From Eubacteriales Family XIII. Incertae Sedis bacterium (GTDB lineage: Bacteria; Bacillota; Clostridia; Peptostreptococcales; Anaerovoracaceae): a stretch of 64,000 nt of DNA. The position numbers and the translations under genes are program-made. Position 1 is the first letter of the stretch; the number at the start of each line of letters is the position of its first letter. The stretch lies in contig JAISTV010000006.1 of NCBI GenBank assembly GCA_031272485.1, forward strand, positions 1 through 64,000, given 5' to 3'. The notes under the pieces are model-generated. The model did no database searches. It had not been told where the DNA came from and worked only from the letters and a program-made list of their open reading frames with translations. Positions 1-64,000 of this stretch are shown here, piece after piece.

Positions 1-1
1 C

Positions 2-634
2 AGCAAGTTCGGTGTGCCGCGGCAAAGCGGGCTGGTGCCGGCTTCTCTTGCTGTGATTGAATTTGAGCCGGAGTATAGAAACCCGGATGCCCTGCGCGGG
101 CTGGAGGGGTTTTCTCATATCTGGCTCATCTGGGGCTTTTTCGAAAATGCAGAGGCGGATTGGTCGCCCACCGTCCGGCCGCCGCGCCTTGGCGGCAATG
201 AGCGTATGGGCGTGTTTGCCACGCGGTCGCCGTTTCGCCCGAACGGCCTTGGCTTGTCCGCGGTGAAGCTCGAGAGAGTAGACGCAGAAAGCCCTGCGGG
301 CCCGCTGCTTCATGTTTCGGGCGCAGACCTGATGGACGGAACGCCCATCTACGATATAAAGCCGTATGTACCGTATGCGGACGCGATAAAGAGCGCGGCA
401 TGTGGCTTTGCCGCCGAACCGGAACGCGAGAGGCTCCGCGTGGAAATCCCGGAGGAGCTGGCCGCAAAAATCCCGGCAGACAAACTGCCGGCTCTCCTGC
501 AAAGCCTTGCCCTCGACCCGCGCCCGGCGTACCAGGACGATCCGCAGCGCGTATACGGCGTGAGTTTCGCAGGGCTGAACATAAGGTTTACGGTGGACGG
601 ATGCGTTCTATTAATAGTCGGCGTTAATGACTGA
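2..634 (+). CDS. trmO: tRNA (adenine-N6)-methyltransferase TrmO / TsaA (UPF0066) family, 5' truncated by window edge
   Basis: KFGVPRQSGL...LEGFSHIWLIWGF...RMGVFATRSPFRPNGLGLS...LLHVSGADLMDGTPIYDIKPYVPYAD motifs; frame is open to the window edge upstream of the GTG at 14. Confidence 0.9.
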   Translation, partial: SKFGVPRQSGLVPASLAVIEFEPEYRNPDALRGLEGFSHIWLIWGFFENAEADWSPTVRPPRLGGNERMGVFATRSPFRPNGLGLSAVKLERVDAESPAGPLLHVSGADLMDGTPIYDIKPYVPYADAIKSAACGFAAEPERERLRVEIPEELAAKIPADKLPALLQSLALDPRPAYQDDPQRVYGVSFAGLNIRFTVDGCVLLIVGVND

Positions 635-890
635 GTATCCATGCGACTATGTCGTCTGCCACCTCTTCCGATAGCTGCGTGAAGGTTTCGTATTCTACGG
701 TCACCAGCTCGGAGAACGGCACCCCCTCGCCGGCGTCCACCGTAACGGCAGCCGTCGTAGTGGAATAGGTTCCGAGATAAGCGTGTATTGGCTGTTCGAT
801 TACATCGTCAACAAGCCTGCCCTCGTTTCCGCACCCCGCGAAAGCCAGCAAGGCCACCGCCGCACACAGTATAATCATCAACCGTTTCAT
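624..890 (-). CDS. small putative lipoprotein
   Basis: MKRLMIILCAAVALLAFAGCG signal peptide with lipobox (LAFAGC); GGGAGA Shine-Dalgarno upstream of ATG at 890. Confidence 0.6.
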   Translation of the reverse strand: MKRLMIILCAAVALLAFAGCGNEGRLVDDVIEQPIHAYLGTYSTTTAAVTVDAGEGVPFSELVTVEYETFTQLSEEVADDIVAWILSH

Positions 891-954
891 AGCATTCTCC
901 CACACCCTGCATGAAAACAATAACAATTGTCACACAATTCTCTTCACAGAGTAA

Positions 955-983
955 TTGCGCAGTCTTCACATAACCTTTATAAT
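955..983 (+). promoter_or_regulatory. promoter TTGCGC-N17-TATAAT abutting the ATG at 991
   Basis: -35 955-960, -10 978-983, 7 nt to ATG, no SD. Confidence 0.55.
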
Positions 984-990
984 AGTCGCA

Positions 991-2379
991 ATGGAAAAAG
1001 TAAAGATGTTTCTGAAAGAGAGATGGTATGCGTATGTGGTGCCGCTTGTCCTTGTGATAGGCGTTTTTGCTGTTTGGGGCGGCGCGGAGCTTTACTATCA
1101 GGATCGGGCGCTGCCCGGAACCATGTTGGCGGGGGAGGACATAAGCGGGTATACGCGCGAGCAAATCCGTCAGAAGGCGCTCGTGGAGTACTGGCGCATA
1201 AAACCCACCGTACAGGTCGGCGAGGTTAAGGTGGGCACCAACGCCCGCGAGGTGGGCATAAAGCCCGACCTGGAACTGACGGTCGAGAATGCCATAGCGG
1301 CAGGGCGCAGCGCCAATGTCATTGACCGCTTCAACCCCGGCGTGGAGCAGGCGGTGGAACTGGAGCTCAAGACCGACATCTACAAGACCCGATCTTTCAT
1401 AGAGGCGACCTTCCCGGACGCGGTGAAACCCATAGCCCAGGCGCAGGCCGTCTACGACCCTGCCTCGGGCATGTTTCTGGCGCAGGAGGGAAAGACCGGC
1501 GAGAACGTGAGCGCGGGCTCTCTCGACAAGTTTGTGAAGAACATGAAACGCTATCCCGGAGCGACAATATACGAGCCATACATGCAGGTCGTGGAGCCGG
1601 AGGTCTCGCCGCAAGGGGCGCAGGCGGCGGTCGATTACGCGAACGCCCGGCTCGGCGTGGTCATCAACTATCTGAAGGACGGCGCGGTGGCGTTTACGCT
1701 GAGCCGTGAGCAGATAGCCACGCTCTTCGTCTTTACGCCCAACATGGAAACGGACACGCTGGATGTGACCGTGAACGGCGCGCTGGCCGGCGATTACGTG
1801 GGCGCGGCGCTCAATACCCCGCGGCTGGACCGCTACGTGTACCCGGACGAGAACGGCGAGATTCTGGCGGTATTCAACGAGGGGCACGACGGCATAATTG
1901 TGACCAATACCGAGGAGCTTGTGGCGCAGACCGAGTCGGCGCTCTCCGAGCTTCGCAACGCGGACCTGACCGTGGTCATGAACGTGGACCCCGTCCAGGA
2001 GGTAACTGACCAGTCCGACCACTGGATAGACCTGAACCTCAGCACGCAGACCACCACCCTCATGCGCGGAAACGTGGCGGTGCAGAGCTTCTTGATTAGC
2101 TCCGGCGTGGCCGGACACCGGACGCCCACCGGGGACTTTGCGGTGTTCTACAAGACGACCATCCAGTCCATGCGCGGCGGCGTGGGCGATGACGCCTACG
2201 ACATACCGAACATAAAATGGAACTCGTTCTTCGTGGACGAGTGCGCCTTCCATACGGCCTACTGGCACAACAACTTCGGCACGCCCATGAGCCACGGCTG
2301 CGTCAACATGCGCGAGGCGGACGCCTACTTAGTCTACCTCTGGGCGCCCATAGGCACGCCGGTCAAGTCGCACTACTAA
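991..2379 (+). CDS. L,D-transpeptidase (YkuD) with N-terminal TM helix and putative peptidoglycan-binding region
   Basis: C-terminal HRTPTGDFAVFYKT...WNSFFVDECAFHTAYWHNNFGTPMSHGCVNMREADA (catalytic HGC motif); ATG 991 preferred over 955. Confidence 0.88.
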   Translation: MEKVKMFLKERWYAYVVPLVLVIGVFAVWGGAELYYQDRALPGTMLAGEDISGYTREQIRQKALVEYWRIKPTVQVGEVKVGTNAREVGIKPDLELTVENAIAAGRSANVIDRFNPGVEQAVELELKTDIYKTRSFIEATFPDAVKPIAQAQAVYDPASGMFLAQEGKTGENVSAGSLDKFVKNMKRYPGATIYEPYMQVVEPEVSPQGAQAAVDYANARLGVVINYLKDGAVAFTLSREQIATLFVFTPNMETDTLDVTVNGALAGDYVGAALNTPRLDRYVYPDENGEILAVFNEGHDGIIVTNTEELVAQTESALSELRNADLTVVMNVDPVQEVTDQSDHWIDLNLSTQTTTLMRGNVAVQSFLISSGVAGHRTPTGDFAVFYKTTIQSMRGGVGDDAYDIPNIKWNSFFVDECAFHTAYWHNNFGTPMSHGCVNMREADAYLVYLWAPIGTPVKSHY

Positions 2380-2407
2380 GCACCTGCAAACCCTATCACA
2401 GATAAAG

Positions 2408-2437
2408 AAAACCCCCGCGCTTCAGGCTGCGGGGGTT
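2408..2437. terminator. bidirectional intrinsic terminator between convergent genes
   Basis: AAACCCCCGC-gcttcaggct-GCGGGGGTTT followed by T-rich sequence, A-rich upstream. Confidence 0.85.
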
Positions 2438-2458
2438 TGTTTTCTGATTTTGCGGCGC

Positions 2459-3850
2459 TTACGCCCGGTCCGCGAGGGGGACGTAGGGCTGGTTCTTGCG
2501 GATGCTCACGTAGCCAGGGCGGATAATCTTCCCGGCGTTCATGAGCTCCTCTATACGGTGCGCGCTCCAGCCGGCTATGCGCGCTATGGCGAACAGCGGC
2601 GTGTACAGTTCCATGGGCAGGTCCAGCATGCTGTAGACGAACCCGCTGTAGAAGTCCACATTGGCGCTTACGCCTTTGTATATCTGGCGTTCCTCGGCAA
2701 TGACCTTGGGCGCCAGCCGGGCTATGGCGTTGTATAAATCGTATTCGTCGAGGCGGTTCTTTTCCTGCGACAACTTTTTTACGAACGCTTCGAAGATGTC
2801 CGCGCGCGGGTCGGAGAGCGAGTAGACCGCGTGGCCCATGCCGTAGATGAGGCCGGCGCCGTCGAACGCCTTGCCGTTCAAGAGGTCGCGCAGGTAGGCG
2901 GACACTTCCTCGTCGTCCTGCCAGTCGTGAATCTTCTCCTTCATGTCCTCAATCATGGCCACGACCTTTATGTTCGCGCCGCCGTGCTTGGGGCCTTTAA
3001 GCGAGGAGAGGGCCGCTGCCACCGCCGAGTACGTATCCGTCCCCGAGGAGGAGACCACGTGCATGGTGAAGGTGGAGTTGTTGCCGCCGCCGTGCTCCGC
3101 GTGCAGCACGAGCGAGAGATCCAGGATGCGCGCCTCCAGTTCCGTGTAGTTGCCGTCTTTGCGGAGCATGCGCAGAATGTTTTCCGCCGCCGAAAGCTCC
3201 GGCTTGGGGTTGTTGATAAACAGGTCGGAACCGGCGAAATAGTGACGGTAGGTCCTATAGCCGTAGACCGCCAGCATTGGGAACACGGAGATAAGAAGCA
3301 GGCACTGGCGGAGCACGTTTGGTATGCTCGTATCGTTGGCCTTCTTGTCGTAGGCGTACAGCGTGAGGACGCTGCGCGCGAGGGTGTTCATCATATCGTT
3401 AGAGGGCGCCTCCATGATTATGTCGCGCACGAAGGTGCCGGGCAGGGAGCGGAAGCGCGCGAGAAGCTGCTTGAACTCGGCCAGCTCGCGCTTGCTGGGC
3501 AACCTGCCGAAAATCAGCAGGTAGGTGGTCTCCTCGAAGCCGAGCCGCTCCTCCGCGATGAAGCCGCCCACCAGATCGCGGATGTTTATGCCGCGGAAGT
3601 AAAGCTCGCCCTCTATGGATTCCTTCTTGCCGTTCTTGCCGGTCTTAAAGGAGATTATGTCGGAGATTTCCGTGATGCCGGAAACCACGCCGTTTCCCTC
3701 CAGGTCCCGTAGCCCGCGGAAGACCTTGTGCTTGCGGTAGAGCGCCGGATCAATCTGTCCGTTATCCAGCAGAATCTGCGCCAGCGACTCGATCTCCTTG
3801 GAGGTGATCATCTGCGCGCCTTTTTTATAGCTGTTTGCCTCGCCTGTCAT
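2459..3850 (-). CDS. citrate synthase
   Basis: Citrate synthase family motifs: ELYFRGINIRDLVG, LSLVLHAEHGGGNNSTF, GGANIKVV, GMGHAVYSLSDPRADIF. Confidence 0.93.
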   Translation of the reverse strand: MTGEANSYKKGAQMITSKEIESLAQILLDNGQIDPALYRKHKVFRGLRDLEGNGVVSGITEISDIISFKTGKNGKKESIEGELYFRGINIRDLVGGFIAEERLGFEETTYLLIFGRLPSKRELAEFKQLLARFRSLPGTFVRDIIMEAPSNDMMNTLARSVLTLYAYDKKANDTSIPNVLRQCLLLISVFPMLAVYGYRTYRHYFAGSDLFINNPKPELSAAENILRMLRKDGNYTELEARILDLSLVLHAEHGGGNNSTFTMHVVSSSGTDTYSAVAAALSSLKGPKHGGANIKVVAMIEDMKEKIHDWQDDEEVSAYLRDLLNGKAFDGAGLIYGMGHAVYSLSDPRADIFEAFVKKLSQEKNRLDEYDLYNAIARLAPKVIAEERQIYKGVSANVDFYSGFVYSMLDLPMELYTPLFAIARIAGWSAHRIEELMNAGKIIRPGYVSIRKNQPYVPLADRA

Positions 3851-3951
3851 GAAAATCCTTCCTATCTAAAGAAGCGCCCGCGGGCGCGTGGGTCCATACA
3901 AAATACAGAGTTTATTTTACACCAAACCGGGGAATGCGCAAGTTGGAAAAT

Positions 3952-4653
3952 CTATTTCAGAAGCGCCTCGATTTCCGGCTTCTTGAGCTTGCGGTAATGG
4001 CCGCTTTTCAGGTTCCCGAGGCGGACGGTGCCTATGGCCGTGCGCTCCAGCTCGAGCACCTTGCTTCCCACCGCGGCGAACATGCGCCGCACCTGATGGT
4101 TCTTCCCCTCGTGGATGGTTATGTCCACCACGGCGGAGGAACCGGTCTGCTTGAGGAGCGTAATCTCCGCGGGCGACGTGGTAAAGCCGCCTATGTCCAC
4201 CCCGCGGCGCAGCTGAGCCAGCTTCTCCTTGCTGAGCACGCCCGTGACGCGGGCGCGGTAGGTCTTGGAGGTCTCGTTACTCGGGTGAGATATGCGCTGC
4301 GCGAAGTCGCCGTCGTTTGTGAGCAGGAGCATGCCCGTGGTGTTCGCGTCCAGGCGGCCGACCGGGAAGAGGCGCTGCTCGATATCCGTGATGAGCTCCA
4401 GCACGGTGGGGCGGCCCTTCTCGTCGCTCGCCGTGGTTATGTACCCTTTGGGTTTGTTGAGCAGCAGGTAAAGGAAGCGGGTCTCCGGGCGAACGGCGAG
4501 CCCGTTCACCTCCACGCGGTCGCCCTCCGCAACATCCGTACCCGGGGCGGTAACCGTCTGCCCGTTTATCTTCACATTTCCGTTTTTCGTCAGCTCGTCG
4601 GCCTTCCGTCTGCTCGCCACACCGGCGGCCGCGATGTATTTATTCAGTCTCAT
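3952..4653 (-). CDS. 16S/23S rRNA pseudouridine synthase, RsuA/RluB/RluE family
   Basis: N-terminal S4 domain MRLNKYIAAAGVASRRKADEL; VGRLDANTTGMLLLTNDGDFAQRISHPSNETSKTYRARVTG. Confidence 0.93.
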   Translation of the reverse strand: MRLNKYIAAAGVASRRKADELTKNGNVKINGQTVTAPGTDVAEGDRVEVNGLAVRPETRFLYLLLNKPKGYITTASDEKGRPTVLELITDIEQRLFPVGRLDANTTGMLLLTNDGDFAQRISHPSNETSKTYRARVTGVLSKEKLAQLRRGVDIGGFTTSPAEITLLKQTGSSAVVDITIHEGKNHQVRRMFAAVGSKVLELERTAIGTVRLGNLKSGHYRKLKKPEIEALLK

Positions 4654-4659
4654 GTGTCC

Positions 4660-4670
4660 AGTATATCACA
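4660..4670 (-). promoter_or_regulatory. extended -10 TGTGATATACT, ATG 6 nt downstream
   Basis: minus-strand TGTGATATACT-ggacac-ATG. Confidence 0.5.
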
Positions 4671-4786
4671 CAAAAATTATGTTAAGTCGTGTTCTGCTCA
4701 CCGCGAACAATCGCCGGTAACCCAAAAGGGTGATTTTTCAGCATTTGCGGTGCGCCGTGTTCGCATTTCGGGGAAAACGCGAAAAG

Positions 4787-4884
4787 TTATCCAAAGGGGG
4801 GTGTGGATAACTGTTTACATGGATTTCATTGGAATTTCAACGAAAATGGAATTTTTCGTTTCATGAATGAACGATTTATCCACA
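4787..4884. promoter_or_regulatory. cluster of DnaA-box-like sites in intergenic DNA
   Basis: TTATCCAAA (4787-4795), TGTGGATAA (4802-4810, complement of TTATCCACA), TTATCCACA (4876-4884). Confidence 0.5.
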
Positions 4885-4937
4885 ACTCCTACAAATCGTG
4901 TCGGGTTTTTATCGTGAATGGCAATCCGCGTCGCTTT

Positions 4938-6152
4938 TTACTCGTCTTCCGGGTCGAAATCGCAGAGGTACTCCACGAAATGAATAAAATCGCCGGTCTC
5001 GCTGCGCACAAAATCGTAAAAGACATCTTCCTTAAATTCGTACTTGGCTATGGCGGAGAGCTTGTGGGCGAACGGCGAGGCCTGAATCTCCCGCTCGAGC
5101 CGGTGAATCCGCGCCAGCGAGTACGTGGCGAGCACGAGCTGCCCGTCGTCGGTCAGATACACCATGCCCTTCACGTCGTCGTTCAGGCGGTAGACCGCCT
5201 CCTTCAGGTGGTTGTTGTTCTCATTAAAGTTCAGGTACAGGCGCCCCGCCTCGGTGTCCCGCTTCATGGCGCTCATGTATCTATTGTCGAGGAACTCCTC
5301 CAGCCGGACGCTGTCGGCCTGCACCTCGTAGACCGTGACAAACTCAGGCCGCTCGAGCTTCATGGCGGTCTCCGCCGCGGAAATGCGAAACGCGGAAAGC
5401 ACTTCAAAGCTGCTCACGCGGCTACCGGTGGTATGAATCTCCGACGTGACGATCCTATGCGCCGTGTCCGACTCTATGAGCGACTCACAAAGGTAGGCCG
5501 CCTCCTCGCCCTTGCCGGGCAGCTTCTCTATGCGGTTCAGGCACAGGGTGTCGCAGTAGGTGTCGCGCGAGAGGGTGGACGCTATCTGATCGCCCGCCAG
5601 AATCCGCACGGCATCCACGTCCCCGCCGAAATACCGCATGAGGAAGTAGTTTATGAGCTGGTTGCCGTTCCCGAGCCGCACGCAGGTCTTGCGGAAGAGC
5701 GCCTCGCGCTCGGCGGGCGTGCTGTCCACCGCCTCCGTCAGCAGGAAGCCGTACTCGTCCTCGCCCTCCGGCAGTTCCTCGCCAAACCGCTTGTTGTAGC
5801 CCGCGTATTCCTGCAGCAGGATGCGCGCTTCTCTTTCCGTGATGTCAATTTTCTCGCTGCCGAGCCCGCCCAGCATGGCCTGCTCTATCTCCAGCATGGC
5901 CACGGCGTCGTTCCCGTAAAGACTGCGGTAGGACTCTATGCCCACCTCGGTGGTTTCTATGTAAAAGAATTGATGGAAACTGCGGTCGTCCTCATCCGTG
6001 CTGTAGTAGGAGCCCAGCTCCCAGCGCAGATAAATCACGAGGACACCCATAAGGCGGCTGTCTGTGGTAAAGCCGCTGATATATCGCTTCTCTTCGCTTC
6101 TCTTTCGTAGGTCGAGCCCGCCGATGATCACTTTCAGGTCGCTTCGGTTCAT
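4938..6152 (-). CDS. conserved hypothetical protein, 404 aa, family not recognised
   Basis: Long ORF with Bacillota-like codon use and AAGGGG SD upstream of ATG; no recognised motif. Confidence 0.75.
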   Translation of the reverse strand: MNRSDLKVIIGGLDLRKRSEEKRYISGFTTDSRLMGVLVIYLRWELGSYYSTDEDDRSFHQFFYIETTEVGIESYRSLYGNDAVAMLEIEQAMLGGLGSEKIDITEREARILLQEYAGYNKRFGEELPEGEDEYGFLLTEAVDSTPAEREALFRKTCVRLGNGNQLINYFLMRYFGGDVDAVRILAGDQIASTLSRDTYCDTLCLNRIEKLPGKGEEAAYLCESLIESDTAHRIVTSEIHTTGSRVSSFEVLSAFRISAAETAMKLERPEFVTVYEVQADSVRLEEFLDNRYMSAMKRDTEAGRLYLNFNENNNHLKEAVYRLNDDVKGMVYLTDDGQLVLATYSLARIHRLEREIQASPFAHKLSAIAKYEFKEDVFYDFVRSETGDFIHFVEYLCDFDPEDE

Positions 6153-6316
6153 CTTACCCCTTCATACTCCCATAAGATTTCGTCTTGTCGAGGCCGCAGG
6201 CGGCCTCCCTCACCACGGAATCCGGAGCCCCGTTTCCGTAGCGGTTATGATAGTATAGCACGGTGTAGAGAGAAAAGCGCGAAAGGGAAGAAAAAAACGG
6301 CACGAAAAACCGCAGA

Positions 6317-6334
6317 AAATTTTGTACAAAATTT
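6317..6334. promoter_or_regulatory. 18-bp perfect palindrome AAATTTTGTACAAAATTT upstream of his promoter
   Basis: Perfect dyad directly read; 12 bp upstream of -35. Confidence 0.6.
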
Positions 6335-6346
6335 GCGGAGTGCTTC

Positions 6347-6375
6347 TTGACTTTATCGCTTTATCATGATAAAGT
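6347..6375 (+). promoter_or_regulatory. his operon promoter TTGACT-N17-TAAAGT
   Basis: -35 6347-6352, -10 6370-6375. Confidence 0.65.
6359..6374. promoter_or_regulatory. 16-bp perfect palindrome CTTTATCATGATAAAG overlapping his -10 (putative operator)
   Basis: Perfect dyad located between and over the promoter elements. Confidence 0.6.
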
Positions 6376-6420
6376 ATGCCGGTACGCGAGAGAGGATGCG
6401 GGAAGCAGGAGACATATTAA

Positions 6421-8088
6421 ATGATAAGAAACAACAAGATAACCCCCGAGGGCACGGGCGATATGCTCTTCGCCGAGTGCGAGGCGCAGTACCGCATAAC
6501 CGAGTCGCTGCGCGGCATATTCGAGGGCCGCGGCTACCGCGAGGTGCGCACGCCCGGCATGGAGTTCTACGACGTGTTCGCTTCGCGCGAGGACTATTAT
6601 CCGCCGGAGAGCGTCTACAAGCTGAACGACTGGAAGGGCCGCGTGCTCGCCGTGCGCCCGGATTCCACCATACCCATAGCGCGCCTGGCGGCCACCAAGC
6701 TCAAGGGCGCCGGCCTGCCGCTGCGCATCTACTACGCCCAGAGCGTGTTCCGCCAGCAGGAGGCCCTGCGCGGTCAGGCCGCGGAAATGATGCAGATGGG
6801 CGTGGAGCTTCTGGGTGCCAGCTCGTTTGAATCGGACATGGAGATTCTCTCCACGGCCTTAGACGCGCTCACGGCGGCGGCTGGCGGCAAGACCCGCATA
6901 GAGGTGGGGCACGTGGGCATTTACAACCTGCTCATGGCGGACCTCACGGCGGACGCGGAAGAGAAGAACAAGATTCACAGGCTCATAGCTGCCAAGAACT
7001 ACGCGGGTCTGGGCGACGTGCTTGAGCGCACGGACGGCAGCCGGACGGCGGCAATACTCCGGCGGCTTCCGGCCCTCTTCGGCAGCACGGACGCGCTCGC
7101 CGAGGCCGAGGCCATAACGGCGGACTACAGCGAGCAGCTCACGGAGATGCTCGGCTACCTCAAGCGGCTGTTTACGGCGCTCAAGGCCATGGGGTTCGGC
7201 GACCGGGTGCTGCTGGATTTCGGGCTGGTGAACCAGGCGGAGTATTACAGCTCGCTCGTCTTCCGCGGCTACATGGAGAGCACGGGCGTGCCCATCCTCT
7301 CCGGCGGGCGCTACGACGACCTTTTGGGAGACTTCGGCGAGGCGCTGCCGGCCACGGGCTTCGGGCTGAACCTGGATCTGGTCACGGCGGCCGCGTTAAA
7401 ATCGGAAGAGAGCGGCGCGGATACGAACGCGTCAAGTATTTCCCTTGACAGCGGCAAGGTGCGCATAGCCCTCACCAAGGGCCGGCTCGAGGAGGATTTC
7501 GTAAAGATGCTCGAGGAGGCGGGCTACGACTGCTCCCTGATACGGCAGAAGGGCCGCAAGCTGCTCATTCCCATCCCGGGGACGGACATAGAGCTCTTCC
7601 TAGCCAAGGCGCCGGACGTGATTACCTACGTGGAGCACGGCGTGTGCGACATAGGCATAGTGGGCAAGGACACCATCCTCGAGCACGGCGGCACGTACTA
7701 TGAGATACTTGACCTGGGCATAGGCCTGTGCAAATTCGCGCTGGCTGCGCCCAAGGACACGGATTTCTTCGGGGCGTTCGGCTCGCGGGTCATAGCATCT
7801 AAGTATCCGAACGTGGCGGCAGCCTTCTTCGAGAGTAAGGGCATGGACGTGGAGGTTATTAAAATAGAAGGATCCGTGGAACTGGCGCCGCTCCTGCACC
7901 TCGCGGACGGCATCGTGGACATAGTGGAGACCGGAACCACGCTCAAGGAAAACGGGCTTGAGGTCATAGAGGATATCCGCCGCGTCTCCGCACGGCTCAT
8001 AGTAAACGTGAGCAGCATGAAGATGAAAAAGGCGGCCATAGAGGAACTGACAGGGCGGCTTAAGCCGCCGCAAAGGAGAGGGCAGTGA
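6421..8088 (+). CDS. hisZG: fused HisZ (ATP-PRT regulatory subunit) - HisG (short-form ATP phosphoribosyltransferase)
   Basis: Residues ~1-330 class II aaRS-like HisZ (EVRTPGMEFYDVF, RPDSTIPIARLAATKLKGAGLPLRIYYAQSVFRQQ, LSGGRYDDLLGDFG); residues ~346-555 short HisG (VRIALTKGRLEEDF...GVCDIGIVGKDTILE...DGIVDIVETGTTLKENGL); one uninterrupted frame. Confidence 0.92.
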   Translation: MIRNNKITPEGTGDMLFAECEAQYRITESLRGIFEGRGYREVRTPGMEFYDVFASREDYYPPESVYKLNDWKGRVLAVRPDSTIPIARLAATKLKGAGLPLRIYYAQSVFRQQEALRGQAAEMMQMGVELLGASSFESDMEILSTALDALTAAAGGKTRIEVGHVGIYNLLMADLTADAEEKNKIHRLIAAKNYAGLGDVLERTDGSRTAAILRRLPALFGSTDALAEAEAITADYSEQLTEMLGYLKRLFTALKAMGFGDRVLLDFGLVNQAEYYSSLVFRGYMESTGVPILSGGRYDDLLGDFGEALPATGFGLNLDLVTAAALKSEESGADTNASSISLDSGKVRIALTKGRLEEDFVKMLEEAGYDCSLIRQKGRKLLIPIPGTDIELFLAKAPDVITYVEHGVCDIGIVGKDTILEHGGTYYEILDLGIGLCKFALAAPKDTDFFGAFGSRVIASKYPNVAAAFFESKGMDVEVIKIEGSVELAPLLHLADGIVDIVETGTTLKENGLEVIEDIRRVSARLIVNVSSMKMKKAAIEELTGRLKPPQRRGQ

Positions 8089-9359
8089 TTAAGACCATTC
8101 GTATAAATAATGCGGCGGACGTAAGGCTGGCGGTGGCTGTGCTTGCCGGCCGTGGCGGGACGCTGGCGGAAGGCGTGGAAGAGGCGGTGCGCGAGATTAT
8201 ATGGACCGTGCGCGTAGGGGGCGACCCGGCGCTCTTCGCTTACGCGGAAAAGTTTGACGGCGGCATGCCGGATCCGCTTACCGCGGGACGCGCGGAGATG
8301 AAGGCCGCCTATGAAAAGGTAGATGACGCCTTCCGGAAGGCCATAACCCATGCGGCAGAGAACATTCGCGCCTACCATGAGAAGCAGCTGCCTGCCGGCT
8401 ATGAACACAAGCAGGAGGGCGGCGTGGTGCTCGGACAGATCGTGCGCGGGCTTACCCGCGTGGGGCTCTACGTGCCGGGCGGCACGGCGGCCTACCCTTC
8501 CACGGTGCTCATGAACGCCATACCGGCCAGGCTCGCGGGCGTGCAGGAGCTCATCATGGTTACGCCGCGCGCGGAGCTGAATATCCTGGCGGCGGCCTAC
8601 CTTGCCGGCGTGGACAGGGTCTTCTTCGTGGGCGGGGCGCACGCGGTGGCGGCGCTTGCGTACGGGACAGAAACCATCCCGCGCGTGGATAAAATCGTGG
8701 GTCCCGGAAACGTCTACGTGGCCACGGCCAAGCGGATGCTTTACGGCACGGTGGACATAGAGATGATTGCTGGTCCGAGCGAGGTGCTCATCCTCGCGGA
8801 CGAGACGGCGGACGCGGCTTACGCGGCGGCGGACATGCTCTCGCAGGCCGAGCACGACGTGAACGCGGCGGCGGTGCTGCTGACCACGGACGAGAAGGTG
8901 GCGGAGCAGGTGTCAAGTGAAATAGCTTTACAGCTGAAATCGCTGCCGCGCGGCGGGATTGCGGGGGAGGCCATAGAGAAGAACGGCCTCATTGGCATCT
9001 GCCGGTCAGAGGATGAAATGGTGGCGCTGGCGGACGAGATAGCGCCGGAGCACCTGGAGATTCTCACGGCGGACCCGTTCGGGCTGCTGGCGCGGGTGAA
9101 GAACGCGGGCTCGGTGTTCCTGGGGCCGTACAGCCCGGAGCCGCTCGGAGACTACTACGCGGGAACCAACCACGTGCTGCCCACAAGCGGCGCGGCGCGG
9201 TTCGCCTCCCCGCTGGGCGTCTATGACTTCGTGAAGCGAATGAGTTATACTTACTATACGAGGGAGGCGCTCGCAGCAGCCAGGGAAGACATACAGGCCA
9301 TAGGAAACGCAGAAGGACTGACCGCACACGTCGCGGCAGTAAATAAGAGATTCGAGTAG
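8085..9359 (+). CDS. hisD: histidinol dehydrogenase
   Basis: GLYVPGGTAAYPSTVLMNAIPA, IVGPGNVYVATAKR, MIAGPSEVLILADE, GDYYAGTNHVLPTSGAARF; GTGA overlap with upstream stop. Confidence 0.96.
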   Translation: MIKTIRINNAADVRLAVAVLAGRGGTLAEGVEEAVREIIWTVRVGGDPALFAYAEKFDGGMPDPLTAGRAEMKAAYEKVDDAFRKAITHAAENIRAYHEKQLPAGYEHKQEGGVVLGQIVRGLTRVGLYVPGGTAAYPSTVLMNAIPARLAGVQELIMVTPRAELNILAAAYLAGVDRVFFVGGAHAVAALAYGTETIPRVDKIVGPGNVYVATAKRMLYGTVDIEMIAGPSEVLILADETADAAYAAADMLSQAEHDVNAAAVLLTTDEKVAEQVSSEIALQLKSLPRGGIAGEAIEKNGLIGICRSEDEMVALADEIAPEHLEILTADPFGLLARVKNAGSVFLGPYSPEPLGDYYAGTNHVLPTSGAARFASPLGVYDFVKRMSYTYYTREALAAAREDIQAIGNAEGLTAHVAAVNKRFE

Positions 9360-9476
9360 ACGTCATTCCCGGGCGACGTACAGTAGACGTCATTCCCGGG
9401 CTTGTCCCGGGAATCCAGAAGTGCAACTATCGATAGGATGCGGTACTGGATTGCCGGGACAAGCCCGGCAATGACG
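9355..9476. repeat. REP/MITE-like palindromic element with a partial direct repeat, in the hisD-hisB gap
   Basis: AGTAGACGTCATTCCCGGGC at 9355-9374 and 9382-9401; hairpins 9392-9414 and 9450-9472; the two units are inverted around CTATCGATAG (9427-9436). Confidence 0.75.
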
Positions 9477-9523
9477 AGTGGATAATCGCAAGGTATGTAT
9501 GCGAATGAAGAAAGGATAGGGAT

Positions 9524-10111
9524 ATGCGAAACGCGGAGAAGAACCGGGAGACTAAGGAGACGCGGATTACGCTTGCGCTGAATCTGGACGGCAGCGGCGC
9601 GGCCGACGTGCAGACGGGCGTGGGGTTTTTCGACCACATGCTTACGGCCTTTGCCGTGCACAGCGGTCTGGACCTCACCGTGCGCTGCGCGGGCGACCTG
9701 AACGTGGACGGACACCACACGGTGGAAGACGTGGGCATAGTGCTCGGGCAGGCCTTCGCGGAGGCGGTAGGCGAAAAGAAGGGCATAGCGCGCTACGGGT
9801 TTTTCGCCATCCCCATGGACGAATCGCTCGGGCTGGCCGCCATAGACATAAGCGGCAGGCCGTATCTGGTCTTTGACGCGGACTTCCGCGCGGACGCTGT
9901 GGGCGACCTCGAGACGCAGCTCGTGCGCGAGTTCTTCTACGCGTTTGCCACCAACGCGGGCGTGACCCTGCACATCCTGGCCCCCTACGGCGAGAACGAC
10001 CACCACAAATGCGAGGCCATCTTCAAGGCCTGGGCGCACGCGGTGAAAGCGGCCGTGGCGCTCACCGGCCCGTCTGACGCGGTGCTCTCCAGCAAGGGAG
10101 CGCTCGCATGA
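9524..10111 (+). CDS. hisB: imidazoleglycerol-phosphate dehydratase
   Basis: GVGFFDHMLTAFAVHSGLDL, DGHHTVEDVGIVLG, GENDHHKCEAIFKA. Confidence 0.96.
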   Translation: MRNAEKNRETKETRITLALNLDGSGAADVQTGVGFFDHMLTAFAVHSGLDLTVRCAGDLNVDGHHTVEDVGIVLGQAFAEAVGEKKGIARYGFFAIPMDESLGLAAIDISGRPYLVFDADFRADAVGDLETQLVREFFYAFATNAGVTLHILAPYGENDHHKCEAIFKAWAHAVKAAVALTGPSDAVLSSKGALA

Positions 10112-10707
10112 TTGCGGTCATAGACTATGGCGCGGGGAACCTGTTCAGCGTGCACAACGCGCTCAAGTTCCTCGGCTTTGAGAACCGCGTGACGGCGGAC
10201 CCGGGTGTGCTGCGCGCGGCGGACAAGCTCATCCTGCCGGGCGTGGGCGCCTTTCCGGACGCCATGAACCGCCTCCGGCAGGCAGGCCTGGACCAGGCCA
10301 TCCGGAGCGAAGCCCTGAGCGGCAAGCCGCTACTGGGCATCTGCCTGGGCATGCAGCTGCTGTTCGAGAAGGGCTATGAGTTTGAGGAGACGGAAGGGCT
10401 GAGCCTCATAGACGGCTATGTGGACAAGATTCTGGCGCCCGCGCTCAAAATTCCGCATATGGGCTGGGACGAGGTGGAGATAGTCAATCCCTCGCCCCTC
10501 ACGGCGGACATAAATAGCGGAGACCGCGTCTACTTCGTGCATTCCTACAAGGCGGTGACCGCGGTGAGCAACATAAACCTGGCGACCCAGTACGGCCAAC
10601 TCGTACCGGCCCTCGTCAGCAGGGACAATGTCCATGGCGCCCAGTTTCATCCCGAGAAGAGCGGCGGCGTAGGGCTGAAGATCCTGAACGCGTTCGGAGA
10701 GCTTTAA
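10108..10707 (+). CDS. hisH: imidazole glycerol phosphate synthase, glutamine amidotransferase subunit
   Basis: IDYGAGNLFSVHNAL, LPGVGAFPDAM, LLGICLGMQLLFE, GAQFHPEKSG. Confidence 0.96.
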   Translation: MIAVIDYGAGNLFSVHNALKFLGFENRVTADPGVLRAADKLILPGVGAFPDAMNRLRQAGLDQAIRSEALSGKPLLGICLGMQLLFEKGYEFEETEGLSLIDGYVDKILAPALKIPHMGWDEVEIVNPSPLTADINSGDRVYFVHSYKAVTAVSNINLATQYGQLVPALVSRDNVHGAQFHPEKSGGVGLKILNAFGEL

Positions 10708-11421
10708 GTGATTATCCTGCCTGCCATAGATTTGATAGACGGACAGTGCGTGCGGCTTACGCGCGGCGCGTACGACACGGCCGAGCAAGTGGCGGCGGAA
10801 CCGCTTCAGACGGCGGACAGTTTTGCCGCGGCGGGCGCGCGGTGGATTCACATGGTGGATCTGGACGGCGCCAAGGCGGGCGCGCCGGTAAACCAGGACG
10901 TGATTCTGGCGGTGGCGCGCGCGGGGAAGCTTCAAGTGGAGGTGGGCGGCGGCATCCGCACGGCGCAGGACGCGGCCCTTTACATGGACGGCGGCGCGGC
11001 GCGCGTAATCCTCGGGTCCGTGGCGCTCACCGAGCCCGCGCTGGTAAGGGAACTCGTGGCACAGTACGGCGAGCGGATAGCCGTGGGCATAGACGCGCGG
11101 GATGGCTTTGTTCGGACCGCCGGGTGGCTGGCGGAAAGCCGCGTGCATTTTACGGACTTGGCGCGGGAAATGGCCGCGGCAGGCGTAAAGACCATCATCT
11201 ATACGGACATAGGCCGGGACGGCACGCTCTCAGGGCCGAACCTGGAAGAGCTGGCGGCCGTACGCGACGCGGCGCCCGGCGTGGGAATCATAGCGAGCGG
11301 CGGCATAAGGAATCTGGCGGACGTTCAGGCCTGTCAAGCTCTGGAGCTTGACGGGGTCATACTCGGCAAGAGTATTTACAAGGGGACCATAGATTTGAAA
11401 GAGGTAATCGCGTTATGTTAG
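10708..11421 (+). CDS. hisA: phosphoribosylformimino-5-aminoimidazole carboxamide ribotide isomerase
   Basis: [56 protein letters not shown] start. Confidence 0.95.
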
Positions 11422-12209
11422 CAAAGAGAGTTATTCCGTGCCTTGACGTGAAGGACGGCAAGGTGGTCAAGGGCGTGAACTTTGTCAATATCCAGGACGT
11501 GGGCGACCCGGTGCAGTGCGCCATAGAGTATAACCGGCAGGGCGCGGACGAGATAGTCTTTCTGGATATTACCGCTACGCACGAGCGGCGCGGCACCATG
11601 GCGGACGTGGTTTTCCGCACGGCGGAGAACGTGTTCATACCGCTCACGGTGGGCGGCGGCATTCGCACGCCGGATGACTTCCGCGAGCTGCTCAAGGCAG
11701 GCGCGGACAAGGTGTCCGTAAACTCCGCCGCCGTGTACGGCCCGGAGATTATCTCGGAGGCGGCGTACCGGTTCGGAAGCCAGTGCGTGGTGGTGGCCAT
11801 AGACGCCAAGTGCGTGGGCACGGAAGAGAATCCGGACAGCCCCCGCTACGGGAAGAAGAAGTACCACGTCTACACGGAGGGCGGCCGGAAGGACGCCGGG
11901 CTGGACGCGGTGGAGTGGGCGCGCAAGGCGGAGGAGCTGGGCGCGGGCGAGATTCTGCTTACGTCCATGGACACGGACGGCACCAAGGCGGGGTTTGACC
12001 ACGACATGCTGCAGGCGGTCTGTGAGGTGGTGCGGATTCCGGTTATCGCCTCGGGCGGCGGCGGGTCCCTGGATTCGTTTGTGGAAGTGTTTAAGAAGAC
12101 GGATGCGGACGCGGCGTTGGCGGCCTCGGTCTTTCACTACGGCGAGTACGTGGTGGACGACGTGAAGCAGGCCATGCGCGGCGGCGGGATTCCGGTGAGG
12201 ATACAGTAA
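11415..12209 (+). CDS. hisF: imidazole glycerol phosphate synthase, cyclase subunit
   Basis: [61 protein letters not shown]. Confidence 0.96.
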
Positions 12210-12535
12210 TGGAACTGGATAAGTATTTTGAGAAGAGCGATCTTGTGCCCGCCGTGGTCATAGACGGAACGGACGGCGCGGTGCTCATGGTGGCGTATAT
12301 GAACCGCGAGAGCCTCGAGAAGACGCTTGATACGGGCTATACCTGGTACTACAGCCGCTCGCGGCAGCGCCTGTGGCAGAAGGGCGAGGAGTCGGGCCAC
12401 GTGCAGCGGGTACTTAGCATAGTGCCGGACTGCGATTTCGACACGCTGCTCGTAACGGTGGAACAGACAGGCCCGGCCTGCCACACCGGTAACCGCAGCT
12501 GCTTTTTCGCGGAGCCGATATACAAGGCGGAGTAA
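12209..12535 (+). CDS. hisI: phosphoribosyl-AMP cyclohydrolase
   Basis: [40 protein letters not shown]...[20 protein letters not shown]. Confidence 0.95.
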
Positions 12536-12545
12536 GGAGAAAACT

Positions 12546-12896
12546 ATGTTTGACGTAATTAACGACCTGTACGCCGTTATCCTCTCCCGCAAGGAGTCTG
12601 CGGCGGAGGGGTCTTATACCGGCTACCTGTTTCGCGAGGGCCTCGACAAGATCCTCAAGAAGGTCGGGGAGGAGAGCAGCGAAACCATAATTGCCGCCAA
12701 GAGCCTTCAGGCGGACGCGGCGGACGCGGGCAAGCGCGCGGATTTGGCGAATGAGGTCTGCGACCTTTTGTATCACCTGCTCGTGCTGCTCGCCGAGCGG
12801 GACGTGCCCCTCGAAGAGGTAGAGGAAATCCTGCGCGCCCGCGCAGAGAAGCAGGGAAACCTGAAGGAGCAGAAGGTCATAGATAAAAATAGTTAA
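12546..12896 (+). CDS. hisE: phosphoribosyl-ATP pyrophosphatase
   Basis: SYTGYLFREGLDKILKKVGEESSETIIAAK...ANEVCDLLYHLLVLLAERDV. Confidence 0.95.
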   Translation: MFDVINDLYAVILSRKESAAEGSYTGYLFREGLDKILKKVGEESSETIIAAKSLQADAADAGKRADLANEVCDLLYHLLVLLAERDVPLEEVEEILRARAEKQGNLKEQKVIDKNS

Positions 12897-12921
12897 TAGT
12901 TTTACACACGAACGATTATTG

Positions 12922-12951
12922 TTGACTTAGAGTGTGAGTTTCCCCTATAAT
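12922..12951 (+). promoter_or_regulatory. strong promoter TTGACT-N18-TATAAT for the giant surface-protein gene
   Basis: -35 12922-12927, -10 12946-12951; predicted 5' UTR of ~110 nt. Confidence 0.7.
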
Positions 12952-13069
12952 AACCTGAGAGACATCTGGATTTACAAGGAGTTATTTTTTCGCAGAGGGT
13001 GGAGGCTTTTAGGGCACCAATCGGGGGTTCCTTTATGTTTCCATTTTGAGCATGGGGAGGATTGCAAGT

Positions 13070-16000
13070 ATGCGGTTAAGCTGCCGGATACGAGCTTTTG
13101 CCAAAAAACGCATCAGTGTGGTAGCCGGGTTGAGCTTGACGCGTGAAGTTCCTACGAAAAAAACTGTTACGGGCAGCAAGCGCCGCTATTTCTTAGCGTG
13201 CGCGCTTTTGCTTTTTGTCATCTTTTCCATCTCCGCGCTCATTGCCGCGGAAAACGGCTATAACCTTTTTGACGGCTGGTTCTCTGCCGGGGCGGAAGAC
13301 CCTGCGGGAACCGATAGCGTGGCGGCTGACGCTGCGCAGGGCGAAGCGGATACGGCCGCGGGCACGGAGGACATTGCCGCGGAGAGCGAAGCGGATGCCG
13401 CTGCCGGAACGGAAACAGACGCAGAAGCGCAGGCAGCGGAAAGCAGCACGGTAAACACGCTGAGCGTAAACCCGCTGGATGCGGACACCATGCAAGGCTA
13501 CGCCGAGCAGACGCCCGGTATGACCGCCGCGCAGGTAAACGCGCTCTCGCAGGGCGTGGACGAGGAGTGGTGGAAGGTAAACGGCAGCTACAGCTGGATG
13601 TGGAGTTCCTACGTGCTGACGGGCTGCGAGGAGACGAATCCGGACTACCCGCGCTGGGTACAGTACACCGGAAACGACGCGAACTATGTGGACCTTCTGG
13701 GCGCCATTACGCACATCCCGCAGGCGGCCCCGGACGGACATCACTACTACACCACGAGCGCGGATATGCGCGTTCCGGCGCCGGCGCTGGATGACGCTTA
13801 CACCTTTGGCGGTACCATACCGCGGGACGGAGCGTTTTCCGAGGCGGAGCCGTGGATAGATATAAACAGCGACGGGGAAAACGCGCAGGAGCTGCCCAAG
13901 GTGGCTTCTACCGCCGGCGACGGCAGCACGGTATATTCCGATGAGTATTCCTATTACTACCTTCGTATGACCTACGGGGCGTATGCCAGCGTGACTACGG
14001 ACGCAACCACCGGCAGGTCTTCCTACTACAACGTAAATCGCGGCAGCATAACGATACCGAACCCCACTATAAGCGTGACCATAAACGACGAGTACTTCTA
14101 TGAGCTGACCTCCTTCGGGGCCGATAAGGTCTGGGACGCGTCCGATGACGTAGCCTGGACCAAAATGCTCAAGAGGATAAACACCCTGAAGGTGTATGAC
14201 GCCGCTGCCCAGCGGTGGTTCCTGGATGCGGATGGGGACGGCGTTTATGACCCCTGGTATCGAGGCGGTTCGACCGCCAACCCTACAAGAGCCGGGGAGA
14301 CCTGGATTTCGGAAGTGGACCCGGAAGGGGACGGGCCCATAGTGGTGGGCGGATACGACATAACCGCGGAACTGGCCAGTATCGAGGCGAATCCGGATCA
14401 GATTATTCCGGCCTACATAGACGCGAACGGAAACGGCGCCTATGACCTGTATACCGAGCCATACATGGACTGGAACCGGAACGGCAAGTGGGATGCCCAC
14501 TACGGGCCGGAGCTCATGACCGGTGCGGTCATTCACGAATATGGCTGCCCGCTGTTCGGTTCGAACGTGCGCCCGACCTATGCGGGGGCGGTGGCCACAG
14601 GGCAGGACGATAACTGGAAGATAAACGGAAACGGCATCTTTAAGATGCACAATTCCGCGGCGAGCGCGGACAGCTCGGATCAGATGTTTAACTACGCGGT
14701 GGAGCAGCCGTTTTCGGAAAGCCCTGTATTATTAGGTAACGCTGCTCGTGCCTATGTCGCCACCATGACGGCCATAGCCGCGGAGTACCTGACCGGCCCC
14801 GGGATTAACAGCGGCGCGGCGCAATACACAGTAACCAGCGGGTCCGGCAACTCCCTTAAGACCACCAATTATATAATCCCCATGTCGGCAGGAAACGGCG
14901 GCAATGTGAGCGCCATCAAGGCGGCAAGCAACGCCGGCAGTCTGCCGGGCGGGCTGAATAACTGGGTGCTGCACCCCTGGTCGTTCTCGGTGGGAACCAC
15001 GGGGAAGGCCACGGCCGCTGCCATAGCGCAGACCGATACGGAAACGAGCCTTGCCGCGAGCGGTTACAATACAAAATTTGCTACGAGCGGCAACACGGGC
15101 GGCGCCACGAACTACGTCTGGCAGCCCGTCTGGCGGCAGTATTACGGCGGCCAGTACAACGCGAACGCCGAGTTTACCGGAAACTCCACCCGCACCACAG
15201 CGTCCCTGTTCTATAACGACCCGACGCTGGCGCAGGTCTTTTTCGCGCAGTCGCGTGCCACCTATGACGGGGTAAACAACCCCGCAGACACCTTGAATGG
15301 TGCAGACGCAAACCGCAACATGCTCTCCTACGAGTCGGCAGGCTCTGCCGCGGGGGACACGGCCAGCACGGATACGGAGGCGCGCGTGAGCCGGGCGCTC
15401 GGCGAGACGCCGCTCTTGGTCAAGGATGCGGCGCGCTACCTGCTCCCGCGCTTCGACGGTGCCTTCCCCAAGATAGGCGGCACGGCGGAGGGCGTTTCCT
15501 ACATAGCGGACGTATCGCAGTATTTCGGCGCGAACACGGACATAGGTCCGGACATCCAAAGTGTGCTTCTGGACTATACGGAAGCGGAAAACCGCATAAC
15601 CCAGTCTACGCCCGTTGGCTCGCGCACCTATTGGACCTTTGGTTACGATACGCAGGTCACCGGAAGCTACCCGGTGGCGGCCTCCTCGTCCTACCACATG
15701 GCGAGCATATACGGCAATACGCCGGTGAATAACGCGGCAAACGGTTATGGCACCTCCGACACGGCATCCAACGCCTGGAATACAAGCGCCGCGACTTACA
15801 ACCCCACGGGCTGGATAGGCGGCGATAACGCGAAAACCGCGGTAACCGAGGGCTCCCCCACGCTTAACTCCGGCGCCTACCCCTTCTACCAACCGCTGTC
15901 CATAAACACCGGATACACGAAGGCAGAGGGCTGGCAGGATGCCTCCGCTGTGACGGGAACGGACGGCGTGGACATGGCGAGCATGGAGGCCAGCCCCGTG

Positions 16001-19000
16001 GCCAAGACTTCCATGGGGCAGCGCAGCGCGGGCTTTGCCAACTTGAACAGCGACACTGCGGTAAGCAACGGCACAGACAGCGCCCTTCGCTATCCCATAA
16101 TCGATACGCTCTACGGCCAGGGCAACGGCACGACCACCGGCGTGAGCAACGCGGCGCTGTGGATAGACAGCTGGAACCGCTACTTTACGGGCGGCATAGT
16201 CCAGGGCGACGCGAACGTAAAGGCCAACGCACCTTACACTAACACCGGCAACGGCGCCACCCTGAAGGTGGAAACGGAAGAGATTACGGCGGAGCCGGCG
16301 GTGACCATATCCCCGGCGGCCGTGCAGCCCGAAAACCGCTATACGGTGGGCTTCTATACGCAGGACTGGATCTACATGGGCAGTGAGGTGCGCGATCCGG
16401 CGGCCGGTATGCCCATGCAGGTGTGGAACGCCGGCGATGCTAGCGGCTGGACGAGCTCGTCCGCAATGGGCGTAGACAATTCTCTGCCCGCCACCGCCAC
16501 CACCGCCACGGACCGCCTGGGGGTAGCCAACAGCGCGGCCAAGGCCTCTGTCTACGCCACCTATCAGAACAACTGGGGCTATTCGGGCGGCTGGCCGGAT
16601 TCCTACTGGTCCTATCTGGGCGACCAGCGCATAATGAAGAGCGATACCGGCGATGCCAAGAAGGCGCTCACGGATCCCACGGATGCGTTCGGGCGCTGGT
16701 CCGCGACCACGTATAACGACACCACATACGCGGCGAGTCTCCAGCCATCGGATATCAGTTACGGGCAGGGGGCGAATCTTAGCGCAGCGTCCTCCTACAA
16801 ATATCCCAACCTGTACTACAAGGGCTCCGTGCCGGCGCAGGCGCAGGCCTCGGGCAACAGCAACGCCGCCACCCTCTCCATGGGAACGGCTACCGGTACG
16901 GCGTGGAGTGACATCGTCTGGCGGCGCAACTGGGTATACGGATACGGTTTTACATATGGCACTGCCAATACGAGCGGGCAGACTGCGGCCGTTTTGGGAT
17001 TTCCCTCTTCCGGAACCCCCAGCGCGCAGCTTCCCACCGACGTGGAAATCTACGCGAATCTGTCCTACGGCGGCAATCTAATGTACACGCAAAACTCGCT
17101 GGCCTGGTATAGCCGCTCGCTGCCTACCATGTGGTGGCGCGGGCCGCTGGGCAACGCGTATGACCCGGACGGGCAGGATAAGGACGGCATGATTTGGATG
17201 GGCGGAGAGTCTACCGCGGACGCGCTGAATGGCGCGAGCACGCCGCGTACCGCGGACATAGGCGAAGGAATCCAAAACAAGTATAACTACATCAACACAT
17301 TCGGAAACAATAAGGTTGCCTCCACCGCGGATAGCTCGTCGCTCGGTTATCTTTCCGGCTATAATATTATCAGCCGGACAAATACCAATAGCTTCCTCAC
17401 AGGTTATGATTCTCAATCCGGCGTTCCGCAGAACGTTTCCTACAGTACGCTGTCCTACGCCTCCGCCGTGGTGCGCAACAGGCAGAACTACGATGCTTCC
17501 GCGGAGACATCGGTTTACTACGTAGCCGACGATGTGAAGCTGCGCTACGCCTATGCGGCCGGACGCGAGCAGGAACCGGTGCAACACTATTTCTACTCGC
17601 TTTCCCCCAACATGTATAACTTTGACCATACCGATTATAACGAGACTAACGACGACACGTTCGAGAAGTACACCATAAACGGGTATCTGAACAACGCGCT
17701 TGAAAACAAGACCACCGCCGCTACTGCCACGATGGCAGCGCTTTATGCGTCCAAGAATGTAAAGGCGGAGGACTCCGAGTACTCGCAGATGACCAATCTG
17801 CGCACCGGCGACCTGCTGCCCTCTACGGAAATCAACTACCTGCCGCAGAGCGGCGTTTCGGGGACACCGGCCAGCGGCACCCTGATTGAGCCGGATACCA
17901 CCGTGGCGCTGCTCAAAGATGAGTACGGCCGCGATCCTGCAGACCCCTATGAGGATGTAACGTACTGGTATTCGGTGAAGATGATGTCCATAGAGAGCGC
18001 CACCGCCTCTCCCTATACCGGCCTCACCCGCTCCATTTCGGAGATGTACACCAACGACTATGTGGGTGATTCTCCTGAGGTTATCAATGAAACCAACACC
18101 CGCCAGGTAGGAAACGGGGACGATTTTGCCGTACTGGGCATGAGTCAGACAAGCATATCCGCGGCGGACCAGGGTGAAATTGGCTATACCGGTAGTAGCA
18201 CGCAGCCGCTCTATAACGCCACCGGCACGTTTTCTGGCGGCTCAGGTTTCTGGCAATCCGAGGAGACCGGCTATATGGGTACGGTAGCCTATACCGGGCT
18301 CAGCGTGAGCGGAAAGCCGCTCACCGAAGCGCTGCCTTTTGGTAACGTGACGCTTACGCAGAGCAACGCGGCGTTTTACAATACCGATCCCATAACCGGC
18401 GGCATACAGGCGCATGACCTGTATCTGTTCAATGCCTCCAATGCCCTTGGCTCGGACGGCGGCTTCGTAAGGTCGCTTTACGGCTATATAGCCAACGACT
18501 ATAACTTTGTGCGCACCGGCCCGCTCCTGCGTACGGTAGGCCAGCAGCTGGAGATGAACGATTCCAGCTCTACGGAGTACGAAAAAGTAAAGCCGTACAG
18601 CGGCCAGGTCAGCGGTCTTTTTGATAGCAACCCGTATCCGGCGGGTGAGAACCGGTTTGAAATGAGGCTTTATACCCGTGGTGAAAACAGCTCCCAATAC
18701 CTTGCCAACTGGACGAAGGGCTGGCGCTGGTCTACCGCCCGCTCGGAGAAGGTCACGCAGGGCGCCATAGACTGGAATGACGCAGACGGGAACGGAATCA
18801 AGGATGCGGACGAGGAATATGTAAACGCCGCGTTTATCGTGGCGGGTTCCGGCCATCAGATAGCGCTTTCGGGCGCCAACCACATTCAGGACGGCTACCA
18901 CATAGTGAACCTCGGCGCCACCGTGTCCGGTGAGGCCATTCACGATCCGGCCACTGCGTCTGCACCCTCGCACGCGGTGGATCTGGGGTCGGCGGCGGAC

Positions 19001-22000
19001 AACACCGACCACAATACGGACTGGCTGTACGACAACGACGGCGATGGCATAGTGGGTCTCAACGAGAGCTACGCCAATCCGACGGCGGCGGCGCTCAAGG
19101 TGGATACGCAGACGGGCAAGGTCTACGACAGCTATACGATACCTGCGGACATCCCCACCAGGGCCGGCCTGAACTTTATCGGCTACCGTCTGATCGTGGT
19201 GGATACGGGCTACGATATGAACGTGGCGGAGACATTCTGGAAAACGTCCACCGCCACGACTACGACGAATCCTACCGGAGCCTATTCGCAGGCGGCGCCG
19301 GCGGCGTATAAGTATGGTGTGGTACCGGACAACCCGAACACGCCGGATATAAACGAGAGTTACGGCGCGGCTTACGTCATGAGCGCGGCAAGCGGTCAGA
19401 CCATGCTGGTGGATACGGGCGGCGGACAGATTCTGGTGCAGCCGGGTGACGAGATTCTGGGCGTGGCGCAGGGACGCGCGTATAAGAACAACACCCTCGC
19501 CAGCACGAGCTACACGAACTGGGTCTATGGCGAGCCGAAGTATGACCCCGTTACGCACGAGTTCCTGGGCTACGTAGACGCAAACGACGGCGACGGCGAC
19601 GGCGACCGCGAAGAGTGGCTGGACTACTATGAATATGACGGCGTTCCTTACGAGACGCCCGCGTGGGAGATTCGTCTGATTCCCGTCTGGGGTCCGGTGG
19701 TCTTCTATACGGACAGGAACGATGGCGGCTGGACGCAGAACCTGCCTCCGGACCTTTATACCTCCGCCTCCGGGCTGGACGACTACGGCATAATAGACGA
19801 CTACCTGCCGGTGGAAGCCGGCGGCGCGGGCTGCATGCTGGAAACCGGTTACGCCGGCTACACCATTCCCGCCTACTGGCCCACCCGTCTGGACGGCGCC
19901 ATCTTCCAGGGATACCGCGTGTATGTGGACAATATGGACTATACCGACGAGGAATACGTGTACGTGGGGGACTACCTGCCCGGGGAGTTGATTCCCGCGG
20001 ATGTGATAAACAACCAGACACCGGACGGCAGCGGCACGGATACCATACCCGGCAATGTACGCCTTGTGGCCATCTGGCGCATGCCGGTCATCTACACGGA
20101 TAACATCAACGATATCTCCACGGACACGGGCATAGACGTGGACAGGGATGGTACCACGAAGCTCACGGCGGGCGCGCTGGCCCTCACCGACGAGCCCGGC
20201 AAGGATATATTGGTGCCAAGCAACCTGTGGGACAGCACGGGCAAGAAGTTCTACGACGACCTGACCATGAAGTACTACTACCCGTACTTCTTCCACGAGT
20301 ACGCGGTGCCGGCTACGGAAAGCACCATGAACGAGTATCTGGAGCCGCGCTTTGCGGATACGGCAGAGGTGACCGACCCGACCTATCCGGAATACTTCCC
20401 GGATTATCTGGATACCACGCAGCCGGATTACGGGAAGCCCACACCGGAAGCCTACGCGGCGGGTTACTTCTTCATAGATAACCCCGGTACGGCGTTTGAC
20501 GAGAATCCCAAGATTCCAGAGGGCGTCCACGCGTTCCCGGACTTCGAGTGGGATCATTGGTTCGTGCGCAGCGGGCCGGCGCAGGTGGCCTACGACTACG
20601 TGGATAACGACGGGCTGAGCGCCACGGGTGCGGCGCTTACGAACGTGAACGTGCCGGATAATATTCCGGACGCGCTGTACGACCTGGACAAGGTGAAGAT
20701 TTCCAAGGTGCGCGGAACCATTTACGTGACGGGCATCTGGCGGTACGCGGTACGCTATAACGAGCGGTACATAGACGCGTACGACCTGGGCAATATGGAC
20801 GATTTCGGGAACATTGCCGCCGGGCAGGACGGCTACGCGGATGTGCAGAACCTGCCGCCGGATGAGGTGAGCGGGGACTACTCCGGCGCGCTGGTTACGG
20901 CTGCGGCGGTACACATAGATTATATAGACGACTTCGTCTACTTCTACACGGATTACGTTTCGGGCAGCGGCGGCGCTACGCCGGGCCAGGGCTGGTTTGA
21001 CGAGAAGCCGGAGTACAGCATAGTGGGGCCGGGGTATCAGATTCTGTCTACCACGAACGCCTCCATATCCAACGAGACGCCTACCAAGGTGGGCGCGGTC
21101 TTCGAGTACTACACGGTGCAGCTGGGCGGCATCTTCGGGGATAACGAGGCGTTTGAAGACGACCCGACCCTGCGCCATACCATCATGGCGGACGACATGA
21201 CAGCCATAGGCATAGTGGGCAATCCGGTGGCCGTGAACGACGAGGGCCTGACCGGGGCGCAGAAGTTCTACCCGGGCGACATAGTGCCGTGGGAGTTGTT
21301 CCTCAAGTACAAGGGGCGCATAATCCTCACGCCGCACTGGAAGGACGGCAGCGTGCTGTATCTGGGCAATGAGTCCTCCGTGGGCGAGAACCCGGGCGAC
21401 GCGCTCTACATTCCCGACCACTGGGAAGATACGCTGCTTGACCCGCCGGTGAACGCCGCGTACGAATACTACTTCAAATGGCAGGATATCACGACGGATT
21501 CGGCCATAACGACCATGAGCTCCATAATCGGCACGAACGCGTTCCACACCAAGGTGGGCGTAACGTTCGGCATCCAGTGGCACGATCCCAAGCACCGCGG
21601 CGGCGGCGTATTCAACGACGGCCTTAGCAATGCAACAAGCCCGCCGGATGAGCCGGTCCAGCCCTTCTTCCAGGACGGCGATTGGGAAGAAAGCTCCATG
21701 AACATTCCGCAGCTCTCCGGTTACAGCTTCCTCGGCTGGAATACCAAGTCGGACGGCAGCGGCGACTGGTACTACCCGGCCGACCACAAGATAGATGCCA
21801 CGACGACCAATCCGGGGATAGTGCCCGCCTTCCTCTCGCAGCTTCCGCCCAGCTATACGCTGCCTGCCGGCTCCACGCGCTACGCGCTGACCTCCGGCTC
21901 GGCGGTGAGCACCACGGAGTACGGCGTGGTCTTCTACGCCATCTGGGATCCGCCCATGGTGCAGTACCACTTCCAGGGCGGTTCGAACACCGGCGGCGAG

Positions 22001-23419
22001 GTCTTCTACTGGGGCGACTCGTCGAGCAGTACGGTGCTGGATCTCATGAAGGACAAGGCGGTGAGCCCCACGTCCGGCGGCGTAGTGGGCGAGTACATCA
22101 TTCCGGAAGGCATGCGTCCGGGAGGGACGCCTGACATAACGCGCACGGGCTTTATCTTCGTGGGCTGGAACACCGAGTCGGATGCCAGCGGTGACTGGTA
22201 CACGGCGGACGGAACCTCCACGGGCGACTATTCCGCGACCATTCACGTGCCGGCGGGCACCACGGCGCATTTGTACGCCATCTGGGCGCGCGCGGGCGAC
22301 GTGTATTACCACGCGAACGGCGACGCGCCGGGCGATCCGTCGGAGACCATGTACGGCGGCTATTACGACGACATACACATAACGGATATTCCGCTGGCGT
22401 CCTTCCCGGGCTTCACGGGGAAGGAGACGGTGGCGCTGGGATTCGGCTACAAGGTGCGTCCGTATAACAACGCTTCGCCCGCGGCGGTTACCTACCCGCA
22501 GTGGCCGCTCACGCTGTATCCGGACGGCGAGTATCACAACGGACACTTTACGGGCTGGAACACGGAGTCGGACGGCACGGGGATAGCGGTGCCTGCGGGG
22601 ACGGTCTACCCGATCCGCTACAACACGGAGTTCTTCGCGCAGTGGGAGAACTGGATCACCTACCACGCAAACGCGGGCGGCGACCCGACGGTTACGGACA
22701 TACCCGCGGGCACGGTGGATGGTCACGACGTGGTGGCGCATAAGGGTTCTTATCAGGTCCACGACGCGGATCTTACGGACACCTCGCCGCTGGACGACAT
22801 ACCCACGCGCACGGGTTACCAGTTCCTCGGCTGGAGCGAGGATCCCACGGCCACGGTGCCGGCCATCTACTTCGGCCAGACGTTCCCCGTGGTGCTCCAC
22901 GACATAGACCTTTACGCGGTCTGGCAGATCAACCATTACACGGTGTGGTTTACGGACGGCTATACGGACGGGCTCTCCTACGTGAGCGCCTTCAACGACG
23001 CGGATCTGCTGCTGCTCTCCTCGGGCTCCTCCACGTACCACGACATGCAGGGCGGCATCCCGCACGGCGGCGCGGCGATAACGCCGGCCACCAACCCGAC
23101 GCGGCCCGGCTACGTGTTCGTAGGCTGGAGCATGAGCCCGGCAGACTACAGCTTCATTACGCAGGATATGTACATCTACGCGCTCTGGGAGCCGGCAGGC
23201 GGCCGCGACGACGACGATGACGATGACGGCGGCGACAACCCGCCGGGCCCCGGCCCGTTCGGACCCGACGGCGTCCCGATTACGGGCGACGACTCGAACT
23301 TCCTCTTCTGCCTCTGGGTCATGATTATCTCCGCGGCAACCATGCTGCTGGCCGCTGCCAAGCGCCGCCAGTTCCGCCGGGGCTACGTAGGCCAGGACTA
23401 CGGCCGCAGATTCAAGTAA
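13070..23419 (+). CDS. giant secreted cell-surface protein (~3449 aa) with InlB-type (Listeria-Bacteroides) repeats and a C-terminal sorting-like signal
   Basis: N-terminal TM/signal KRRYFLACALLLFVIFSISALIAA; Ca-binding-like DxDxDG segments; repeats FLGWNTKSDGSGDWY / FVGWNTESDASGDWY / FTGWNTESDGTG / FLGWSEDPTA / FVGWSMSPAD; C-term VPITGDDSNFLFCLWVMIISAATMLLAAAKRRQFRRG; SD GGGGAGGA before ATG 13070. Confidence 0.88.
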   Translation: MRLSCRIRAFAKKRISVVAGLSLTREVPTKKTVTGSKRRYFLACALLLFVIFSISALIAAENGYNLFDGWFSAGAEDPAGTDSVAADAAQGEADTAAGTEDIAAESEADAAAGTETDAEAQAAESSTVNTLSVNPLDADTMQGYAEQTPGMTAAQVNALSQGVDEEWWKVNGSYSWMWSSYVLTGCEETNPDYPRWVQYTGNDANYVDLLGAITHIPQAAPDGHHYYTTSADMRVPAPALDDAYTFGGTIPRDGAFSEAEPWIDINSDGENAQELPKVASTAGDGSTVYSDEYSYYYLRMTYGAYASVTTDATTGRSSYYNVNRGSITIPNPTISVTINDEYFYELTSFGADKVWDASDDVAWTKMLKRINTLKVYDAAAQRWFLDADGDGVYDPWYRGGSTANPTRAGETWISEVDPEGDGPIVVGGYDITAELASIEANPDQIIPAYIDANGNGAYDLYTEPYMDWNRNGKWDAHYGPELMTGAVIHEYGCPLFGSNVRPTYAGAVATGQDDNWKINGNGIFKMHNSAASADSSDQMFNYAVEQPFSESPVLLGNAARAYVATMTAIAAEYLTGPGINSGAAQYTVTSGSGNSLKTTNYIIPMSAGNGGNVSAIKAASNAGSLPGGLNNWVLHPWSFSVGTTGKATAAAIAQTDTETSLAASGYNTKFATSGNTGGATNYVWQPVWRQYYGGQYNANAEFTGNSTRTTASLFYNDPTLAQVFFAQSRATYDGVNNPADTLNGADANRNMLSYESAGSAAGDTASTDTEARVSRALGETPLLVKDAARYLLPRFDGAFPKIGGTAEGVSYIADVSQYFGANTDIGPDIQSVLLDYTEAENRITQSTPVGSRTYWTFGYDTQVTGSYPVAASSSYHMASIYGNTPVNNAANGYGTSDTASNAWNTSAATYNPTGWIGGDNAKTAVTEGSPTLNSGAYPFYQPLSINTGYTKAEGWQDASAVTGTDGVDMASMEASPVAKTSMGQRSAGFANLNSDTAVSNGTDSALRYPIIDTLYGQGNGTTTGVSNAALWIDSWNRYFTGGIVQGDANVKANAPYTNTGNGATLKVETEEITAEPAVTISPAAVQPENRYTVGFYTQDWIYMGSEVRDPAAGMPMQVWNAGDASGWTSSSAMGVDNSLPATATTATDRLGVANSAAKASVYATYQNNWGYSGGWPDSYWSYLGDQRIMKSDTGDAKKALTDPTDAFGRWSATTYNDTTYAASLQPSDISYGQGANLSAASSYKYPNLYYKGSVPAQAQASGNSNAATLSMGTATGTAWSDIVWRRNWVYGYGFTYGTANTSGQTAAVLGFPSSGTPSAQLPTDVEIYANLSYGGNLMYTQNSLAWYSRSLPTMWWRGPLGNAYDPDGQDKDGMIWMGGESTADALNGASTPRTADIGEGIQNKYNYINTFGNNKVASTADSSSLGYLSGYNIISRTNTNSFLTGYDSQSGVPQNVSYSTLSYASAVVRNRQNYDASAETSVYYVADDVKLRYAYAAGREQEPVQHYFYSLSPNMYNFDHTDYNETNDDTFEKYTINGYLNNALENKTTAATATMAALYASKNVKAEDSEYSQMTNLRTGDLLPSTEINYLPQSGVSGTPASGTLIEPDTTVALLKDEYGRDPADPYEDVTYWYSVKMMSIESATASPYTGLTRSISEMYTNDYVGDSPEVINETNTRQVGNGDDFAVLGMSQTSISAADQGEIGYTGSSTQPLYNATGTFSGGSGFWQSEETGYMGTVAYTGLSVSGKPLTEALPFGNVTLTQSNAAFYNTDPITGGIQAHDLYLFNASNALGSDGGFVRSLYGYIANDYNFVRTGPLLRTVGQQLEMNDSSSTEYEKVKPYSGQVSGLFDSNPYPAGENRFEMRLYTRGENSSQYLANWTKGWRWSTARSEKVTQGAIDWNDADGNGIKDADEEYVNAAFIVAGSGHQIALSGANHIQDGYHIVNLGATVSGEAIHDPATASAPSHAVDLGSAADNTDHNTDWLYDNDGDGIVGLNESYANPTAAALKVDTQTGKVYDSYTIPADIPTRAGLNFIGYRLIVVDTGYDMNVAETFWKTSTATTTTNPTGAYSQAAPAAYKYGVVPDNPNTPDINESYGAAYVMSAASGQTMLVDTGGGQILVQPGDEILGVAQGRAYKNNTLASTSYTNWVYGEPKYDPVTHEFLGYVDANDGDGDGDREEWLDYYEYDGVPYETPAWEIRLIPVWGPVVFYTDRNDGGWTQNLPPDLYTSASGLDDYGIIDDYLPVEAGGAGCMLETGYAGYTIPAYWPTRLDGAIFQGYRVYVDNMDYTDEEYVYVGDYLPGELIPADVINNQTPDGSGTDTIPGNVRLVAIWRMPVIYTDNINDISTDTGIDVDRDGTTKLTAGALALTDEPGKDILVPSNLWDSTGKKFYDDLTMKYYYPYFFHEYAVPATESTMNEYLEPRFADTAEVTDPTYPEYFPDYLDTTQPDYGKPTPEAYAAGYFFIDNPGTAFDENPKIPEGVHAFPDFEWDHWFVRSGPAQVAYDYVDNDGLSATGAALTNVNVPDNIPDALYDLDKVKISKVRGTIYVTGIWRYAVRYNERYIDAYDLGNMDDFGNIAAGQDGYADVQNLPPDEVSGDYSGALVTAAAVHIDYIDDFVYFYTDYVSGSGGATPGQGWFDEKPEYSIVGPGYQILSTTNASISNETPTKVGAVFEYYTVQLGGIFGDNEAFEDDPTLRHTIMADDMTAIGIVGNPVAVNDEGLTGAQKFYPGDIVPWELFLKYKGRIILTPHWKDGSVLYLGNESSVGENPGDALYIPDHWEDTLLDPPVNAAYEYYFKWQDITTDSAITTMSSIIGTNAFHTKVGVTFGIQWHDPKHRGGGVFNDGLSNATSPPDEPVQPFFQDGDWEESSMNIPQLSGYSFLGWNTKSDGSGDWYYPADHKIDATTTNPGIVPAFLSQLPPSYTLPAGSTRYALTSGSAVSTTEYGVVFYAIWDPPMVQYHFQGGSNTGGEVFYWGDSSSSTVLDLMKDKAVSPTSGGVVGEYIIPEGMRPGGTPDITRTGFIFVGWNTESDASGDWYTADGTSTGDYSATIHVPAGTTAHLYAIWARAGDVYYHANGDAPGDPSETMYGGYYDDIHITDIPLASFPGFTGKETVALGFGYKVRPYNNASPAAVTYPQWPLTLYPDGEYHNGHFTGWNTESDGTGIAVPAGTVYPIRYNTEFFAQWENWITYHANAGGDPTVTDIPAGTVDGHDVVAHKGSYQVHDADLTDTSPLDDIPTRTGYQFLGWSEDPTATVPAIYFGQTFPVVLHDIDLYAVWQINHYTVWFTDGYTDGLSYVSAFNDADLLLLSSGSSTYHDMQGGIPHGGAAITPATNPTRPGYVFVGWSMSPADYSFITQDMYIYALWEPAGGRDDDDDDDGGDNPPGPGPFGPDGVPITGDDSNFLFCLWVMIISAATMLLAAAKRRQFRRGYVGQDYGRRFK

Positions 23420-23454
23420 TCGTGCATAAGTTGAAATTTTGTCCCCGGGGTCGG

Positions 23455-23483
23455 TTGCGGCGCGCTTCGGAATTCCTTAATAT
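23455..23483 (+). promoter_or_regulatory. promoter TTGCGG-N17-TAATAT abutting birA ATG
   Basis: -35 23455-23460, -10 23478-23483; ATG at 23490; no SD. Confidence 0.4.
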
Positions 23484-23489
23484 ATATAT

Positions 23490-24464
23490 ATGTCTATCAA
23501 AGAACAGGTTCTGAATATGCTGGAGGCGGGCAAGGGCGCGCCGGTTTCGGGCGAGGCGATTGCTTCGGCGCTGGGTTGCTCGCGCACGGCGGTGTGGAAG
23601 GCCATAACCGAGCTGAAAGAGGCGGGTTACCCCATTCAGGCGGCTACGCGGCGCGGCTATTTGCTGGCGGAGACGAGCGATATTCTCTCCGCGGCGGGCA
23701 TCCGGGCGTCTCTGGGCGAGGCGGCGGCGGGGCTTACCATAGAGGTCTTTCCCAGCATAGACTCGACCAACGCGGAGGCCAGGAGGCGGGTCGCGGCTGC
23801 GGCGTCTGCTTCGGAGATTCCGTTTGCGACCATACTTATTGCCGAGGAACAGACGGCCGGCCGGGGCAGGCGGTCGAAGAGCTTTTTCTCGCCGGCGGCA
23901 GGAAGCCTGTATGTGAGCTTTGTGCTGCGGCCCCTGGGGGACACGGCGCGCACGCGTATGGTGACGATGGCGGCGGCGGTGGCGGTCTGCGAGGCCATGG
24001 CGGCGTTCGGGGCAGGCGTGCCCGAAATCAAGTGGGTGAACGATATATATATGGAAGGAAAAAAAGTCTGCGGGATTCTCACCGAGGCCATCTCGGACGT
24101 GGAAAGCGGCGGGATTGAGGCGATTATCCTGGGGATTGGCGTGAACGTGAATGTGCCGGCGGAGGCGTTCCCGGCGGAGCTGCGGCGGGCGGCGGGGAGC
24201 ATTACGCTTGCTGCGGGGCAGCGCAACGCTTTTGCGGCGGCGCTCATCCGGCGGGTCCTGGCCCGTTACGCCATGCCGGCGGCGGATGTGGTAGAGGCTT
24301 ACCGGGCGAGGTCAATGATGATGGGCCGGCAGATTTCCGTCAGCGAAGCGGGGGAGGAACGTCGCGCCGAGGTTATGGGCATAGGCGATGACGGGAGCCT
24401 GCTCGTGCGGTATGCGGACGGCGGGGAAGCGGCGCTGCTTTCGGTGGAGATTACGCTGCTCTGA
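23490..24464 (+). CDS. birA: bifunctional biotin operon repressor / biotin-[acetyl-CoA carboxylase] ligase
   Basis: N-terminal winged HTH (MLEAGKGAPVSGEAIASALGCSRTAVWKAITELKEAGYPI); ligase motifs IDSTNAEARR, EEQTAGRGRRSKSFFSPAAGSLYVSFVLRP, KWVNDIYMEGKKVCGILTE, IILGIGVNVN. Confidence 0.95.
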   Translation: MSIKEQVLNMLEAGKGAPVSGEAIASALGCSRTAVWKAITELKEAGYPIQAATRRGYLLAETSDILSAAGIRASLGEAAAGLTIEVFPSIDSTNAEARRRVAAAASASEIPFATILIAEEQTAGRGRRSKSFFSPAAGSLYVSFVLRPLGDTARTRMVTMAAAVAVCEAMAAFGAGVPEIKWVNDIYMEGKKVCGILTEAISDVESGGIEAIILGIGVNVNVPAEAFPAELRRAAGSITLAAGQRNAFAAALIRRVLARYAMPAADVVEAYRARSMMMGRQISVSEAGEERRAEVMGIGDDGSLLVRYADGGEAALLSVEITLL

Positions 24465-24600
24465 AGACGGGAATTCGGGCCGCCGGGTGCGGTGGTGAAC
24501 GCGTGGGCGCGTGTGCACGCAATATCTTGAAAAAGTGCGTGATTGCAGTGCGTCCGGGGTGCGAAGAACAAAAAAACCGCAAAAAAAGCCGAAAAATCTC

Positions 24601-24629
24601 TTGATTCCGTGTTTTTGTTGAATTATAAT
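24601..24629 (+). promoter_or_regulatory. S10 operon promoter TTGATT-N17-TATAAT
   Basis: -35 24601-24606, -10 24624-24629. Confidence 0.7.
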
Positions 24630-24758
24630 GAACGAGCTTGCGAAAAATCGCAGGTTTTTCGTTGTGAAGCGAAAAGGCGCGGTGAGAGGTTGCGGAGAAA
24701 TTCCGGTAATTTTCACCGTAAGAACGTTCATTAGAAGCGTATTTTAACAGGAGGAAAC

Positions 24759-25070
24759 ATGGCAGAGCAGCAAAAGATTCGGATCAGACTCAAGGCGTAC
24801 GAGCCGGAGATTCTGGACAAGGCGGCGGCGGATATCGTGGAGACGGCCAAGAGAAACGGCGCGACGGTCTCCGGACCCATTCCGCTCCCCACGGAGAAGG
24901 AAGTTGTCACGATTCTGCGGGCGGTCCACAAGTACAAGGACAGCCGGGAGCAGTTCGAGCAGCGCACGCATAAGCGCCTGATCGTCATAACCCAGACGAC
25001 CACCAAGGCGGTGGATGCGCTCATGAAGCTCGACCTCGCCGCGGGCGTGGATATCGAGATTAAGTTATAG
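24759..25070 (+). CDS. rpsJ: 30S ribosomal protein S10
   Basis: [39 protein letters not shown]. Confidence 0.98.
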
Positions 25071-25156
25071 GAAGCACTTAGAATGAGCGCCGCGCGTGCG
25101 GTCCGGTGAAGAGGGCGGCAGAGGGTGCTCCGCTGTAAGGAGGTTTGTAAGATAGC

Positions 25157-25789
25157 ATGAAGACCATTCTTGGTAAAAAGATCGGGATGACGCAGATCTT
25201 CTCCGAAGAGGGAAATCTGATTCCCGTGACGGTCGTGGAGGCGGGTCCGAATACGGTCACGCAGATCAAGACCGAAGAGACGGACGGCTACCGCGCCGTG
25301 CAGATCGGCTACGTCGATCTGAAAGAAGGCCGCGCGAATAAGCCGACCAAGGGCCACTTCGAGAAGTGGGAAGCCCCGCTGAAGAAGCACCTTGCGGAAA
25401 TCCGCCTGGCGGAAGACGAGAGCTACGAGCCGGGTCAGGTGATTACGGTCGCGGACTTCGAAGAGGGCGTTAAGGTGGATGTCACCGGTACGTCCAAGGG
25501 CAAGGGCACGCAGGGTAACATCAAGCGTCACGGCCATCACAGAGGCCCCATGACGCACGGCAGCAAGCATAAGAGACTGGCGGGCGCGCTCGCGGCGGGT
25601 ACGTATCCGTCCCGCGTGTTCAAGGGAAATGCCGGTCCGGGCCGCATGGGCTACGAGACCGTCACCGTACAGAATCTGGATCTGGTCAAGGTCATTCCGG
25701 AGAGAAACGTCCTGCTCATCAAGGGCGCGGTTCCGGGCAAGCGTGGCGGACTCGTACGGGTCCGGTACGCCGTCAAGGGCCAGAAGTAG
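25157..25789 (+). CDS. rplC: 50S ribosomal protein L3
   Basis: MKTILGKKIGMTQIFSEEG...GTSKGKGTQGNIKRHGHHRGPMTHGSKHKR. Confidence 0.98.
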   Translation: MKTILGKKIGMTQIFSEEGNLIPVTVVEAGPNTVTQIKTEETDGYRAVQIGYVDLKEGRANKPTKGHFEKWEAPLKKHLAEIRLAEDESYEPGQVITVADFEEGVKVDVTGTSKGKGTQGNIKRHGHHRGPMTHGSKHKRLAGALAAGTYPSRVFKGNAGPGRMGYETVTVQNLDLVKVIPERNVLLIKGAVPGKRGGLVRVRYAVKGQK

Positions 25790-25807
25790 AAAGCGAGGGA
25801 GGAAGAA

Positions 25808-26431
25808 ATGGCGAAAGTGGAAATGCTGAAAATGGACGGCACCTCCGCCGGTGAGATCGACCTTTCCGACGCGATCTTCGGTGTAGAGGTGAACGAATAT
25901 GCCGTTCACGAAGTCATAAAGAATTATTTAGCCAACCAGCGGCAGGGTACGCAGTCTGCCAAGACCCGCGCCGAGGTTTCCGGCGGCGGCAGAAAGCCGT
26001 TCCGGCAGAAGGGTACGGGCCGCGCCCGTCAGGGCAGCCGTGTGGCGCCTAACCATGTGGGCGGCGGCATAGTGTTCGCGCCCAAGCCGCGCGACTACAG
26101 CTACTCCGTACCGAAAAAGGTCAAGCGCCTGGCGCTCAAGTCGGCGTTGTCGGCCAAGGTAGCGGACAAGGAAATCATTGTCATAGACGCGCTGACGTTC
26201 GAGGAACCCAAGACCAAGAAGATGGTCGAGTTCCTGGCGAACGTAAACGCGGAGAAGAAGGCCCTCATCGTGACGGCGGCCAAGGACGACGCGGTGGTGC
26301 GCTCGGCGGCCAACATCCCGGGCGTGGGGACCACGCAGGTCGGGACGCTCAACGTGTATGAGATCCTGAATCACACTTCCTTCATCGTCACGAAGGACGC
26401 GGTGGAAAAGATAGAGGAGGTGTATTCCTGA
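25808..26431 (+). CDS. rplD: 50S ribosomal protein L4
   Basis: [34 protein letters not shown]. Confidence 0.97.
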
Positions 26432-26721
26432 TGAAGACTCCTTACGATGTGATAATCAAACCCATCATCTCTGAGAAGAGCATGGCGGACGCGCAGGCGA
26501 AAAAGTATACGTTCAAGGTTGCCGTGGGTGCCAACAAGACCGAGGTCAAGCAGGCCGTCGAAGAGATTTTTGGCGTGACGGTGGACAAGGTGAACGTCAT
26601 GAACTATAAAGGCAAAGTAAAGAGACAGGGAAGAAACGTGGGACGCACGTCTTCCTGGAAGAAGGCGATCGTGACCTTGAAGAAGGACAGCAAAGAGATC
26701 GAGTTCTTCTCGAGTCTGTAG
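26431..26721 (+). CDS. rplW: 50S ribosomal protein L23
   Basis: [27 protein letters not shown]...[14 protein letters not shown]. Confidence 0.97.
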
Positions 26722-26739
26722 GTAGGAGGCAGCAGCGAT

Positions 26740-27573
26740 ATGGGAATTAAGAAATACAATCCGACTACGCCGGGCCTTCGCGGAATGACGGGCTCCACGT
26801 TCGAGGAGATTACCAAGGACAAGCCCGAGAAGTCCCTTACGGTGACGCTCAAGAAGCATTCCGGAAGAAACTCCCGCGGCAAGATTACCGTGCGCCACAG
26901 AGGCGGCGGTTATCGCCCGAAGTACCGTATTATCGACTTCAAGCGGAACAAGGACGGCATCCCCGCCAAGGTGGTTGCCATAGAGTACGACCCGAACCGC
27001 AGCGCGAACATAGCCCTCCTCGTTTACGCGGACGGCGAGAAGCGCTACATCATAGCTCCCCACAAGCTGGAAGTGGGCGCTACCCTGTATTCCGGGCCGG
27101 AGTCCGACATTCAGATCGGCAACGCGCTCCCGCTGCGGAATATCCCGCTCGGTACCATAATTCACAACATAGAGCTCAAGGCAGGCAAGGGTGCGCAGCT
27201 CGTGCGCTCGGCCGGCAACAGCGCGCAGCTCATGGCCAAGGAAGACAAGTTCGCGCAGGTGCGTCTGCCCTCCGGCGAGGTGCGCAAGGTGCACATGGAC
27301 TGCCGCGCCACCATCGGCGAGGTGGGCAATATTGACCACGAGCAGATCAAGATCGGCAAGGCCGGCCGCAAGCGGCATATGGGCATTCGCCCGACGGTCC
27401 GCGGCTCGGTTATGAACCCGAACGACCACCCGCACGGCGGTGGTGAGGGTAAGGCCGGTATCGGCCGGACGGGCCCGGTTACCCCGTGGGGCAAGCCGAC
27501 CCTCGGTTACAAGACCCGCAAGAAGAACAAGCACTCGGATAAGTACATCGTCAAGAGACGTGGCACGAAATAG
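26740..27573 (+). CDS. rplB: 50S ribosomal protein L2
   Basis: [24 protein letters not shown]...[19 protein letters not shown]. Confidence 0.98.
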
Positions 27574-27595
27574 GTCAGGAAGGAGATAGAACCAC

Positions 27596-27976
27596 ATGGG
27601 TAGATCATTGAAAAAAGGTCCCTTCGTAGATAAAAAGCTGCTGAAGACTATCGACGACCTGAACGCGAGAAACGAGAAGCGCATCCTGCGCACGTGGTCG
27701 CGTCCGTCCACGATATTCCCGCAGATGGTGGGACATACCATAGCCGTTCACGACGGCAGACGGCACGTGCCGGTATATATTACGGAAGATATGGTCGGAC
27801 ATCGCCTCGGCGAGTTTGCGCCGACCCGCACTTACAGAGGACACGGAAACGACAAGAGCACCAAGGTGAAGAAGACGCCCAAGCTGGATTTCTCGGCGGC
27901 GGCTACCACCACGAGCGCGCCGGCAGCGGCTGCGCCGGCTCCTGAGGCGGCTCCGGCTCCTGCGTCCGAAGAGTAG
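27596..27976 (+). CDS. rpsS: 30S ribosomal protein S19 with Ala/Pro-rich C-terminal extension
   Basis: [16 protein letters not shown]...[51 protein letters not shown]; tail [29 protein letters not shown]. Confidence 0.97.
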
Positions 27977-27993
27977 AAAGGGGCAGATAGAAC

Positions 27994-28329
27994 ATGGAAG
28001 CAAAAGCACTCGCAAAATATGTCAGAATGTCGCCCATCAAGCTCAAGCCCGTCGCGGAACTCGTTCGCGGCAAGGACCTGGAAGAGGCGCTCAATATCCT
28101 GAAGTTTACGCCCGGAAAAGGCGCGGAGATTATCGAGAAGGTCGTCAAGTCGGCCGCCGCAAACGCGGAGAACAACTTCGATATGAATCCGGACGACCTG
28201 TACGTGGCGGAGGTGTATGCGAACCAGGGTCCCACCATGAAGCGGTGGCGCGCGGCAGACAGAGGCCGTGCGGCTATGATTCTGAAGAGAAGCAGCCACG
28301 TTGGTGTAACGCTGAGGGAAAAGGAGTAA
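27994..28329 (+). CDS. rplV: 50S ribosomal protein L22
   Basis: [26 protein letters not shown]...[24 protein letters not shown]. Confidence 0.96.
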
Positions 28330-28333
28330 TACG

Positions 28334-29308
28334 ATGGGTCAAAAAGTTAGCCCGCACGGGCTCAGAGTAGGAATCATCAGCGACTGGGATTCCAAGTGGT
28401 ATGCAAGCAAGAAGAACTTTGCAGACTTTCTGATCGAAGATAACGAGATCCGCGCGTTCATTAAGAAAAAGCTGTACGCGGCCGGTATCTCCAAGACCGT
28501 CATAGAACGGGCGGCGGATAACAAGATCAAGGTCACCGTCCTGACGGATAAGCCCGGCGTGATAATCGGGCGCTCGGGCACCGGCATTGACGAGCTCAAG
28601 GCGGCGCTGGAGAAGATGACGAGCAAGAAGGTCCACGTGAATATCGTGGAGGTCAGGCGTTCGGCGCTGGACGCGCAGCTGACGGCAGAGAGCGTGGCGC
28701 AGGCGCTGGAGAAGAGAATCTCTTTCCGCCGCGCTATGAAGCAGGCCATAGGCCGCACCATGAAGGAAGGCGCGAAGGGCATCAAGGTGGTGGTCTCCGG
28801 TCGTCTGGGTGGCGCGGAAATCGCTAGAAGCGAAAAGTACAACGAAGGAAACGTGCCGCTGCACACGCTCCGTGCGAATATCGACTACGGATTTGCGGAA
28901 GCGGACACGACGTACGGGAAGATAGGCGTTAAGGTCTGGATTAACCTGGGCGAGCGCTTAGAGAAGGGCCTTATGAGCCCCATCCCGCAGCAGGAGAAGG
29001 GGGATCGCAAGGGCGACCGCCGCGGTGGTGGACGCGGAAAAGCGCGCGACGGCGAACGGCCCCGGAGAGATCGCAGAGACCGTACGGGAGGACCCGGCGG
29101 CGCACGCGGTCGCAGGGACGAGGCTCCGGCCATTCCGCGCTCGGTCAATCCGAGAAAGCGCCTGAAGCCCAAGTTCGACCCGGAAGAAGAAGCAAGAAAG
29201 GCTGCGGCGGCAGCGGCTGCGGAAGCGGCGGCGGCCGGAGAAGCAGCGGAAGCACCGGCAGAGGCAGACGCAGCGCCCCAGGCCGTGGAAGCTTCCACCG
29301 AAGAATAG
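28334..29308 (+). CDS. rpsC: 30S ribosomal protein S3 with ~110-aa C-terminal extension
   Basis: [24 protein letters not shown]...[17 protein letters not shown]...[35 protein letters not shown]; charged/Ala-rich tail. Confidence 0.97.
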
Positions 29309-29327
29309 AAAGGAGCCGCGGAAAACC

Positions 29328-29765
29328 ATGTTGATGCCAAAACGCGTAAAGCGCAGAAGAGTACACAGAGGGCGGATGTCGGGTGTTGCCACCAAGGGAA
29401 ACACCATCACGTACGGAAAGTACGGTCTCATAGCCCTGGAGCCCGGATGGATTAAGTCCAACCAGATAGAAGCGGCCCGTGTCGCCATGACCCGTTCCAT
29501 CCGCAGAGGCGGTAAGGTCTTTATCAAGATTTTCCCGCACAAGCCCGTTACGAAGAAGCCGGCCGAAGTCCGTATGGGTTCCGGTAAGGGCGCTCCCGAG
29601 TATTGGGTAGCCGTGGTGAAGCCCGGTCGCGTAATGTTCGAGATCGACGGCGTAACCTTTGAGCAGGCGAAGGAAGCCATGCGGCTGGCCTCGCACAAGC
29701 TCCCCATCAAGACGAAATTTGCCGTGAAGGGCGAAGAATTGATTAAGGGTGGTGAAGCAAAATGA
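29328..29765 (+). CDS. rplP: 50S ribosomal protein L16
   Basis: [34 protein letters not shown]...[19 protein letters not shown]. Confidence 0.97.
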
Positions 29766-29971
29766 ACCTGGATAAGATCAGAGAAATGACAGACGCCGAA
29801 CTGGAAGGCGAGCTGAAAAAAATGAAGACGGAGCTTTTCAACCTGCGCTTTCAGCATGTGACGGGGCAGCTTGAGAATCCCATCCGGTTGCGCGACGTGA
29901 AGCGCGACATAGCGCGGGTGAAAACCGTTATCCGCGAGAAGCAACTTGTTAAGGAACAGCCTGCAGGCTAA
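29762..29971 (+). CDS. rpmC: 50S ribosomal protein L29
   Basis: [54 protein letters not shown]. Confidence 0.96.
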
Positions 29972-29989
29972 GGGAAAGGAGGATTCGCT

Positions 29990-30247
29990 GTGACTGATAG
30001 AAACAACCGCAAGACCAGAGTCGGCATAGTCGTGAGCGACAAGATGGACAAGACCATCACCGTCGCCGTCGAAGACTTCGTCCGCCATTCCCTGTATGGT
30101 AAGGCTGTGAAGCGCACGAAGAAATTCAAGGCGCACGACGAAGAGAACCAGTGTAACGTAGGCGATAAAGTCCGCATCATGGAGACGCGTCCCATATCCA
30201 AGGATAAGAGATGGCGCCTGGTGGGCATCGTCGAGAAGGTGAAGTAA
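29990..30247 (+). CDS. rpsQ: 30S ribosomal protein S17
   Basis: [72 protein letters not shown]. Confidence 0.97.
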
Positions 30248-30260
30248 GGAGGCGAGCCAT

Positions 30261-30629
30261 ATGATTCAGACAGAAACCAGACTGCGCGTAGCCGATAACT
30301 CGGGCGCCAAGGAACTGCTCGTCATCCGCATCCTCGGGGGCACAGGCCGCAAGTACGCGAACATAGGCGATATCATCGTTTGCACGGTGAAGGAAGCCAC
30401 GCCGGGCGGCATGGTCAAGAAGGGCGATGTGGTTCGCGCGGTGGTCGTACGGACCAGGACCGGCGCCAGAAGAGGTGACGGCAGTTACGTAAAATTCGAC
30501 CAGAACGCCGCCGTGATCATCAAAGATGACAAGACGCCCGTCGGTACCCGTATTTTCGGGCCGGTGGCAAGGGAACTCCGCGAAAAGAGCTTTATGAGAA
30601 TCGTATCGCTCGCTCCGGAAGTACTGTAG
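30261..30629 (+). CDS. rplN: 50S ribosomal protein L14
   Basis: [27 protein letters not shown]. Confidence 0.98.
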
Positions 30630-30655
30630 CAGGGTTTTCATAACGGAGGCAGAAA

Positions 30656-30961
30656 ATGCGAATCAAAAAAGATGATACCGTGATGGTTATCACGGGGAAA
30701 GACAAGGGGAAGCACGGAAAAGTGCTGAAGGTCTACCCGAAAAAGAACACCCTCATAGTCGAGGGATGTAATATGCAGACCAAACACCAGAAGCAGACCC
30801 GCACCATGCGTGCGGAGATCAAGCGCCAGGAAGGCCCCATCCATGTTTCGAACGTCATGTACTATGACCCGAAGGAGAAGGCGCCCACCCGTGTGGGTTT
30901 CAAGTTTGAAGACGGCCGGAAGATTCGGGTATCGAAGAAGACCGGCAGCGTAATCGACTGA
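30656..30961 (+). CDS. rplX: 50S ribosomal protein L24
   Basis: [37 protein letters not shown]. Confidence 0.97.
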
Positions 30962-30978
30962 GAAAGGAGGAAACCGGA

Positions 30979-31521
30979 TTGTCAGCGAGATTAAGAGAAA
31001 TCTATAAGAACGAAGTTTTTGGTTCCCTCAAGGAGAAGTTCGCTTATCCGAACCCCATGCAGGTTCCCAAGCTCGAAAAGATTACCATAAACATGGGCCT
31101 CGGCGAAGCGAAGGACAACGCCAAGATGATGGAAACAGCCGTGGAGGAATTGGCGCTTATCAGCGGACAGCGCCCCGTGGTTACCAAGGCGAGAAAGTCC
31201 ATTGCCAACTTCAAGGTGCGCTCGGGCATGCCCGTAGGGTGCAAGGTGACGCTCCGCGGCGACAACATGTATGTGTTTGCCGATAAGTTCTTCAACATAG
31301 TCCTGCCGCGCGTGCGCGACTTCAAGGGCGTTTCGAAGAACTCCTTCGACGGCAGAGGCAACTACTCCGTAGGCCTAAAGGAGCAATCCATCTTCCCGGA
31401 AATCGTCTACGACAAGGTAGACAAGATCAAGGGCATGAACATTATATTTACGACGACGGCTAAGACGGACGAGGAAGCGCAGGAACTCCTGAAGCTGCTC
31501 GGCATGCCGTTCGAAAAGTAG
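30979..31521 (+). CDS. rplE: 50S ribosomal protein L5
   Basis: [48 protein letters not shown] start. Confidence 0.97.
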
Positions 31522-31530
31522 GAGGGAAAC

Positions 31531-31716
31531 ATGGCCAAGACATCTCTCAAAGTAAAACAGCAGCGGAAACCCAAGTATCCGACGAGAGCTTATACCAGAT
31601 GCAGGATTTGCGGACGGCCCCATTCTGTTCTCAAGAAGTACGGGATCTGCAGAATCTGCTTCCGGGAGCTTGCGTATAAAGGCGAGATACCCGGCGTGAA
31701 GAAAGCCAGCTGGTAG
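31531..31716 (+). CDS. rpsZ: 30S ribosomal protein S14 type Z (zinc-binding)
   Basis: 61 aa, [38 protein letters not shown]. Confidence 0.97.
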
Positions 31717-31734
31717 AAAGGAGGCGTAAGACCC

Positions 31735-32133
31735 ATGACTATGACGGATCCCATTGCGGATATGCTCACACGGATCAGAAACGCGAACACGGTCGGGCAT
31801 ACGACGGTAGACGTGCCTGCTTCCAAGATGAAGAAGTCCATAGCCGGCATCTTAAGCGATGAAGGTTACATACAAGGTTACGATGTGATAGATGACAACA
31901 AGCAGGGTACCATCCGGATTCAGATGAAGTACGGAGCGGACAAGGAAAAGGTCATCAGCGGCATCAAGAAGATCAGCAAGCCCGGTCTGAAAGTGTACGC
32001 GAAGGCGGAAGATGTGCCGCGCGTGCTCGGCGGGCTCGGAATCGCCATTATCTCCACGTCCAAGGGCGTGATAAGCGATAAAGAGGCGCGGCGCCTCGGC
32101 ATCGGCGGCGAAGTCATCTGTTACGTTTGGTAG
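31735..32133 (+). CDS. rpsH: 30S ribosomal protein S8
   Basis: [20 protein letters not shown]...[27 protein letters not shown]. Confidence 0.97.
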
Positions 32134-32143
32134 GAGGAAGGAA

Positions 32144-32689
32144 ATGTCAAGAATCGGAAAACTCCCGGTGACAGTTCCCGCCGGCGTAGATGTGAAAATC
32201 GCTGCGGATAATCTGGTCACCGTGAAGGGACCTAAGGGCGAACTGTCCGAAAAGATCTCCGAGAAAATCGGAGTGGAACTGAAAGATGGCGTCATTTACG
32301 TAACGCGCGGAAATGACGAGAAGGAAAGCCGGTCGCTGCACGGGCTGTCCCGCACCCTGATCTTTAACATGGTCACGGGCGTGTCGGACGGGTTCGAGCG
32401 CAGGCTGGACATCAACGGCGTGGGCTACCGTGCCGAGAAGAAGGGCAAGAACCTGGTTCTGTCCCTCGGTTACTCCCATCCCGTGGAACTCCCGGATCCC
32501 GCAGGGATCGAGACGGAGACCCCGAGCAACACGGAAATTGTCGTGCGCGGCATAGACAAGGCGCTCGTGGGAAATTATGCGGCCATCATCCGCGGTTGGA
32601 GACCGCCGGAACCCTATAAGGGCAAGGGCGTCAAGTATCGCGAAGAAGTGATCCGCAGACGTGAAGGCAAATCCGGTGTGAAGGGCTGA
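32144..32689 (+). CDS. rplF: 50S ribosomal protein L6
   Basis: [19 protein letters not shown]...[25 protein letters not shown]. Confidence 0.97.
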
Positions 32690-32703
32690 GAAAGGAGCGA
32701 GAC

Positions 32704-33069
32704 ATGGCAAAACAGAGCAGAAATGATAAGCGGCTTGTCCGTCACGCGCGCGTTCGGCAGAACCTCTCCGGTACGCCGGATAAACCCAGAATGTGCGTAT
32801 ACCGCAGCCTGAAGAACATCTCCGTACAGATTATCGACGATGTGAACGGGCACACGCTGGCGGCGGCCTCCACTCTCGACAAGGAGATCAAGGCGCAGGC
32901 GGCGTACGGCGGAAACAAGGATGCCGCAAAACTCGTCGGCGAGGCCATAGGCAAGAAGGCGGTCGAGAAGGGCATCAGCGAAGTAGCATTCGACAGAGGC
33001 GGCTTCCTGTATCACGGACGTGTGAAGGAATTGGCCGACGGCGCGCGCAGCGCAGGTCTGAAGTTTTAA
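32704..33069 (+). CDS. rplR: 50S ribosomal protein L18
   Basis: [37 protein letters not shown]...[26 protein letters not shown]. Confidence 0.97.
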
Positions 33070-33084
33070 CGGAGGTTTACGAGT

Positions 33085-33594
33085 ATGCAGCGAAAGAATA
33101 CGATCGACGCTTCGGCCATGGAGCTGAAAGAATCCATAGTAAACATCCGGCGCGTAGCCAAGACCGTTAAGGGCGGCCGCAACATGCGGTTCTCCGTCAC
33201 GGTGGTGGTAGGCGATGAGGCCGGCCACGTAGGCGTGGGTCTGGGCAAGGCAAGAGAAATTCCGGAAGCCGTACGCAAGGCCATAGAAGACGCGAAGAAA
33301 AAGCTCATCTATGTACCGACCGTGGGCACCACCATTCCGCATCGCGTCACGGGAATCTTTGGCGCCGGCAAGGTGGTCATCATGCCCGGTCGCGAGGGTA
33401 CCGGCGTTATCGCCGGCTCGTCCGTCCGTACGGTGCTCGAACTTGCGGGCGTCAAGGATGTGCGTGCCAAGTCCATCGGGTCGAACAACGCCGGCAACAT
33501 GGCAAACGCGACCATAGAGGGACTCAAGGACCTGAAGACGGTCGAGCAGATCAGCCGTCTGCGCGGTAAGACTAAGGAAGAGATATTAAGTTAG
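33085..33594 (+). CDS. rpsE: 30S ribosomal protein S5
   Basis: [51 protein letters not shown]. Confidence 0.97.
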
Positions 33595-33607
33595 GAGGGA
33601 GGATGCC

Positions 33608-33799
33608 ATGGCTAAGGCAGCAGAAAAAACGATCAAGATAACCTTGACCAAGAGCCCCATCGGGTCCACTCCCGCTCAGAAGAAAGTGGTAGCCGCGCTG
33701 GGACTTCGGAAGATGCATCAGACGGTAGAGCTTGTGGACAGCCCGGTAACGCGGGGCGCGGTGAACAAGGTCGCGCACTTGCTGACGGTTAAGGAGTAA
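33608..33799 (+). CDS. rpmD: 50S ribosomal protein L30
   Basis: [55 protein letters not shown]. Confidence 0.96.
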
Positions 33800-33804
33800 G
33801 AATT

Positions 33805-34245
33805 ATGAGATTACATGAATTGAAAGCGCCTCCGGGAGCGAGTAAAGCTCCTAAGAGGAAGGGTCGCGGAACGGCGACCGGCCAGGGCAAGACTGCCGGA
33901 CGCGGTCAGGACGGACAGAAGTCCAGAAGCGGCGGCGGCGTGCGCCTCGGTTTCGAGGGCGGCCAGATGCCCCTTTACCGTCGTACCCCGAAGCGCGGCT
34001 TCAACAATAAGTGGCGTGTGGAGTTTGAAATCGTGAACGTAGAAGCGCTGAACCGTTTCGATGCGGGCACGGAAGTTACGCCGGAGCTGCTCGTCGAAAG
34101 CGGGCTGATTCGCAAGCCGAAGAACGGCGTGAAGGTTCTCGGAAACGGGACGCTCGAGAAGAAACTCACCGTGAAGGCGCATAAGTTCAGCCAGAAAGCG
34201 GTGGAGCAGATTACAGCCGCAGGCGGCGCTGTAGAGGAAATCTAA
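33805..34245 (+). CDS. rplO: 50S ribosomal protein L15
   Basis: [66 protein letters not shown]. Confidence 0.97.
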
Positions 34246-34247
34246 TT

Positions 34248-35546
34248 ATGGGAATGCTGGAAACGTTAGCAAAAGCATGGAAGATACCCGAGCTCCGTAA
34301 GAAAATTGTCTTTACGGTTCTCATGATCGCAGTCTTCCGCATCGGGTCGAACATCCCGGTGCCGGGCATGGATCGGGCGCTTCTGGAGGATGTGTTTCAG
34401 GAAGGCCAGGGCCTCTTCGAGATCTTTGACTTGTTCTCGGGCGGTTCCTTTCAGAACTTCACCATATTCGCTTTGAGTATCACGCCGTATATTACGGCAT
34501 CCATTATCCTGAATCTGCTTACTATAGCCATACCCGCTCTGGAGAATCTGGCGCGGCAAGGCACGGAGGGCAGAAAGAAAATCGCACAAATTACGCGCTA
34601 TCTGACGGTAGCGCTTGGCCTTTTACAGGCTGTCGGTCTGACGTTCGGCCTCTTTAGGGGCGCCATCGTTCCGGCCGGCACCACGGGGCAGAACGTGCTG
34701 AATGTCACCTTGATTATTCTCACGCTCACGGCGGGTACCGCTTTCCTCATGTGGCTCGGCGAGCAGATCAACGAGTACGGCGTAGGAAACGGCATATCGC
34801 TCCTGATTTTCGCGGGCATAGTCTGCCGGATTCCGGCGGCCATAGGCGGGGCGCTGCGTACCTACAGCAACCACGGTATCAGCATCGTTTCGCTCATCCT
34901 GTTCTGCGCGTTTGCGCTGGTGGTCATAGTGGGCACCATCCTCGTGCAGCAGGGCCAGCGGCGCATTCCGGTGCAGTACGCCAAGCGCGTGGTGGGCAGA
35001 AAGATGTACGGCGGGCAGAACACGCACATTCCGCTGAAGGTAAACCAGGCGGGCGTTATCCCCGTTATCTTCGCGCTTTCGCTGCTGCAGTTCCCGCTCA
35101 CCATTACGTACTTCCTGAAGAGCACCAGCGGGTTCTCGCACTTCGTGAATAAGTACCTGTCTCCGTCGGGAGACCCGGGCGTATGGATTTACTGCGCGTT
35201 TAACGTGGTACTGATTATCTTCTTCACGTATTTCTACACGGCCATTACGTTCAACGTAAACGAGGTCTCGGAGAATATGCGTGCAAACGGCGGGTTCATT
35301 CCGGGCATCCGTCCCGGCAGAGCCACGGTGGACTACCTCGGTCGCGTCATGTCGCGTGTCACGTTCGTGGGGGCGCTGTTCCTCGCGGCCATAGCCACGC
35401 TGCCTTACCTGATCAACCTGGCATCGCCCAACCTGAACATTCGCTTCGGCGGAACGGCGCTGCTGATTGTTGTGGGTGTCGCGCTTGACACCATGAAACA
35501 GATAGAAAATCAAATGGTCATGAGAAATTACAGGGGGTTCCTCTAA
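34248..35546 (+). CDS. secY: preprotein translocase subunit SecY
   Basis: FRIGSNIPVPGMDRALLEDVF...LFSGGSFQNFTIFALSITPYITASIILNLL. Confidence 0.98.
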   Translation: MGMLETLAKAWKIPELRKKIVFTVLMIAVFRIGSNIPVPGMDRALLEDVFQEGQGLFEIFDLFSGGSFQNFTIFALSITPYITASIILNLLTIAIPALENLARQGTEGRKKIAQITRYLTVALGLLQAVGLTFGLFRGAIVPAGTTGQNVLNVTLIILTLTAGTAFLMWLGEQINEYGVGNGISLLIFAGIVCRIPAAIGGALRTYSNHGISIVSLILFCAFALVVIVGTILVQQGQRRIPVQYAKRVVGRKMYGGQNTHIPLKVNQAGVIPVIFALSLLQFPLTITYFLKSTSGFSHFVNKYLSPSGDPGVWIYCAFNVVLIIFFTYFYTAITFNVNEVSENMRANGGFIPGIRPGRATVDYLGRVMSRVTFVGALFLAAIATLPYLINLASPNLNIRFGGTALLIVVGVALDTMKQIENQMVMRNYRGFL

Positions 35547-35547
35547 G

Positions 35548-36192
35548 ATGAAGAGAATCATTTTGCTCGGCCCTCCGGGGTCCGGAAAAGGTACCATGTC
35601 GGAACTCATCAAGCTGGACTACGAACTGCCGACCATCTCCACGGGCGACATCCTCAGGAAGAACGTCGCGCTGGGAACCGACCTGGGCAAGCAGGCCAAG
35701 GCGTTCATGGAGAAGGGCGAGCTCGTACCGGACAGCCTGATTCTTGACCTGATTGCGGCCCGTCTGGAAGAAGACGACGCGAAGAACGGCTACCTGCTGG
35801 ACGGCTTCCCGCGGAACACCGCGCAGGCGGATGCGCTCGGCGAGATGCTGGCCAAGGCCGGCGGACAGATAGACCATGCGATTTACCTGGCCGTTCCGGA
35901 TGAGGTGCTCATTTCGCGGATTACGAGCCGGCGGGTGTGCAGTGTTTGCGGCGCTACGTACAACACCATTACCAAGCCGCCCAAGGAAGAAGACACCTGT
36001 GACGTTTGCGGCGGAGAGGTAATCCAACGCGCCGACGACACGGAGGAGACGGCAAGAAACCGCCTCGAAGTGTATAACAACGAAACCCACCCATTGGTGG
36101 AATACTACCAGGGTAAGGGCATATTATCGGAGATTTCCGCGGACGCGCCTCTCGAGGACGTCTACGAAAAGATCCAGGCAGTGCTGGGATAA
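35548..36192 (+). CDS. adk: adenylate kinase (zinc-binding LID)
   Basis: MKRIILLGPPGSGKGTMSELI...DGFPRNTAQADAL; CSVCGATYN...CDVCGGEV. Confidence 0.97.
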   Translation: MKRIILLGPPGSGKGTMSELIKLDYELPTISTGDILRKNVALGTDLGKQAKAFMEKGELVPDSLILDLIAARLEEDDAKNGYLLDGFPRNTAQADALGEMLAKAGGQIDHAIYLAVPDEVLISRITSRRVCSVCGATYNTITKPPKEEDTCDVCGGEVIQRADDTEETARNRLEVYNNETHPLVEYYQGKGILSEISADAPLEDVYEKIQAVLG

Positions 36193-36196
36193 AAAC

Positions 36197-36967
36197 ATGA
36201 TTCTTCTCAAGACAAGAGAAGAGATAGAGCAGATGAAGGTCCCCGCCAGGGTGACGGGGAGCATTCTGTTCGAGCTGAGAGAATTCATAAAGCCGGGCAT
36301 CAGCACGAAGGACATAGACGACTTCGTGGTGGAGCGAATCCGGCAGGCGGGTATGACAGCGAGCTTTTTGGGATACAACGGGTTCCCGGCGAGCTGCTGT
36401 ACCTCCGTGAATGAGGAGATTGTTCACGGGATACCGGATGCTTCGCGCATCCTTAAGGAAGGCGATATCGTGAGCGTGGACGTGGGTACCACCGGCGGCG
36501 GATGGGTTTCCGACGCGGCGCGGACCTACCCCGTGGGCACGGTGAGCGAAGAGGCAGCCCGTCTCATGGACACCTGCAAGCGGAGTTTCTTCGCGGGACT
36601 GGCGCACTGCCGGGTGGGCTACCGGCTCTCGGACATAGGCAGCGCCATACAGGATGTCGTGGAGGCGGACGGGTTTTCCGTGGTGCGGGACTTCGTGGGA
36701 CACGGCGTAGGTCGGGACATGCACGAGGATCCGCAGGTGAAAAACTACGGGGCGCCGAACAAGGGACCTAAGCTTATGGCAGGCATGACCCTTGCTATTG
36801 AACCGATGATTAACGCCGGAACTTACGAAACCGAGGTTCTGCTGAATAACTGGACTGCCGTGGCTACGGACGGAAAGCTGTCCGCGCATTACGAGAACAC
36901 GGTGGTCATTACGGAGGAAGATCCGCTGGTGATTACATTGGACGAAAGGGAAGGGACAGGAGTGTAA
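36197..36967 (+). CDS. map: methionine aminopeptidase type I
   Basis: NGFPASCCTSVNEEIVHGIPD, DVGTTGGGWVSDAARTYPVG, GHGVGRDMHEDPQVKNYG, LAIEPMIN. Confidence 0.97.
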   Translation: MILLKTREEIEQMKVPARVTGSILFELREFIKPGISTKDIDDFVVERIRQAGMTASFLGYNGFPASCCTSVNEEIVHGIPDASRILKEGDIVSVDVGTTGGGWVSDAARTYPVGTVSEEAARLMDTCKRSFFAGLAHCRVGYRLSDIGSAIQDVVEADGFSVVRDFVGHGVGRDMHEDPQVKNYGAPNKGPKLMAGMTLAIEPMINAGTYETEVLLNNWTAVATDGKLSAHYENTVVITEEDPLVITLDEREGTGV

Positions 36968-36970
36968 CGT

Positions 36971-37189
36971 ATGGCCAAAAAGGACGTCATCGAGGTGATG
37001 GGCACCGTAGTGGAGGCACAGCCGAATGCGATGTTTATCGTGAAGCTGGAGAACGGGCATCAGATCCTGGCGCATATCTCGGGGAAGATCCGGATGAACT
37101 TCATCCGCATCATGCCGGGGGACCGCGTGAAAGTGGAGCTGTCGCCGTATGACCTGACAAGAGGAAGAATCACGTGGCGTGATAAGTAG
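36971..37189 (+). CDS. infA: translation initiation factor IF-1
   Basis: [72 protein letters not shown]. Confidence 0.98.
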
Positions 37190-37218
37190 TTGAAAAGCGT
37201 AAATTCGTTTGATATAAT
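37189..37218 (+). promoter_or_regulatory. internal promoter TTGAAA-N17/18-TATAAT between infA and rpmJ
   Basis: consensus-like hexamers; TATAAT 37213-37218. Confidence 0.6.
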
Positions 37219-37274
37219 AATTATTCGCGCGAACGCGCGAAGTGAAAGATTGCGGAATAGAAAGGATTATAGCC

Positions 37275-37388
37275 ATGAAGGTTAGAACTTCAGTAAAGCC
37301 GATTTGCGAGAAGTGCAAAGTAATCAAGAGAAAAGGCAGAGTGATGATCATCTGCGAGAACCCCAAGCACAAGCAGCGCCAGGGTTAA
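37275..37388 (+). CDS. rpmJ: 50S ribosomal protein L36 (not in supplied ORF list)
   Basis: [37 protein letters not shown]. Confidence 0.98.
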
Positions 37389-37520
37389 TTTTCGTTTGTT
37401 TGAATCACGCTAGCGGGCGCGGCTACGGCCTTATCGTCGGGAGATGAGGAGGCTGCCCGGAGGGTGTGCTTTCATATATTGTTTGTAAAACATTAAGACA
37501 GATAACAGGAGGAGAAACAT

Positions 37521-37892
37521 ATGGCTCGTATAGCCGGTGTGGACTTGCCAAGAGAAAAAAGGATTGAAATAGGCCTTACGTATATTTACGGGATCGGCCG
37601 CACGACTGCGAATGAAATTCTCAGGAAAGCGGAAGTAAACCCGGACATCCGCGTAAAGGATCTGTCGGAAGAGGATGCCGGTAAAATCCGCAAAATCATC
37701 GACAGCGAATACAGCGTGGAAGGTGATCTGAGAAGAGACGTAAGCCTGAACATTAAGCGTCTGATGGAAATCGGCTGCTATCGCGGCATCCGTCACAGGA
37801 GAGGTCTCCCCGTTCGCGGGCAGAACACCAAGACGAACGCCCGCACGAGAAAAGGCCCGAAGAAGACCGTCGGTCGGAAGAAGAAGAGCTAA
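37521..37892 (+). CDS. rpsM: 30S ribosomal protein S13
   Basis: [34 protein letters not shown]...[30 protein letters not shown]. Confidence 0.98.
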
Positions 37893-37926
37893 GGGCTTTT
37901 GAGCGGAATACGGAGGAACGAAGTTT

Positions 37927-38322
37927 ATGGCTACTGTTAAAAAGACAGTTCGGAAAAAAAGAAGAGAGAGAAAGAATATCGAAAAGGGCCAGGCGCATAT
38001 CCAGGCTACCTTTAACAACACTCTCGTTACGCTGACGGACACGAGCGGAAATGCTTTGTCCTGGTCGAGCGCCGGTTCGCTCGGATTCAAGGGTTCCAGA
38101 AAGTCTACGCCTTTTGCGGCGCAGATGGCAGCGGAGGAAGCGGCGAAGGGCGCCATGGAACATGGCCTCAAGCACGTGGAAGTCTTCGTGAAGGGGCCGG
38201 GTTCGGGCAGAGAAGCCGCCATCCGCGCGCTTCAGACAGCCGGACTCGAAATTACCATGATCAAAGATATCACGCCCATCCCGCATAACGGATGCAGACC
38301 GCCCAAGAGAAGAAGGGTGTAG
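37927..38322 (+). CDS. rpsK: 30S ribosomal protein S11
   Basis: [50 protein letters not shown]. Confidence 0.98.
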
Positions 38323-38342
38323 TTTTAAGGAGATACGAAACC

Positions 38343-38963
38343 ATGGCAAGATATACAGAAGCAGTTTGCAGGCTCTGCAGAAGGGAAGGCACGAAGCTCT
38401 TTTTGAAGGGCGACCGGTGCTACTCCCCCAAGTGTGCCTTAGAGAGAAGAAATTATGCCCCGGGCCAGCACGGCCAGGGCCGGAAGAAAACTTCCGATTA
38501 CGGACTGCAGCTCCGTGAAAAGCAGAAGGCCAAGCGTTTTTACGGCCTGCTGGAGAAGCAGTTCCACAACACGTTTTTGAAGGCAGCCAAGCGCAAGGGA
38601 ATCACGGGTGAGAACCTGCTCATCATGTTGGAGACCAGACTCGACAACACCGTGTTTCGCATGGGACTGGCTTCCTCGAGAAAAGAAGCACGCCAGCTTG
38701 TCAATCACGGGCACTTTACGGTGAACGGACGCAAGGTGGATATCCCGTCCTACGAGGTGAGCGTGGGAGACAAGATCACTGTGAAGAAACGCAGCCAGAG
38801 CTCTCCCAAGTTCAAGGAACTCAAGGACATGCAGATTACGGTGCCGCCGTGGGTATCGGTGGACGTGGAGAAGCTGGAAGGCACAGTGCTTTCCCTGCCC
38901 ACCCGCGAGGAAATCGATACGCCTATAGAAGAGCACCTCATCGTAGAGCTTTACTCGAAGTAA
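38343..38963 (+). CDS. rpsD: 30S ribosomal protein S4 (zinc-ribbon form)
   Basis: [45 protein letters not shown]; start at 38343, not at the upstream 38292. Confidence 0.97.
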
Positions 38964-39052
38964 CCGCCGATTCCGAAACTACAGTTTATGTAAGATACCG
39001 CTGCTTACGGATCGCCTGAAGGGGCGCCTGCGGCAGAGAAGGAGGATCGATA

Positions 39053-40000
39053 GTGTTAGAGATAAAAATGCCCAGCAAAATAGAGACTGCGGAAACCGAT
39101 GAGGTAAAATACGGCCGGTTTGTCGTAGAGCCCCTCGAGAGAGGCTACGGCACCACGCTCGGAAACAGTCTGCGCCGCATTCTTTTAAGCTCGCTCCCGG
39201 GAACGGCAGTTACCTCCGTAAAGATAGAAGGTATTCTGCATGAGTTCTCGACCATACCGGGCGTTAAGGAAGATGTGACGGAGATTATTCTCAACCTCAA
39301 GAAGCTCGCGTCGAGCATAGAGGGAGAGGACGACGAGAAGACGGCCATCATAGATGCTACGGGCCCCAAGGAAGTGACAGCGGGAGACATCCAGTCGGAC
39401 GCGAACCTGCAGATTCACAATCCGGACCTGCACATAGCCACGCTGGAGGAGAACGCGTCTCTCTATATGGAGATTAACCTGTCCCGTGGTCGCGGCTATG
39501 CGACGGCTGAGCAGAACAAGACGGAAAGCACGCCCATTGGCGTCATACCGGTGGATTCCATCTATACGCCGGTGCGCAAGGCGAACTTCGCGGTGGAGAA
39601 CACGCGCGTGGGCCAGGTGACGGACTACGACAAGCTGACCTTTGAGGTCTGGACGGACGGCAGCATCAAGCCGGAAGAGTCGCTGGCCAGAGGTGCGCAT
39701 ATCATGCAGCAGCATCTGGACCTGTTCGTACAGCTCGCCCCGGGCGCGAAGCCCGTTCCGGTGGAGACGGCGGACGAGGATACGGATAAGCGGAAACTGG
39801 ATCAGACGGTGGAAGAGCTCGAGCTTTCGGTGCGTTCCTTCAACTGCCTGAAGCGGGCCGGTATCCACACGGTAAGAGACCTTACGGAGAAGAGCGAGGA
39901 CGACATGATGAAGGTCCGCAACCTCGGCAAGAAGTCTCTGGAGGAAGTAAAACAGAAATTAGAAGAACTCGGTCTGGGATTCAGGCCGGGCGAAGAATAG
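39053..40000 (+). CDS. rpoA: DNA-directed RNA polymerase subunit alpha
   Basis: [40 protein letters not shown]...[47 protein letters not shown] start. Confidence 0.98.
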
Positions 40001-40013
40001 AAAGGAGCTCACG

Positions 40014-40355
40014 ATGTCGGGACACAGAAAATTGGGTAGACCGACTGCCCACAGAAAGGCGATGCTTAGAAATCTCGTCACCGATCTGCTTCGCGAAGAG
40101 CGGATAACCACCACCGAGATGCGCGCGAAGGAAGCGCGCCGCGCGGCGGAGAAAATGATTACGCTCGGCAAGAAGGGGGATTTGCACGCACGGCGCCAGG
40201 CGCTCGGCTACATCTACGACGAGGACGTGGTCACCAAGCTGTTCGACACCATAGCCCCGCGCTATGAAGACCGCAACGGCGGCTACACCAGAATCCTGAA
40301 GCTCGGCCCCCGCCGGGGTGACGGCGCAGAGGAAGTATTCCTCGAGCTCGTATAA
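40014..40355 (+). CDS. rplQ: 50S ribosomal protein L17
   Basis: [43 protein letters not shown]. Confidence 0.98.
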
Positions 40356-40381
40356 GCCGCAGAGAAAAAAAGCGAAATAAG

Positions 40382-40408
40382 AAAGCCGTCCGGATTCGGG
40401 CGGCTTTT
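40382..40408 (+). terminator. intrinsic terminator after rplQ
   Basis: AAAGCCGTCCG-gatt-CGGGCGGCTTTT hairpin. Confidence 0.8.
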
Positions 40409-40480
40409 GCGATGCGGATTCGCTTTGGCGTCTTCACAGAAAAAACACGGAATTTTTCTTGTGATTTAGAGTGTTTTCTA

Positions 40481-40508
40481 TTGATTTGTTCGCGCGTTGT
40501 GATATAGT
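40481..40508 (+). promoter_or_regulatory. hydrogenase operon promoter TTGATT-N16-TATAGT
   Basis: -35 40481-40486, -10 40503-40508. Confidence 0.6.
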
Positions 40509-40524
40509 GTTTTCAGTTTGATAA

Positions 40525-40561
40525 GGATTTAACAAAAGTCTTGGGTGTTAAATCCGTTTTT
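40525..40561 (+). terminator. hairpin plus T-tract in hydrogenase leader (candidate attenuator)
   Basis: GGATTTAACA (40525-40534) / TGTTAAATCC (40546-40555) perfect 10-bp stem followed by GTTTTT. Confidence 0.55.
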
Positions 40562-40617
40562 CGTATGGCGGGGCTTTCAGTTGGCCGTGCGAACACTGTA
40601 ACAAGGAGGAGGATTAG

Positions 40618-41112
40618 ATGAAGCGAATATCGACGGTGCCGTTTACCGGCACGGCCGAGCAGGAGCAAGCGCTCAAGAACTGGCTCGCGGAACACAAGCA
40701 GCAGCGCGGCGCGGCTATGCCGGCCCTGCAGAAGGCGCAGGAAATTTACGGTTATCTCCCATTAGAAGTTCAGAAAATGGTGGCGGAAGCCTTAGATAAG
40801 CCGCTTGCGGAAATCTACGGCATTACGACTTTCTATTCGTGGTTCGCACTTTCCCCGAAGGGCCAGAACGATATTAACGTGTGCTTGGGAACGGCCTGCT
40901 ACGTGAAGGGCAGCGGCGCCATCTTTGAGAAGCTCGAGAAGAAGCTCGGGGTGAAGGACGGCGAGACTACGGAGGACGGCAAGTTCAGTCTGAACGCGGT
41001 GCGCTGCATAGGCGCTTGCGGTCTGGCGCCTGTCCTCAAGGTCAACGAAGACGTGTACGGCAGACTCACCGGCGACGAGAAGGAGCTGGATGAGATTCTC
41101 GCGAAGTACTGA
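40618..41112 (+). CDS. hydC: NuoE-like thioredoxin-fold [2Fe-2S] subunit (HydC) of electron-bifurcating hydrogenase
   Basis: QKAQEIYGYLPLEVQKMVAEAL...GITTFYSWFALSPKGQNDINVCLGTACYVKGS...RCIGACGLAPVLKVNEDVYG. Confidence 0.92.
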   Translation: MKRISTVPFTGTAEQEQALKNWLAEHKQQRGAAMPALQKAQEIYGYLPLEVQKMVAEALDKPLAEIYGITTFYSWFALSPKGQNDINVCLGTACYVKGSGAIFEKLEKKLGVKDGETTEDGKFSLNAVRCIGACGLAPVLKVNEDVYGRLTGDEKELDEILAKY

Positions 41113-41138
41113 TTAAGCGGCAAGAGGAGGAAAGAACA

Positions 41139-43049
41139 ATGGCAAGCAAAACATTGCAGGATCTGGCCGCGATTCGCGAGAAAATGCAGCGAATTGTAGG
41201 CCTGCGCGGCGGCGACGAGGCAGCGGCAGCGGCGGCGGCAGAAGCGATTGATCCGGGCAGAATCAACATAATGATTTGCGCGGGCACGGGCTGCACGGCG
41301 TCTATGTCGGGCGCTGTGAGCGCGGCTTTTACCGAGGAGATAGAAAAGGCGGGCCTGACGGACGTGAAGGTTGTGAAGACCGGGTGCTTCGGGCTGTGCG
41401 CCATGGGCCCCATCGTGGTGGTCTATCCGGACGCGAGCTTCTACTGTCAAGTGAAGGCGGAAGACGTGGCGGAAATCGTGCAGGAGCATATCGTGGGCGG
41501 GCATCCCGTCAAGCGGCTGCTCTATGATGAGGACGCGGGCACGGAAGACGCCGGCAAGCATAAGAGCATGAGCGACACGAGCTTCTACCGGAAGCAGATG
41601 CGTGTGGCGCTGAGAAACTGCGGGCTGATTAACCCGGAGAACATAGACGAGTACATAGCCTACGACGGTTACAAGGCGCTGGGCAAGGTGCTCACGGAGA
41701 TGAGTCCGGACGAGGTAATCGAGACGGTCCTGGCTTCCGGTATCCGGGGCCGCGGCGGCGCGGGATTCCCGACGGGCATGAAGTGGAAGTTTGCGTCGGG
41801 CGCGCGCGGCGAGGTGCAGAAGTACGTTTGCTGTAACGCGGACGAGGGCGACCCGGGCGCGTTCATGGACCGCAGCGTGCTGGAAGGCGACCCGCACGTG
41901 GTGCTCGAGGCCATGGCCATAGCGGGCTACGCGATTGGCGCGGATAAGGGCTACATCTACGTGCGCGCGGAATACCCCATAGCGGTACAGAGACTGTCGA
42001 TTGCTCTGGCGCAGGCGCATGAATACGGCCTCATTGGCCAGAACATATTCGGGACGGATTTCAGTTTCGATGTGGAGATTAAGCTGGGCGCGGGCGCGTT
42101 TGTGTGCGGCGAGGAAACGGCGCTCATGACGTCTATAGAGGGACATCGGGGAGAGCCGCGGCCGCGGCCGCCGTTCCCGGCAGTCAAGGGTCTGTTTGAG
42201 AGCCCGACCATTCTGAACAACGTGGAGACGTACGCGAACATTCCGCGCATAATCCTGAACGGGGCGGAGTGGTATTCGAGCATAGGCACGGAGAAGAGCA
42301 AGGGCACCAAGGTGTTCGCGCTCGGCGGCAAGATAGAGAACATAGGTCTGGTGGAGGTACCCATGGGGACCACGCTGCGCGAGATCGTGGAAGAGATAGG
42401 CGGCGGCATACCGGGCGGACACGAGTTCAAGGCGGCGCAGACGGGCGGACCGTCCGGCGGGTGCATACCGGCGAGCCACCTGGACACGCCCATAGACTAC
42501 GACAACTTAGTTGCTATTGGCTCCATGATGGGCTCGGGCGGACTGATTGTTATGGACGAGACCACGTGTATGGTGGACATAGCGCGGTTCTTCCTGGAGT
42601 TCACGGTGGACGAGTCGTGCGGTAAGTGTACGCCGTGCCGCGTGGGCAACCGGCGCATGCTGGAGATCCTGGAGAAGATCGCGCAGGGCAAGGCGAGCAT
42701 AGAGGATCTGGACAAGCTGGATTCGCTGGCGAGCTACATCAAGGCGAACAGCCTGTGCGGGCTGGGGCAGACGGCGCCCAATCCGGTGCTCTCGACCATT
42801 CGCTATTTCCGTCCGGAGTATGAGGCGCATATCCTTGAGAAGCGCTGCCCGGCGGGTGTGTGCAAGGCGCTGCTGACCTACAAGGTCGACGCGGAGAAGT
42901 GCAAGGGCTGTACGCTCTGCGCTAAGAAGTGCCCGGCGGAAGCCATTTCGGGAGCCGTCAAGGAAGCGCATACGATTGATATTGACAAGTGCATCAAGTG
43001 CGGTGTCTGTATGGACAACTGCAAGTTTGACGCCATCAGCAGGTCTTAA
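41139..43049 (+). CDS. hydB: NuoF-like flavin/FeS subunit (HydB) of electron-bifurcating hydrogenase
   Basis: GIRGRGGAGFPTGMKWKF, CNADEGDPGAFMDRSVLEGDPH, GAGAYVCGEETAL-type motif, ESCGKCTPCRVGNRRMLEIL, C-terminal 2x[4Fe-4S]. Confidence 0.94.
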   Translation: MASKTLQDLAAIREKMQRIVGLRGGDEAAAAAAAEAIDPGRINIMICAGTGCTASMSGAVSAAFTEEIEKAGLTDVKVVKTGCFGLCAMGPIVVVYPDASFYCQVKAEDVAEIVQEHIVGGHPVKRLLYDEDAGTEDAGKHKSMSDTSFYRKQMRVALRNCGLINPENIDEYIAYDGYKALGKVLTEMSPDEVIETVLASGIRGRGGAGFPTGMKWKFASGARGEVQKYVCCNADEGDPGAFMDRSVLEGDPHVVLEAMAIAGYAIGADKGYIYVRAEYPIAVQRLSIALAQAHEYGLIGQNIFGTDFSFDVEIKLGAGAFVCGEETALMTSIEGHRGEPRPRPPFPAVKGLFESPTILNNVETYANIPRIILNGAEWYSSIGTEKSKGTKVFALGGKIENIGLVEVPMGTTLREIVEEIGGGIPGGHEFKAAQTGGPSGGCIPASHLDTPIDYDNLVAIGSMMGSGGLIVMDETTCMVDIARFFLEFTVDESCGKCTPCRVGNRRMLEILEKIAQGKASIEDLDKLDSLASYIKANSLCGLGQTAPNPVLSTIRYFRPEYEAHILEKRCPAGVCKALLTYKVDAEKCKGCTLCAKKCPAEAISGAVKEAHTIDIDKCIKCGVCMDNCKFDAISRS

Positions 43050-43059
43050 GGAGGGCGCC

Positions 43060-44805
43060 ATGGATAAGATAAACATAAAGATAAACAATGTGGATTATCA
43101 GGTGGACGCCGGCCAGACGGTGCTGGACGCCTGCCACTCGGTGGGGATAGACATCCCGACGCTGTGCTGGATGCGCGACCTGAACGAGATAGGCGCGTGC
43201 CGGATGTGCGTGGTGGAGGTCAAGGGCGCGCGGACGCTGGTCACGGCGTGCGTGTATCCGGTGAACGACGGCATGGAGATTGTCACGAATTCGGATACGG
43301 TCTACAAGGCGCGCAAGACGAACCTGGAACTGCTGCTTTCCACGCACGACCAGAACTGTCTGTCCTGCGTGCGCAGCACGGACTGCGAGCTGCAGACGCT
43401 GTGCAACGAGTACGGTGTGGACGGCATGCGCTTTACGGGCACCCGGCCGCGGTACGAGCTGGAGAAGAGCAGCCTGCATTTGGTCAGGGACAATAACAAA
43501 TGCGTACTGTGCCGGCGTTGCGTAGCGGCCTGCCAGCAGCAGCATGTCGGCGTTATTGCGCCGTCCGAGCGCGGGTTTAACACGCACATTGCGTGCGCTT
43601 TCGAGGCGCCGCTTTCCGAGACGGGCTGTATCTCCTGCGGGCAGTGCATAGTGGCGTGCCCCACGGGGGCGCTTACCGAGCGCGACGACACGGCCAAGGT
43701 CATGGAAGCCATAAGCGACCCGACCAAGACGGTTATCGTGCACACGGCGCCGTCCATTCGCGCCACGCTGGGCGAGGCCTTCGGGCTGCCGGTGGGCACG
43801 TTCGTGGAAGGCAAGATGGTCGCGGCGCTGCGGCGTCTGGGCTTCGACAAGGTGTTCGATACGGATACCGCTGCGGACTTTACCATTATGGAAGAGGCGC
43901 ACGAGTTCCTGGAGCGCGTGAAGAACGGCGGGAAGCTGCCGCTGCTCACGAGCTGCTGCCCGGGCTGGAGCAAGTTCCTCGAGATGTATCATCCCGAGTT
44001 CTTCGAGAATATCTCTACGTGTAAGAGCCCGCAGGGTATGATGGGCGGCCTGGTCAAGACGTACTGGGCGCAGAAGAACGGCATAGACCCGAAGGACATC
44101 TTCGTGGTGAGCATTATGCCTTGCACGGCCAAGAAGTTCGAGCTGGATCGCTACGACATGCACGCGGCGGGCGAGGGGATAGCGGACAACGATGTCTCGC
44201 TGACCACGCGGGAACTGGCGCGCATGATTAAGCGCGCGGGTCTGGACTTCGCAAATCTGCCGGACGAGGCGTTTGACGAGGCGCTGGGTGAGTCCACGGG
44301 CGCGGCGGTTATCTTCGGCGCGTCGGGCGGCGTGCTTGAGGCGGCGCTGCGGACGGCGGCGGCCTGGATTACGGGCGCGGATCCGGTGAGCCCGGACTTT
44401 ACGGAAGTGCGCGGCGAGGTCGGTGCGAAGGAAGCCACCTACACGGTGGGCGACATAGACGTGAAGGTCTGCTCGGTTTCCGGCATGGCGAACGTGGAGA
44501 GCATTCTGCGCGCGGTGAACGCGGGCGAGAAGGACTACCATATCATAGAGATCATGGCGTGTCCGGGCGGGTGCGTAAACGGCGGCGGCCAGCCTTCTCA
44601 GCCGGCCAAGGTGCGGAACTTCACGGACCTGAAGACGCTGCGTGCGGCGGCGCTGTACAGTGACGACGCGAAGAAGGTCGAGCGCCTGAGTCACAACAAC
44701 GTGACGGTGCAGAAGGTGTATGACGAGTTCCTGGAGCACAGAGGCAGCCATAAGTGCCATGACATCCTGCACACATCGTACCAGCTGAGAGAGTTTAAGT
44801 ATTAG
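43060..44805 (+). CDS. hydA: [FeFe] hydrogenase catalytic subunit (HydA)
   Basis: N-terminal [2Fe-2S] and 4Fe-4S clusters; H-cluster motifs LPLLTSCCPGWSKFLEMYHPE, VSIMPCTAKKFE, EIMACPGGCVNGGGQP. Confidence 0.96.
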   Translation: MDKINIKINNVDYQVDAGQTVLDACHSVGIDIPTLCWMRDLNEIGACRMCVVEVKGARTLVTACVYPVNDGMEIVTNSDTVYKARKTNLELLLSTHDQNCLSCVRSTDCELQTLCNEYGVDGMRFTGTRPRYELEKSSLHLVRDNNKCVLCRRCVAACQQQHVGVIAPSERGFNTHIACAFEAPLSETGCISCGQCIVACPTGALTERDDTAKVMEAISDPTKTVIVHTAPSIRATLGEAFGLPVGTFVEGKMVAALRRLGFDKVFDTDTAADFTIMEEAHEFLERVKNGGKLPLLTSCCPGWSKFLEMYHPEFFENISTCKSPQGMMGGLVKTYWAQKNGIDPKDIFVVSIMPCTAKKFELDRYDMHAAGEGIADNDVSLTTRELARMIKRAGLDFANLPDEAFDEALGESTGAAVIFGASGGVLEAALRTAAAWITGADPVSPDFTEVRGEVGAKEATYTVGDIDVKVCSVSGMANVESILRAVNAGEKDYHIIEIMACPGGCVNGGGQPSQPAKVRNFTDLKTLRAAALYSDDAKKVERLSHNNVTVQKVYDEFLEHRGSHKCHDILHTSYQLREFKY

Positions 44806-44819
44806 AGGAATATTCGCGG

Positions 44820-44825
44820 TATAAT
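44820..44825 (+). promoter_or_regulatory. -10 TATAAT placed 6 nt upstream of the NUDIX ATG
   Basis: TATAAT 44820-44825, ATG 44832; no nearby SD. Confidence 0.45.
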
Positions 44826-44831
44826 ATCCGT

Positions 44832-45467
44832 ATGGATATAAAGCGAATTACAGAGCGGGTGCGGCGGAACACGCCGCACCCCATCGGATGGCACAGCCGG
44901 TTTTCTGTGCTGCTTCCTTTGGTAGAGCGGGAAGGGCGTCTGGATGTTTTGTTCGAGGTGCGGTCGGATACGCTCAAGCATCAGCCGGGAGAGGTGAGTT
45001 TCCCCGGCGGGAAGATGGAAGGAAGCGAGACGCCTGAGGCGTGCGCGGTCAGGGAGACGTGTGAAGAGCTCGGCCTGGCGGCAGCGGACGTAGAGGTGCT
45101 CGGTGAACTGAACTACATCATTGTATACAGCGGATTTACCATGTATGCATTCCTGGGGCTACTTGATGCGCGGGCGCTTGCGGCGGCTGTGCCGAGCGTC
45201 GAAGAGGTGAAAGAGATCTTCTTCGTGCCGCTCAGCTTCTTCCTTGCGGAGGGGCCGGCGCTGTACGAGAGCGCTATCGTGCCGCAGGTGGCGGCGGATT
45301 TCCCAACGGAAAAGGTATCGCCCGACGGGCGGTATAACTGGCGCAGAGGGAAACACGTCGTACCGATATACACTTATGTTGACCCGGAAGCGAACCGCGA
45401 ACGTGTCATTTGGGGGCTCACCGCCCGCCTCATGAACGACTTCGCGAAGATGCTGACGGAGAAATGA
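44832..45467 (+). CDS. NUDIX hydrolase (CoA pyrophosphatase-like)
   Basis: GEVSFPGGKMEGSETPEACAVRETCEELGL Nudix box. Confidence 0.9.
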   Translation: MDIKRITERVRRNTPHPIGWHSRFSVLLPLVEREGRLDVLFEVRSDTLKHQPGEVSFPGGKMEGSETPEACAVRETCEELGLAAADVEVLGELNYIIVYSGFTMYAFLGLLDARALAAAVPSVEEVKEIFFVPLSFFLAEGPALYESAIVPQVAADFPTEKVSPDGRYNWRRGKHVVPIYTYVDPEANRERVIWGLTARLMNDFAKMLTEK

Positions 45468-45482
45468 AAGGATGGTTTTTGA

Positions 45483-46508
45483 ATGAAGAAGTTATTGTGT
45501 GTGTTACTCGTTTTTGTGTTGGGAGTTACGGCGCTGCTCGCGGGGTGCGGTAACAGTAAGGAAGAGACCGCGAAAGAGGCGGACGCGCCTGCAGCAGATC
45601 CTGTGGATGTCAAGGTAATCGCCTTGAAGGGCCCCACGGCTATGGGGATGGTTCAGTTTATGGACGAGGCCGATGCGGGGAATCTTACCGATAACAATTA
45701 CAGCTTTGAGATAGCGGCGGCCGTGGACGAGGTGACGCCCAAGATTGTGCAGGGCGAGGTGGATATAGCGGCGGTGCCGGCGAACCTGTCCTCCGTGCTT
45801 TACAACAATACAGACGGTGGCGTGACGGTTCTGGCCATCAATACGCTCGGCGTGCTTTACATTGTCGAGAAGGGACAGAGCGTGCAGTCCGTGGCGGACC
45901 TGAAGGGCAAGACCATTTACGCGAGCGGCATGGGCGCTACGCCGGAGTACGCGCTCAACTACATCCTGCGCGGCAACGGGCTGGACCCGGAGACGGACGT
46001 GAATATAGAGTGGAAGAGCGAGCACGCGGAATGCCTGACGTCGCTTGTGAGTTCTGCGGACGGCGTGGCGCTGCTCCCGCAGCCCTTCGTTACGACGGCG
46101 CTGGCCAAGGACGATTCCATTCGCGTGGCGCTGGACCTGAACGAGGCGTGGGACGCGCTGAATGCGGATGCAGAGGATGGCTCGAGCTTAGTCACCGGTG
46201 TGGTGGTCGTGCGCACGGCGTTCCTCGAGGAGCATCCGGAGGCGGTGGCGGCGTTCATGGAACACTACCGCGATTCCGTGGACTATGTAAACGCGAACGT
46301 GGCGGAAGCGGCGCAGCTCATAGAGAAGTACGACATAGTGCCGGCTACGGTAGCGGAAAAGGCGCTGCCGGCGTGCAACATAGTGTTCATAGACGGCGCG
46401 GAAATGAAAACCAAGCTTTCCGGCTATCTGCAGTCGCTGTTCGACCAGAACCCGAAGGCGGTGGGCGGGACGCTGCCCGCTGACGCGTTCTACTACGTGG
46501 CAAGCTAA
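45483..46508 (+). CDS. ABC transporter substrate-binding lipoprotein (NitT/TauT-like)
   Basis: MKKLLCVLLVFVLGVTALLAGCG lipobox; periplasmic-binding fold sequence; followed by permease and ATPase. Confidence 0.85.
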   Translation: MKKLLCVLLVFVLGVTALLAGCGNSKEETAKEADAPAADPVDVKVIALKGPTAMGMVQFMDEADAGNLTDNNYSFEIAAAVDEVTPKIVQGEVDIAAVPANLSSVLYNNTDGGVTVLAINTLGVLYIVEKGQSVQSVADLKGKTIYASGMGATPEYALNYILRGNGLDPETDVNIEWKSEHAECLTSLVSSADGVALLPQPFVTTALAKDDSIRVALDLNEAWDALNADAEDGSSLVTGVVVVRTAFLEEHPEAVAAFMEHYRDSVDYVNANVAEAAQLIEKYDIVPATVAEKALPACNIVFIDGAEMKTKLSGYLQSLFDQNPKAVGGTLPADAFYYVAS

Positions 46509-46529
46509 ACGCGGAGCCTGCGGGCGGCC

Positions 46530-47291
46530 ATGAAGAATCGGAGCGAAAAGCAGAAACAGATTAGATTATGGGCGGTGCTGGTTTGGCTTGCCGTTTGGCA
46601 GGTGGGCAGCATGGCCCTGGGGCAGGAGGTACTACTTGTATCTCCTGTTTCCGTTTTGGTGCGGCTCGGGGAGCTGGTGCGCACGGCGGGATTCTGGTCG
46701 TCGGTGGGGTTCTCGCTGCTGCGGATAGGAGGCGGGTGCTTCCTGGCCATCGTGGTCGGGGTGGCGCTGGCCGCGCTGGCGGGGCGGTTTACGAGGGTGC
46801 GGGAGCTCGTCGCGCCGCTCATGCTGGTGATTAAGGCCATCCCCGTGGCATCGTTCGTGATACTGGTGCTTGTCTGGGTGCCCTCGCGAAACTTGAGTGT
46901 GGTCATTTCGTTTTTGATTGTGCTGCCCGTGATTTACACGAACGTGGTCGGTGGGATTCGCGCGGCGGACCCGCAGATTCTGGAGATGGCGCGGGTCTTC
47001 CGGCTTCCGGCGGGGCGGACAGTGCGCTACATCTATGTGTCGCAGGTTCTGCCGTTCTTCCGGACGGCGCTCTCCGTGGGACTGGGGCTGTGCTGGAAGG
47101 CCGGCGTGGCGGCGGAGGTTATAGGCCTGCCGAAGGGCTCCATAGGGATGAAGCTGCATGAGGCGAAAATTTATTTAGAGACGCCGGATGTGTTCGCCTG
47201 GACGGTGACCATAGTCGTGGTCAGCTACGCGTTTGAGAAGGCACTTTTGCGGTGCGTGGACGCGGGCGTGCGCCACATGGAGAAGATGTGA
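46530..47291 (+). CDS. ABC transporter permease (SsuC/TauC-like)
   Basis: AALAGRFTRVRELVAPLMLVIKAIPVASFVILVLVW...GLCWKAGVAAEVIGLPKGSIGMKLHEAK. Confidence 0.9.
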   Translation: MKNRSEKQKQIRLWAVLVWLAVWQVGSMALGQEVLLVSPVSVLVRLGELVRTAGFWSSVGFSLLRIGGGCFLAIVVGVALAALAGRFTRVRELVAPLMLVIKAIPVASFVILVLVWVPSRNLSVVISFLIVLPVIYTNVVGGIRAADPQILEMARVFRLPAGRTVRYIYVSQVLPFFRTALSVGLGLCWKAGVAAEVIGLPKGSIGMKLHEAKIYLETPDVFAWTVTIVVVSYAFEKALLRCVDAGVRHMEKM

Positions 47292-47872
47292 TGGGCATGG
47301 AGATTCGCGCAGAGGGCTTAACCAAAACTTACGGCGACGTGACGGCGCTTAGCGGGTTTACGGCGGTATTTCCCGCCGGAGCGGTGAGCTGCATCATGGC
47401 GCCGTCCGGCGCGGGGAAGACCACGCTGCTGCGGATTCTAATGGGGCTGGAGACGCCGGACAGCGGCAGCGTAAGCGGCCTTGAAGGCGCGCGGCTGGGC
47501 GCGGTCTTTCAGGAGGATCGGCTGTGTGAGAACCTCTCCGCCGTGAGCAACATCCGCCTGGTGCGTCCTTCGCTCGGGAAGGCGGAGATAGAGGAAGCGC
47601 TTGCCGCGGTGGGGCTTGGCGCGGAGGCGCTCGGGCGGCCGGTGCGCGAGTTTTCCGGCGGTATGAAGCGGCGGGTGTCCCTGCTTCGCGCCTTGCTTTC
47701 GGATGCGGACGTGCTGCTATTGGACGAGCCGCTTAAGGGGCTGGACGCGGAGACGAAGCAGGTAGCTGCGCGTGCGCTGCGGGAGTGCGGCCATGGCAGG
47801 ACGGTGATTCTGGTTACGCACGATGAGGCGGAAGCCGCGGCGGTGGGCGCGGTGCAGATCATTCAGCTATAA
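47291..47872 (+). CDS. ABC transporter ATP-binding protein
   Basis: MAPSGAGKTTLLRILMGLE (Walker A), EFSGGMKRRVSLLRALLSDADVLLLDEPLKGLD. Confidence 0.93.
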   Translation: MGMEIRAEGLTKTYGDVTALSGFTAVFPAGAVSCIMAPSGAGKTTLLRILMGLETPDSGSVSGLEGARLGAVFQEDRLCENLSAVSNIRLVRPSLGKAEIEEALAAVGLGAEALGRPVREFSGGMKRRVSLLRALLSDADVLLLDEPLKGLDAETKQVAARALRECGHGRTVILVTHDEAEAAAVGAVQIIQL

Positions 47873-47880
47873 AAAAATGA

Positions 47881-47899
47881 GGGGCGTTCGGCACGCCCC
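47881..47899. terminator. hairpin GGGGCGT-tcggc-ACGCCCC downstream of ABC operon
   Basis: perfect 7-bp stem with an A-run on the 5' side, so T-tract polarity favours the minus strand. Confidence 0.4.
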
Positions 47900-47983
47900 C
47901 CGACCCCTCTCTTACTAAGCGGTATTTGTAACTTATACCGCAAAGGGTGTAGTCCTAAACACCCGTGTGGCGGAAAATCGCTT

Positions 47984-48018
47984 AAGTGGGTGTCTGGCAT
48001 GCAGCCAGACACCCACTT
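47984..48018. repeat. perfect 15-bp inverted repeat AAGTGGGTGTCTGGC-atgca-GCCAGACACCCACTT
   Basis: read directly. Confidence 0.8.
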
Positions 48019-48045
48019 TCCACATTTGGGCTGGGTGGTCCATGT

Positions 48046-48070
48046 CGCAAAATTTCAGTATTTCGTGTAT
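48046..48070 (+). repeat. 25-bp intergenic repeat, copy A (CGCAAAATTTCAGTATTTCGTGTAT)
   Basis: identical (reverse complement) to copy C. Confidence 0.85.
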
Positions 48071-48096
48071 CAAAAATGGGAGGGGCTGGAGAATCC

Positions 48097-48119
48097 ACAC
48101 GAAATACTGAAATTTTGCG
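48097..48119 (-). repeat. 25-bp intergenic repeat, copy B (23 bp of match)
   Basis: ACACGAAATACTGAAATTTTGCG. Confidence 0.85.
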
Positions 48120-48147
48120 TGGAGGGAGGGGGTTTGCGGGTGTGGGG

Positions 48148-48172
48148 ATACACGAAATACTGAAATTTTGCG
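48148..48172 (-). repeat. 25-bp intergenic repeat, copy C
   Basis: ATACACGAAATACTGAAATTTTGCG. Confidence 0.85.
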
Positions 48173-48204
48173 TAGTGGCTGGTGGCCGGGCATCCCGCTT
48201 GCTG

Positions 48205-48248
48205 CGCCTATTGTCAACCAAAAATAATTTTTCGGTTGACAATAGGCG
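48205..48248. promoter_or_regulatory. BirA-operator-like palindrome CGCCTATTGTCAACC-N14-GGTTGACAATAGGCG upstream of ecfA
   Basis: perfect 15-bp arms; core TTGTCAACC-N14-GGTTGACAA resembles BirA operators (TTGTTAACC-N14/15-GGTTAACAA type). Confidence 0.55.
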
Positions 48249-48260
48249 AACCGCGCTAAG

Positions 48261-48271
48261 TGTGATATACT
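48261..48271 (+). promoter_or_regulatory. extended -10 promoter TGTGATATACT for ecf operon
   Basis: same 11-mer as upstream of the minus-strand pseudouridine synthase at 4660-4670. Confidence 0.5.
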
Positions 48272-48279
48272 ATCCGAGT

Positions 48280-49161
48280 ATGGAAATTTCTCAGGAAAAG
48301 GACATGATCCGGATTGAGAATCTGGTGTATACGTACCGGCATGGCGAGGATACGGATGTTATCCCGGCGCTTTGCGGTGTCTCGCTTTCTGTGGAGAAGG
48401 GGAGCTTTACTTCCGTGATCGGGCGCAACGGTTCCGGTAAGTCTACGTTGGCTAAGAGCATTAACGCGTTGGTGCTTCCTACGGAGGGGCGCGTCTTTGT
48501 GGAGGGCTTTGATACGCAGGACGAGTCGGCGCTTTGGGAGGTTCGGCAGCGCGTGGGGATGGTCTTTCAGAATCCGGATAACCAGCTGGTGTCCGCGGTG
48601 GTGGAGGACGACGTGGCTTTCGGGCCGGAGAACCTTGGGGTGGACCCGGATGAGATTCGCAAAAGGATCCGGTTTGCGCTGGATTCGGTGGATATGTATG
48701 AGCACCGGAAGATGGCGCCGCATCTGCTCAGTGGCGGGCAGAAGCAGCGCATAGCCATTGCGGGGGTTATCGCTATGCGGCCGGACGTGATTATCTTTGA
48801 CGAGCCTACCGCTATGCTGGACCCCGGCGGGCGGCAGGAGGTGCTGGACATTATGCACAGCCTGAACGAGGAGGGGATAACCGTGGTTCTCATAACCCAC
48901 TTCATGGAGGAGACCGTGAAGAGTGACCGTATAATTATTATGGACAACGGAAGGATAGCGCTGGAGGGAACGCCCGTGGAGGTCTTTTCCCACCCGGCGG
49001 AGATAGAAGCGCTGGGCCTGAAACTGCCGTTTGCGGTAGAGGTGGCGGCCGGCCTGCGCCGGAACGGCATTGACGTCCCGGAAGACATATTAGACACTGA
49101 GGAACTGACACAGTATATTTTACAGAGAGCGGCGCGGAGCGAACCGGCTGCCGTGCACTGA
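48280..49161 (+). CDS. ecfA1: ECF transporter energy-coupling ATPase (EcfA1-like)
   Basis: Walker A GRNGSGKSTLAKSINAL, MVFQNPDNQLVSAVVEDDVAFGPENLG, LSGGQKQRIAIAGVIAMRPDVIIFDEPTAMLDP; alternative start 48304. Confidence 0.93.
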   Translation: MEISQEKDMIRIENLVYTYRHGEDTDVIPALCGVSLSVEKGSFTSVIGRNGSGKSTLAKSINALVLPTEGRVFVEGFDTQDESALWEVRQRVGMVFQNPDNQLVSAVVEDDVAFGPENLGVDPDEIRKRIRFALDSVDMYEHRKMAPHLLSGGQKQRIAIAGVIAMRPDVIIFDEPTAMLDPGGRQEVLDIMHSLNEEGITVVLITHFMEETVKSDRIIIMDNGRIALEGTPVEVFSHPAEIEALGLKLPFAVEVAAGLRRNGIDVPEDILDTEELTQYILQRAARSEPAAVH

Positions 49162-49207
49162 GTTTTCCCATAGAAGTGAATAGAATTTTCGAAAGAGCAG
49201 CATTTAG

Positions 49208-50086
49208 ATGTCGATCACTGTAGAACAACTTACGCACGTTTATAACAGCGGCCTCGCGTACGAGACGAAAGCCTTGGACGAGGTGAGTTTTTCTGTGGAG
49301 AGCGGCGAGTTTGTGGCTATAATCGGGCACACGGGCTCGGGCAAGTCCACGCTCATTCAGCATCTGAACGGGATTCTCAAGCCCACGAGCGGCACAATCC
49401 GCATAGGCGAGACGGAGATTACGGATAAAAAGACGAAGATGGTGGACGTGCGCAAACGGGTTGGCCTGGTGTTTCAGTATCCGGAGTACCAGCTGTTCGA
49501 GGAGACGGTGCAGGAGGACGTGGCGTTCGGGCCTAAGAACCTGGGGCTGGAGAAGGATGAGATAGATGCGCGCGTGCGCAGGTCTTTGTCGCTGGTGGGG
49601 CTGGACTATGAACAGTTCGCGCAGCGCTCGCCGTTCGAGCTTTCCGGCGGACAGAAGCGGCGGGTGGCCATAGCGGGCGTAATCGCCATGGAGCCGGAGT
49701 TGCTCATCTTGGACGAACCGACGGCTGGGCTGGACCCGGGATCGCACCTGGAGGTGCTGGACATGGTGACCTCCATACGGGAGCGGACGGGGTGCACGGT
49801 CATCTTAGTCTCGCACAACATGAACGACGTGGCGCAGATGGCGGACCGCATTTTTATCATGGACAGCGGTCGGATCGTGCGCTCGGGACCGCCGCGCGAG
49901 GTGTTTAAGGAGCGCGACTACCTTAAGAGCATAGGGCTGGGACTGCCGCAGGCGGCGGAAGTGGCGGCGGTGCTGGAGGAGGCGGGCATGCCGGCGGCGG
50001 GCGTGCTGGTGTCAAGTCAGGAGCTTGTCACCTACCTCACGGCGCAGCTTGGCGGCGCGGCCACGCAGGGGGAGGCGGAGAGATGA
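49208..50086 (+). CDS. ecfA2: ECF transporter energy-coupling ATPase (EcfA2-like)
   Basis: GHTGSGKSTLIQHLNGIL, LVFQYPEYQLFEETVQEDVAFGPKNLG, LSGGQKRRVAIAGVIAMEPELLILDEPTAGLDP. Confidence 0.93.
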   Translation: MSITVEQLTHVYNSGLAYETKALDEVSFSVESGEFVAIIGHTGSGKSTLIQHLNGILKPTSGTIRIGETEITDKKTKMVDVRKRVGLVFQYPEYQLFEETVQEDVAFGPKNLGLEKDEIDARVRRSLSLVGLDYEQFAQRSPFELSGGQKRRVAIAGVIAMEPELLILDEPTAGLDPGSHLEVLDMVTSIRERTGCTVILVSHNMNDVAQMADRIFIMDSGRIVRSGPPREVFKERDYLKSIGLGLPQAAEVAAVLEEAGMPAAGVLVSSQELVTYLTAQLGGAATQGEAER

Positions 50087-50922
50087 TTCGCGACATAACC
50101 CTGGGGCAGTACTATCCCGAGTACAGCATAATCCACAAGCTCGACCCACGGCTTAAGATCGTGGCGATTCTCTTCTACATAGCCTCGCTTTTCGTGGTGA
50201 AGGACTTTTGCGGCTACCTGCTGGTCATGCTGGCGCTGGGCATTTTCATAAGCCTGTCCAAGGTGCCCCTCCGGTTCATCCTGCGCGGGCTCAAGCCGAT
50301 TATGATTATCATCATGTTCACCTTCCTGCTGAACATGTTCATGACGAGCGGCGAAATTCTCTGGCAGTGGAAGTTCCTGAAGATCACGCAGGAGGGAATC
50401 TACAACGCGGTGTTTATGGCGCTGCGGCTGGTGTTCCTCATCCTGGGCTCGTCCATGCTCACGCTCACGACCAAGCCCATCAAGCTCACGGACGGGATAG
50501 AGAGCCTGCTCAAACCGTTCAAGAAGATGGGGCTGCCCACGCACGAGCTGGCCATGATGATGACCATAGCCCTGCGGTTCATCCCCACGCTCCTCGAGGA
50601 GACGGACAAGATTATGAAGGCGCAAATGGCGCGCGGCGCGGACTTTGAAACCGGCAGCATATTCCGCCGGGCCAAGGCCATGGTGCCCATACTGGTGCCG
50701 CTGTTCGTGGGGGCGTTTCGCATAGCGCAGGACCTGGCCATGGCCATGGAGGCGCGGTGTTACCGCGGCGGCGAGGGGCGCACCAAGCTCAACGCGCTCA
50801 AATTCAAGCGCAAGGACGCGGTGGCGGCGCTCATCATGGCGGTGTACTTCGCGCTGGCCATATTGGACCGCGTATTTTTAGAAGGACTGGATGCGGTGCT
50901 GGTGCACCTTGTGATAAAGTAA
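50083..50922 (+). CDS. ecfT: ECF transporter transmembrane protein EcfT
   Basis: GQYYPEYSIIHKLDPRLKIVAILFYIASLF...MARGADFETGSIFRRAKAMVPILVPLF...ARCYRGGEGRTKLN. Confidence 0.94.
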   Translation: MIRDITLGQYYPEYSIIHKLDPRLKIVAILFYIASLFVVKDFCGYLLVMLALGIFISLSKVPLRFILRGLKPIMIIIMFTFLLNMFMTSGEILWQWKFLKITQEGIYNAVFMALRLVFLILGSSMLTLTTKPIKLTDGIESLLKPFKKMGLPTHELAMMMTIALRFIPTLLEETDKIMKAQMARGADFETGSIFRRAKAMVPILVPLFVGAFRIAQDLAMAMEARCYRGGEGRTKLNALKFKRKDAVAALIMAVYFALAILDRVFLEGLDAVLVHLVIK

Positions 50923-50973
50923 TCGTTAGAGGGCGCGGGCGACGTTCCCCGCTGTCCCGGGAAGGAGTAACAG

Positions 50974-51489
50974 ATGGTTACGGAAGAAAAGAAAGTAAAG
51001 GTGCTGTCTTTGCAGTTCGTGCTGCAGGCGGCGGTCATAGGCGGCGTGTACGGGGTGCTTACGCTCCTGCTCGCGCCCATCAGCTACGGCATGGTGCAGG
51101 TACGCGTCTCGGAGGCGCTCACGGTGCTGCCGCGCTTCACCAAGGCGGCCATCCCCGGCCTGTTCATAGGCTGTTTCCTCGCAAACCTCTTAGGGTCGGG
51201 AAACATAATCGACATAGTCTTCGGCTCGCTGGCCACGCTCCTCGCAGCGCTCTTAAGCTATAAGCTCAGGGAAAAGCCGTGGCTCGTGCCGCTTCCGCCG
51301 GTGCTCCTGAACGCGGTCATCGTGGGCGCGGTGCTCTACTACGGCTACGGCGTGGCGCCGGAAATCGCCGGCGGCTGGGGGCTGCTTGCGGACATGGCGT
51401 TCGTGGGCCTGGGGCAGGTGGCAGCTTGCTACGTGCTGGGCATGCCGCTACAGAAGATTTTGGAGAAATACAAGGGCATTTTTGCATGA
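50974..51489 (+). CDS. queT: QueT-family ECF S component (putative queuosine precursor transporter)
   Basis: AAVIGGVYGVLTLLLAPISYGMVQVRVSEALTVLPRFTKAAIPGLFIGCFLANLLG. Confidence 0.85.
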   Translation: MVTEEKKVKVLSLQFVLQAAVIGGVYGVLTLLLAPISYGMVQVRVSEALTVLPRFTKAAIPGLFIGCFLANLLGSGNIIDIVFGSLATLLAALLSYKLREKPWLVPLPPVLLNAVIVGAVLYYGYGVAPEIAGGWGLLADMAFVGLGQVAACYVLGMPLQKILEKYKGIFA

Positions 51490-52211
51490 GACAAAAACGC
51501 ATTAAAGATGTGGAACGAAAGGTAGCGCCGTACAGGCGCTATCTTGTGGAAGAGCCCCGTGAAAACCGTGGCGTCTGGCGCAATGTCTTTGCCGCGCGCT
51601 GCATAGGCCAGGCCCAGGCGGCTTCGGGGCGGAAGCTTTATCTGGAGATCGGCTGCGGCAAGGGGCTCTTTATCAAGACGCTGTCAAGCGAAAACCTTGA
51701 CAGCCTGTATCTGGCTGCGGAAGGGCAGATGAGCGTGGCCTACCGCGCGCTGGCCACGGCCGCCGGTACGCTGAGCGCCGTGAAGCAGGGGTTTTACATC
51801 CGCGAGGACGACGTGCCGCCGCCGCGCAATCTGCTGTTCCTGCGCACGTATATCTTTGAGCCGGGCGAGTTTTTCGCCGACGGGGAGCTTAACGGCATAT
51901 ACCTGAATTTCTCCGACCCATGGCCCAAGGCGCGGCACGAGAAGCGCCGCGTGACGTCCCCGGCGTTTCTGGAGGCGTACCGCAAGGTGCTGGCGCCGGG
52001 CGGCTTTCTTTCGCTGAAGACGGACAACGACATCCTGTTCGAGTACAGTGCGGCCACCATAGAGGCGGCGCCGGGCTTTTCCGTGGAGCGCCTCACGCAC
52101 GACCTGTACGCGTCGGAGTTTCTGGCGGGCAACGTGCCCACGGAATATGAGCGAAAATGGGTGAACCTGAATCGCAAAATAAAGCACATTCTGGCGGTAA
52201 AGACAGATTGA
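51486..52211 (+). CDS. trmB: tRNA (guanine46-N7)-methyltransferase
   Basis: LYLEIGCGKGLFI, IYLNFSDPWPKARHEKRRVTSPAFLEAYRKVLAPGGFLSLKTDN; ATGA overlap with queT stop. Confidence 0.95.
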   Translation: MRQKRIKDVERKVAPYRRYLVEEPRENRGVWRNVFAARCIGQAQAASGRKLYLEIGCGKGLFIKTLSSENLDSLYLAAEGQMSVAYRALATAAGTLSAVKQGFYIREDDVPPPRNLLFLRTYIFEPGEFFADGELNGIYLNFSDPWPKARHEKRRVTSPAFLEAYRKVLAPGGFLSLKTDNDILFEYSAATIEAAPGFSVERLTHDLYASEFLAGNVPTEYERKWVNLNRKIKHILAVKTD

Positions 52212-52236
52212 CAATAAATGGAAAGCGTGATATGAT
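52208..52236 (+). promoter_or_regulatory. promoter TTGACA-N17-TATGAT
   Basis: -35 52208-52213, -10 52231-52236. Confidence 0.65.
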
Positions 52237-52259
52237 TTTCGCAACGGGAGGTAAGACGT

Positions 52260-52883
52260 ATGTATATTCTGCTTTTGAACGGGAGCGCCCGCGAAAAGGG
52301 CTGCACGTACACGGCGCTGTCCGAGGTAGCCGGCGAGCTTGAAAAGGGCGGTGCGCGCGCCGAGATTTTTCAGATAGGCAGTCAGCCCCTGCAGGGCTGC
52401 ATAAGCTGCAGGGCCTGCCAGAAACTCGACCGCTGCACTTTTGACGGGGACGTGGTGAACACGTTCGTCAAGAAGGCGCAGACGGCGGACGGGTTTATCT
52501 TCGGGACGCCGGTTTACTATGCCAACCCGAACGGGTCGGTGCTGGCGGTCATGGACCGGATTTTCTTCTCCGGGGGAAAATGGTTCGCGGGAAAACCGGC
52601 TGCAGCGGTGGCTTCGGCGCGCAGAGCCGGCACCACATCGGCATTGGACTCCCTGCAGAAGTTTTTCCAGATAAGCGGCATGCCCATGGTGCCGGCGCGG
52701 TACTGGCCCATGGTCTTCGGAAACAGTCCGGACGAGGTGGCGCAGGATAAGGAAGGCTTGCAGAATTTACGGATACTTGCCAGACAGATGATATACATGA
52801 TTCGCACGCAGCAGGCGGCGAAGGAAGCCGGGATTGAGGCGCCGGAAGCGGAGCCCAAGGTCTGGACGAACTTTATTCGCTGA
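52260..52883 (+). CDS. flavodoxin-like / iron-sulfur flavoprotein (NADPH-dependent FMN reductase family)
   Basis: LLNGSAREKGCTYTALSEV, CISCRACQKLDRC, GFIFGTPVYYANPNGSVLAVMDR. Confidence 0.88.
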   Translation: MYILLLNGSAREKGCTYTALSEVAGELEKGGARAEIFQIGSQPLQGCISCRACQKLDRCTFDGDVVNTFVKKAQTADGFIFGTPVYYANPNGSVLAVMDRIFFSGGKWFAGKPAAAVASARRAGTTSALDSLQKFFQISGMPMVPARYWPMVFGNSPDEVAQDKEGLQNLRILARQMIYMIRTQQAAKEAGIEAPEAEPKVWTNFIR

Positions 52884-52918
52884 GGCGCCCGCCGCGCGCG
52901 ACAAAGGAAAGGCGAAAA

Positions 52919-53878
52919 ATGAAAGCGAAATTTATTAGCGAGTTGTATCCGGGGGACGAGATTACGGATTTCTTCCTCGTGAAGAGCATAGCCGTTAAGA
53001 CGGGCTCGAACGGGAAGAACTATCTGGATATGCAGCTTGCCGACAAGACGGGCGATGTCTATGCGAAAAAATGGGACGCGAGCGACGAGGAGACCTCGGC
53101 GGCGTTCCTGCCCAAGGTAGGCGGGATAATCAAGGTCAGGGCGCAGGTCACGGAGTGGAACGGGCAGCGGCAGATGAAGGTGCAAAAGTTGCGCACGGCC
53201 AAGCCGGGGGACGGCCTGGATGTGGCGGATTTCTTCCGCAGTGCGCCGCGGGCGCCGGAAGAGATGTATGCCTACATAGAAAAGACGGCGGACAGCATTG
53301 ACGACGAGGACTTCCGGATTATGACGCAGCGCGTGCTGGCGGATAACCGGGAGCGGCTGCTGTACTATCCGGCCGCGGCCAAGAACCACCACGCCATCCA
53401 CGCGGGACTGCTGTACCACATGACGCGCATGCTCGAGATGGCGGAAAAGTTCTGCGAGGTCTACGGCGTGCTGAACCGCGACCTGCTGGTGACGGGCGTC
53501 ATATTCCACGACATGGAGAAACTTTACGAGATGGCCGCCGACGAGAACGGGGTCGTTTCGGACTATACGTTTGAGGGGATTCTGCTGGGGCATCTGGTGC
53601 AAGGTGTGGTGGCCATAGACCGCCTGGCAGAGGAGCTGCAGGTGCCGTATGAGAAGAAAATCATGCTGGCGCACATGGTGCTCTCCCATCATTACGAACC
53701 GGAATACGGTAGCGTGAAAAAGCCGCTCTTCCCCGAGGCGGAGGCGCTGCATTATTTGGACATGGTGGATTCCAAGCTCTACGACATGGAGACGGCGTTG
53801 GAAGGGACCACGGCGGGCGGATTCTCCGACCGCGTCTGGACCCTGGATAACCGCCGGATTTACAAACGGCAGTGGTAA
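52919..53878 (+). CDS. YhaM-like 3'-5' exoribonuclease (OB-fold + HD domain)
   Basis: N-terminal OB domain; KNHHAIHAGLLYHMTRMLEMA...VIFHDMEKLYE HD motif; LSHHYEPEYGSVKKPLFPEAEALHYLDMVDSK. Confidence 0.88.
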   Translation: MKAKFISELYPGDEITDFFLVKSIAVKTGSNGKNYLDMQLADKTGDVYAKKWDASDEETSAAFLPKVGGIIKVRAQVTEWNGQRQMKVQKLRTAKPGDGLDVADFFRSAPRAPEEMYAYIEKTADSIDDEDFRIMTQRVLADNRERLLYYPAAAKNHHAIHAGLLYHMTRMLEMAEKFCEVYGVLNRDLLVTGVIFHDMEKLYEMAADENGVVSDYTFEGILLGHLVQGVVAIDRLAEELQVPYEKKIMLAHMVLSHHYEPEYGSVKKPLFPEAEALHYLDMVDSKLYDMETALEGTTAGGFSDRVWTLDNRRIYKRQW

Positions 53879-56085
53879 GCGAAGAAGTCATATCGGGCAC
53901 CATCCGTGCCATAGTTTTCTATAATGCGGACAATGGATACTGCGTGCTCAGGCTCGGCCGGGCGCGGGATACCGTGACGGCCGTGGGCAGCCTCCCCGGC
54001 GCGCGCGAGGGTCTTCCCGTGGACCTTACGGGCGCGTGGAAGACGCACCCGCGGTTCGGCGAGCAGTTCGCGTTTACTTCCTACGAGCAGCGCGAGCCGG
54101 GCAACGCGGGCGAGCTGGAGCTTTTCCGTGCGTCCGGCGTGATTAAGGGCATAGGCCCCAAGACGGCGCGGCTGATTGTGGAGAAGTTCGGGGAAGCGTC
54201 GCTGGAGGTTCTGGAGAAGGAGCCGGCCAAGCTCAAATCCATAGAGGGCATAGGCGAGAAGAAGTCCAAGCAGATAGCCGAGTCGTACCGCGAGCACAAG
54301 GAGTTCGGGGCCGTGGTCCTGCATTTTCAGCAGTACGGCATTCCTCCGCAGGCGGCAATGAAATTTTATCGCGAGTACGGCGTATCTGCCGTGACGGTGG
54401 TGAACGAGAATCCGTACCGGTTAGTGAGCGAGGTTTACGGCATAGGCTTTAAGACGGCGGACCAGATAGCCATGCGGCTGGGGTTTGCGGAGAACAGCGA
54501 AAAGCGCATTAAGAGCGCGGTGCTGTATCTGCTGCGCGACGGGGCGCGGCGGGACGGGAGCACGTGCCTGCCGCGAACGCTGTTGCTTGAGCGGGCGGTA
54601 AAGCTCATAGACGTCATGAGCGAGGAGGTGGAAGACGCCGTCTTTTCACTCGTGCTGGAGGGGCTGGTGTACGAGGCGGACATAAACGGGGTGCCGTGCC
54701 TGTTTCCGGCCGTGTATTTCGAAGCGGAGCGTGAGGTGTGCGCGGACCTTATGCGGCTGATGCAGTCAATAAATATACAGCCGCTGGAAGACCGGATTTC
54801 CGAGTTGCAGACGCGCAAGGGGCTGGCGCTTTCCGAAGAGCAGGCCGAGGCGGTGCGGCAGTCGCTTCTTAGCGGCGTGTTCGTATTAACCGGCGGGCCG
54901 GGCACCGGCAAGACGACCATTATGGGCGCGATATTAGACATCCTCACGCACGAGGACGAGGCGCCGCTCGTGGCGGCGCCCACGGGGCGCGCGGCCAAGC
55001 GCATTCAGGAGACCACCGGCTATCCGGCGGTGACCATTCACCGGCTTTTGGAATACACCTACGGCGAGGACGACGAGCAGATGATGTTCGGGCGCACGCG
55101 GGAAAACCCGCTCGGGTGCAAGAACGTAATCATAGACGAGGCGTCCATGGTGGACGTGCTCCTCATGCGGGCGCTTACGGCGGCCATCCCGGACGGGGCG
55201 CGGCTCATCTTGGTGGGCGATGCGGACCAGCTGCCGCCGGTGGGGGCGGGAAACGTGCTGCGCGACATATTAGACAGCGGCCGGGTGCCCTCCTTTCATT
55301 TAACGGAAATCTTCCGGCAGGCGGCGCAGAGCATGATCACGGTGAACGCCCACCGGATAAACCGCGGCGAGATGCCGGTGGTAAACGAGGCAGATTCGGA
55401 CTTCTTTATCCTGCGGCGGGAGGAGGAGGAACGCATCCTGCAGGGGCTGCTCGACCTGATTACCACCCGCCTGCCGGCTAAGTACGGGGAACTTGACCCG
55501 CTGCGCGACATGCAGGTGCTCACGCCGGTAAAAAGGGGCATTCTCGGAAACCGCAGCCTGAACGCGCAGCTTCAGCAGCTTCTGAATCCGCCGTCGCACG
55601 GCAAGGCGGAGCGCAAGTTCGGCGAGCGGACCTTCCGCACGGGCGACAAGGTCATGCAGATGCGAAACAACTACGGCCTTTCGTGGAAGAGCAGCGCGGA
55701 CCTCTCCGAAGGGGAGGGCGTGTTTAACGGCGACATAGGTTTCGTGCGCAGCATAGACCCGGATATGGGCACTGTTACGGTGGTGTTCGATGAGGTGCGC
55801 CATGTGGTCTACGACGGCGAGACGCTGGAGGACTTGGACCACGCCTATGCGGTCACGGTGCATAAGAGCCAGGGCAGCGAATTTCCCATAATCCTCATGC
55901 CCGTCTTTCCGGTGCCGCCCATGCTGGCGTCAAGGAATTTACTTTACACCGCGGTGACGCGCGGTAAGCGGCTGGTGGTTCTCGTGGGACGGGAGCGCGT
56001 GCTGGAAGCCATGGTGGAGAATTCACACGTGAGCGACAGGTATTCGGGCCTTCGCTCGTTTCTGGAGAAATATGCGGACATTTGA
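53872..56085 (+). CDS. recD2: SF1B helicase RecD2-like ATP-dependent exonuclease
   Basis: GVIKGIGPKTARLIVEKFG, LTGGPGTGKTTIMGAIL, APTGRAAKRIQETTG, IIDEASMVD, LVGDADQLPPVGAGNVLRDIL, AVTVHKSQGSEFP. Confidence 0.94.
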   Translation: MVSEEVISGTIRAIVFYNADNGYCVLRLGRARDTVTAVGSLPGAREGLPVDLTGAWKTHPRFGEQFAFTSYEQREPGNAGELELFRASGVIKGIGPKTARLIVEKFGEASLEVLEKEPAKLKSIEGIGEKKSKQIAESYREHKEFGAVVLHFQQYGIPPQAAMKFYREYGVSAVTVVNENPYRLVSEVYGIGFKTADQIAMRLGFAENSEKRIKSAVLYLLRDGARRDGSTCLPRTLLLERAVKLIDVMSEEVEDAVFSLVLEGLVYEADINGVPCLFPAVYFEAEREVCADLMRLMQSINIQPLEDRISELQTRKGLALSEEQAEAVRQSLLSGVFVLTGGPGTGKTTIMGAILDILTHEDEAPLVAAPTGRAAKRIQETTGYPAVTIHRLLEYTYGEDDEQMMFGRTRENPLGCKNVIIDEASMVDVLLMRALTAAIPDGARLILVGDADQLPPVGAGNVLRDILDSGRVPSFHLTEIFRQAAQSMITVNAHRINRGEMPVVNEADSDFFILRREEEERILQGLLDLITTRLPAKYGELDPLRDMQVLTPVKRGILGNRSLNAQLQQLLNPPSHGKAERKFGERTFRTGDKVMQMRNNYGLSWKSSADLSEGEGVFNGDIGFVRSIDPDMGTVTVVFDEVRHVVYDGETLEDLDHAYAVTVHKSQGSEFPIILMPVFPVPPMLASRNLLYTAVTRGKRLVVLVGRERVLEAMVENSHVSDRYSGLRSFLEKYADI

Positions 56086-56803
56086 TGCGGCACTGAATCT
56101 ACTGTTTCCCGCGGACATTTACTGTGCGTCCTGCGGGCGCTATATGGACCGGCCGGGGCCGTTCGGCCTGTGTACGCGCTGCCTTGCCGAGATGGAGAAG
56201 GCGCCGTGTGCGGGCTGCAACCCGGAAGCCATGAAGGCGGCCGGCGCCTCGTGCGCGGCCTGCACGGGCGAGGGGTTTTCGTTTGACCGTGCCCTGTTTT
56301 GCTGTGCCTACGACGGCCGCGCGGGAGACCTGATCCGGAACATGAAGTATCGCCGGGGAAGCTACCTGGCCGGCCACGTGGTGCGCATGATGGCGGCGCG
56401 CTTCCTCGCGGCGGCGGATCCGGACACGGGGGAGCTGCCTGCGTATGACTTGCTTGTGCCGGTACCCATGCATATAATAAAGAAACGCAAACGCGGCTAT
56501 GATCAGACGCAGCTTATCGGGTGCGAGCTGGCGCGGCTCACAGGCATCCCGTACGTGGAGGCGCTCGTGCGGCTTATGCGCACGGACGTCATGAGCGGCC
56601 TGCGCAAGGAGGCGCGCCTTCTGAATCTGGAAGGGGCGTTCGAAGTGGCGACGGCGGTAAAGGCGCGGGGGGCTCTCGCCGGAAAAAGCGTCCTATTGAT
56701 AGACGATGTTTTTACTACGGGCAGCACGGCCGAGACGTGCGCAAAAACCCTGCGGGAGGAAGGTGCGGTCAGAATCGACTTCTTTGCGTTCGCGTATGCG
56801 TAA
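56072..56803 (+). CDS. comF: ComF family amidophosphoribosyltransferase-like protein
   Basis: CASCGRYM...CTRC..., KRKRGYDQTQLIGCELARLTGIP, VLLIDDVFTTGSTAETCAKTL. Confidence 0.9.
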   Translation: MRTFDAALNLLFPADIYCASCGRYMDRPGPFGLCTRCLAEMEKAPCAGCNPEAMKAAGASCAACTGEGFSFDRALFCCAYDGRAGDLIRNMKYRRGSYLAGHVVRMMAARFLAAADPDTGELPAYDLLVPVPMHIIKKRKRGYDQTQLIGCELARLTGIPYVEALVRLMRTDVMSGLRKEARLLNLEGAFEVATAVKARGALAGKSVLLIDDVFTTGSTAETCAKTLREEGAVRIDFFAFAYA

Positions 56804-56830
56804 ACAAGCTATTGCTCACAAAAAAACAGG

Positions 56831-57012
56831 ACGGTATAAAGGGCACGCCCGGGTCTGTGGTTGAAAATCCATGCCAGCTGCGGGCGAAAGGATCCACGTA
56901 AGTCGTTTTTTAACGGCGATCATGGCGCAGTTTAGGAGTAAGTCGCGGCAGCCGCCTGCCGTGCGAGTGTGGGGGCAAAGACCAGGTCAGCCGGGCGCGC
57001 CCCTTGTACCGT
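56831..57012 (+). ncRNA. candidate raiA-type structured RNA upstream of hpf/raiA
   Basis: ~180-nt non-coding region; termini pair (ACGGTA..GGG..GCCCGG with CCGGGC..CCC..TACCGT); internal hairpin GGCAG-ccgc-CTGCC; position directly upstream of the HPF/RaiA gene matches the known raiA motif. Confidence 0.6.
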
Positions 57013-57071
57013 GAAATGAAGAAGTGTGATAAAATAAAATATATTTGGTTTGATACGGAGGGAACGAAAGA

Positions 57072-57599
57072 ATGAAAGTAATACTCACGAGCAAGAATCT
57101 GAACGCGAGCGACCACCTGCGCGACACCATCGAGGCGAAATTCGGGAAGCTGGCCAAGTACTTCTCCAGCGATATAGTGGCGAATGTCACGCTTTCCATG
57201 GAGAAGGGCAGGCAGAAAATCGAGGCGACCATCCGGGCGGGCAGCACCATTTTCCGGGCGGAGGACACCACGAACGATATTTACAGCGGCATAGACAAGG
57301 TGGTGGACAAGCTGTCCGGGCAGATGTCCAAGTACAAGAGCAAGCTGATTAAGAAGCACAAGGACAGCAAGACGATTCTGTTTGATGACGTGCCGGAGCC
57401 GGCGGATGAGCCGGAAGAAGAGCTTCGGATTGTGAAGCGCAAGAAGTTTGACCTGCTGCCCATGACGGCGGAGGAGGCCATACTCCAGATGGAGCTGCTG
57501 CAGCACGACTTTTTCGTGTTCCTGAATATGGACACGGACGGCATAGGCGTGGTGTACCGGCGCAACGAAGGGGACTACGGGCTGTTAGAGACGAATTAG
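57072..57599 (+). CDS. hpf: ribosome hibernation promoting factor, long form (HPF/RaiA)
   Basis: MKVILTSKNLNASDHLRDTIEAKFGKLAKYF...VKRKKFDLLPMTAEEAILQMELLQHDFFVFLNMDTDGIGVVYRRNEGDYGLLE. Confidence 0.96.
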   Translation: MKVILTSKNLNASDHLRDTIEAKFGKLAKYFSSDIVANVTLSMEKGRQKIEATIRAGSTIFRAEDTTNDIYSGIDKVVDKLSGQMSKYKSKLIKKHKDSKTILFDDVPEPADEPEEELRIVKRKKFDLLPMTAEEAILQMELLQHDFFVFLNMDTDGIGVVYRRNEGDYGLLETN

Positions 57600-57703
57600 A
57601 GACGGTCCGGCAATGGCGCGCGGGCGCGCCGGAAGATTTTCACGAATCTCTTAGCGGACACGGGTGCCGGTTCTACGATTTCTGCGTTTTGTGAAGAATG
57701 GAT

Positions 57704-57738
57704 GAGCGTTTTCGGAAGATTTCTGAAAACGCTCTTTT
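57704..57738 (+). terminator. intrinsic terminator after hpf
   Basis: GAGCGTTTTC (57704-57713) / GAAAACGCTC (57725-57734) + TTTT. Confidence 0.8.
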
Positions 57739-57752
57739 ACGTGCATCCCCCA

Positions 57753-57781
57753 CTTGAAAGAATGCCGGGTTTTCTGTATAG
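57753..57781 (+). promoter_or_regulatory. cda-glm operon promoter TTGAAA-N17-TATAGT
   Basis: -35 57753-57758, -10 57776-57781. Confidence 0.65.
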
Positions 57782-57816
57782 TGGAAGGAGCTGAGAGGCG
57801 GAAAAGGACGGGTTTT

Positions 57817-58653
57817 ATGCCGGAGGTACTTACCGATCTCATAGCCGGGTTCAGGATATGGGATTTTATCGATATCGCGCTAATCGCGTTCGTGGTGTAC
57901 AAGATTATCGGGTTCATTCGCGAAACGCGTGCGGAGCAGCTGGTCAAGGGACTGCTTATTCTGGTCCTCGCGACTTTCCTTTCGGGTTTTTTACATCTAT
58001 ATGCTATGAGCTGGATGCTCAAGGCGGCCATGCAGTTCGGGGTCATAGCCTTAGTGGTGGTCTTTCAGCCGGAGCTGCGGCGCGGGCTGGAGCGTCTGGG
58101 GCACAGTAAGTTTTTCCGGCCGCGGTATGCGGATATGGACAAGGACGACATAAAACAGCTCGCGGCGTCCATAGCCAAGTCGGTCGACTACTTCAGCGCG
58201 AATAAAATTGGCGCCCTGATAGTGGTGGAATGCGAGACGAGCCTGAGCGACTACGCGCAGGAAGGGGTTATGCTCAACGGACAGCTGACGAGTGAGCTGC
58301 TTTCGAATATCTTTATGCCGGGGACGCCGCTGCACGACGGCGCTGCTATTATCCGGCAGAACCGGATTGTGGCGGCGGCCTGTATTCTGCCGCTTACGGA
58401 GGGCGTGGGACTGCCCACGGAGATCGGGACACGGCACCGCGCGGCCATAGGCATAACCGAGGTTTCGGACTGCCTGGCGATCGTGGTTTCCGAGGAGACC
58501 GGCATCATTTCGAGCGCGCGCGACGGGAAGCTCACGCGCTTCCTGCAGGTCAAGACGCTCGAGAAACGGATACTCAACCTGTACCTGGGCGAGGACGAGG
58601 ACGGCGCGCGGGGCAGCATAGCGAAGAAGGTGAGACGGCGTGTTAAGAAATAA
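57817..58653 (+). CDS. cdaA: diadenylate cyclase CdaA
   Basis: Three TM helices then DAC domain: GALIVVECETSL, MPGTPLHDGAAIIRQNRIVAAACILPLT, GTRHRAAIGITEVSDCLAIVVSEETGIIS. Confidence 0.96.
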   Translation: MPEVLTDLIAGFRIWDFIDIALIAFVVYKIIGFIRETRAEQLVKGLLILVLATFLSGFLHLYAMSWMLKAAMQFGVIALVVVFQPELRRGLERLGHSKFFRPRYADMDKDDIKQLAASIAKSVDYFSANKIGALIVVECETSLSDYAQEGVMLNGQLTSELLSNIFMPGTPLHDGAAIIRQNRIVAAACILPLTEGVGLPTEIGTRHRAAIGITEVSDCLAIVVSEETGIISSARDGKLTRFLQVKTLEKRILNLYLGEDEDGARGSIAKKVRRRVKK

Positions 58654-59020
58654 TAAACTGAACCTTCTCATATCCATCCTCATAGCCATAGGCATATGGC
58701 TGTATGTGGTGCTGGTGGTAAACCCGGTGGCGGAGGCGAGTGTGGAAACCGTGTCCGTGGAAGTGACAGGGGTAGAGGCACTGGAGGCGGACGGCCTCAC
58801 GCTCGAGAAGGTGCCTGTGCGGACGGTGAACCTCACGGTTTCCGCTGCGCGCTCGGAACTGGTGAAGCTGGAAGATGAGGACTTTACGGCGTACATAGAC
58901 GTGGAGGGGCTGGCCGCGGGCAAGACTTCGGTGCGCGTTCTCGTCACGGGTCCGCGGGGGGTGGAGGTGCTGTCGGTCAAGCCGGCGGCGCTGGATGTTA
59001 CCGTGGTGGAGCTGGAGTAG
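58640..59020 (+). CDS. cdaR: YbbR-domain protein CdaR-like (single repeat)
   Basis: N-terminal TM NNKLNLLISILIAIGIWLYVVLVVNP; one YbbR-like repeat; position between cdaA and glmM; GTG start. Confidence 0.85.
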   Translation: MLRNNKLNLLISILIAIGIWLYVVLVVNPVAEASVETVSVEVTGVEALEADGLTLEKVPVRTVNLTVSAARSELVKLEDEDFTAYIDVEGLAAGKTSVRVLVTGPRGVEVLSVKPAALDVTVVELE

Positions 59021-60373
59021 ATGGGCAGATTATTCGGGACCGACGGTGTGCGAGGCATCGCGGGCGAGGAACTCACGGCAGAGCTGGCGTGCGCACTCGG
59101 AAGGGCAGGCGCGCAGGTTCTGGCGAAGGATACGGCCGGGCGCGGCCCGCTGATTCTCATAGGCAAGGACACGCGCGAGTCCGGCGACATGCTCGAGGAC
59201 GGGCTGCGTCGCGGGATTCTCTCCGTGGGCGGAACCGTGGTGCACGCGGGCGTGCTGCCCACCCCGGCGGTGGCGTGGCTTACGCGCACGCGGCAGGCGG
59301 ATGCGGGGATTGTCATTTCCGCTTCGCATAACCCGTACGCGTATAACGGCATAAAGTTCTTTAACCGCGCGGGCTTCAAGCTGGCGGACGCGGTGGAGGA
59401 TGCCATAGAGGAGCTTGTGCTTCAGGACGGCGAGGCGCCGGTAAGCGTACCGGCAGGCGTGGCGGTGGACGTGGCGCAGCAGGAGGCTTCGCTGCGGGAC
59501 TATGCGAACTACCTCACCTCTACCATGCGGGAGAGCATTTCCGGCATGAAGATGGTGGTGGATTGCGCGAACGGGGCTGCCTCGCAGGTGGCGCCGCGCG
59601 TGTTTGAGGCGCTTGGCGCGCAGTGTACCTATATAGGAAACCGGCCGGACGGCAGAAATATCAATGCCGGGTGCGGCTCTACCGCACCGGCGGCCCTGCA
59701 GAGGGCGGTCACGGAGGCAGGCGCGGATATCGGGCTGGCTTTTGACGGCGACGCGGACCGGCTCATTGCCGTGGACGAGAAGGGGCAGGTCGTGGACGGC
59801 GACCGGATTATGTATGCCTGCGCCAAAGACCTTGCGGCGCGCGGGGAGCTAAAGGAAAACCTGCTCACGGCCACGGTCATGAGCAACCTCGGGCTTTCGC
59901 TCGCGCTTGCTGAGGCGGGCATCCGCTACCAGACGGCAGACGTGGGAGACCGCTATGTGCTGGAGCTCATGCAGGCCACGGGCGGCGTACTGGGCGGTGA
60001 GCAGTCCGGGCATATTATCTTCCTCGGGCAGAACACCACGGGCGACGGGATTTACGCGGCGCTGCGCTTCCTCGAAGCGGTGGTGCGCGGCGGCGGGACG
60101 GTATCGGACGCGGTAAGCGGCATACGCATTTATCCGCAGGTGCTGGTGAACGCGCGGGTGAAGAACGAAAACAAGAACACGTATATGCAGGACGCGGAGA
60201 TAGCCGCCGCCTGCGAAGAGATAGAAAAACGGTTCGCCGGGGAAGGGCGGGTGCTCATCCGGCCCTCGGGAACGGAGCCGCTCGTGCGGGTCATGCTGGA
60301 GGGCGCGGACCAGGCGCAGCTTAAGGCGGCGGCGGACGGGCTGGCGCAGCTCATCGAAAGAAAGCTGGGCTGA
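59021..60373 (+). CDS. glmM: phosphoglucosamine mutase
   Basis: GRLFGTDGVRGIAGEELT, VISASHNPYAYNGIKFF, FDGDADRLIAVDEKG, RPSGTEPLVRVMLEG. Confidence 0.97.
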   Translation: MGRLFGTDGVRGIAGEELTAELACALGRAGAQVLAKDTAGRGPLILIGKDTRESGDMLEDGLRRGILSVGGTVVHAGVLPTPAVAWLTRTRQADAGIVISASHNPYAYNGIKFFNRAGFKLADAVEDAIEELVLQDGEAPVSVPAGVAVDVAQQEASLRDYANYLTSTMRESISGMKMVVDCANGAASQVAPRVFEALGAQCTYIGNRPDGRNINAGCGSTAPAALQRAVTEAGADIGLAFDGDADRLIAVDEKGQVVDGDRIMYACAKDLAARGELKENLLTATVMSNLGLSLALAEAGIRYQTADVGDRYVLELMQATGGVLGGEQSGHIIFLGQNTTGDGIYAALRFLEAVVRGGGTVSDAVSGIRIYPQVLVNARVKNENKNTYMQDAEIAAACEEIEKRFAGEGRVLIRPSGTEPLVRVMLEGADQAQLKAAADGLAQLIERKLG

Positions 60374-60415
60374 TGGCCTGCAGCCTAAGCGGGAAACAGA
60401 TTAGGAGAACGGCAT

Positions 60416-62245
60416 ATGTGCGGTATCGTAGGATACATAGGAAATGAAAGCGCGAAAGAGATAATCATTGAAGGGCTTCGCGGTCTGGAGTATCGGGGGT
60501 ATGACTCCGCCGGCATGGCGCTCGTGCACCGCGGGCGCATTCTGGTGCGTAAGGAATCCGGAAAGCTGGCGAACCTCGAGTCGAAAATCACCAAGAAGGA
60601 ATTTACGGGGAACCTGGGCATAGGGCACACCCGCTGGGCCACACACGGGAGCCCGACGAGAGAGAATGCACACCCCCATCTGTCGGCGGACGGCAGAATT
60701 GCCATTGTCCACAACGGCATAATAGAAAACTATCTGGAGCTCAAGGCGTGGCTCATAGAAAAGCAAGGGATACAGTTCCGGTCGGAGACGGACACGGAGG
60801 TCATAGCGCAGCTTCTGGGCATCTACTACGAGGGAGACCTGATAGAGGCAGTGCAGAAAACGGTCTCGCGGCTACGGGGGGCGTACGCGGTGGCCGTGGT
60901 GGCGGCGGACGACCCGGACCGGATTGTGGCGGTGCGCAAGGATGCGCCGCTCATAGCGGGCATAGGCGAGGGGCGGAACTTCCTGGCGTCGGACATCCCG
61001 GCGCTGCTCAAGTACACGCGGGACGTGTACCTGATTGAGAACGGGGAGATCGTGGTGGTCTCGCGCGACGACATAAAGATTTTCGACGAGGAGATGACGC
61101 GCGTGAAGCGCGACGTGATGAAGGTTACGTGGGATGCGGACGCGGCGGAGAAGGGCGGCTACGAGCATTTCATGATGAAGGAGATTTGCGAGCAGCCGGA
61201 CGGGATTCGCGAGACGCTGCAGCGGCGGATCGGGGAGGACGGGCAGATTAAGCTCGACGGCATCCGGTTCGGGAAGAAGGATCTGGAGGCCATAACGCGG
61301 ATTTATATCGTGGCGTGCGGCACGGCGTACCACGCGGGGCTGCAGGGCAAGGCGCTGCTGGAGGGCTACGCGAAGATTCCCACGGAGGTGGACCTGGCGA
61401 GCGAGTTCCGCTACCGGAATCCGCTGGTGGACGAGAAGACGCTCTTCCTGTGTATCAGCCAGTCGGGCGAGACGCACGATACGCTCGCGGCGCTGCGCGA
61501 GGCCAAGCGGCAGGGCGCGCGGGTCCTTTCGATTTGCAACGTGGTGGGCAGCTCTATCGCGCGCGAGTCGGACGATGTGCTGTACACGTGGGCGGGGCCG
61601 GAGATCGCGGTGGCGTCTACCAAGGCTTACACCACGCAGCTGGTGTGTCTGTACCTGATTGCGCTTTACATGGGCCGGACGAAAGGCACGCTCAGCGAAG
61701 AGGAGGCGGGCCGCATCATTGGCGAGCTCATGGCACTGCCGGAGAAGGCGGCGGAGACGCTCAAAGCCGAGGAGCAGATAAAAAAGCTTGCGGAGCGGTA
61801 CTACATCAAGGAACAGATTTTCTACATAGGGCGCGGCGCGGACGTGGGTACGGCGCTGGAGGGCAGCCTCAAGCTCAAGGAGATTTCCTACATAAACTCG
61901 TTTGCCATAGCGGCGGGCGAGCTCAAGCACGGGACCATAGCGCTCATCCGCAAGGACACGCTGTTCTTCGTCATGGCCACGCAGGATGCGCTGTACGAGA
62001 AGATGCTCTCGAACATCGAGGAGATTAAGGCGCGCAAGGCGCAGGTGATAGGAATTGCGAAAAAGGGGAATAAACGAATTAAGCAAATATGTGATGAAGT
62101 GATATATATTCCGTCGTGCGCGGATGAGGTGGCGCCCATTCTGGGGGTCATCCCGCTGCAGCTGCTGGCGTATCATATAGCCAAGCTGCTCAAGCGCGAC
62201 ATAGATCAGCCGCGGAATCTGGCGAAGTCTGTAACGGTGGAATAA
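60416..62245 (+). CDS. glmS: glutamine-fructose-6-phosphate aminotransferase (isomerizing)
   Basis: MCGIVGYIGNESAKEIIIEGLRGLEYRGYDSAGMAL...GHTRWATHGSPTRENAHPH...FALAAGELKHG-type motif. Confidence 0.98.
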   Translation: MCGIVGYIGNESAKEIIIEGLRGLEYRGYDSAGMALVHRGRILVRKESGKLANLESKITKKEFTGNLGIGHTRWATHGSPTRENAHPHLSADGRIAIVHNGIIENYLELKAWLIEKQGIQFRSETDTEVIAQLLGIYYEGDLIEAVQKTVSRLRGAYAVAVVAADDPDRIVAVRKDAPLIAGIGEGRNFLASDIPALLKYTRDVYLIENGEIVVVSRDDIKIFDEEMTRVKRDVMKVTWDADAAEKGGYEHFMMKEICEQPDGIRETLQRRIGEDGQIKLDGIRFGKKDLEAITRIYIVACGTAYHAGLQGKALLEGYAKIPTEVDLASEFRYRNPLVDEKTLFLCISQSGETHDTLAALREAKRQGARVLSICNVVGSSIARESDDVLYTWAGPEIAVASTKAYTTQLVCLYLIALYMGRTKGTLSEEEAGRIIGELMALPEKAAETLKAEEQIKKLAERYYIKEQIFYIGRGADVGTALEGSLKLKEISYINSFAIAAGELKHGTIALIRKDTLFFVMATQDALYEKMLSNIEEIKARKAQVIGIAKKGNKRIKQICDEVIYIPSCADEVAPILGVIPLQLLAYHIAKLLKRDIDQPRNLAKSVTVE

Positions 62246-62260
62246 CGGCCGGAGGTTTAC

Positions 62261-63232
62261 ATGAGAGTTTCTAAGGATAGTTTCAGGGGATGCCTGCTCG
62301 GGGGCGCTACGGCGGATGCGCGGGCGTACGGCATGAAAGAGAAGGGGAAAGATCTGATAAACGACAACACGCAAATGACGTCCTTTACGCTGGACGGCCT
62401 TGTGTGGGCGGCGGATCGCGCGGCGAAGCGGGGCGTGTACGCGTACATCCCGTGCCTGTTCTACTCGTACCAGAAATGGTACTACACGCAGACGGGCAGC
62501 CTCGCGGATAAGAACTACGCGTTTATTCTGGGCGGCGAGATTCTGGAGTGGGAAGGGCTTTTCGCGCGGCGCGGCACAGGCATTACGAGCCTCACGGCGC
62601 TGGCGGGGAGCATAGACAACAAGTTCGGGACCATGAAGAACCGCGTGAATGCTTCCAACGGCTGCGGCAGCGTGACGCGCGTGGCGCCCATAGGGCTGTA
62701 CTTCTGGCGCAACCCGGAGATGGCGTTTCAGATCGGGGCGCAGAGCGGGGCGCTTACGCACGGCGGGACGGAGGCAATACTGGCGGCGGGCTATTACGCG
62801 GCGTACATAGCGTACATCGTGGCCGGGCTGTCCATGCGGGCCGCGGCGGATAACGCGCTGAGCATTCTGGAAAAGGAGCAGGGAAGCGAGGCGTGCGCCG
62901 GGCTGATAGAAAAAGCGCTGGAGCTCTCTCTCGGAAACAAGGCGCTGAACAAGGCCACGGCGGAGATAGGGCAGGGCTTTACGGCGGCGGAGTGCGCGGC
63001 GCTCGCGGTGTATATGAGCCTGCGGTACGAGGAGGACTTCGTCGGGGCCATACTCGCCTCGCTGAGTTTCGACGGCAACCACGCGAGCGTGGCTTCCATA
63101 ACGGGCAATACGCTCGGGACGTTTTACGGACAGTCGGTTATCCCCGCGCGGTGGGTCACGGACGTGGAGCTCGCGGACCTCATGGTGCACGGTGCGGATC
63201 TTTTGCTTGAGCGCGTGGAGCGCGAGGGCTGA
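62261..63232 (+). CDS. ADP-ribosylglycohydrolase-fold protein with divergent metal-binding motifs
   Basis: FRGCLLGGATADARAYGMKEK, NDNTQMTSFTLDGLVWA, SIDNKFGTMKNRVNASNGCGSVTRVAPIGLYF, SFDGNHASVASITGNTLGTFYGQSVIPARW. Confidence 0.8.
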   Translation: MRVSKDSFRGCLLGGATADARAYGMKEKGKDLINDNTQMTSFTLDGLVWAADRAAKRGVYAYIPCLFYSYQKWYYTQTGSLADKNYAFILGGEILEWEGLFARRGTGITSLTALAGSIDNKFGTMKNRVNASNGCGSVTRVAPIGLYFWRNPEMAFQIGAQSGALTHGGTEAILAAGYYAAYIAYIVAGLSMRAAADNALSILEKEQGSEACAGLIEKALELSLGNKALNKATAEIGQGFTAAECAALAVYMSLRYEEDFVGAILASLSFDGNHASVASITGNTLGTFYGQSVIPARWVTDVELADLMVHGADLLLERVEREG

Positions 63233-63249
63233 ACGGAAAGGATGCGGTT

Positions 63250-64000
63250 ATGAAGGACTATGAAATCAAGGATATAAGCCTGGCGCCGGAAGGGCACCGG
63301 CGGATTGAGTGGGTGCGGCAGAACATGCCGCTGCTGCGTGGGCTCGAGGAAAAGTACCTCGCCATGCCGGACGCGGAAAAACCGCTTAAGGGCGTAAAGA
63401 TTTCTCTTTCCGTGCACATGGAGCCCAAGACGGCCTACCTCGGGAAGGTCTTCGCGGCGGCGGGCGCGGACGTGGCGGCTACCGGGAGCAACGTGCTCTC
63501 CACGCAGGACTCGGCCGTGGCGGCGCTGGCGGACAGCGGGATTAAGATTTACGCCATTCACGGTGAGAGCCAGGAAGACTACCAGCGGCATATCGAAATG
63601 TGTCTGGAACATAAGCCGAATATCATCATAGACGACGGGGCGGATCTGGTGAGTACCATCCACGCCCGGCGGCCGGAACTGGGCGCGGAGGTCTGGGGCG
63701 GCTGCGAGGAGACCACCACGGGCATCATCCGCTTAAAGGCGCTCGCGGCTACCGGCAAGCTCATGTTCCCCATGCTCGCCGTAAACGACGCGCAGTGCAA
63801 GCACCTGTTTGACAACCGCTACGGCACGGGGCAGTCCGTGTGGGATTCCATCATGCGCAACACGAATCTGATTATCGCGGCCAAGACCGTGGTGGTGGCC
63901 GGCTACGGCTGGTGCTCCAAGGGGATTGCCATGCGGGCGGCGGCGCTGGGCGCTTCCGTCATTGTCACGGAGATTGACCCGGTCAAGGCCATAGAGGCGC
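63250..64000 (+). CDS. ahcY: adenosylhomocysteinase, 3' truncated by window edge
   Basis: RIEWVRQNMPLLRGLEEKY, GVKISLSVHMEPKTAYLGKVFAAAGADVAATGSNVLSTQDSVAAAL-type motif, WGGCEETTTGIIRLKA, VVAGYGWCSKGIAMRAAALGASVIVTEIDPVKAIEA. Confidence 0.95.
   Translation, partial: MKDYEIKDISLAPEGHRRIEWVRQNMPLLRGLEEKYLAMPDAEKPLKGVKISLSVHMEPKTAYLGKVFAAAGADVAATGSNVLSTQDSAVAALADSGIKIYAIHGESQEDYQRHIEMCLEHKPNIIIDDGADLVSTIHARRPELGAEVWGGCEETTTGIIRLKALAATGKLMFPMLAVNDAQCKHLFDNRYGTGQSVWDSIMRNTNLIIAAKTVVVAGYGWCSKGIAMRAAALGASVIVTEIDPVKAIEA

Follow-up and report, generated by a model that had tools for sequence, protein, structure and literature searches.

A head module found in two phyla and on three surface anchors suggests a giant adhesin moving between gut bacteria

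Giant surface proteins are usually regarded as lineage-specific and hard to interpret, and the one analyzed here can be set beside several described systems. Proteins of Bacillota with InlB/List_Bact repeats (PF09479, TIGR02543) are alike in carrying several PF09479 units near a C-terminal wall-anchor-like tail, but the units of our protein are long and divergent and an unrecognized head of approximately 1,850 aa stands in front of them. LPXTG-type sortase-anchored proteins share the arrangement of motif, transmembrane (TM) helix and basic tail after an Asp/Gly-Pro spacer; here, however, the motif is VPITGDD (IPFTGDD in a homologue), there is an extension beyond the basic cluster, and no cognate sortase was found in the 60.5%-complete genome. 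The Giant1-5 proteins of insect-associated Apilactobacillus kunkeei are extracellular, 3,000 to 8,000 aa long and subject to sequence exchange between genera, and for their N-terminal part a beta-solenoid resembling that of SRRP adhesins is predicted (PMC12863079). Our protein resembles them in being a giant extracellular protein with sequence exchange, but that exchange is among lactic acid bacteria, whereas the head described here crosses phyla, changes its holder and has an unrecognized fold. Modular type IV pilins are also known, such as PilB of Streptococcus sanguinis; the most extreme example named in a survey of them has 860 residues, and modules common to pilins and PilY1 carriers were noted in the same survey (PMC8179133). 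One homologue of our protein is built likewise, with a large module behind a class III prepilin N-terminus, but it has 2,155 aa rather than 860 and its module is no known domain; the protein studied here has no prepilin signal.

The window (the whole stretch of 64,000 nucleotides that was analyzed) belongs to a MAG of 1.26 Mb that is 60.5% complete. Its giant gene is an uninterrupted frame from the ATG at 13070 to the stop at 23419, with a Shine-Dalgarno-like stretch, GGGGAGG, directly 5' of the ATG. The gene, its neighbours and the parts of the encoded protein are as follows, all on the + strand.

11415..12209, +: upstream neighbour hisF (TIGR00735), context only
13070..23419, +: complete gene of the 3,449-aa giant surface protein (open frame, collinear homologue L007, codon-position pattern)
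13181..13261, +: hydrophobic export segment, signal peptide or signal anchor, aa 38-64 (hydropathy scan)
13262..13516, +: unconserved Ala/Asp/Glu/Thr-rich linker, aa 65-149 (sequence, alignment)
13517..19069, +: head module of unrecognized fold, aa ~150-2000, shared by four genomes from two phyla (homologue comparisons)
13859..13894, +: conserved calcium-type loop, aa 264 (homologue alignment)
14225..14260, +: conserved calcium-type loop, aa 386 (homologue alignment)
14420..14503, +: two conserved calcium-type loops, aa 451 and 467 (homologue alignment)
19031..19066, +: conserved calcium-type loop, aa 1988 (homologue alignment)
19070..23200, +: stalk of InlB/List_Bact-type repeat units, aa ~2001-3377 (PF09479, TIGR02543, motif scans)
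23207..23272, +: putative D7/Gly-Pro wall-spanning spacer, aa 3380-3401 (sequence)
23273..23293, +: VPITGDD sorting-type motif, aa 3402-3408, IPFTGDD in L007 (sequence, comparable VP/IPxTGD tails of a sister species)
23294..23416, +: C-terminal hydrophobic helix, aa 3409-3431, and basic tail KRRQFRRGYVGQDYGRRFK (hydropathy scan)
23490..24464, +: downstream neighbour, BirA-type biotin ligase (TIGR00121), context only

GC at the third codon position is 70 to 85% along the whole length of the gene, and its codon usage correlates at 0.95 with that of the neighbouring housekeeping genes in the window. Identity by codon position is 73/75/50%, and judged by this pattern the frame is under protein-level selection. 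Evidence of a frameshift or an assembly chimera was among the findings named as refuting the original prediction. The frame has no interruption, and since a Coriobacteriales contig (L007) carries a collinear ORF of 3,339 aa that is 58% identical across W146-3434, the gene is not an assembly chimera. No paralogue was found in the window's genome. Beneath the giant gene lies an antisense open frame of 1,607 aa (18242-23065, - strand), which was rejected as a gene because the longest antisense frame in the homologues is 465 aa; we take it to be a side effect of the high GC content at third codon positions. A BirA-type gene adjoins the giant gene both in the window (downstream) and in the homologous locus L006 (upstream, L006 1905-2732). 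We rejected it as a functional partner, since the two copies are only 43% identical and the L007 giant gene lies between rho and rpmE, and the adjacency is probably a coincidence.

A scan of 84,980 species genomes, in which searches with exact peptide words overlook distant copies, gave two homologues, L006 from a Family XIII MAG (bin127, genome G371) and L007 from a Coriobacteriales MAG (bin86), both from sample Md513. A profile search of 351 genomes of the family added one copy, in G370, a congener of the genome of L006, where the gene is divided between two contigs; the module is thus carried by 3 of the 351. No further copies were found among 399 genomes of the order of L007, besides L007 itself, or among 391 genomes of the class, besides that of the window, and searches of phage, plasmid and viral contigs gave no match. 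For the MAG Md513_bin60 the source is described as the gut of the termite Mastotermes darwiniensis (PMC12483993), and from the shared Md513 prefix we infer the same gut as the source of L006 and L007. The window's organism presumably also has a gut habitat.

A hydropathy scan found two hydrophobic stretches in the protein, aa 38-64 and aa 3409-3431, the former corresponding to the signal or TM segment that had been proposed for the N-terminus. The head had been described as a region without a recognizable domain, and it indeed has no match in Pfam, NCBIfam, PHROGs, PADLOC or PDB, the best PDB profile hit (E=0.41) being noise; no adhesin domain was recognized in it either. Of the profile search and structure prediction suggested at that time, the profiles gave only InlB-type repeats, and AlphaFold2 runs on the head halves (aa 150-1090 and 1075-2060, three-sequence alignments) ended at pLDDT 27 and 25. 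Its composition is low-complexity and rich in Ser/Thr/Gly/Ala/Asn. Apart from a shared linker the two halves show no resemblance, and self-BLAST reported no internal repeats. Overall identity of the head module in the four genomes is roughly 58 to 67%; most stretches and pairings fall at approximately 58 to 71%, identity rises to as much as 76% in the best-conserved part and is given as up to 88% in aa 1150-1250, and many residues, aromatic, Asp and Arg, are invariant.

Calcium-loop-like segments had been pointed out from the sequence, and the pattern D-x-[DN]-x-[DN]-G does occur nine times in the protein against 0.5 expected, a count that none of 1,000 shuffles reached. Five of these loops (aa 264, 386, 451, 467 and 1988) are positionally conserved in all four homologues, with a few changes of ligand residues. 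The position of one loop quoted earlier, DWNDADGNGIKDADEE at aa 1904, is not conserved.

The sole Pfam match in the protein is PF09479 (List_Bact/InlB), in four stretches at E=1e-18 and 67.6 bits against a curated cut-off of 27. By eye, about nine units can be counted from the unit ends where Pfam recognizes four. The InlB-type repeats of the original prediction are therefore present, but because divergent units begin near aa 2000 the stalk extends over approximately 1,380 aa instead of approximately 900. The poly-Asp/Gly-Pro spacer, VPITGDD, hydrophobic helix and KRR are all there as first quoted, and the order of VPITGDD motif, TM helix and KRR is that of a sortase substrate. A sister species (G001) bears comparable tails, VPNTGDE, IPDTGDE and VPDTGDE, so that VPITGDD is a plausible, if noncanonical, sorting signal, as had been proposed. 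The tail is unmatched by the Gram_pos_anchor profile PF00746 at E<=1. Three sortases, all class C pilus sortases, were found in the 60.5%-complete genome of the window, and no anchoring (non-class-C) sortase was found there.

The same head comes with different putative anchors. In the window protein and L007 the InlB-type stalk leads into a [VI]PxTGDD-TM-basic tail, and in G370 such a stalk leads into a polytopic TM tail. The L006 protein starts with a class III prepilin N-terminus, continues with the head and at most the first stalk unit, and closes with a short stretch not shared with the others. Its prepilin motif, PF07963, scores 33.1 bits against a cut-off of 21.2 and is absent from the window protein, and its genome encodes a PilB/GspE-type ATPase whose match is below the equivalog cut-off. 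Every genome compared is a MAG, and the prepilin fusion therefore rests on one contig. We infer that this Family XIII relative presents the head on a pilus. The L006 protein (2796-9263) is, for a class III prepilin protein, far above published modular pilins in size.

The window's gene is not the only giant in its genome (G000): four or more other giant surface frames are encoded there, with lengths of 2,020 aa, at least 4,018 aa, at least 4,336 aa and 5,162 aa. Giant surface proteins are therefore a trait of the organism, and the window gene is no lone oddity. Frames noted in this genome and in G370 are listed below.

G000:C14:160-15648 (L084): giant surface frame, 5,162 aa
G000:C11:28000-44000 (L085): giant surface frame, at least 4,336 aa
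G000:C20:44864-50926 (L083 865-6927): giant surface frame, 2,020 aa, InlB repeats and three-TM tail
L081 (G000:C6:8000-24108), ORF 4053-16109, -: two-substrate fused frame
L082 (G370:C73:3000-16000), ORF 2-8734, +: two-substrate fused frame

A three-TM C-terminal tail is shared between L083 (near 6600-6900) and L023 (near 5500-6400). Its motif resembles DD/ED-x-T-x-PM-x-x-I-x-x-W, it is found on giants with InlB repeats in two genera, and it may anchor these proteins in the membrane in place of a sortase tail. In the L081 and L082 frames, the first part is a giant pilin-type protein ending in YPLTGG, a TM segment and a basic cluster; some 10 residues on, a second signal-peptide-like segment without an ATG leads into a pilin-like protein of approximately 640 aa with its own TGD-TM-RRR tail. 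As there is no stop between the two substrates in either genus, the frame resembles a naturally occurring polyprotein that combines two pilus subunits.

The Coriobacteriales head is as close to that of the window as same-family heads are, with no drop across the phylum boundary. Our housekeeping control, a single yardstick gene (homoserine dehydrogenase), gave 70 to 73% identity between the window genome and G370/G371, against 42 to 44% between any of these and the L007 contig. The copy of this gene on that contig shares 62 to 80% identity with its counterparts elsewhere in its family, and by the neighbours of the giant gene the contig is Coriobacteriales. The giant gene of L007 stands between rho and the start of rpmE. 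In G388, which is the nearest of the relatives checked, and in G377 rho and rpmE are adjacent, with 113 and 268 bp, respectively, between the rho stop and the L31 motif; in most other relatives different genes follow rho. Because the head lacks the drop of the yardstick gene, and rho and rpmE are adjacent in the nearest relative checked, the giant gene most likely crossed between Bacillota and Actinomycetota, in either direction (n=4 copies). In codon usage the L007 giant gene agrees with its flanking sequence at 0.987, and such host-like usage speaks against a transfer of very recent date. The literature was searched for horizontal transfer in connection with Mastotermes and Coriobacteria, with no result.

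With an intact 3,449-aa ORF, an export segment, a stalk and a sortase-like tail, the identification as a giant surface protein is well borne out. We think it probable that it is a surface-tethered ligand-binding protein, that is, an adhesin, with a calcium-stabilized head and a sortase-type tail, mobile between phyla; adhesion, calcium binding and sortase processing are putative. The protein would be exported by Sec, the Asp/Gly-Pro spacer would traverse the cell wall, and the VPITGDD-TM-KRR tail would retain the protein, probably through sortase. The InlB-type repeat chain of approximately 1,380 aa would serve as a stalk, raising the aromatic-, Asn/Ser/Thr/Gly-rich head of approximately 1,850 aa with its calcium-type loops off the cell, where the head would bind a partner: wood fibre, a protist, an insect or a bacterial surface. 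The head would then be the conserved, mobile unit while its holder is replaced, by a [VI]PxTGD tail, a multi-TM tail or a class III prepilin helix. More tentatively, and with slightly less than even confidence, we propose that this passenger of approximately 1,850 aa circulates in gut bacteria of two phyla on three display systems as a habitat-specific giant adhesin.

The head could instead be a cell-tethered catalytic or polymer-processing module of new fold, with plant or microbial polysaccharide as an example substrate and the InlB repeats as a mere holder. Its long, highly conserved stretches (up to the 88% given above), its many invariant residues and the gut habitat of two relatives would suit an enzyme; we nevertheless regard this as unlikely, since there is no enzyme family match in Pfam or NCBIfam, the composition is low-complexity, and the same module on a prepilin suits binding better than catalysis. 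A structural envelope protein, S-layer-like or a spacer and without a specific ligand, seems to us more doubtful still. Such a role would fit the size, the calcium-type loops, the surface anchor and the several other giant surface frames in the genome, but the gene is single-copy, within the family it occurs in just 3 of 351 genomes, Pfam matched neither an SLH nor a CWB2 domain up to E=0.1, and the head stays conserved while the holders change. The S-layer-like option of the original prediction is therefore not supported. Very improbable, finally, is an assembly or binning artefact in which chimeric contigs mimic a cross-phylum giant gene. All genomes are MAGs, the G370 copy lies on two contigs, and two of the MAGs come from one sample; yet the homologues are proteins of 58 to 67% identity rather than near-identical DNA, each has a distinct neighbourhood and host-like codon usage (0.95, 0.97 and 0.99), and the neighbour gene of L007 is Coriobacteriales.

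Beyond the original prediction, the occurrence of the module in two phyla, its probable horizontal transfer and its three kinds of anchor are newly found here. Since the head is conserved across phyla while the holder changes wholly, selection acts on the head, and this conservation marks it as a shared tool for one habitat. If the more tentative proposal of a circulating passenger is true, the 2,155-aa prepilin version would far exceed the modular pilins surveyed in PMC8179133. The natural versions provide a ready test of the partner of the head, and of the same adhesin on a stalk versus a pilus. A previously undescribed head shared by three surface anchors points to a giant adhesin being passed among gut bacteria.
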